Assembly (NCBI RefSeq): GCF_964199755.1
Contig: NC_133901.1
Coordinates: forward strand, 24,337,583 to 24,401,582
Direction of reading: 5' to 3'
Source: Larus michahellis
Taxonomy: Eukaryota; Chordata; Aves; Charadriiformes; Laridae
Length of the DNA: 64,000 nucleotides
Shown: positions 1-64,000 of the stretch, piece by piece
How the letters are laid out: every line of letters starts with the position of its first letter
Position numbering within the stretch: the first letter of the stretch is position 1
Notes under the pieces: generated by a model
What the model saw: only the letters and a program-made list of their open reading frames with translations
What the model was told of the DNA's origin: nothing
Databases searched by the model: none
Made by a program: the position numbers and the translations under genes

Positions 1-3000
1 CAACAGTGAGCTGCTGCTGATGCTAGCCTCTTACAGCTGATGTGGGAGGGAGGAAGGCTGGCTTCGTGTCTCATGCTAGTATGCATAGTAAAACCAACTT
101 TTCCAAACAGTAAGTTGTTGGTAAAAGAACATGTGATTTTTAGAAAGGTAAGTGTTGTTGCATATAACAAAACCAGGAATGCGATTCTTCATGTTTCTTT
201 CTTTTCATACTCTGTGCCACCTCTTTTTGTACTCTATCCCACCACCCGCCCCCTTCTAGTTTTATTTTTAATTTGTATCCTTGTTAGGGCTCTATTCCCC
301 AGCTTTATGTTAGGGAAGTAAGCTTGGGGAAGAATAAATACTAATATATCGCAAACTAACTTTGTATCAGTGAAGCTGTGGATGACAGTCAAAAAAAACC
401 AAAACCCCTCACTTGAAAACTGGAAGTTCACTTCTTTTGCTCAAGTTGACAAAAAGTGGTCACATACAAGATATACCACAACTGACTGATCTGGTCTTAC
501 TTGATGCTCGGGGGTGGGGGAATGGTGGCCAATTTTCTTAAAGTGGGACTTTCTGAAGCCAGCTAGGGCTTTCAGGTTGTATAAGCATTCTAAATACATG
601 ATACTGAAACACATTTTTCCCTAGAGAAAGTAAAATTAGGACTTGTAATTGCTTATCTTGTATCAATGAAGCACTTATACCATTTTTGAAATGCAAGCAT
701 AAAGTTAATCTTACTTTGGTGAAAGGCTATCTTTAGAGACTGATTACTGTGGGCTAAGCCCTGATTTTACCCATAGTTTTTGTATTAATTGGAAAAGTGC
801 TGTTAAGCTTTATGCAGATACACCCACAGACCGTTTCTGAATTGAAATTTTGCTTTGTTTCCGATACTAGTTGTTTCCTTTTCTAATGTGTGAATGAGGA
901 GGGGAAAAAGATAATGCAATAGATTAACTGCTGACTCAGTGTGGGCTCTTTTTTTCAAAACCACATTGGCGTGTGTAGTAGCACATTTCAAAAATACGTG
1001 CTTGCAGCTCTCCTTTCTGGGAGTCTGTAAAAACAAGTTTGTGTGACCGTTGTTTGTGTATTTGCTGCTGCTGAAAGTGGTGATACTTGAACAGTCTCTT
1101 GCCAGATTAGGCTACTGGATGGTAGTACTTGCCTTCTCCTTGTTCAGCATGACGTCAACTCTGAAAGAAGCAGTTCTATGTATTCATAATGTGAATACTT
1201 GAAAGCCCAGAAATTGTTTACTGCAGCTAGATTTTGCCTTTTTTTGCACTTTCCTAAATAAATTATACACTGTACTATCTTAAACTGACCTGTCAGTTTG
1301 TCACTGTCCTGCTTATACTTGATCTGCTTACATGAAGAAGGAAACATAAACATTTTTATGAAGTGTACAAATCCTAATGGCTGCAGTTACTTAGTTTCTG
1401 TGCTTGGAGGATTTCAGTTGATTTGGATGTTGGAGGTAGAGTCCCTCAGTCATTGAGGGGTTTTATTGCAGGCTGTGTCATTTTAAGGACTTGTTTCCAT
1501 TTTATAAGCTGAATATATGCCTGTTGCATCTGAAAGCCTCGTATTTCCTGTATGAAACTCCTCTTGCAGAACCGACCGCTGAGATGTGAAGCAAGAATTA
1601 ATGCAAACTGAAAGATCTCTTATGCTGTACCGTAACTGATCAGTAGTTTGAGAAAAGAACAAAAGTCCTTCTGTTAGCTATCGCTTAGACTTTACTTAAA
1701 GATGTAGTAGTTGTAAATATAAAGTAAAAGGCTTTTAAGTTCCTGTCTACTTCTTTAAACTCTATGTATTTATGCCTTAGAATAAAATTACTTGTGCCAG
1801 CCTAGGTAGATGAAACCATTTGTTAAAGCTGAAATGTTTACCATATGGTGGAAATATATTTATTATGGTTGTCAGAATAGGAATGTATATATTTAGGTTA
1901 TTTTCTTTTTTGATTGGTCAGAGTGTTTGGGGTGGTGTTTTTTATTGTTTTCTTTGTGGGTTTTTTTGTTTGGTTGTAGAAGATTGCAGTTCTAGCACTT
2001 TGCCTGCTCCTTTGGGGCAGGGCAGTATTCCTGTGAGATTTGCTAGCTGGTAGACACGTTGAGGTGGCACTCTTCCATTTCTGTTAAGTCTGCTGTAATT
2101 GAGCCACTTCAAACATCTTCAGAAATTTTTAAGCATGTTTACTGGAGGCTGTTTGTGTAGTAGCTTAAAACTCTGCCATAATTCCGTCTCGTGTATTCAG
2201 TCCCTAGGGAGTAACAATCCAGTTTGGTAGCGCTGAGTTGATTTAATGGCTTCCTACCCTTAATGGCTACTTGCCTTGCACTGCCTTCAGAGCTTGCGAG
2301 ATCTTCTGCGTGACTAGGTTAATTCAGGTTGCCAAATCACCGAAGGCAACAGATGCAAGGCAGGAGCGTAAGAGGAGGAGGAAGATCCACCATTTCAGTG
2401 CAGTTCAGCCAAGTGAGCCGTGCTGTCAGGTAATGGCTCTAAAGCAGGCTCCAGGCGGTGACGGGGGAGCTACGGGATGGTTATGACTGGCCAGCTTAGA
2501 GTGAGAGGTGGAAGGGGAGGAAGTGAGATAAATTTGGAACAAAATTCTTGAGCCTGATGGGCCTGAAAAGGAAAAGATTTGGGAATATTAAGAGTTGATG
2601 GTCAGGGGGAGTGGGGTATTGGTGTTTTTTTTAAGATGTCAGAACAGGGTAGGCTGTCTCAGCGAAGTAGACCTTACTTGCTGGCAACAGAGCTGGGACT
2701 TGGGCAGGAGATGAAAAGGGAATGCTAGAACTGCCTACACAGGGAGACTGGCTGGAGCATGAAATCAGCTTGAAGTGACAGATCTGTATGATGAATCTGG
2801 AGATTCTAGTTCTGCTGCAAGGCTGGGTAGTTGTCAGTAAAACGTTTTTCAACTTGCAGGAAATCACAAACAAGCCTTGCTTTGGTTTGTGTATGTTGCA
2901 GACAAGCTGTAAGACAACATGGGAGGCCAGAACAAGCTGTTTCTGTAACCAAAAGTAGGGCACTGTGACCAGTTTTTGTTGATATGATAATACGCATTTT

Positions 3001-5231
3001 CCCACATGATGTCAAGTATGCAGATCATTCATGCAGTGGTCAGGGAAGGAGTGATAAACATCATATATAGGGAAATAAACTGCTTTCTGTAGGACTTATA
3101 TATATGTTTGCTAGAGAAATCCAGGAGCTTAGTGACCATGACACAGGCTGTAGGAAGAGAAATTGTGTTGTTCTTGTTAAAATAGTTGGAATTCTATCCA
3201 GATAATTTTGACTTGATCCATCTGCTATGAATTTCCGATGAGATTCAAGTGGCGGCTAACATATAGGTACACTCAGCGCTGACACCTGCAACCAAAAATC
3301 TCTGGGAGCCGCAGAGGCAATGTGTTTAGTGCTACAAAATACCTGATAGTCTGAAAGAATCAAGTCTGAGCTGCCTCAAATCAGATACCCCAAATGACTG
3401 AAAAGTCTAGACAGTTTGATTTTGTTGCCGCTCTCCTACGTCACGTGTGTGCTGGGGGAGGAATCCATTAACGCTTATGAAACAACTGGATGTTTCAAGA
3501 ACCCGTTTAAATGGTGGGTTTGAAATCACTGTAGGGTTCATTGTGATTCAAAAATTATTGAAATACTGAAGGCCACATGCTTGAAAACTGGAAGAAAAAT
3601 AACAAATGATTGTGCAGTGGTTCAGCACTAAATGTTCCCTGAACTGGCTAAGACAAAAGGACTTTTGGGGGGGAAAATACCATCTGGTTTACAATCCTGC
3701 AGACTCCAAAGAGGGTGGAGTTTTGAGGCAGCGCAGGAGTGTTAGTGTCTGTTTTTTCCCCACTAGTGTGTGTTTTAGTGAGTTTGCAACTCCTGCTATC
3801 CTTCTAACACCGCTTTTCTACAGTACAGGAAGCATTTACTTAACAGCAGTGTGTAGCTGCTGTTGCTGCTATGTAACTTTAACTTGATCTGCACAACTTA
3901 ATATTCCATATGATAGTATTAGAATGTTTACCTGATTGTTTATGTGAACTTAGAGCAGAAAAGTGTATTTTCCTCCTTAAGTTACATAGGTCTTGGATTT
4001 TATTCAAATTGGCTAATTATGGCAACAGAAACTTACTAGCATTAATTTAGTTAAATTCCTGCAATATGTTATTTAAAAATAGATGATCTTAAAAAGAGAG
4101 AGCAGGAATGTAACGTTCAAATCCCATTTGTGTCTTACTTGTTTATAAAACTTTGTAATCTGAATTACAAAAATATTGCCGAATTTAATAAATACTACAG
4201 TGTGCATGGCTATATTAGAGCATCATTTTGCTAGAAAGTCCAGTTTCTGCTGTAAATGTACAAACTCTTTTGCTTTACTTTTGTTGTTCCAGCTGTTTCT
4301 AGTTAATACTCCTATGTGGGCAGCATCTGAAGGTTAGTCAGCTTGCTGACCCAGCGCTGTTTCTAGTAGTGTTGCTGCTATGGTGATTCAAAAAGATTGC
4401 AACTCTTAGAAAAGGTCCAGAAGATGTGTCTCTGTGCCCATGAGCATTACTTTCTAACCATCTTGTCCCTTTTGCATCAGGAGTGGTGAATAGTGTGCCT
4501 ATGTACCTGTTAAACATCAGCTTACAACTTAATGCACGAATTATGGAAGACAACAGTATTTTTAAAGGGACGTTTAACCCTGATCATACACTATTGTGAA
4601 AAGAGTTTGAAAATAAACTTAATGTACTGTTTCAAAGGTAAACTGGTTTTCTTTTTGTGGCTGAATAGCATGGATGGAACCTAAACATGCTAGGACTGTA
4701 TACTAATATTTGGATGCTTAATTTTAAATAATGTTTCAGGATGTGACTTTGCATTTCTCAACTTACTCAACTCAGAATGCAATTTAGCTGAAACAAAATA
4801 TTTGAATCCCTTTTAATGCCTTCCAAATGTAGTTGCTGCCATGTGGATGAGGCCATATAGCTTTTTGTGGGCATTGAGAAATCAAGTTTAAAAGCTAATG
4901 AGGTCTGCAGTTTTCCCTAACAGCGGTTCATTTTGCTTAGGATTTTGCCATGCATGTGTGATACTAGAATGTCTTTTATTGAAGCAATTCCAAGAATTTT
5001 GTTCTTACAGAGCCTCCTAAGTGCGACTTGAGTATTATCTTGTATTACCATCCAGAGATCTGTAGTTACGATCTACTTCATGTACATACATTATGTTGGA
5101 TCAACGTATATATCAGTGTGTAATGCAGCAGGACTTAAACCAATATTTAAAAAAAAAAAGGATTGTTTGTGTTCCATTTTTTAAGCCAAAGACATTGCAT
5201 CACTGATGTATTGATTGCCTTTTCCTTGTAG
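1..5231 (+). other. RASA2: RASA2 upstream intron, no exon recognised
   Basis: This is AT-rich non-coding sequence upstream of the first RASA2 exon I can place. I looked for the preceding exons (first C2 domain and the linker ending before the V-H-I-K strand) and found none, so the intron probably extends past the left edge. Open frames here are short and have no family resemblance or convincing splice borders. Confidence 0.7.
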
Positions 5232-5315
5232 CATAAAGGAGTGCCATGGGTTGCCTCTTATAAATGGACAGAATTGTGACCCTTATGCAACTGTCTCTCT
5301 TGTGGGGCCTTCCAG
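5232..5315 (+). CDS. RASA2: RASA2 coding exon, start of second C2 domain
   Basis: The acceptor is ttccttgtag and the donor is tccag|gtaacg. The exon encodes [13 protein letters not shown] followed by [13 protein letters not shown], the first C2B strands and the loop-1 Asp. It begins with the third base of a split codon and ends two bases into an Arg codon that the next exon completes. Confidence 0.92.
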
Positions 5316-8300
5316 GTAACGTTTCAGTATAAAATTAATGAATCTAAAATACTGTGATCTTAAACTGGAAAAGAAAGTCATAGGTTTTAAGCAAAATCTT
5401 TAAAATATAGAAAAATCTTAAAATGCTTTCTGTTGTATGTCGCATCTTCCATTGTTACTGTACTCTCGCCTTCCCCACCATACTCTCAAATGTGAAGGTG
5501 TTTAGTGCAGGCCATTCAGACAGACCAAACAATCAAGAGCCACTTGTCACTCACTTCGTTCGTTTTTCTCAAGTTTTGCACTGGACTCTTAATATCTGCA
5601 CTGTATTTCCTATTAATTTTTATGCAGTTCCTGTGTGGAATGGTGTAGTCAATTGCTCATTCGCTTTCCTCTGTTCCTTGTTTTTCTTAATGCGTGAGCT
5701 TCTTTGCAGCAAATGTTTAGCAGTTGGGAGGAAGCAAGAGAGTAGAGGTTCTGGTAAGACCTTTCTAATGCCAGCACCTTCATAATGCTACTCAAAGTCA
5801 CCACAGTTTAAATGCCTCCTTTTTTTAGATTGGTAATCCTGAATAACTGTTGGGGTTTTTCATTTAAGAAATACCCTATTTCCCCCACGTTCACTATCTG
5901 CAAATCCCTGCCCAGTAACATCTGAAGTAAGCTAGTTTTCACTTGTTTCTTTTTTGCAACGTCAAACCTAAGTCCATCTGCTTTCTCCAGTACTGAAGCA
6001 TTGTCACTGTGAGCACAGTACCAGAATGTCTTCTAGCAAATTTGCGTGTTTTAAAGACTTTGGAAGAATTGTCACTGAGTAAACTCTGAGTGAATGGGGC
6101 ATTTTTTCCTCCTTGGTTTCCTTCTTAGATTTGGGTTTTTTGGGGGGGGGTTGGTTGGTTGGGCTTTTTTGAAGAGGAGTAGGGAGATTAAACCATTATA
6201 CCTAGGAAGCATGATGTTGATTGCCAAAGAAGGTAAATTGACATATATTTCCTGTTTGAGCCCTCTGATACAGATGGAACTGGGTGAATGTTGGTCCCAC
6301 ACAATATTTACCCTGTTGGTATGGGAATATATGTGCAAATCTGGAAAATCTTAACCAGGAACTTCTGCCAATCTCATGCACGTGTGACTCATGTGTCATG
6401 ACTGGAATATTTATATGGCCAGCGCCTGAAAACAGTTGATGTCTAGGACAATTTTTCTTCTCCCTTGTCTGTTTTTTCCAACACATTTTCTATTTGTTTC
6501 TTTTAGAAAGCATCTTTATACTATCATAGGCCTTTACTAAGACTGTGTTCTTTTATAAAACGTGTAAAATGAAAAAAAAAAAAAAAATTACTATATAAAA
6601 CACAAGGGAGTGGTGAGCAATTGTGATGTTTGAGCCTATGCTATTTAGCATCTAGTGTTAGCAGCGATTCCTTCCAAAGGAGATCTAAGCCTCTGTAGAG
6701 AAGTAGTGGGTATTTCCCCAATAGAAGAGGGTGGCAAAAACAGAAATTGGCAGTTGACCAAGGTGAGGAAAACTGTACTTGTAACCTGCAAGCACCGGTA
6801 AAGAAATTGTTTGCAGACTTAAGTTTGAAATGCTTTAGAAATTCTTGATATGTTTTATTTCATGTGTGTAAGTTACACTCGTTTGTGAAATGAATAGAAA
6901 CTTTGGGCTGGACAGATGCATGATCTATAGATACAGCACTTAAAATTTTAACTTTTCAAACTATGTTGTGAAGATGAACTGATTTTATTTTAAGATTTTC
7001 TTTATGATCTCTAAAACAGCAAAAATGTTTTGACTTAAATGCATGCGTCCTTCTTGACAATAGAATGTCTTTAAAATTGTGTGTTTAAGTTGTCTATGGT
7101 AAAAATTTTACCACATTGGAACAGGAATGACCAAAAGAAGACCAAAGTAAAGAAGAAAACAAGCAATCCGCAGTTTAACGAAACGTTTTATTTTGAGGTA
7201 ACTTTTTGTGTGGTATTCTGCCGGTTTATGTGTTTTATGCAACCCTTCAAATATTTCGAAGCAAGCTGCATAGCAGTGCCTAACGCAGAAAGCCCTTTTC
7301 AAGCAAATTGAAGAGCTTTTACTAGCCTCTCGAATGTAAGTGAATGACACATTTAAATTTCTGGGGCCTGCTGGACAGTGGTGTTCCCCTTCAATTGCTA
7401 TGTGAAAAATTACTTCCTCACAAGCACATATGTGAAGGTAACTTGTTATCTTGAATTTACTTTATATAGCATGTCAGGAGTTCTGAGAGAACTTCGTCTA
7501 TCCTGTGGAATTCTATTGAGCTAAAAAAACCCCCCAACTTATTTCTTTAATAAAACAATGTAGTGATTATACCCAATAAAGGCTAATGTTATTACTTTAT
7601 TTAAAAAAGCACTTAACTTTTCTGTTATTTAGGATTTGATTTCAATTCTACAATTACATGTGCCTCAAATGTATAATTTGCTGTGTTCGTATAGATCCTG
7701 GTCCTACTGTGGGGCTTAAGTGAGAAATTGTTCCATGCTTTTGTATAGAGTATCGACACATGGCGTGTGTTTCAGTTGACCTGCTCTAGATACTGAGTGT
7801 AATTTCTTAGGAAGTAAGATACTAGGATAAAAATGTTATCCAAACCACTCTGATAACTTCATGACTTATGATTTATTGGGGTTAAACTGAGAATGCAAGC
7901 AGTCAAGAAATGAGGACAATTAAAATAAGAGGTTGTAATTGTGGTATAAGTAGGGCAAGAAGAGTAGACTTCTTATTTGTTCTTTCCTTAAACATCTCAG
8001 AATTAACTTTTTAATGCTTTCTTGGGGCTCATACTGAAACTAAAGAAATTCTTGCCAGTTTCATGTCATACTTCTTGGGTTTTTTTCTAATAGTTCTATA
8101 CTATAATTCCCTTAGATATCAGATAGCCCTCCTCAGGCTCCACCACGAACCCTTCTTGACCCATTTTTCACCTGCTTTCTGTCCAAGGGCAGTTTGTTTG
8201 GTGAACTGAACTTTTCTAAAAGGAACAATAACTGTTTACCAATGTTAAAGAGGCAGGTTTTTCTTTGGTTTTTTGCCATCCATAATACAACAGTAAAAAG

Positions 8301-11300
8301 TGTGTTAATAGGAGGAATTTGCTTCCAGGTAACCAGGTCCAGCAGTTACACCAAAAAGTCCCAGTTTCAGGTGGAAGAAGAAGATATTGAGAAACTAGAA
8401 GTCAGGTAAGTTATGTAGATTAGAAAGCGATTTATTTTATCATTAATAAATCATAATATTTTATCATCAAGACAATAAAAAAAGGTTTTCTTTTAGTGTA
8501 ACTCCAGAGAGTTACTGATCAGACTTGTAGAAAAGATTATTCTAACATACAACATTACTCAAATTTTTAGTGTGCTTCCTACTGAAGATGTGATGTTTTT
8601 AAGTAAGTAGTGGTAGAGTGTATCTAGCAGCCTAAACCTGTTTCTGGTGCCCTGTGAGTAAAGAGACGTGAGGACCTCCTATCAATATATATTCTAGGCA
8701 GAATATTGATAATAAAACTTGTATGGAAGGATAACAGCATACCTGATGCTGGTCTGTGATTTTAAATGTAGTTGGCTGTTTTAATAAAAACCAAGGGAGA
8801 AGCCTCTTTTATGAGATTCTTACAATTTCTTGTTGCTTCTTAGAGGAACATTTGTGCTGCATCTTTTCCTTGCAAATGCAAAGAATACTTACAAATATAT
8901 TCCCCTTTTCTGCTCCTTTATCCTTAGAGCAGGGCTGCCTGTATTTGTGGTGATAAGTTAGGACAGCTAAGAGCCCCTGTACTCAGTTTCATTTCTTTAT
9001 TGTACTCATGCGCATACATGCATCAAATCTGCTGAATGGCAGAAAGTCTTGAAGGCTAGCATATGTTTCCTGACAGGCATCAGAAGAATTTAGTGGTTAC
9101 TTTTAATAGCCATTATAGAACTAACTTGGTATGTGCATTTTTAACATTTAGTCTTATGATTATCCTATAGAATTGTATATTTCATTATAGATGCAAATAT
9201 ATTTAGAAAAACAGTCATGCCCCAACAAATCTAGTATTAATTTTTTTTGTTCTTCTTAACAACTGCTGTCTGTCAGAAATGTCAGAGAGGTAAGAAGTAA
9301 TAGAAAAAACCCAAGGTGCATGTCTGGAGTCTGTGATTCCTTTTGAGGTTGTAAGCATACGAGCTGCTGTTTGGAAAACAAGCGCATGTGTTGGTGTGGC
9401 ATTGCAGTGTGCCAAATTTTAGCAATTAGATAGGGATACGTAACTATATTGGTTAAAAAGTTCACTTGAATTACCTGAGAAGAACTGTGCACAGTTTTGG
9501 GGGTGGAGACTGCTCAGAATACATATATGTTGCCAATATCACTTTTATTTACTGATGCAAGGACTGCGAGTCTAACTCTCACTGTTTGTTTCTTTCTCTG
9601 TTTTTTATGGCTTAATAAGCCACTCGTTTGATTCGTCTTGATTTAATTAGAATGGAGTGATATTTCTAACATTTCCTGCCTGTATGCATGTGGATTAGTG
9701 CTGTAAGGCAGTTACTGTTACCTTGAAGATTTTTATTTCTCTGTGGGAGAAAAAAATTAAGCAGTGTTCTTATTTTCAGGGTTGACCTATGGAATAACGG
9801 AAATCTGGTACAAGACATCTTTCTAGGAGAAATTAAAGTTCCCGTGAAGGTGTTAAGAAATGATTCCTTTCAAGCATGGTGAGAAATGGTGGCTCGGAAG
9901 TGAATTTGTTTCTGTCTTGCAGATCTTCCTTTGCAAAGGATGTATTTTCTTTTAACTATCCATCAAAATATGTCTTCCTGTTCTAGTCTAGGTAAACCAT
10001 CTTTCTAGAGAGTTTCCCTGCCCAATGAATTACCTTTGCCAGAGGGTACATATAGCCCTTCTCCTCCCCAGTCTGCCCTCTCCCACAGAATAGTTCATGT
10101 GTTTGAGGGGAGGGTGTGGAGGGTGAAGAAAGGGAAGACTGAGTGTAACTATCTTTTGGTCAGCTTGTTGGGTTTTAGTGATCTCTTTATGCTTTTCAGC
10201 CTATCCAGCAAACCTGGAACTTCTCAGAATTGCATCACTTGTAATTTAAAAATAATCATTAAGTATCATGCTTTTTTTTTTTTTTTAAATTCCTTGGGGA
10301 GGTGCAGAAAGTATCTTCTGGAACCAATCCAATGTCATTTCAGGGGAGCGGGCATAGAAGTTTAAAAGCTGGAAGTGTAAGATATGAAGGGAATTCAAGA
10401 AAGACTGATCTCTGCTTATAACATAGCAGCAACCTCCCTTCTGAAGTTCTTGCAAGGAGCCAAATACTTAGTGGCAGGAAGTGATGAGTACAACAGATTT
10501 GAATGCCTCAAAGTGTGTGGAATATTCTGCTTTTAGGGCACCTTTCAGTGCAGAAAAGAGAGTGCAGGAAGCCCTTGTATGTCCATGTAGAGAACACATA
10601 GGAAGGAAGCGGGTAAATTGGAACTAAATGGAGCACAGCAACCATTATGGCTCTGCTCTACCTACCCACCTCAGGCTCCAAGTGTCTTGGACGTATCCAA
10701 GTGGAACTCTGATTCTCAGTCTTAGTGTTTGAATGTGATCCTGAACGTAATAAATGCTTGTGTCAGTATTTTCTATTTTTTTACATGGTATATTGCAGAC
10801 ACAGGCGTGTTCTGCCAGTGGTCTAAACTGATCAAAAGCTGTATGACCGTATTAACATAATGACATGCCTCTTAACAGCCTGCTGACAGAAAGGTTATAT
10901 TAGCGTAGACTCAGTAGCAGTGTATTGTTTGTATCGCATTTTGAATTGACCTGACTCATGTCCAGTTCACTTGAAGCATCAATACAGAGATTAGTGTCTG
11001 CTAATATACTTTGTAGGCATACCTTGTGTTAATCATCCTCATATCCAACTATGATCTGCTTATCAGAACCAGTTCTGTGATTAAAAATATCTAATTTTTT
11101 TATACTATTACTAATTTACATAAAATGTTTTGAATAAAGCTGAAGTACAGCAGATAAGAGTATCACTGGTACAAAATATTGGGAAAATAAGCTTAAGAGT
11201 CATGCCTTCAAGCAAAGGTTGTCCTTGTAAATCAGTTAGCATGCCTTCACGTGCAGTGCATCTGACTATTAAAAAAATGTCCGATCTCCTGATTGTAGAA

Positions 11301-14300
11301 GTACAAATATGAATGACATGATTTCAGTTTGTTGGGCTGAATGTTGAAACTGTGCTGTGATGCTACTTAAAAGCTGTTAAAATTTTTGTAGGGCTGCACC
11401 TCCTGTTGGAATACAGTTGAACTACAGCAAAAGCCAATGAAGAATTACTTAATACGTTTTGTATTGAGAGTAGTAAAAGCACATGTTTTTTTTCCTTTAA
11501 TCTTACTTGTTTCTCAGGAATGCAGCCTGTTAATATTATGTATTTTTACTGGTTTCAGACTAAGACCATTTAAATTCTTGACAGTAGCTGTTCCATCTGC
11601 AATGCTCAGCACTCTAAATATAACCTAGATGTAAAATGAGAAGGTCCAACATAATTTCTAACTATTCCTGCTATCCCAGTTGAGCTATAAGAGGTATATC
11701 CTATTTCACTGTTCAGAAAGATACGAGAAAATATATGTTTCATTATGTGCTATAGTTGCATCAAATGCTGCTCCTTTTTTTTTTCTTTTATGTCTCAGCT
11801 ATTTTGTGAATTTTATTGCCAGTTTTCAGATCCAGTTTACGTATACTGAAATAATTAAATGTGATACTTTGCTTTATTGTAGAGTTAGTCAAATTAATGA
11901 AATGTGAATCTGATGTTTTAGAATTACCCCGTTGCTTTCAGGTACTTACTTCAACCAAGAGAAAATGGAAACAAGTCTTCTAAAACTGATGATTTGGGAT
12001 CACTTAGATTAAATATCTGTTATACTGAAGACTGTGTACTTCCATCCGAATACTACGCTTCTCTAAGAAATTTGCTGCTAAAATCACCAGATGTTCAGGT
12101 ATTTTTGTTGAAAACTTCTTTTAAAATGAAAATTTAAAATGAAAATTTAAAATTAATTATGCAATCCTGTATGAGACAATGTGAATTATGCCCATCTAGA
12201 GGATTTTCTTGTTCCTTTGCGTTAATTACTTCTGTTATAACCAGATGAGCAGCTTGTAGAGCATTTACTTCTGCTCCAAACTACCAAGATTTTCTTCTTA
12301 TTTTAGAAGAACTAGCAGAGATTGTGAAATGACCTGTGCTGTGTGATGGGAAGAGATAAATTACTTTATTCTTGTTGCTTGCTCTTTTCGGCATTGTGTT
12401 TTCCCACTGGCTGCTATTGGCCCGCTGGATTTCATGTTTTCCAGGGACATTGACCCGTTATTGGCACTGAAGGGGTAGATAATCACCTTTACCAAAAACA
12501 ATCTGCTTCAGAATTGATTTCTAACTCCACTTCTGAATTGCTTCTGTCTTCCCTAGTGTGTTAATAAGTATGACTGGATTTCTCACGTGGACGTGGTGAC
12601 AAAGAGGGAAGTGTGGCAGATGGTTAGCATAACATTGAGACAGGAATCAAATTACAGTAACTAGGCTTTATACTCCTAGGTCTCTTACGGCTTTTCTTCA
12701 CTTCAGTGGTGGTGAAGTGGGGCATAGGAGAAAAAGGTAAAGAGGAGGCAGGTTGTGACTAAAAGTTTTGCTAGCCCATATTCCAGTACTCCTTCACTGG
12801 AATTGAGGAAGAGGTGAGTATGTAGCTAGCGGCAGTCAGCAGCTGTCTTTTTTACTTAAATGCAATAACTTGATTGGTTTTTGTATTGGAACTCCCACCT
12901 GTAGAATGGTGACAGACACTTCAGAAGTGTGAGAACTGTATTTTAATGTGCTCTGATGATAGTTTTAAAAGTCCTATAAAGATATATGACATTATAGTAA
13001 AGCAATTGCTTACTCACTCTTACTTGTATTTGTGACAAAGCCATATTCTAACCCTTTAGGGAGAATGAGAAGGGTGAGTAAATGCTGAATTTCATTCTTA
13101 AATGTCAAGTATAGAGTAGATAATACCAATTTTCAATTAAGTATTTCTGTAGAATGGGAACTTAATTTCTGTGTGATATAGCACATGTTGAAACTTTCTG
13201 TTAAGAAGCTGTGTCTGTAGTCTTGTTAGATTTGATCTGTGCTTTGCCAAACACGTGAAGAACATTAAACTACTTCGCTCATGATTTCACATTCTGCTTT
13301 CTCACAGCCGATTTCTGCATCTGCTGGCTACATACTGAGCGAAGTTTGTCGAGACAAGTATGATGCTGTTCTGCCTCTTGTACGGTTATTGCTACACCAC
13401 CATAAGCTAGTTCCGTTTGTTGCTGCTGTGGCAGAACTAGATCTGAAGGACACGCAGTATGTATTTCATGTTTAGTGCTGTCATGCTTTTTTAAATTATT
13501 CTTAGAGTTTCAAAGGGCTTTGTGATACAACATTGATAAGTAAGCATGTTAAATTTATTTCTCTCATTATGTAAAACTGACTAAATAGATTCATCTTTTA
13601 ATGCTAGTTTGTAAAAACGTCCATTAAAATCACATTCAAGGTGGCAGTCAGAGTTAACGATTGATTTGGTAAAATTTTCTTAGAGCTGGTATACAGCTAA
13701 ACATAAACTAGAAGCCTAGAGTTGTGTCTAAAAGCACATAGTTTTTATTTCAAAATGTCATAATTGGCCACTCTTCAAATTTTACTGGTGATTAAATTGG
13801 TTACATAACACTTCTAAAATTGCTGAGAATCTTATCCTGTTTCCTTTAGTATGTGACTTAAATGAGGGCTATGCTTTTTCTGCAAAGATGCCTTGTGAGT
13901 ACGTACGTGTCCTCCTGCATGCCTTGAAAGTAGCAAGCACAGGAGTTTTCCCAAGTAGCACTGTGTGTATGGCCTGTGAATTTGCAGCTCTGTGGTTAGG
14001 AGAGAAATGAAGTAGACCTGAGTAGTGGCCACTGAGGTGCCGAGTCACATCCTGTGGAGATGTGGAAGGGATTTTGTCACCACAGGATGGTTCATTTCAA
14101 AGCTGACTTACTCCAGATTTAAATAAGGTGAGACAGTTTAGCTGTGTAGAAAGAGGTGACTCATGGAAAATAATTTTCTGAACTGCGTTTTTGTACGCAC
14201 ATTTCTTTCCGTTATAATTGAACTGTAACAAAGAAAGATTAAACTAAATCTCTCGGATTAGAAAGATTTACTTTGCATAGCTGGCTCTCAGTTGTCTTCA

Positions 14301-17300
14301 ACAGCTATAATGAATAAAAAGCCTAACCCTAGATTAAATAAGTTTTGGTTAAAGTGTCTATCAGTGCAGTGTAGCAGTATGCTATTTATTGTAGCTCTAA
14401 GGGTTTTTTTCCACCAGGACTACTGGAAAAAGAATTGTATATCCACGAGGTACAAGTCGTCTTTATTTTGGAACTTTCTCCAATTGTTCTTTCTCACATT
14501 CAGCGCTGGATTATAGATTCACTGTCTAAAATTTCTTAGGCTTTTCCTTATGGTTTTATTTATGTTCCTGGTTTTGGTAATAGCTGTAATAATATTCTTG
14601 TTTATTCTCTTTCTGTTCCTGAGTGCCGTTGTGAGCTAGGTATCTCGGTTTGGGAATTCCTGACTGAAGTATACCAAAAAATGTTTTCAAAAAATTAATT
14701 ATTTAATAGCAAGATAAAGTATTAATTGGATTTTGTAACTGAGCTTCTTATTTTTTCCCTATTCAAATAATATCAATTATTTTCTTACAGAGAAGCAAAC
14801 ACAATCTTCAGAGGCAACTCATTAGCAACTCGGTGTGTAGATGAAATGATGAAAATAGTGGGGAAGCACTACCTAAAGGTTACTTTGAAACCTGTTATTG
14901 ATGAGGTAGGTTATCCTACTGAAACTGTTCTCAGGATTCTTAGCCCCCTGGAGTATCCTATCTCTTTGATATACATTCTTCTTACAGCTCCCTGTGTGGT
15001 AGTAATTGCTCAGGTGGGGGAATTGTAGAGGAAGGTTAAATTGAGCAATAATTGGTTTAGTGGGAGGAGCTGCTTTTTGTTAATTGTGTTCCAAATGCTT
15101 GAAATTAAACAGTCAGTGACAGTCGCTCCAGCATTTCAGAATTTACCCACATGATGCTTTATGTGATTGATCCATGTAAAAAGGCACACACAAAATTGAG
15201 GATGATTATTGTATGCTGTTATGGATAGTTAGAATCTGCTGATTCCGGAATAAAGTTGTATTTTCTTATCCCTGTTCATGAAAACAGTAAAGGAAAAAGG
15301 TCCAACCGAAAATAGAATGGGGGGGGGGGGGGGGGAATTAAACAGAGGATTACAGTCTTCCTTGACAATTTTTTGGAGCTTTACCCCTAAATCTAGGGCA
15401 GAATCTGGTTTTGAATAGGTGCATTTCCATACTTTCTGTCTGAAAAATTAAACTCTAATAGTTTTGTTTGTTTCTTTCAGATCTGTGAGTCTCCTAAACC
15501 CTGTGAAATAGATCCCATCAAATTAAAAGAAGGGGATAATGTAGAAATTAATATGGTGAGTTTCCTAATGTGTTTTTCCTAATTTAAACTTTCTCAAATC
15601 TGATAGAAAAACATTTTAAAAAGCAGCTCTGTGTAATGGAAAATGAGTAATTTATTAAGCAGTGGAATCTGCTGATTCCGGAATAAAGTTGTATTTTCTT
15701 ATCCCTGTTCATGAAAACAGTAAAGGAAAAAAGTCCAACCGAAAATGGAATGGGGGGGGGGAATTAAACAGAGGATTACAGTCTTCCGTGACAATTTTTT
15801 GGATGTTGTAATGTAATTCCTGGTGTTCTGTGCTCAGTATCTAGATGATGAAGCACTTACTTAGGACTGCTTTAACACGTTTCATTAAAGTTTTGCTTGA
15901 GGCTTGCCTGTCACCAAAGGATGACATTTAAGGCAATAGTTGCTGCAACAAACTAACTGACCGTTCACTAGGTATCCAGGGGAAGTGATCCTTGTTTGTA
16001 ATGTGGGGTCAAATTACAAAACCATATTTCGTTATAGTTGTATATTGCCAGACAGTGCTTATATGCTTTCTTGTAAGTGAATAACATCAAACTTATCTTT
16101 TAACACTAGTAATCCCATATAGCTATTATGAGGATTTTTAAATATGCGCTGTACTAAAATACATAATCAAATAGTCGGGCAGTGTTTTGAAAAAAGGAAC
16201 TGTACTGTTATGTTTGTGTTCGGGGAAAAAACATACAAATGCAAAGGTTAATGGTCTGAAAAAATACCTTTTTTCATAATTGCAGGAAAATCTACGCTAT
16301 TATGTAGACAAAGTATTCCGTGAAATTGTGCGGTCAAGTATAAGTTGCCCTACCCTAATGTGTGATGTTTTTTATTCTTTGAGGCATCTGGCTGCCAAAA
16401 GATTTCCAAGTAAGTGTTCTCTAAAAACTTTTGAAAATGGCGTTCAGAGAGAAATACTTAACTTCTGCAGTTACCTTATGGGGATTGTTAAAATTCTTGC
16501 CTTGTCCAAAGCTGTGCCCTGAACTTCTTGCCTTGACAATCAGGCATTTGTTTTTCTGTCAATTTGTGACTTACAGTAAAGTCTTGTGGTCAGTCAAGCA
16601 AGAACTTTGTATTTTTTGATAGGAAAATGTAGCAGGTCAGAAACACTGCAAGACAGTAGCAAATAAGAAGTCACCAACAAAAGTATGAGATAATAGAAGA
16701 AAAGCGCAAGTAATACAGGAAGTGATTTAATTGAAAGATATGTAAAATCTGCTGATCTTAATGACATGAACTGCAGCTGTGTCAACTGAGTAGCACATTC
16801 ATAACTTATATGAAGTTAGCTTTACTACTACCGTAGCTTTACTACTTAGGGGTAGTTTTGAGGAGGGTGGATGATGTAAAGTATTTAATGCATTTGTAAT
16901 GCGACCAGTATTAGGACAGTTTTATTCGTTCTGAATAGTTTTAATATCGGAATAATGTGATGGGTCTGAAATACTCTTATGCTTCAGTCAATTAAAATTG
17001 GAAGCGTCATATAATAAGCCACAAATGTAGAACACAGTTCTCATAATCTGGAGCCTTTCTCTGACTTATGTTTATCATTGGAACTGATACCGTAAATTCC
17101 TCTAGTTAAGACGGTCTTTTCAGAATAGCTAACTTCCCAGACAGATCAGATTGAAGCGGTTGTTAGAGTAACAATGTGATCCCGCTATATTTCCCAGTAT
17201 AAAGGTGTAAATATACCCAAAATAGTAAATGAGAAAGTCCTCCTTTACATCATCAAAATTATATGGCACCATGGTTTTATGATGCAACTCAGAATTGGAG

Positions 17301-20300
17301 TTAAAGTTGTTCATGTGTGTGGGCTGCATTTGTTGTGCAGCATTAATGTATTTGAGTTGCTCAGTGATTAGCTTTACAGGGGAATAAGCCCGATAGCCCT
17401 AGAGTTTAAAGGCAACTGCTACAGTATTTTCTCTTTCAGTTCAAGGTGCATACAGCTGTACTGAATCAACACTGTGTATGTAAATGCTTGCAATAATCTC
17501 ATCGTTCCTAGTAGTGGAGCTGATGAGCCACTTCTATGAGAACAGAACTTTTCAGAGAAATAAACCCTCCGTTTTAAGCAGAACGTTTCTTACCATGATC
17601 ACCTTTCTCATTTCATGCACTTCATTGATTTTTCTATTCTGTTTTAAAATATAAATGTGTCCTCTGATGTTATCTTCTGAACAACTTTTATGTTGACTGT
17701 CTTCATTATTTCCTATTAAGTTTAGTGCATGTTACATTTCATGGTTTTTCTCTGCAGATGACCCTCATGTACAGTATTCTGCAGTGAGCAGCTTTGTGTT
17801 TCTTCGTTTCTTTGCTGTAGCCGTAGTCTCACCTCATACTTTTCATTTACGACCTCACCATCCAGTAAGTTTTGTGAAGATTTGTTCTGTTTTATTCGTA
17901 ACTGTCAGATCTGTTTATCTGGGAAGGCATAAGTTACTTTTGGTGGGTCTGTAAGTGGGACGTAAGGTTACTAAATGTCTCCAGGTTGAGTTTTCGATTT
18001 TATACCTCACTGAAGAAACTAAGACATTTGCAGTTCTTTAAGCATCAGATTTCTCAGTCTTTATGAGGCATTGTCAAGTGATGTAGAAGAGCTATTGATA
18101 TTAAAGAAGCTGTGTCTTCTTTGGGAATGCACTGCTTTACTTTGAATAGCAGCATCACTGAGGGTTCTTTAACGCATATGTCTAAACTGCATTGGTTCCC
18201 TCCACATGGAAGTTAAATATCCAGGTGCCACTTTTACTTTTAAAAAATATTTCCATTTGTGTCTTAAACAGAGGTTGTAGAGTTACCCAATAATTGGTCT
18301 GTGTATTTATTTTGGACTTGACTAGCTTCATTGGGTTGCCAGATCTGCCATTTTTAGTTTTCAAATTGTCAAGTAGATGTTCAGTTTGGAGAAGAGAAGG
18401 CTCTGGGGAGATCTTATAGAGGCCTTTCACTACCTAAAGGGGGCCTACAAGAAAGCTGGAGAGGGACTTTTTACAAGGGCATGTAGTGATAGGACGGGGT
18501 AATGGCATTAAAAGAGGGTAGATTTAGACTAGATATAAGGAAGAAATTCTTCACTATGAGGGTGGTGAGACACTGGAACAGGTTGCCCAGAGAAGCTGTG
18601 GATGCCCCATCCCGGAAGTGTTCCAGGCCAGGCTGGATGGGGCTTTGAGCAGCCTGGTCTAGTGGGAGGTGTCCCTGCCCAGGGCAGGGGGGTGGAACTA
18701 GATGATCTTTAAGGTCCCTTCCAACCAGAACCATTCTGTGATTCTATGATATGCATTAAAAAAAAAAAAAAATTTTTCAAAGACAGGAATATGGAGATAA
18801 GGAAAAAAATACTGTATTATTTTCACATAAAATACAGAATACATGTGAAATCTTCTGCTGTAGAGGTTGTCTTTATTAGCTTATTTTATCTGCTTATATG
18901 TGTTGTGCTTTCAAAAGAAAAAAAATCTCCTTACTCAAATTCATTCCTTTGACGTTATCCAATTTGTTGAGTAAAACGATTACAGGATTTTATCACTTGT
19001 GGGTTAAACGTTTTAAAGGGAACAGCAAAGCCCCTTTCTGTGGCTGTGTTTGTAATCCTGTACTAAAATGCAAGCAGTGAGGTAGCAAACAAATTGGGCA
19101 AAAGCCTTAAAGACGAAGTGTTTTAGTTCATGTTGTATTATGAAAAGTTCTACCATTTGTTGAGTGACAGTTCGTTATGTTTAGTGTTAAGTTTTGAATA
19201 GTTCAGAAGCATTAGATGTGTAGCAACAATTACAGAGTTTGAGCGTTTTAAGATGTTTTATATGTAAAAATATTTTTCTGAGTACTAATATTAAGTTCTA
19301 GTGGTAGTGAATAAAGAATTAAGCACTGGGCAGTAGCTTATAAAATATACATATATTCACAAAGCACAAGTACTAAAAAAGGACAATGCTGCATATGCAT
19401 TTCTTTTTGGGCAAAGTAGTAAAGGAATGAAGATGTATCAGATGTACTACATTGTGTAATGTAATAATTTTTGTGACATTTTTCATTTAAATCAAGGTTT
19501 TACCTGGAACTGAATAAAAAATGTGACTTCTGAATTTTGTTTATTTTAGGATGCACAGACTTCTAGAACATTAACTCTTATATCAAAAGCCATCCAGACT
19601 TTGGGGAGTTGGGGAAGTTTGACCAAAAGCAAACTTGTAAGGCTATTAAAATTCTTTTTCATTTCATAGACAACATTCTTTGAAAGTTTATTTATGTCGA
19701 TATACCTTTTCTTGCAGTCAAGTTTCAAGGAGACATTTATGTGTGAATTTTTCAAAACATTTCAAGAGGAAAAATTTACTGAATCTGTTAAAAAGGTACC
19801 TTTCAACTAGATTTTTTTTTTTTTAAATGGTTGATGTATTTGTTCAGTGTTAATTATTAGGAGGTTGTGCTATTATTCATTTTTCTAACAGAAAAAGAAA
19901 AATTGTGGTCCATTTCAGAGGTTTAAAAAGAAAAATCCACACAATCGAGCACACAAGAGTTATATATAATGGACTAAGACAATTTAGTTTAAAAAAAAAA
20001 AAGTACAATTTTTTTTAAAACAGACTTGATTAGATCTGCTGTCTAGGAACTAATTAAAGAAATCTTGTGTGGGTTATGGGCATGCCATTTTACATTGTTC
20101 CAAGTCTCTGCAATGTATTTTCATTTCATCTGTTGCATAAAATAATTATTCAGTTCCAAGAGAAACTGTACATGTATATTTTCAAAATAGCTTTTGATTG
20201 TTCTTTGTTTCTGAATAGTACATATTCTCTGTGTATTTTTCCTTAAGTTCCTAGATGATGTTTCCTCTACTGAAAGTAAAGAGCCCAGTGGTCTGAGTGA

Positions 20301-23300
20301 GCCAGTACATCTAAAAGAAGGGTAAATACATCTTGAATCTAGATCATGCAAAAGAGTATTGACTTTACCGTTTTTCCATTAATGCCAACATCAGATTAAT
20401 GCTCATTAAAATGTTTGATGTACTGTAGAAATTACGGTATTTGTAATTTGTGGTAATTCTTTGTTAGTTTGCAGAATTAGTTTAAACCAACAGCTGTAAA
20501 CTTTCATAACTTATCTTTTAAATAATTAAAAAAAAAAATCAGCTTAAAACTTATTAAAAGCCCATCTGCGTTTCTGTTACAATTCAGTAACGTGTGCTTT
20601 GTGATGATTTATTCAGGATTGTCAGCTTGTATTTTAAAGGAATGTATTAATTTAATTTAGAATTACTTTGCATGCGGTTTAAGCACAGCCAGCTAAATGT
20701 TCTGCCTTAAAGTAGGGGGGAAAATTACCCTGTAATAAATGGTTTTAAAAGCTCTCCAGAAGACTAATGGTTGCATTTCATTGGATTCTGTCTTTACAGA
20801 GAAATGTACAAAAGAGCTCAGGGAAGGACTCGGATTGGTAAAAAGAATTTCAAGAAGCGGTGGTTCTGTCTAACAAGTAGAGAATTCACCTACCACAAAC
20901 AGCAAGGTAAATGATGTTTATTTTTCAATTATTTTTGTTTTCTCAATATTTTATAAGTGTTTGTATCTGATTTGTGCTTTTTAAAATGCATAAATTTTTT
21001 TCCTTTTACTAAAGTACATATGTCTTAGTTACCTTTGCGCTGGTTACAGAATGCTTCTATGATTCATGTACATTTTCTCAATAATAAAAAGGCACATTTT
21101 CAGAACTTAACCTACAGTATCAGTGCACTGAGGTTATAAACCAGTTTTCTTAAAAATCGCTTCACGCATCTATTTACAATTTTTCACAGATAAAGAACCA
21201 ATTTTCACTATTCCAATCAAAAACATCCTTGCAGTGGAGAAACTTGATGAGAGCTCCTTCAACAAGAAAAATGTGAGTCAAAAGATAGTTTATATGTAAT
21301 TCCTGGTGTGTTCTTTAAATAAAAGATTATAATTAGCTTACAGAGTTACTGAAACCCTATTACTGAACACTTCAGCAAAAAATCTTAGTTGGATCAATAA
21401 TAAAAATCTGTATGCAGCTTTTCCAAGTACTCTGAACGTGGAACCTAACTTGGAGATTTGGATCTCGGCACCAACTTTTCTGACTGATTTTATGACTTCT
21501 GCCCCCTTTTCCAAATTTCTGAAATGAAGGTTAGAACTACTGTGACCTTATTACAAAGCACTTTTCACGTAAGGTATTAGTAATATGTATTATATTATGT
21601 TCTACTAGAGATGTAATGTTATCAGACTTCTATTTATTCCGTTTGATGAGAACTTCCTACAGTACCTTCGTCAGCTGAGACAGTTGCCTGTGCTCACAGC
21701 CTCATTCTGCACCTCTAACACATCAGTATTTCTGTGTTATTTCCATTAGAAATTCTGAGGCAGTGATAAAAGTGCAACTGTTACTTAGGCTGAGGATGGC
21801 TAAAGGAGAGACTTCTAGGAATCTTCTGTTACTCACAGGATATCAAGCAGGAAGTCTGAGGTCACGTTTAAAGAGGCATGAATGCAGAGGACAGAGAATG
21901 CATCACATTCTAATTCTTTAAGAATTCTTTTTTGGATGAGGAAATGGTGGAGGTGGAATACAGGGAGCTGTTTTGTTTGTTGGTTTGTGGGATTTTTTTC
22001 TTTGAAATAGGGCTGTGTAGTAAAACGAAAGAGGTGAAGAGTCTTCTTTTCTCTCTTGTCACACTTTCTGTCTTAATTTGGCTTTGTTGAATTGCCTGAG
22101 CTTTGAAATCTATTTTGACGTATTCAAAGTTACTCTTTTACTGAGCAGAATGATGTTGTGTTCCTTCTACAGATGTTTCAAGTACTACATGGAGAAAAGC
22201 CGCTCTATATCCAAGCAAATAACTGTGTAGAAGCTAGTGAGTGGATAGAAGCTCTTTGCCGGGTAACGAGGTGCAACCAGAAGAGGCTCAATTTTTACCA
22301 TCCTTCTGCTTTTCTGAATGGGAACTGGCTTTGCTGCAAGGCTACAATAGAGAACACAGTGGGCTGTGCTCGTTGCACTGCGTAAGTTGCTTCTCAGCTG
22401 AAAATACATATGTGTTGTGGGACAAATAATGTATGAATCACTGTACAACTTGAAAATCTGAAAGCAAGGCTTTAGCAAGTTATGCTACTAAAAACATGCC
22501 TTACTAATAAGGCCTGAAGTACTGGATTTTACGAAGTCTATTACTTCGTCAGCTACCATATGAAATGAAGGTAACCAGTTCAGCATGTAAATCAGAAATA
22601 TTGAATGGTTCACTTCTTTCCACACAGAATAATAAATTTAATAGCTGAAGTTTATTCAGATGCCAAGCTGAATGCAGAAATGTGACACGCCTAGGTCATC
22701 TGTATGAAATAATTGGAATACCTTGCTGCAGAGGGCTCAGCCTGGAAGTCTTATCTCTTTCCCTAATGACATTGGCATTTTTTATACAGTCACTTTTTTA
22801 TTTCAACCTCACATATTTTATACAGTGTACTAAGAAAATCAACTAAATCTTGGATGTAGATTCTGACAAATGATTTGGATTTTATAGGTATGTTAGGAAA
22901 ACGAATAATGTCTTAGAATGCATTAGTGCCTTTCTTTAAGCTGCTGATTTCTGAGAACAAACAAATGCTTTGATCTTTTTGAAAAATAAATTTATCCTTA
23001 CCTGGATAGATTGCATAAATTACAGACTAAAGATCTCAGTCAGTTCTACATCATCAGGAAGTCCTACAAGATAACTTTCTGAAAATACGTATAATACTTC
23101 TTCCATGTTACTCAGTTCATTCCTATATTGGGTTTCTCAACAGTTCAGAAGATTCCCGTTACTGAATAACTTGGTTGGGTTTGTCTTTCTATTTTTTTCA
23201 ACTGTTCTGGTTTAGGAGATTGCCCTTCTCTTCTGGTTACCTTTCAAGAATAGAAGATTTTTAAATAAGTGTTTAAGTGTCATTTAATGACAATTAACCT

Positions 23301-25398
23301 TACTTTGATCTTTTTGAAATATTTTTCCTTGACATACTGAATAAATTGTATTGGAAAAAGCAGGTTTTTATATTGCTGTATTCATTGCCCTCAAAACTGT
23401 TTATGCCTGTTTCTATAGAGCACTTGCGTTGAACGCTAAGTTTTGTGGAGCAATTGTAAAGCCATCTGAGTGACGGACACGTTAAAAGGCTAAGTGTAGT
23501 GAAACAGAATCAGTTTTTACTTGCTTTCAAACCTTTCAAGAACAATTCCTATATTGACTACCCGTCTTTTTTCACCTTTTAGAGATGTTCCTGCTGATAC
23601 TCAAATTGAGATTGATGGAGACAGAGAGGCAGAAAGAATTTACTCACTTTTCACTATCAACATGCCTAAACTACAGAAGTTGGAAGGTACTCAAATAATA
23701 TTTCAGAAGAATTATACTGATATTATTTAGCTCTAATTCTTTAGGCCCATAACATCAGTTTGATGTCTTAACAATTTACCTGAAAATAATAGAAAGTAGA
23801 GAGACAGATTATATTTTTGTTGTCTTAGTGCTCTGGTATCACACATTCTTCAGTCATTTCTTTACAGTAGACATGAGGCGTGCACATTGTTCTAAATGAA
23901 TTTGCATATATGAAGTATCTTTAATAGGCTGAACAGAGAGACTGCAACTCTAGCCAGTTGTTCTTCTGTCTTTGCTCTCCTTTTCCTGACTATGGAGTGA
24001 GTTCTGTTGAACATGGTTGAGTTGCAAGAAAGCATTGGTCGTCTGTTAATGTCAACAGGAGAGAGCCAGATACTTGAGATGCTGAACACAACCAGCAGAG
24101 AATAAGCCACAGAACTGTAAATAAAGCTAGTTGGTGCTATCTCCTGCTTTTGTCTTAACCCACTTTATGTATAAGCTAGAGTAACTTTACACTTCAGAAT
24201 TTCAGAATCACCATTTACGTGATAGTTAGATCTGTTTGTTAATTGTCAAAATTCTAATCAGGATAATTGTGGTAATTTTTGTAGAGGCTTGCGGAAGTAT
24301 AGCAGTCTACCAAGGTCCGCGGAAAGAACCAGATGATTATTCAAACTTCACAATTGAAGATTCTGTAGCAACTTTTCATACACTTAAACAGATCATAGAT
24401 ATAGTAGAAAAGCTGAATGAATCGCATGAAAAATACCGAAAGAAGAGATCGTCTAGTGCTAAATATGGTAGTGAGTAAGTATCTTATGTAATTTTGACAT
24501 ACATAAATATGTATTTTCCTAAAAAAAAAAAAAAATAATCACAGAACAAGACCAGGCTTGTTTAGGTAGAGATAATTAAGCTAAAGGTAGATTTAAACAA
24601 AACAAAGAAATTGAGAAAATAAGGTACATAATTTGTGGTAATGCAGGTTTTTACCAGTTGTTAGAAGATCCTCTGGGGTGGGGTTCATCTGTCTTTCTGT
24701 TGAGATTCCCATAAGTGGGTGCAATGCCTCTGCTGTTTCCTTGCAAGTTAACATCTGAAGTGGACACAAAATTTATCCCTAACTGTCTGCCTACTTTCTA
24801 ATTTTTTTTTTTCAAATTCCATAGTTCAGTTAAGAAATAATTAAAATATCAAATTACATAAAACTGTAAAGATTACACTGCATGACTGTATCTTTCATGC
24901 ATTGTATTTACTGTTTATAATTCACTTGCCGTGCTCTATGGTAAATCCTGTTTCTGGTGAAGTTAAAAAAATCTTTTCTTTGGAGGACATTGTTGTTCCA
25001 AGGCAGATTCTTTCAGTTCTCCTCAATCCTGGCTGATATCTGTGGAATGCCACTGGCAAGTTTTATGATTTCTTCTTTGCGTCAATAAGGCTTGATTCAC
25101 CAGAAAAAAAGAATGCTCAAACCACGATTTGGTTTGCCTAGTTTAGTATTTGACCCAAGTCGTTTAGAAAAATTTACTTTGATTTAGAAAGTCTCACGTG
25201 AGAGTGTGTGAGGTTTTCTGCAAATCACAAAATTTCACAAGTAGTAGTAGAAATTATTAAAAAAAAATAAATACAGGTTTGCTGAATAAATTAAAATTGT
25301 ATGATGAGAACTAGAAAGCAGATGTTAACCTTAAAATATTTACATATAATATTTTATTTTTTTCCAGAGAAAATCCAATTGTTGGAAAAGTTTCCTAA
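5232..25398 (+). CDS. RASA2: RASA2, Ras p21 protein activator 2 (GAP1m), 3' 19 coding exons
   Basis: RASA2 speeds GTP hydrolysis by Ras at the plasma membrane and is recruited there through its PH domain. Coding exons are 5232-5315, 7125-7197, 8329-8405, 9780-9878, 11942-12098, 13308-13456, 14791-14905, 15481-15555, 16286-16409, 17758-17864, 19550-19636, 19718-19795, 20248-20321, 20800-20906, 21190-21272, 22173-22381, 23583-23686, 24285-24474 and 25368-25398. All have AG/GT borders, and the phases join into 673 codons plus stop. Domain order is second C2, RasGAP (arginine finger in FRGNS, FLRFF motif), PH, Btk-type H-C-C-C zinc motif, and a short tail ending in NPIVGKVS. From general knowledge the human protein is about 850 residues, so roughly 175 N-terminal residues (first C2 domain) lie upstream. 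The paralogue RASA3 is the main alternative. The RNF7-GRK7 neighbours and the tail sequence favour RASA2. Confidence 0.95.
7125..7197 (+). CDS. RASA2: RASA2 coding exon, C2B polybasic strand
   Basis: It encodes [20 protein letters not shown] and then FYFE, the lysine-rich C2 strand and the conserved NPQFNE turn. The acceptor is acag, after a weak pyrimidine tract; the donor is gag|gtaact. The first base completes the Arg codon of the preceding exon. Confidence 0.92.
8329..8405 (+). CDS. RASA2: RASA2 coding exon, C2B
   Basis: The acceptor is gcttccag and the donor is gtcag|gtaagt. It encodes [19 protein letters not shown] and then IEKLEV, continuing C2B. It starts in phase 0 and ends two bases into an Arg codon. 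Confidence 0.93.
9780..9878 (+). CDS. RASA2: RASA2 coding exon, end of C2B
   Basis: The acceptor is ttattttcag and the donor is catg|gtgaga. It encodes VDLWNNGNL, then [21 protein letters not shown] and a split Trp codon. The third calcium loop reads D-L-W where Ca-binding C2 domains have D-x-D. Confidence 0.93.
11942..12098 (+). CDS. RASA2: RASA2 coding exon, C2B to RasGAP linker
   Basis: The acceptor is ttgctttcag and the donor is gttcag|gtattt. It encodes [20 protein letters not shown], then [18 protein letters not shown] and the helix ending LLLKSPDVQ. It completes the last C2 strand and leads into the GAP domain. Confidence 0.94.
12121..12155. repeat. 13-bp tandem repeat, about 2.7 copies
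   Basis: The unit tttaaaatgaaaa occurs twice and then partly again, just inside the intron 23 bp after the RASA2 exon that ends at 12098. Confidence 0.8.
13308..13456 (+). CDS. RASA2: RASA2 coding exon, RasGAP N-terminal helices
   Basis: The acceptor is tttctcacag and the donor is cgca|gtatgt. It encodes [20 protein letters not shown] and then [20 protein letters not shown], the helical entry to the RasGAP fold. It ends two bases into a Gln codon. Confidence 0.94.
14791..14905 (+). CDS. RASA2: RASA2 coding exon with the RasGAP arginine finger
   Basis: The acceptor is ttttcttacag and the donor is gatgag|gtaggt. It encodes [15 protein letters not shown], then [20 protein letters not shown]. 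The Arg of FRGNS (codon 14810-14812) corresponds to the catalytic arginine finger inserted into the Ras active site. Confidence 0.95.
15232..15377 (+). repeat. Direct duplication, copy 1 (contains G17)
   Basis: This 146-bp segment begins gaatctgctgattccgg and ends gacaattttttgga. It recurs at 15665-15803 in the same orientation. The two differ by three substitutions and by poly(G) length, 17 here against 10 there. It lies upstream of the 75-nt RASA2 exon. Confidence 0.95.
15481..15555 (+). CDS. RASA2: RASA2 coding exon, 25 codons, flanked by a direct duplication
   Basis: The acceptor is gtttctttcag and the donor is aatatg|gtgagt. It encodes [20 protein letters not shown] and then VEINM. At 75 nt with phase 0 on both sides it could be skipped in frame. 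Near-identical 140-bp repeats lie on either side of it. Confidence 0.94.
15665..15803 (+). repeat. Direct duplication, copy 2 (contains G10)
   Basis: This 139-bp segment matches 15232-15377 except for three substitutions and seven fewer G residues in the poly(G) tract. It lies 109 bp downstream of the RASA2 exon at 15481-15555. The 287 bp between the copies is single-copy. Confidence 0.95.
16286..16409 (+). CDS. RASA2: RASA2 coding exon, RasGAP core
   Basis: The acceptor is cataattgcag and the donor is ttccaa|gtaagt. It encodes [15 protein letters not shown], then [20 protein letters not shown]. The last base opens an Asn codon that the next exon completes. Confidence 0.94.
17758..17864 (+). 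CDS. RASA2: RASA2 coding exon with the FLR motif
   Basis: The acceptor is tttctctgcag and the donor is catcca|gtaagt. It encodes [12 protein letters not shown], then [13 protein letters not shown] and [15 protein letters not shown] followed by the VVSP turn is the signature of the Ras-binding groove of RasGAP domains. Confidence 0.95.
18379..18750 (+). mobile_element. CR1 LINE, 3' end fragment in a RASA2 intron
   Basis: The segment matches the 3' end of avian CR1: it starts at ttcagtttggagaagag, passes through the conserved ggaacaggttgcccagagaa block, and ends with the gatgatctttaaggtccctt block and the terminal attctgtgattctatgat repeat. It is 5'-truncated to about 370 bp, has no intact frame, and lies in the sense orientation relative to RASA2. 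Confidence 0.95.
19550..19636 (+). CDS. RASA2: RASA2 coding exon, RasGAP C-terminal helix
   Basis: The acceptor is tttattttag and the donor is aaactt|gtaagg. The exon is 87 nt, phase 0 on both sides, and encodes [20 protein letters not shown], then WGSLTKSKL. Confidence 0.93.
19718..19795 (+). CDS. RASA2: RASA2 coding exon, end of RasGAP domain
   Basis: The acceptor is tttcttgcag and the donor is aaaaag|gtacct. The exon is 78 nt, phase 0 on both sides, and encodes [20 protein letters not shown], then TESVKK. Only 81 bp of intron separates it from the preceding exon. Confidence 0.93.
20248..20321 (+). CDS. RASA2: RASA2 coding exon, GAP-PH linker
   Basis: The acceptor is tttttccttaag and the donor is gaagg|gtaaat. 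It encodes [20 protein letters not shown] and then HLKEG, a polar Ser/Glu linker into the first PH strand. Confidence 0.92.
20800..20906 (+). CDS. RASA2: RASA2 coding exon, PH domain start
   Basis: The acceptor is gtctttacag and the donor is agcaag|gtaaat. It encodes [20 protein letters not shown], then [15 protein letters not shown]. The basic loop and the KRWF strand are the phosphoinositide-binding part of the PH fold. Confidence 0.95.
21190..21272 (+). CDS. RASA2: RASA2 coding exon, PH domain middle
   Basis: The acceptor is ttttcacag and the donor is aaaaat|gtgagt. It encodes [20 protein letters not shown], then SSFNKKN, the central PH strands. Confidence 0.93.
22173..22381 (+). CDS. RASA2: RASA2 coding exon, PH C-terminal helix and Btk zinc motif
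   Basis: The acceptor is ccttctacag and the donor is actgc|gtaagt. It encodes [31 protein letters not shown] (the PH capping helix with its invariant Trp) and then [15 protein letters not shown] and GCARC. The His and three Cys that bind zinc in Btk motifs are all present. Confidence 0.95.
23583..23686 (+). CDS. RASA2: RASA2 coding exon, post-Btk segment
   Basis: The acceptor is ttcaccttttag and the donor is tggaag|gtactc. It encodes [20 protein letters not shown] and then [14 protein letters not shown]. It follows the zinc motif directly and ends one base into a Glu codon. Confidence 0.94.
24285..24474 (+). CDS. RASA2: RASA2 coding exon, C-terminal tail
   Basis: The acceptor is aatttttgtag and the donor is agtga|gtaagt. 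It encodes [20 protein letters not shown], then [20 protein letters not shown] and [14 protein letters not shown], a charged helical tail. Confidence 0.94.
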
Positions 25399-27780
25399 CC
25401 AAAACAAACTGTGGCACACTTGGATGAAAAAAGAAACTGGAAATGTTCTTGAGTGTTTTGGGGTTTTTGTTTTGTTTTTGTTTTTTTAAATTCATTATGT
25501 GCATTTTTACAAAGTATTTAAGAATGAACATAAATGCTAGTTGTGTTGACAATCTATTTAATATTTAATAGAAAAATATCTACTTGGAAATCTGGTCTTA
25601 AGGTTTATTCTCATTTTGCTGAAGAACTTGAAGTTCCGAGTTCTTGAAGTAATAGGTGTGAATGAATCTAAATGTTGTTTTGCTATTGTTGTCTTATTAG
25701 AGAGAACTTTCGAAACAAATAAGCTTTTTAATGGAAGAAAATCCACACAGCATTTGTTGGTTGGATTACATCTCTCAATACAAACACTGCAAACTTGCAT
25801 GAGTTTACCATGAGTGCCTGCCCTGCTGATATGGATCTTGAAATAGAAATCCCAAGATACTATGACATGGAAAAGATCTGAAGCTTCATGCCCAATTCAT
25901 TTGACTTTTTTTCTTGTATTAGGTGTTGTCAGGACTTGATTTCTCTACAGCTGAAGTCTTACAAAAATCTTGCAGTGTGCTGCAGATAATCTGGACAGCA
26001 GATACCAGTGTTAGTTATGTTTTTAAATACTAAAGAAGAAATCAGGGAACTTATGTTGTACCTCTTGTTTACATTTGGGGTGAGTAATATATGGAATGAC
26101 ATTAGACCACTATCTATATTTTCTTTAGGATTTTTTAAGGTACATATTTTTTCTTAATCTAAAAAGAAATGCAGGGTAGCAACATTCGTTTTAAATGAAG
26201 TTTGCCTACAGATAGTAAAATTTAAATGTGAATAGATTGTGGTTAAGTACTGATAAATTTACATCATCCCATGTATGATTTTATTTCTTTTTTTTTTATA
26301 AAAAGTAATAACTAGGTCCAGCTTACCTTTTGACTACAAATCTAATAAATAATCTCTATTATAATCACTCAAAGCACTTTAGATATCTGGACTATCCCAG
26401 ATTATTTTTAGATACTTTGTAGTATCTGCTTGTTATGATCAGTTGAATGATCAACATTGTTTTGTCTTTAAGCAATGCTTCAGTGAATATTTTTATATCT
26501 TTAGTTATATGGATTTGTATTTGCCACTTAACACAATCTTAAACTGGCGTTTTGACTTTAGTAAAATTAATTTTTGCTCACTTCATCTGAGAAGTTAGGT
26601 TTATGCTGAAAGAACATATATGTATATAACCAGGAAGAAGCAAAGGTATTACTGTGGCAACTTTGCTTCATCAGTATTAAATATAATGGTACTCCTTGAA
26701 ATATTATTTTTAATAATAACTTTATGTGGTACTTTTATTTTTGGAGCATTTGCTACGGAGTCTTTTGTTGTTGTTTTGTTGGGTGATTTTGGGGTGTTTT
26801 TACAATCATGATTTGGCCAAATTAACTAGGAATGTAACTTACAAATAGAATAGAAATCCACAATGCTTGAAACAGTAAGCTGTTTAAATTACTATACATT
26901 TATTATACTGTTGTAGGGAGGCTTTCTGTAATAGAAGCAAGTTGGCAAGACAGGATTGAAATCTTTTGGAACGAATGTTAGAATATGTTGTTAGAATAAC
27001 TATTTGATTTAATACCAGACAAACTGTTTTAGAATATCCAGGATTCAGTACTAGTCTCTGCAATGTCACAATCATTCTATCACCTCAGCTGTTTTTGCCT
27101 TTTCCTTTTTTACACATTTGATGTATTCTAAGGGATTTTTATTTGCCAACAATTGAAATGGGGGGGAGGGGAGAATATAGTAATGCCAAGAAATGTCTTT
27201 TGCCAAGGTAGAGTCTGATTAATTGCCATGAATAAAAAGCTGCCATTAAACAAAGTTGAATGTGGTCGAGTGTCAAAGTTAGGTTTTGCTATATGTGGAT
27301 TAACCCTGTGGCAAAGTGTCTGTTCCTTGGAGCCATTTTCTGTTGTTTTAAAAGTCAAATATATGAAAAATTAAGTTGTATACTCTTACAACATTTTTTT
27401 AAAATATGCACTTTTTTTTGCTTTGGTACTGGAATATCTAGGAAAAAAACAAAGACCATTGAATATTTGTGACCGTTAAGATTTGATTTCTCATTTTATA
27501 ATGTTTTAAAATGCAGTAGACGTTCTAGAATTTAATTAGGTACAAGTAGGATGATTAATAACAAAAGTTGCCTTCATTTTGATTAGTCTAGAAAGATGAT
27601 GTTATTCAGTAATTAGTTCTGTTAGGATTGTAAATTATCATTAGTTTTAATTTGTATTATGATGATGTATTGTTGAATGTATTTTTATTTAAATTTTATT
27701 TTCTTATCAAGACATTAAAATGTTTTGTAACATTGCTTGAGAATAACTCACAAATAAATTACAACTTAAGATACACTGTG
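25368..27780 (+). CDS. RASA2: RASA2 last exon: 10 codons, stop and 3' UTR
   Basis: The acceptor is atttttttccag. Codons give ENPIVGKVS and a TAA stop at 25396-25398. The rest is AT-rich 3' UTR. An AATAAA at 27753-27758 is followed by a T/G-rich stretch near 27777, a normal cleavage context. An earlier AATAAA at 26344 could give a shorter form. The UTR end is inferred. Confidence 0.85.
27753..27758 (+). terminator. RASA2: RASA2 poly(A) signal
   Basis: This is an AATAAA hexamer 2.35 kb after the RASA2 stop, with a GT-rich element (ctgtgtgtttattgtg) about 20 nt downstream. Confidence 0.6.
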
Positions 27781-30270
27781 TGTTTATTGTGAGGCCTGGC
27801 TCCTTAAAATGTTAGCATTTATCTGAAGACTGAATTAATAGAGTTTTACATACAGGAGTTGTGTATAAATAGATAAATATAGTTGGCAAGAAAAAAAAAC
27901 AACAGAATGAAGTTAGAGGGATCTTGCATGGTCATCTACAGCGTTGTTACATTTTAACTAAGATTGATGGTTGGAGAGAGAGAGAAGTGATTGTTAATCA
28001 TTTGGCATAACAGCGTGCGTAGAAGCCTTGGTAATTTGACAGTTTTTAAAATGTTTGGAATGACTAGTCTGATGTATTGAAGGATATCCGGCACTATGTT
28101 ACTAGTGTTATATATGGCTAATATTTTTTCTTGCTTACTGATTTGTCTTTCATTACCTGTCCTGTGTACCATTACCAGCTATATAATTTTTCAGACCTTT
28201 TAAAATATATTGCATATGGAAAAATAATCTTCCCTTTTCTCAGTCGTCTTCCTTTATTTAATCTGGGCACTTTTTTGCCACCATCTCTCCCCTCCTATGC
28301 TTATGGGCATTTTTATGAGATAATTTTGTACACGTGTGTTTTAATGTCTTGAGATGTTTTGTTTCCTTGTACAGAGAGCTGACCTGTTCTTTATTGCTGG
28401 TATGGAGGCTGCTATTAGGAGTTACAGTGCAAACCTTCCAGTCATTTTGGAATTAATTTTGATTAATTCTGAGGTAAGCTGTAGTAAGGCCCAGTCTCAG
28501 TGGTCACTACATTCACTTGCAGAGATCAGAAAGCAGAGGAAGTTAAAGATTAAATTGGAAGTACAGGATGAAATTTTTTTCTGTGGACATTAAAAAAAAT
28601 CTGTGGTTATTAAAGCAGAGTGATCTGTTCTTTTCACTGCTAATATGCTGCCTTCTCTATCAGCTCCATTAAGCTGAGTTTTCTCTACACCATAACATGA
28701 GAAGGGTATTCCCATTTAAGATCTGTGGCTTCTGAGCTGATTGTCCTTTCAGGTTGTGGGCCAGGCTAGCAATTATAGGTGCATAAGGCCTCTGTAGCTA
28801 GAAAGTTCTTCCTAGGACTCTGGATTCCTTGAAAATCAATGTGCTAGTTTCTCACACAGTTCTATACATCTTTGTCCCCCACCATACATGCAAGTGACTA
28901 TAGTGAGAAAATGCATACTTACAGCCTATACGTAGGTGAGCATATGTATTTATCTTCATATAGTCTCCCTATAGACTATGTACGGTGAACAGAATTAATA
29001 ATATCTAGAAAATTAAGTGTTTAAAATACATTATCTTTAATTCCTGCTCATTTGTATGTATTTTAATATACAAAGTTTGCAACATCAACTCACATGTGAT
29101 AAGGACTGATTCAGTATTGCATTTAAAAGAGCATGCATATGGAATAAAAATTAGCCCAATAAGCAACAGCTCCCAGTAACAAAAAGAACAACTTCCAGTA
29201 GAATGGGCAAATACATACAATTTACGTAAGGTTAACAAATAGTTAAAGAAGCATATTTAATATTTATAGGATTTATGCAGATTAAATAAACCAGAAATCA
29301 TTTAATAGCAGTAAGGAGACTGTAACAGTGTTACTGTGTTCAGCTGTGATGAGACTGCTGCTGGATTACTTTGTCTCTTCCTGAGATTAAAGAATATAGG
29401 CAGCTGTTTAAAAAAAAAATAAAAAAAATTCAGGTTTTGAGAGTAGAGCTATAAGAACTGGAAATATAGACTGTAATTTAGCTAAATTACTTAGTTTTAA
29501 AATGTAAGTTTAAAAAGTCACTTTATGACCTAAATCAGGGATAGAAATTTGATAATCAGTTGCTCCACAATCCCAATAAGGTTTAAAAAGATCAAGTGGT
29601 TGCAGTGTTCAGGAAATGCATGTGCTTTGTAAGAATGTTTTGTTTGTTTTTTTTTTTTAAGGAAAAAAAATATTAGACAACCTTACTGAATTACTTTTAA
29701 AATATTTTTTACATTAAGAAATGTTTATGGGAAATAACAGAATCCATCCATATATAAATTTTAATACGATGTTTCATAGAATTTTATGACTAAGCTTTTT
29801 AACTGTTTGAGGTAATAATTATTTTAGCATAACTACTATTGCAAATGCTGTGGCAGTTTCATATAAAGTCTAGTTAACAGTTTTACTGTTCACTGAAGAG
29901 GATATAAATTTTTATTCTTATCTTAGAAACATTAATTAATGTTTTTTTTAAATCCGGTCAGACAATTTAGTTTGCTTTAAGGGACTGTGATTTTGTTCCC
30001 CACTTTAATCCTCTATTTTTGGTCATTCTTCCTACACAAGGAAAAAGAACTGAGAGAATCATAGAACAGCCAAAGTAAATCTACTGTGTGACTTGAACTC
30101 AAGACTTAAAGGTAAAAATCTCTTACCTGGTTCCTCTGAAATAGTAGTGTAGAAGATTTTGGCTCTGGTTTCCTAAGAAATGCAAGATATCCCCTGCTTT
30201 GCTCCAGGTTGGTGTTTCAGTGACACACTCCACTGTCAGGGAGCAGGGAGAGAAGATGATGTTTGAGGGA
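27781..30270. other. RASA2-RNF7 intergenic, first part
   Basis: AT-rich sequence with no recognised gene. The only exon-like object is 28375-28473, described separately. Other open frames lack splice signals or family resemblance. Confidence 0.6.
28375..28473 (+). other. Exon-like open segment of unknown gene
   Basis: A 99-nt stretch open in phase 0 lies between a good acceptor (tttccttgtacag) and a good donor (gag|gtaagc). It would encode 33 residues including FFIAGMEAAIRSY and LPVILELIL. It lies beyond the RASA2 poly(A) signal. I recognise no family and cannot link it to another exon, so a chance open segment is quite possible. Confidence 0.25.
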
Positions 30271-30278
30271 TGTGTGTG

Positions 30279-30287
30279 TATATATAA
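30279..30287 (+). promoter_or_regulatory. TATA-like element of the small gene candidate
   Basis: tatatataa lies just before a locally CpG-enriched stretch (about 30305-30480) with at least eleven CpG dinucleotides in otherwise CpG-poor DNA. This would place transcription start near 30310, about 150 nt before the candidate ATG at 30463. Confidence 0.35.
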
Positions 30288-30462
30288 CAGAAAGCTTAAA
30301 AGCTAGCCCGACTGCTGGTCCCGCAGTGTTTTCCTGCCGGCTCAGCGTGCGGACACCGTACCTACTGAAGGATTACTTCAGCGGCCGGAGAAGAAGCTCA
30401 GGGGTGGGAGCTCCAGGGGTTTAACACCGCCTGCTCAGCATTTGCTTCTCCCAGACACTGCG

Positions 30463-31045
30463 ATGTCGTTGCTAGGTGATAGAGAAACAAGCCTTCATCA
30501 GATGGCAAAAAGCAGTCGACAGAGGTAAAATTAACAAGAGGGGAAACTCCCCTATAAAAAGTGATCCACAATAGCGCTCGGATGTGACATTTATGTTGCA
30601 TCTTTTATCCCTAGACCTTTAGAGTACCTGATGAAAGAAGGGCAAGTATATGCAATTCGCTCTCTCCTTTCCACGCTGGGGGATGTCAAGGTGCTATGTA
30701 TTGTGTAGCAATGGAAATTTAAACACCCGAGAGGAAGGAGTACTTCCCTGTAGCTTCTGTAACTAAGAAGTATTTAAATGATGCCAGAAGCTGTCAAAAT
30801 GCTTTGTCAAATATTTGGGCATTTTAATCATCTCGAGTCGTGAACTGACACCCCAGAGGGTGACAGTGTAAGCTGAGAGGTTTGTACAAGCGTTTTCTCC
30901 GTATGATAATGATGCAGTATAGCTCATCATTTACCTTGCAACTTGTATTTAGTCCTGTACCTTTCCTTCTCTCACCTTTTCTCCTTATTTTGCTGATTTA
31001 CCCTAGTATAAATTAGACCAAACACGATGCAGATTATCTGATTGA
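30463..31045 (+). CDS. Unrecognised small spliced gene candidate, 58 aa in three exons
   Basis: I do not recognise this protein. Exon 1 is 30463-30524 (ATG in CpG-enriched DNA, donor cagag|gtaaaa). Exon 2 is 30615-30690 (acceptor tcttttatccctag). Exon 3 is 31007-31045 (strong pyrimidine tract, acceptor gatttaccctag, TGA stop). The exon 1-2 phase joins exactly and gives SSRQ-R-PLEYLMKEGQVYAI and then RSLLSTLGDVK; exon 3 adds YKLDQTRCRLSD. An AATAAA follows 60 nt after the stop. The weak point is the exon 2 donor, aag|gtgcta. If it is not used, the frame closes at 30708 and gives 51 residues. The product would be soluble, basic and partly helical, with no signal peptide or membrane segment. Function unknown. 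Confidence 0.45.
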
Positions 31046-31104
31046 TTTTGCAAGAATCTTAAAATTGAGACAGAAATAATCCTAGTCCTAGGTAGGAGAT
31101 TTTA

Positions 31105-31110
31105 AATAAA
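31105..31110 (+). terminator. Poly(A) signal of the small gene candidate
   Basis: AATAAA lies 60 nt after the proposed TGA at 31043-31045 and before the CR1 copy that starts near 31.6 kb. Confidence 0.35.
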
Positions 31111-31599
31111 GCATTAAGCTGTATAAATGGAACAATACAAGCATGAGTTCCAGTACTGCTGGAAAAACTCCATGAAAGATCTAACTTTTTTGAATGCAAA
31201 ACATACAATGATTTCTGTAACAACCAAAATAATTCACCTAGCTTCCTCCTGAGTAGTTGATTCAGATTCTTGACGAGTCTTTCCTGTCACACCATTCTGT
31301 CATTGTTTTGGTTTGGGTTTTTTAAAATTATTTATGTATATACTTGAATTGTATATACATACATCTTGGCCAAAATCTCAAAGTAGAAAGTTGGGTTAAA
31401 GTCAAAAAAATCTGTTGAGTGACATGGTACACAGGACATAATGTCTGCAAGTGTGAATGATGAGAGGATAAACTTCACTTACGCAGTACCTTCCAGTAAT
31501 TTAAGCACATGAGTAAAGGGAGTTTCCATAAGACAAGTTTCTGTGCAACTTCCCTTCCTTTTTTGTTTGGTTTGGTTTTTGTTTTGTTGGGGTTTTTTG
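31111..31599. other. Non-coding spacer
   Basis: AT-rich spacer between the small gene candidate and the CR1 element, with T/G-rich low-complexity sequence at its right end. Nothing recognisable. Confidence 0.6.
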
Positions 31600-32794
31600 G
31601 ATTGGAGGGCAGGATGCGGGGAAGGCTGTGCACGTTGTCTATCTGGACTTTGGTAAGGCCTTTGACACCGTCCCCCACAGCACTCTCCTGGAGAAGCTGG
31701 CGAATCATGGCATAGACAAGCGTACTCTTCGCTGGGTTAAAAACTGGCTGGCTGGCCGTGCCCAGAGAGTTGTGATTAATGGGGTGAAATCCTCTTGGCA
31801 GCCAGTCACCAGTGGTGTCCCTCAGGGCTCAGTTTTGGGGCCAGTTTTGTTTAATATCTTTATCAATGATCTGGATGAGGGGATTGAGTGCACCCTCAGT
31901 AAGTTTGCAGACGACACCAAACTAGGTGGGAGTGTTGATCTGCTTGAGGGTAGGAAGGCTCTACAGAGGGACCTGGACAGGCTGGATCAATGGGCCAAGG
32001 CCAGCTGTATGAAGTTTAATAAGGCCAAGGGCCGGGTCCTGCATTTCGGTCACAACAACCCCAAGCAACGCTACAGGCTTGGGGAAGAGTGGCTGGAAAT
32101 CTGCCCGGCAGAAAAGGACCTGGGGGTGCTGGTGGACGGCCAGCTTAACATGAGCCAGTAGTGTGCCCAGGTGGCCAAGAAGGCCAACAGCATTCTGGCT
32201 TATATGAGGAATAGCATGGCCAGCAGGAGTAGGGAAGTGATGGTGCCTCTGTACTCGGCACTGGTGAGGCCTCACCTCGAGTACTGTGTTCAGTTCTGGG
32301 CCCCTCTGTATAAGAGGGACATTGAAGTGCTGGAGCGTGTCCAGAGGAGAGCTACCAGGCCGGTGAGGGGTCTGGAGACCAGGTCATATGAGGAGAGGCT
32401 GAGGGAGCTGGGCATGTTTAGCTTGGAGAAGAGGAGGCTGAGGGGAGACCTCATTGCCCTCTACAGCTACCTGAAAGGAGGTTGTAGAGAGGTGGGTGTT
32501 GGCCTCTTCTCCCAGGTGAATAATGACAGGACCAGAGGAAATGGTCTGAAGTTGCAGCAGGGGAGGTTTAGGTTAGATATTAGGAGGAATTACTTTACTG
32601 AAAGGGTGGTCAGGCACTGGAACGGCCTGCCCAGGGAGGTGGGTGAGTCACCATCCCTAGAGGTGTTTAAGAAACGTGTAGATTTGGCACTTCAGGGCAT
32701 GCTCTAATGACAGAGATTGTAGGGGGGATTTTTTTGGTGTATGGTTGGACTCGATGATCTCAAAGGTCCTTTCCAACCATGAAGATTCTATGAT
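31600..32794 (+). mobile_element. CR1 LINE, 5'-truncated, reverse transcriptase frame broken once
   Basis: About 1.2 kb of the 3' part of a CR1 retrotransposon. One frame (31625-32707) encodes the second half of the reverse transcriptase: [40 protein letters not shown] and the FADDTKLGG catalytic motif, then the C-terminal region ([17 protein letters not shown]). The frame is interrupted only by a TAG at 32159-32161, where a Gln codon is expected. The 3' end carries the usual gatgatctcaaaggtccttt block and attctatgattt. Endonuclease and early reverse transcriptase are missing, so it cannot move by itself. Confidence 0.95.
31625..32707 (+). pseudogene. CR1 ORF2 reverse transcriptase fragment with one internal stop
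   Basis: The codon frame is continuous from the LDFGKAFDT region to the natural TAA at 32705-32707 apart from the single TAG at 32159. The FADD catalytic aspartates are intact. It lacks the endonuclease, the amino-terminal half of the reverse transcriptase and any promoter, so it is a dead fragment. Confidence 0.9.
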
Positions 32795-35700
32795 TTGCTA
32801 ACAGTAGCTTATGAGGTCTATCCCGATACTAGGCATATTCCAAGTATCAGTGAGAGGGTAAAAATATTAAGTCAAACTGCATTACCTCACACAAATTTAA
32901 AGGAGATGTCAATATTTCAAAATCAGTAAGGGGCGTGCCTCCTCGTAACAGCAAAACAACATAACTTGGTTTTCAGTTTTCAGTTCAGAATGCAGTTCCA
33001 TTCTCAAACAGCTAACCTCAGTTAAAACATGCAAAAATTTTATCTTCACAGTTAATTTTTTAAAAATTAATAAATGGAATATGAGACTAGCTTCTGACTT
33101 GAAAATCCGCACTGTCCAGGGGAATAGTAATAGCTGAGGTTTACTTCAGAGTAAAACAATTAGCAAACAAGAATCTAGTGTAGAATTTGATGAAGTAGTC
33201 TGGGGTCTTTATGTCATTGGCTTTAAATCTCTGTCTTAGAAGGGGAGATGGATGAGCCTGGGTGTGGTATGAAGAATGGAGAAGTTTCAAGGCTTTAGAC
33301 TTAATTAAAACAGCTCAGCAAAGTCAGTAGATATTTAGTCTCTTGTAGACAGGGTTTTCCCATTAAAGCAGAAAGGTTCCCATGCAGAAGTAATTAACTC
33401 TTTCTGTAAAACTTCTTTAAGAATTTCTCTTCTATCTATTAGGTGTCGTGTTGTCCATTTGTTTCACTTATTGAGTAATGCACAGTGCATTTAAGAATCT
33501 GAATTACTGGTACTTCTCTGTCTTTGAACTCATTCCTGGATTTCTATAAAGCTTATGCCAAATTGCATCACGTATACAGCAATACAGGGAAAATGGTGGG
33601 GACAGACTTTTTTAAACTCCATTTGCTACTCTGGGTAGAAATATATTTCTGGGACTTCTTCTATCTCCCTTCCAGTGAGATCCTCCCAGTGTAAAAGTGA
33701 TATGCAGTTTATTCCACAAACACAGTATGTTTCCCAAATTTCTGTTTTGGTTTATTTTTCATTTCTGGATGCCCACATCATGCTTCTCTTTCACAGAAAC
33801 TGTACATATTTTTATGTTATACAGTTTATAATCAATTACATTTCAATTAAATTTCTGCAATAATTCCACAGTGAGGATGCAGTGTAATTCATCAATTCTG
33901 GATGAATTCTGGATTCTGACTTGTCTCCATGTCAAATAATACTCATTCAAATCTCCAAATGTTCAATGTATGCATATTTTCAAGTCTATTTTCCATTTTG
34001 GCAACTGCATTGGGCATCTTCAGTAAAACCTTAAGAACAACTGACTACAGGCAACAGCTAGTGTGCTGATACAGTGCTATTTCCTCTATCGCAGCCCCAC
34101 CGCCTGCCCTCAGCGAGGTCTCGGCTGTAGCCACAACAGGGTTATTAGTACAGGCCATTAATAGCACTGTTTAGCATATTCCTATTGGAAAAACAGCACA
34201 GAGAGCCATAGGTGATCTAGAGTTTAAGGAATAGTTTTGGCACAGAACTATGCTTCAATTATTTTCCTTGGCAGATAAATTGATGCAGTACTTAAGTGTT
34301 CTGATATATGTTAGTCTATTGACAGAACAAACAGTATGTGTAATACTACAATCCAGCACGTGCATTAGTTGGCCAAGATACACAAATCCTTACATAACTG
34401 TTCTTTGCATTATCATAAAACTGACATTTCCATAACAGTTTTGTTATTAGTAAAAATAATCTTCGATTCTATGTTTCAGAGTAAGCAAGCTGTGGAAAAA
34501 ACAACAAAAAAAAAAATCTCAAAAAGTTGTAAGAGCAAAGAAGAAAGAAAAAAAGAACAAAACTCAGGTCTCCATTCTCAAAAGATTCATGAAAATCTAT
34601 GAAAGGCCTTGAACATGCTTCCAGCCACTGTCTGTGCAATACTCAGAGTTTAAAAAGGTTCATAGTATATGAAAATGTTCCTGCAAGGTAAAGATGCATC
34701 TGTATATTCATTTGATATGGGATTAGGAGTGTGAAAATAGAACTGTGTTATGGCAGGTGTAAGTTGCGTGTCAAACACTTGGAGCTTTCAATGAGTATTA
34801 TTTGACATTGAGACAGTCATCATCCAGATTGGTCCTTGATGAATTACACTGCTTCCTTACTGTGAAACTATTGCAGAAATTTAATTGATTATAAATTGTA
34901 TCATATAAAACAATATTCTAAATTTGGGTACCTACTATTATGTACATGCCCATCCACAGTTGCCAAACAGGTTGGGTTTTGCCATTCTGTAGCACGGAGT
35001 TGGCTCAGCAGCTGTAATTCTAGCTGAGCCATCACTCGATGGGCTAAAAAGGACTTAGTTCAAGTTCCTATATTTAGACACTTGCTTTGGAACATTGTCA
35101 GTAAAGTCTGAATGAGATATGCAAATGCAGTCTTCCCCTGCCCAATCTGAAATAATGAGTTTTTATTTACAGTTGAAAACAGCGACAAAGTACATCAGGA
35201 AAACCCACTGAAAGACCTATCACATTTTGTTCCACTGTCCCACATGCGACATCTTTAATGTCATGTGTGTCTGTAGGGAACAGATGAGTTCTAGGGTGCC
35301 AGGACAGTAGTTCTCCAAAACGGCTTGAAATTTTTTTATACAGTTCTTCAGGTGGTAAAATAATCAAGAAAACACTATTAGTTGTGAAATGATTATTTTA
35401 TTTCTGTAAAGCAATATGGACAGAGTTAAAGGTACCTGTATCAAATTTGCTCTACAATTTTCACTGCTAATGTAAGTTCTGGCACTGCACAGTAAAAATG
35501 CAAGTTTTATTTTTAAGAGGGAGCTGACACGCATTTAAGATCTTGCTTCCAGCAGCAATGGAAGTGTGATTGTCTGGAATCATCTCGCTTCGCAAACTGA
35601 TGCTCAAAGTTCAGCCCAACCACCAAAACCAACGTGGACACGTTGAGATTTCTGCAGGGGGGTCAGAGACTTGATAAATTGCAATGAACTAATGGGAAAT

Positions 35701-36590
35701 GAAAGGGGTGTGATGGTGTGGGTGTGTGTGCACATGTGTACAAGGCTCAGATCCAGGGCTAGACAAGAAATTTGCCTGTAGTTTTTCGCTTTGTGGATAA
35801 GGTAAGGTGACATGCTGTGGGCTGTGCACATCTGTACTGTCTTGTTGATCCTCCCTGTTGAAGCCGTGTGATGGGGTATGTTCATGTTTCGGGGCACATG
35901 GCCATAGAAATGTTCTAGACTACATACAAAAATAAGTGCTGCCCATGAATCTAAAGCCGCTGAGAAAATGGTTAGTGTTGGGCACAGTCGGTACTCTGAA
36001 GGTGGTCAATCTGTTTGGCAATCGGACAGGAGAACTTCGGTGCAGGTGAAAGAAATATTGGTAGGTTTTGAGAAAAGGCAAAGAAAGGTGGACTGTTTCT
36101 AACTCTAGCTCTCACAACTTCCATGAATTTCTTTGTCCTAACTTTAAATAGAACATTGTATCTTTATAGTTTAATTTGTACATGGATATAAACATTGTTT
36201 AACAAACTTACCTTAAAGTAGTCTTAAAGAGACAGGGCACTATGTTGGAAAAGTCAATTTTGTGTACTTTTATTTGGGTAAAGATTAGGGAAGAAATCCA
36301 AGTTTCTATTATCTTTTAAAATAAGTATGTGCATTGTTTAGCTTTGTTCTTATCCACACTTTGAAGCTCCAGTTTTTAAGACCTATGTGGTTGTATACGT
36401 AAATGCTTTTATTTTTGAATGTAACCAGACACTTTAAAATTCCCTCTTAGCTTTTTAGTTCCCTCGTGCTTCACAACTCTTACACCTATTTTCCGCTGAT
36501 TTTTTTTTTTTTTTTTTTTTTTTGTCCTTTATCAAATTCAAGCTGAGTCCAAGTCTATAGTCTGAATTTCGCTCTCTAGAAACCGTAGAC
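32795..36590. other. RASA2-RNF7 intergenic, second part
   Basis: AT-rich spacer. I see no gene I can support. A T24 run lies at 36500-36523. A possible minus-strand terminal exon near 35.17-35.48 kb and an A-rich exon-like block near 34.5 kb were considered, and neither is convincing. Confidence 0.55.
36500..36523. repeat. Poly(T) tract, 24 nt, upstream of RNF7
   Basis: An uninterrupted run of T lies 186 bp before the RNF7 start codon and 70-80 bp before the CpG-rich block. Confidence 0.9.
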
Positions 36591-37330
36591 TTCGAGCAGG
36601 TATTTGGGATCTCACGCCGCCCCCGCCCCCCGGGTTGCGCCCCCCGCCGCCGCCGCTGGGGGGCGCTGCCGGCCCGCGCTACCGGCGGCGCGTCCCCGCC
36701 CCTGCGCCATGGCCGATGTGGAGGACGGGGAGGAGGCGGGCGCCCCCCACTCGCACCCGGGCTCGGCGGGATCTAAGGCGGGCGGCCCCGACAAGATGTT
36801 CTCGCTGAAGAAGTGGAACGCGGTGGCCATGTGGAGCTGGGACGTGGAGTGCGACACCTGCGCCATTTGCCGGGTGCAGGTCATGGGTAAGCGCCGGACA
36901 AGGCAGGCCCCGGCCGCCATGGCCGCCGCCGCGGGCCGCAGGGCCGCCCTGCCCGCCGCCCTGCCTTCCCCTCCCCGCGCACTGCGGGCGGAGGAGCGAG
37001 AGGCGGTTTCCGGCAGAAGGGGGGCGCTGCCCCCTCCGCGCCTCCTCTTCCTCCTCCTGAGGAAGCGAGGAGGGCCCTGCGGCCCGCGGCACCCCGAGTG
37101 CAGGCCCTGCCCTCGCCTCAGCTCGGGGGCCCGGGCAGCCCGCCCTCCCGCCGGGGGAGGCCGCGCCGGTCAGCGGCCCTCCCCGGGCGGGCCCAGCCGG
37201 TGCTCGGGCCCGGAGGCGGGCGGGCGGCGCCGGCCTCCGCGAAGGCGCCTTTTTCGTGGAGCCCGTTTGGTGCCTGCTGGCAAGCTCCGCCAGCGCCGGG
37301 GTACGGCCGGGCTGGCCAAAGTGTGTGGTG
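36590..37330 (+). promoter_or_regulatory. RNF7: CpG island, RNF7 promoter and first exon
   Basis: Base composition switches abruptly from AT-rich to very GC- and CpG-rich, with GC-box-like cccgcccccc near 36620. The block covers the 5' UTR, coding exon 1 and the start of intron 1, as expected for a housekeeping promoter. No TATA box is evident. Long open frames here on both strands come from base composition. Confidence 0.85.
36709..36886 (+). CDS. RNF7: RNF7 coding exon 1
   Basis: It runs from ATG to donor catgg|gtaagc and encodes the acidic Gly/Ser-rich N-terminus, the cullin-binding strand and the first RING cysteines up to CRVQVM. It ends one base into an Asp codon. Confidence 0.97.
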
Positions 37331-40300
37331 CTGCTGTGTGCGGGTTGTTCCTGAAGAAACAGTTGTAGATGTTCATATAAACTCATATTTGAAATCCGCT
37401 AATCAGAGTCTCTGACACTTCTACCCAAGCTTCTTAATTACTCGTGAAGTTTAACACATGTGAATGCACCAAAAAAAATCTATCGAAATGTAAGGGGTCA
37501 GTTTACCCGGTTTTGGAATCTGGAGAATCTCTTTGAAAGCAGCCTCATCGTTGACTGGCATTACTGTTTTCTGACATCTTTTACAAATACAATATTTGTT
37601 TTGGGTCTTTGAAAATCCTTTAAATTCTTCTTCTACTGTATCTCTAGATCCTGTTTTTATTATTGTGCCGAGTCATCCTAGGCATAACGGTCCCCTCAGT
37701 TGGGCTTGGTACAGTCTGGCATGACAAATGACCCAGGATTCCATCCAGAGCACGTTTGTTTTGTAGGTCCAGGAAGCATCTGGTTTGGGCTTAACAGAAA
37801 TGAGGCAAAATACGTAATGCCATCATTTCTCATACGTGTGTTTACTGAGAACGCTCTGTGGAAAAGGCAAAAAGGTGTACTAGAGGGGGAAAAAAGATGC
37901 AGCCCAGACTGAAACGGTGGGAGATACATCTTTTGCATAAGCATCTTATGAAGATTGTCTGCTTTTATATGGTGAATAGAGACCCTGGAAATATGAAATT
38001 GGCTTCATCTGCCATGTAAACCTTGATTTTAAAAATGTATTTCCCTGTTTTAGCTAGCCTGTTACAGGGCACTATAAAAAAAATCTTAAATGAAAAAAAT
38101 CTTACCCAGAGCTTTTATAAAACTTTAAAAAAAAAAAAAGTTAATTTATAATTTTTCATAAGTAGACCAAGGGAGTACTTTTTATCTGAAACTATCAGAA
38201 AAATCTGGTAACTATTTTTTTGAGAACAAACCACATTGTTAAAACGTGAAACTTGATCGTTACTGACTTCAGTTTAGCAATTTCATGTTGACGCTGCCAG
38301 ACCCCGTCTGGCTCCTGTAGAGCCACTGCGTCTGCAGTAACCTTAGTTGGAGGCAGTGCCAGACTTAAGCTGGCACTTGTTGAAAGTTTGTTTGATTTTT
38401 TGCAAGGGAAGAAGGTGTTAGCTGCCTTAATTTTCTACTGTTTTAACTCCTTGGACCAACTATTGTAACTCTTTGGACCACAGAAGCACGAGGGAAGGAA
38501 GCAAAAACGCAGGGGTTAGGTGGGAAGGGCAGGATTGCAGCAGTACTGACTTAGATTTGCTTAACGTTTCAGACTGACACCCTTAGGATTGTGAAGCAGG
38601 AGTGGGGACAGTTTAACTTGGTATAGTTGCAGTCATTTCTGTCCTCAGAAATGCTTTTTCTCTGTCTGAAACTGCAAGTCTGGAGCTAGGATAGGAAGGC
38701 TGCTTTTTCAGTGACTACTGGTCTGCCACAGCGTGCTGCCCTGCATATTGTGGTGGCCCCAGATCAGTTTGCTTTGATGTAGCAGGATACAAGTTGAAGC
38801 AGTTTGCCTGAACCTTCCCTGCAGCTTGGCCCTTGAATGCTGTGGAAATATACATTATAGGAACAGACAGAGAACCGGAAACTATTTACTGTCTTACTTT
38901 TGTTTCAGTGAGGAAAGGGCAACTGTTTCAGAGTTCCATTACCTTTTCTTTGGAGGAGTTGAAGATGTGTTTGCTCCCATAATATTGAACACTTTCTGTT
39001 GTGCGTGGTACGTGCACAAATGTCTACGGCAGCCCATGTCAGGGCAAAGGATAAACAAAGGCATTTTTCCACTGTATGTATGTGGCACAGTACTAAGCCT
39101 GGAAGTTGTCTCTTCTCTGTCTTATTAAGTCCTGAACCTGCCATCCAGTCCTATGGCCACAGACTGGAGTGCATAAAGATGATTTGCATGTACATGTGAC
39201 TCTTGTGACAATTACATGCAGGTACTTATTAAGGAAAACTGCTATATAAAAAGTAGAAGGAGGTGGAGGTTGTGGTGAGAGATGCACGGCCTAAAAAAAT
39301 CAAAATTGTGAATGATTTCCTTAAAAGGAGATGCTGACATCTGAAAAACAAAGTCCTGTAATTAGGGTTTGGCTTTGTGCTTGCTCTGGTCTTAATATGC
39401 CTGAGTGCCTTGGCACAAATCTGCTGGTTATATGTACAAAATGGAGAAGGCTTTTTTTGAGCAGAAGTTATGAAAATACCAAAGCAATGGAAAATAAACA
39501 AAACTTGTTGGATAGTTCAGTCCTTCTGATCTCTTTCAGATATATATTTCATTGTCATGTGCACTGTTTTAAAATTTAGAAGGGGGTTATTTAATATTAA
39601 AGGGCTGAACGAGACATCAAAACATGGGATTTTTACCTTTATAAATTGGCTTTAGAGTTTATATTTTCCTCTGACAAACCTATTCTTATGATGGAATCCT
39701 GAGAATCAAATTGAGTCTTGTTCTTGTTTACTTTTAGATGCCTGTCTTAGATGTCAAGCTGAAAACAAACAAGAAGATTGTGTTGGTATGTAGTGATATC
39801 ATTCGCTTGTTTTTCAATTGAAGCTTCTCTCAGTAGGGTGCATTTTAAAGTTTGAAGGGAGTAGTGATTTTATTAATGCGCAAAAGTAAACTGGTGTTCC
39901 TTTCTACATTGTGTCATCTTTTTACATTAGTAATACTTTATGCTTTATTTTTGAGCACTAATAAAATTAGTTTTGACTTTAGACATGCTGTAGGACAAAA
40001 TAGCTTCAAATTTGCAGTCAACACATACGCAACTGAGAGGTTTAAGTTTCTCTCACCCTGAGCGTAACTGAGGAGATGATAATGTACCCTTTTGAAGTGG
40101 GTAGGAAAAGGTTACCTTTTTTTTTTTTCTGAGATGCATGCCAGAAGACACAGTGGTAATACCATAAAAAGTTCAGAAATAAATGCGTGTCTGGGTTAGA
40201 AAGTGGTATTTTTCCCAGTCTTAACTCAGACATAGCAGAGGCAATTGCTTGTTTGTTTACTTTTTATTTGAAAAAGTGGAATCACTTGAGTTTGCTATAG

Positions 40301-41348
40301 TGCTCTTTAAACAGAAACATACTTTCAGTTGCATACCAATGTATGCAAAAGCAAATCTTAACTTAATTCTCATATATTTAAATCAAAAATAATGAAAATT
40401 GTCTCAAAGCGTTTGCTTTAAACCTTTAAGTCAACTTTTAAACCAGTGGTAAACTTTTTCATGCCCTGGTTCTTTCTGATTTGAAGTATGTTGTCTCAAA
40501 CTTAATCCACTGTTGTTTTTGACGATTGTTTTAATGAGAACAGGAATTTCCTGTTCCAGATATCTTAACTGGCTTGCTAAGTGTCATCATTTGCAACACT
40601 TTTGATTGGTACGCTTGTATTCTAATAGGGAAAATGTGAACTAATAAGGGAAAAAAGCAAAGTAACCAATACTATTCAGGAGTAGGTGGACAACAGACAG
40701 CACTTTTTGTTGTGTTGAAACAATTGTAGCCTATAGACTTAGACCTGTGTCCCGGTCTAAGATCCTGTTCTGAGGCTATGTACTGTATCAAATGGGCCTC
40801 CTTTGATTATCACACATTTAAGTTTAAACACTGCATTTCACGTGACAATTTGCTGATATGCTCTTGCGTGATAGTCAGTCAGTATATTTTGGTATATTTT
40901 GGTACTGGGGAAGATAAATTGAATAACTTAGGTGGTTGCACTTATTTCTTGGACAGAACTGATAAATGTGTTTATACATTCACAAAACTGTGTCACTTTA
41001 TACGAGAAGGTGAGAATACGTGTGTTTCTTTTTTTGTAATTGTAAATAAGTAAAGGATTGATGAGAAAGACTATAATAATCCAATCTAAATGGATAAATA
41101 TGTGATTACCCATTTTGTCTCTAAAGCTTGCGGTGGTTATAAACATCTGAGAATGATGGTTTGGACCATGCTGTAGGTGTTGATTGGACAGCTGAGGGTG
41201 ACTGGAACATGTTCTTTCTTCTCTTTCAGTGGTTTGGGGAGAATGCAATCATTCCTTCCACAATTGCTGCATGTCCTTGTGGGTGAAACAGAATAATCGC
41301 TGTCCCCTCTGCCAGCAGGACTGGGTAGTCCAGCGAATAGGCAAATGA
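36709..41348 (+). CDS. RNF7: RNF7 (SAG/ROC2/RBX2), RING subunit of cullin-RING ligases
   Basis: Small RING-H2 protein that binds cullins, chiefly CUL5, and recruits the E2 for ubiquitin or NEDD8 transfer. It acts in nucleus and cytoplasm. Coding exons are 36709-36886, 39738-39785 and 41230-41348, joining to 114 residues; the human protein has 113 from general knowledge. The start is ATG in gcgccATGG, a strong context, giving [11 protein letters not shown]. The cullin-binding strand [18 protein letters not shown] is followed by the zinc ligands: [28 protein letters not shown] and CPLCQQDW, ending VVQRIGK. All ligands are present. The extra residue falls in the low-complexity N-terminal segment, the part that normally varies. 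It lies between RASA2 and GRK7 on the same strand, as in mammals. Confidence 0.98.
36887..41229 (+). other. RNF7: RNF7 introns 1 and 2
   Basis: Intron 1 (36887-39737) starts in the CpG island and becomes AT-rich. Intron 2 (39786-41229) is AT-rich throughout. I see no further exon, mobile element or RNA gene in either. Confidence 0.65.
39738..39785 (+). CDS. RNF7: RNF7 coding exon 2 (48 nt)
   Basis: The acceptor is gtttacttttag and the donor is tgttg|gtatgt. It encodes [15 protein letters not shown], the loop carrying the additional zinc ligands. It has one split codon at each end. Confidence 0.96.
41230..41348 (+). CDS. RNF7: RNF7 coding exon 3
   Basis: The acceptor is cttctctttcag. It encodes [20 protein letters not shown], then [18 protein letters not shown] and TGA at 41346-41348: the second half of the RING-H2 domain and the natural C-terminus. 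Confidence 0.97.
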
Positions 41349-42560
41349 AAACACTGGAAGTTTTTTTTTTTTTCTGTTGAACTTGTTGAAATAGTGTATG
41401 TCTTATGCCATATGCTCATACAAAAAAATGAAACGTGTCAATCATGGCATGATTTATTTGGCTTATCTGCTACAAGAACAGTGTGGTTTTGTTGTATGCT
41501 CTTTTCTGTACAAGGTGGCAATGGTTAGTCTTACTGCAGGTATTTCTACAATGAAAAAAAGAGAGACGCTACATTAGCAAATATATCTGGTATGATTTGA
41601 GTGTTAACTGTATCAGAGCATAGAAATGTGGTGGTGCAGATTATACCCTAAATACAGTTTATTTAATGTTTTTTGCATAGATAAATGGATTAATTCGAAA
41701 GGGCGACCTCACCTACAAGTCTGATACGCTGCATAGTTCGCTGTCAGGATAAAGAATTTGTTTTCTAAGTAATATTGTATACAAAGACACAGTTGATGAG
41801 TTTTTTAGAAAGTATTCTGTTTTTTAATCTAAAATTAATTGCGTGTAAACCATTTGCTATGTGCTTTTGCCATCACACTATACTAAACATTTCTAACTTA
41901 GGTTTTCTTTATGACTTTAGAAAATCTTGTTTTGTTGTATTTCTAATTCTGTTGCTGTATTATATTCTGTACATGATTCCTGTGACCATAGTGTTAAAAT
42001 TTAACCACATTAATATTTTTTTTATTTATATTTCTGTTAGAGATCACAGAGATATGCATTTTTAATCCAGAGGCTTTTGGTACAAAGACACGTATTTGGT
42101 ATCAGTTAACTAGTGGTGTAAACAATCTCACTGGTTAGCTGACTAATCTAGAAAGCAAACAAAATGGATAATTTAAATATCGCAAGGAAAGCAGGTACTA
42201 GTTAAATCTAGGGAAAAATGTTAAATTGTGGTTTCATGAAAATTCAGTTAATAGAAGTTTCTTTATCATCATTGTATTGGTTATAATGTTTTGTAAGTGG
42301 GAGAAAACGTTTCATTTTTGTGGAAATCCCCTATATATCATCTTTTTATATGAATTGCGTGATTTTTTTTTTTTTTTTCTTACAGATATTTAAGTATTTG
42401 CCTCTGACTTTGCCTTTTCCCTAAATATCCAAAGTAATTACTATTAATCTGGACATGTGCTGTGGGGTTTATTTTAATATATGTAATAGGTTGAATTACT
42501 GCTTTAAGTCTGTAACAAATTCAGACTTAATAAAATGGTTAATAAACCTGGGTGAAATTG
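41349..42560 (+). other. RNF7: RNF7 3' UTR (inferred) with poly(A) signals
   Basis: AT-rich sequence follows the stop. The first consensus poly(A) signals are paired AATAAA hexamers at 42529-42534 and 42541-42546, implying a UTR of about 1.2 kb. The end is inferred from these hexamers only. Confidence 0.5.
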
Positions 42561-45429
42561 AAGCAATATTTTATGCATATCATTGTTTACTTCAAAATTA
42601 TCACCTTAAATATTTAAGAATAATGCATTTCTCAGTAGATTTATTTCTATCTAGTTCTGTTTATTTTAAGTATATTTAAAGAGGTTTATCTTCACTGTAT
42701 AAAGTAGTTGCAATGGCAATCTTTGTGTCAACAAGCATGCATGCAGAGTTTACTGTGTTTTTGTTTAATCTTGTAATCTTGTTTTTAAAATGTTTTGAGT
42801 TTTTTAAATACAGCTTTTTGCTCATTACACACTGAGATAAAAAAAAAATCCTCTGTGTTACAGTGTATCACATCAGTCGTTGTTATCCCAGATGATGTCT
42901 GTCTTAAAATTGAAAACAAATATAAAATAGGTTAACAGTAGTAATGAAGTACCTATAGCATTTATGTTGTTACAGAGTATTTCTGTTTGTGTAAAAGGAT
43001 TCTTCATAAAATGAGTGCAAAAGAAAATCTGGTTGGATGTGGAAATAATTTTTGCTGTCACATTCAAACTATGTCTTATCTACCACCTATTTTCTCTGAC
43101 AGAATTTGGTCCCAGGCTCCATCCTCTAACCTCTATTAATTCCATCTGGTCCCATCAGAGGACTTCTTCCTTCATTTTGCTTTGGTTTGTAGGTGAATAT
43201 GGAAAGTATCAAAGTAATTTTTACTCTGCTTTCAGTTCATATCACATGCATGACAAGAGTAGCTGAAATTATAATTGTAGAAAAGTTTTTCCAAAGTGTC
43301 AGCTCAAACAGATTTTAACACATATGAGGTATTAAGACAGTTAATGTTGAAATCAAAGCAGCTGATACTTGTGTGTATCTGTTTGTGTATTGTAAGTATC
43401 TTGTTGGCCAGTAATTAGAGGTTCACCTAGAATATAAGGTAATGAATTTTAAGTCCTGCATGTTTTCTCTGTGATTTAGAGGAGATCAGCTTAAGTCCCA
43501 GTCTTTCTGAGCTTTGCACCAGAGAAATTTTCTTGTGTTCCAAATCATACCCTGATATTCTATTAGCATAATTCCTAATAAGTACCCACATTTAGTCATT
43601 AATTTGTTCACCTTTCAAGACCAGCCATTCATACTGCTACTGTTTGAGCTGTGGTGGCATTCTTGCTAAATGTGGGGGGGGGGGGGAAAAAGACCCTGCT
43701 GAACTTTAGGACCTGAAGTTAAAGCTCTAATTGCCTCCTTTCTTGCCTTTCTGTAGCCAGCGTTTTATAGGATTATGTTGCTGTGGGCACCGTTTTCAGG
43801 AAAGCCACCAGCAGAATTCTGCATTTAGTCCTTTGACTTCTTTCAGTTTTACTTACGCTGCTGGCTGTGTTATTTAGCCCTTTATGTAACCTTCTCCTGC
43901 CCCGGGCTTGCGTTCACCTGTCAGAATTAGCCGTTGCTGTACAAGCAAGACTTCCAAATACTCTGCTTTAGAGTACACCACGTTCTCCTGCACATATAGC
44001 AGTTTGCGATGGATGGCCCCCTCAATCACAGCTAGAGAAACACATCTCTAATGTAATTTTGTAGAGTATAAGCATGAGTTATATGTCAGATGGGTTCAAT
44101 GCAGACAGGATTAAGCACGTAAAAACAAAATACTTACATAGTAGTGGAGTGACCAAAAGCAGCCAAGAAGGGCTTAGCATTTACAGTAGGGAGTCTGAGA
44201 GATGCCTGTTGTTACTGTTAATGTTTAGCGTTTGCGATTCAGCTCTTCAGCTTGCTCTAAGAGTGAAAAAAGAGGAAAGGAAACTTGACCTTGACCTCAG
44301 GAGTAAAGCTTGACGCCATTGCTACTGGAAGATTCATGGAACTGCTCTTCCGGTTCCCATAATACCTTCAAGAAAGTTTTAGCAGCCAAATCACATGACC
44401 CCACAGCAGAAGGGCGCTTAGCCTAGTAAGTGCCACACATGATTTTTATTCCTTTGGGAAAAAAATTGGGCACAGACTTCCTGGTAGGCAGCCAGTGAGT
44501 GAAGTCAGGTGGAATTTGCATTCACTTGATTATAATCAGCTTTGTCCCTTTATTGGTGCCACCTCAGCCATACACTGTTGCCACCTTCTCATCTTGCCAC
44601 TTACTGTCATAAAGCTCAGCAGGGAAAATAAACTGAGGCCACAGTACATACGGAACTGTCTTGGCAAGATTCGGCTGATCATTTGAAGTGGGTTCGCTTT
44701 CTCTGTGGATAGGAGATGAAGTCAGAACTATATGTTGTTTTGTATATAGGGATCATTATTTTTAGACCAGCAGCAGGTCTTAGCCTCTGCATGTAATCCT
44801 CTCAGACAGAGCCACATGAGGCATCAAGGTTTGCATGAAGTGTCTGTGGAGCTCAGTCATTGGTGTTGTGTGTAGCTTGCGTTTTGGAATTATGAATGCT
44901 CAAAGCACTGAGTGATGTGATAATTTAAAGCTCAATTACATGTTCGTCTGTGTCAGCTTCTGTTTCAGGCATGGCAGATATGTGATAAAAGCTTTCTATA
45001 AAACCAGATCCCAACTTACATAATTCTTAGTACATTGGTGTTATCTGTGTCGAGCCAGGGAGATACAAGATTGTCCTATTAACTATGGCCAGAGTGCCAC
45101 TGAGTTTGGAGTGTGTGTGTATTGCAGACAGGAATCTGCATGCTCTCATCAGCCAGAGACAGTGCATATAGAGGGAATCTTGGTATGTTTAAAGGTTATC
45201 AGGACCCATTCTGAAAAACACCAGCTGAACTGCCTGCATTTGGTGCTGCCAGTGAGAAGGTTTGCCTAGGATCTCATCCCTCAGCTATACATAGCAAACT
45301 CAAAGCTCCTTACAGAGAAACCTCTTACCAGTCACTTTCCACAAATGGTGCATATACCTAAAGGTACTTAATGAAAATCCTTGAGAAGTATTTAATGTAA
45401 AAGCAGTTAGACTCTCTGGTGTTTTTCAG
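42561..45429. other. RNF7-GRK7 intergenic / GRK7 upstream region
   Basis: No gene is recognised. A G13 run lies at 43674-43686. Three GGATTA/TAATCC cores (43770, 44108, 44794) resemble CRX/OTX photoreceptor sites, but nearly one is expected by chance in this length. Any GRK7 promoter must lie here or be joined through an untranslated exon. Confidence 0.5.
43674..43686. repeat. Poly(G) tract, 13 nt
   Basis: Uninterrupted G13 between tgt and aaaaag, in the spacer between RNF7 and GRK7. Confidence 0.9.
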
Positions 45430-45541
45430 AGGCCACCACACACCACTCGCAGGGCGAAGTGCAGGGCAGCTACAGCACAGCACTTGGGCCAGTTACTCAT
45501 TTTGTCTCAACGAGGCTCTGCCACCCCAAGAGCTTGCCAGG
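45430..45541 (+). other. GRK7: GRK7 5' UTR, possible internal splice acceptor
   Basis: gtgtttttcag at 45419-45429 is a good acceptor 112 bp before the ATG, suggesting that a non-coding first exon may lie upstream. The frame stays open through this segment, but no in-frame ATG precedes 45542. Confidence 0.4.
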
Positions 45542-63384
<17,843 letters not shown>

Positions 63385-64000
63385 GTATGCCTTACTTCTC
63401 AAATTCAGTAAATGCCAGATTAAAGCTGCAAACAATACTATTATTTTACATATTACACAAAATGAGGTTAGATCATGATTTTCTAGAGAGTACTGAATTT
63501 TCCCTTTCACTTCTAGGAAATATTCACTTCTAGATAATATGGAAATAAGGGAAAAAAGAAAGAAGTGTGATTGTCTGTCCTCACCCTGGACTACTCATAG
63601 GAGCTCCCTTCTTGGTATTTTGTGGGGTTAGACTCTATATAGTTTTGGGAGAAGGGAGCAGCATTTCTTGCATTTTCTTTTCTAAAGGTAAGGGATATTC
63701 GAGTAGATACTTGCATCTATGCTAATGCAAACTGAATGCACAATCTTAGGCTGGATCACTTACTGGAATGATGTGGGCAAAAATCCAAATCTGCAATGTG
63801 GATCCTCTTCCCTGCAGATATCTAACTTGCAAGGCTGTGTCTTTGGCTTCTTACTGAAGAGACCTTAACCCCTCTGCTTTACTCAAGTGCTTTAGAAAAA
63901 TCTTGTAGAGGTTCTGGTCTTCCTGACTCATCCCAGGGAGAAAAGGGAGGAAAAGAATATTGAGCATAAATTCTTATAAAGCAAAATATTTTTTGGGACT
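63385..64000 (+). other. GRK7: GRK7 intron 3, start
   Basis: Non-coding sequence after the exon 3 donor. The last GRK7 coding exon is not reached before the window ends. Confidence 0.7.

Follow-up and report, generated by a model that had tools for sequence, protein, structure and literature searches.

The 12 kb that separate RASA2 and RNF7 in Larus michahellis raise the question of whether a small gene lies between these two neighbours, as proposed in an earlier note that described a short spliced frame with promoter-like elements upstream of it, or whether the same signals have another origin. Coordinates are those of the window, which is the whole 64,000-nucleotide stretch of DNA that was analysed (Table 1). 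The candidate stretch is intergenic, beginning 5.8 kb downstream of the final RASA2 coding match and ending 5.6 kb upstream of the RNF7 start codon, and all of the sequence elements listed for it are present at or beside the positions recorded, with correct coordinates. As these elements exist, and the locus is intergenic with a small CpG island at its beginning, it is possible that a small gene has gone undescribed here, though the gene claim is unproven and the reading that we favour is a CpG-rich regulatory element.

The surroundings of the candidate are otherwise those of known genes and repeats. The GRK-type gene beyond RNF7, including its additional kinase piece, is presumably GRK7. The reverse transcriptase of the LINE remnant that follows the candidate matches RVT_1 in Pfam (E 5.9e-23), and we take this element to be of the CR1 type. 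A search of all six frames of 28000-36700 against Pfam at E up to 1 returned nothing but this reverse transcriptase, and a larger gene with exons in 31100-36600 was set aside, the LINE supplying the only Pfam domains there. A second reverse-transcriptase remnant lies on the + strand at 56146-56617, spread over two frames (RVT_1, with the second piece below the Pfam cut-off). In addition, a short stretch with CpG was sighted by eye at 34088-34130, 3' of a pyrimidine run that ends in AG.

Table 1 Genes, repeats, CpG-enriched stretches and elements of the candidate spliced frame in the window.
Feature	Position	Strand	Remarks
RASA2 coding matches	5233 to 24475	+	query: human RASA2 sequence
Wider CpG-enriched stretch	30101..31100	.	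600-base tiles: up to 20 CpG, observed/expected up to 0.60
Small CpG island, promoter-like or regulatory	30231..30580	.	200-base tiles, GC at least 0.5, observed/expected at least 0.6
TATA-like run TATATATAAC, weak	30279..30288	+	inside TG/TA-rich run
Candidate exon 1, coding part	30463..30524	+	62 nt; ATG at 30463
GTTGCTAGG, like half of an RFX X-box	30468..30476	+	one exact match in window
Candidate intron 1	30525..30614	+	90 nt, gt...ag; donor +1.5, acceptor +3.5
Candidate exon 2 of three-exon model	30615..30690	+	donor at 30691, -0.8
Alternative terminal exon 2, coding part	30615..30708	+	stop TAG 30706-30708; 51 aa; sole two-exon frame found in region on + strand
Candidate exon 3, coding part and TGA	31007..31045	+	coding to 31042, TGA 31043-31045; acceptor +1.0
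AATAAA, possible poly(A) signal for both models	31105..31110	+	chance rate 1.0 per kb
LINE remnant	31532-32790	+	downstream of candidate; reverse-transcriptase frames 31532-32161, 32162-32707
RNF7 exons	36709-36885, about 39738-39784, 41229-41345		query: human RNF7
GRK-type gene, RGS and protein-kinase domains	about 45707-46057 and 46934-47377 (span 45707-47377)	+	
GRK-type gene, additional kinase piece	about 63107-63391	+	

The local CpG enrichment that had been reported for the candidate is readily seen. Under a CpG-island rule (200 bases, GC at least 0.5, observed/expected at least 0.6), 13 tiles of 200 bases, placed at 10-base steps within 30000-31200, qualified and together make up the small island, and the 64-kb window contains just one other such cluster, the RNF7 island at 36461-37460. 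The latter is far denser, its 600-base tiles reaching 77 CpG and an observed/expected ratio of 1.05. Over 600 bases GC at the candidate is at most 0.47, and 30301-30900 holds 20 CpG (observed/expected 0.60) against the 9.6 expected from the window-wide rate, with a P of 0.002 that applies to a single stretch and is uncorrected for about 100 independent stretches. Elsewhere, in the 595 of 634 overlapping 600-base tiles that are clear of the candidate stretch and of 36101-38000, the ratio is at most 0.54 and the count at most 13. The excess is independent of any reading frame, and the CpG element is probably more than chance. As a promoter island would be expected to do, its small island takes in exon 1 and part of the intron along with the supposed promoter.

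The TATA-like element of the gene model is there, but it is weak in its TG/TA-rich surroundings, and of 40-base stretches sampled, 5.6% contain TATAWA. The start codon has G at -3, and the intron joins its two exons in phase just as claimed, with the third exon, the stop and the AATAAA following; spliced together, the three exons encode the 58-aa product described, MSLLGDRETSLHQMAKSSRQRPLEYLMKEGQVYAIRSLLSTLGDVKYKLDQTRCRLSD. The AATAAA begins 60 nt past the stop, yet 8.6% of sampled positions show AATAAA within the following 100 nt.

Splice sites were scored with a set of weights and compared with 20 automatically placed exon ends of RASA2 and RNF7, several of which are surely misplaced. Both sites of intron 1 lie inside the score range of these partly misplaced ends (9 of the 20 controls lower for the donor and 8 for the acceptor), while for both the exon 2 donor and the exon 3 acceptor 5 of the 20 are lower. 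The weakness of the exon 2 donor had already been conceded, and AAG/GTGCTA indeed scores -0.8. The three-exon form is less likely because it requires this poor donor; the two-exon form is preferable because it needs one intron rather than two, and it can use the AATAAA at 31105 within its terminal exon. If the stretch is transcribed, the two-exon, 51-aa form would therefore fit better than the three-exon form.

An open frame whose exons join in phase across gt...ag introns, as looked for in a microprotein gene, is present, but shuffled sequence produces such frames as well. Among 300 dinucleotide shuffles of the stretch, read on one strand and with cut-offs set at the candidate's own values, which favours the candidate, 7 contained a two-exon frame 51 aa or more in length, and 2 contained a three-exon frame that was 58 aa or longer and had AATAAA after it. 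The three-exon structure was absent from all 96 real tiles, a set that includes 42000-54000 and hence GRK-type exons, as do the 161 stretches of the ankyrin comparison below and the CpG, AATAAA and TATAWA rates. Two-exon frames turned up in 3 of 54 real tiles from 24600-36500 (two being the candidate itself and the other lying within the LINE) and in 7 of 104 from 41500-63900, where GRK-type exons and a LINE remnant are among the sequences covered. Taken per stretch and strand, with about 154 stretch-strands in the window, the shuffle counts imply that one to four such frames would be expected by chance in a two-strand search of the 64 kb, that is 3 to 4 with two exons and about 1 with three. 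The spliced frame therefore stands only weakly beyond chance, and a chance assembly, for which the earlier note had allowed, lies within what such a search would yield.

Codon usage was compared with a model trained on 667 codons from RASA2 and RNF7 and applied to the 46 codons common to both forms of the candidate. The candidate frame scored 0.078, against 0.060 and 0.157 for the other frames of the joined DNA, and its score was equalled or exceeded by 112 of the 601 stop-free stretches matched for GC and by 114 of the 2004 that were unmatched, stretches which overlap and hence are non-independent; against a background that contained GRK-type exons the proportions were 26% and 11%. Usage is unremarkable and a clear coding signal is lacking, and because just 46 codons were available the comparison speaks neither for nor against coding.

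The statement that the product belongs to no known family agrees with searches of Pfam (at E up to 10) and NCBIfam, neither of which gave a match. Searches of prokaryote genomes and viral contigs yielded no relative, an absence that is uninformative because an RNF7 exon 1 control also went without a match in the viral contigs. Peptide strings from the product did not occur in the literature searched. Exon 2 does resemble an ankyrin helix pair, although it is extremely improbable that the candidate derives from an ankyrin-repeat gene as its remnant. In PDB, with E-values up to 10 admitted, the 58-aa query matched two chains and a 46-aa query three, all of which we take, from their pattern, to be ankyrin-repeat proteins, one alone being named ankyrin. 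Three shuffles found no match in PDB and the reversed sequence found eight, none ankyrin by name. The best E-value (6.2e-5) is a sum across three near-identical repeats in a designed protein, and single-repeat values are 28 or worse. When the 46-aa form was shuffled, 13 of 5000 sequences scored as high against an ankyrin consensus, and none of 161 stretches of 46 aa tiled across the window did so, but a six-frame scan placed two other sites in the window at an equal or higher score, and neighbouring frames carry no ankyrin domain. Because of these two sites the likeness is not special within the window, and with the single-repeat E-values and the missing Pfam ankyrin match it does not indicate an ankyrin-repeat protein; this reading was dropped.

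Other classes of element were likewise considered. GTTGCTAGG, found just inside the frame, resembles one half of an X-box, but at least one copy occurred in 30 of 100 shuffles, and 30468 was not among the places listed for the full-length X-box pattern at up to 3 mismatches. An RFX/X-box promoter, and hence a ciliary gene, was set aside, the match being a 9-base half site at chance level; a ciliary role is unsupported because the half site is so common in shuffles and the full motif was not listed for this place. A solo LTR or repeat copy was also rejected. The 1500 bases searched for TG...CA with a target duplication held one five-base and no six-base case, where tiles averaged 5.8 and 2, and the candidate has no second copy within the window, its best match elsewhere having E 0.24. 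A structured RNA was rejected too, as no Rfam family reached its gathering score.

The CpG excess, the position and the absence of any clear coding signal are observed, and they suggest, with a probability of about 0.5, that this part of the interval from RASA2 to RNF7 is a small CpG-rich regulatory element, promoter- or enhancer-like, which perhaps yields a short non-coding transcript and in which the frame is incidental; its regulatory activity and transcription are what we infer. Transcription factors binding the stretch would leave it partly unmethylated in the germ line, and this partial lack of methylation would preserve its CpGs. The element may act in cis on RNF7 or another neighbour, and a short non-coding transcript, if made, might run from about 30310 to about 31125, the 51- or 58-residue frame within it being incidental. 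Consistent with such an element are its place as one of just two island clusters, the other being the promoter island of RNF7, together with the 20 CpG per 600 bases (P 0.002, for a single stretch), the codon score equalled by nearly a fifth of GC-matched stretches, and the absence of a window copy, an LTR-like signature, an Rfam match or any Pfam match besides the LINE. By analogy only, a putative enhancer region has been placed in the corresponding human interval, at 3q23, where the variants discussed in PMC6704092 fall downstream of RASA2 and upstream of RNF7, although this region need not be the same place. Less easily accommodated is that the island sits exactly where the promoter of the candidate frame would be, and that, given the island, such a frame is an event of about 2% on one strand (0.7% for three exons); without GC matching, moreover, only 114 of 2004 stretches reach its codon score.

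A rival account is a real but undescribed microprotein gene, in which the small CpG island is the promoter of a short, spliced mRNA. The simplest such mRNA would have two exons (about 30310-30524 and 30615 to about 31125; 51 aa), or else it would have three (58 aa). The island spanning promoter and exon 1, the G at -3, the acceptable in-phase intron sites, the AATAAA downstream and the rarity of the three-exon structure (2 of 300 shuffles, none of 96 tiles) argue for this account, which is nevertheless unlikely given the poor second donor, the lack of a family, the GC-matched codon result and the higher score of another frame (0.157 versus 0.078). The turkey gene table in PMC8470100 also has GRK7 adjoining RASA2 with no named gene in between, though RNF7 is missing as well and the table is thus incomplete. 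The fuller claim, of a bird gene without a named family that lies between RASA2 and RNF7, has a small CpG island of its own as promoter and encodes a protein of 51 or 58 residues, is unlikely. Still less do we favour chance, in which the intergenic stretch is ordinary apart from being somewhat CpG-richer and its gene-like signals were assembled through searching many frames. The numbers expected from shuffles and the two-exon frames in real tiles are in keeping with such an origin, but the CpG excess, which is frame-independent, nonetheless coincides with the frame.

Should the regulatory element be all that is present, the locus would be ordinary, whereas a coding frame would add another small gene overlooked by annotation. 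With regard to known systems, the putative 3q23 enhancer region (PMC6704092) and the candidate lie in intervals that are alike by gene order, though the two need not be the same place. The candidate also resembles the small coding genes recovered from whole-genome PhyloCSF (PMC6886504) in being a small frame outside annotated genes. However, those genes rest on multi-species codon evidence, for which chicken PhyloCSF tracks exist (PMC6886504), whereas the candidate is known from the sequence of a single genome.
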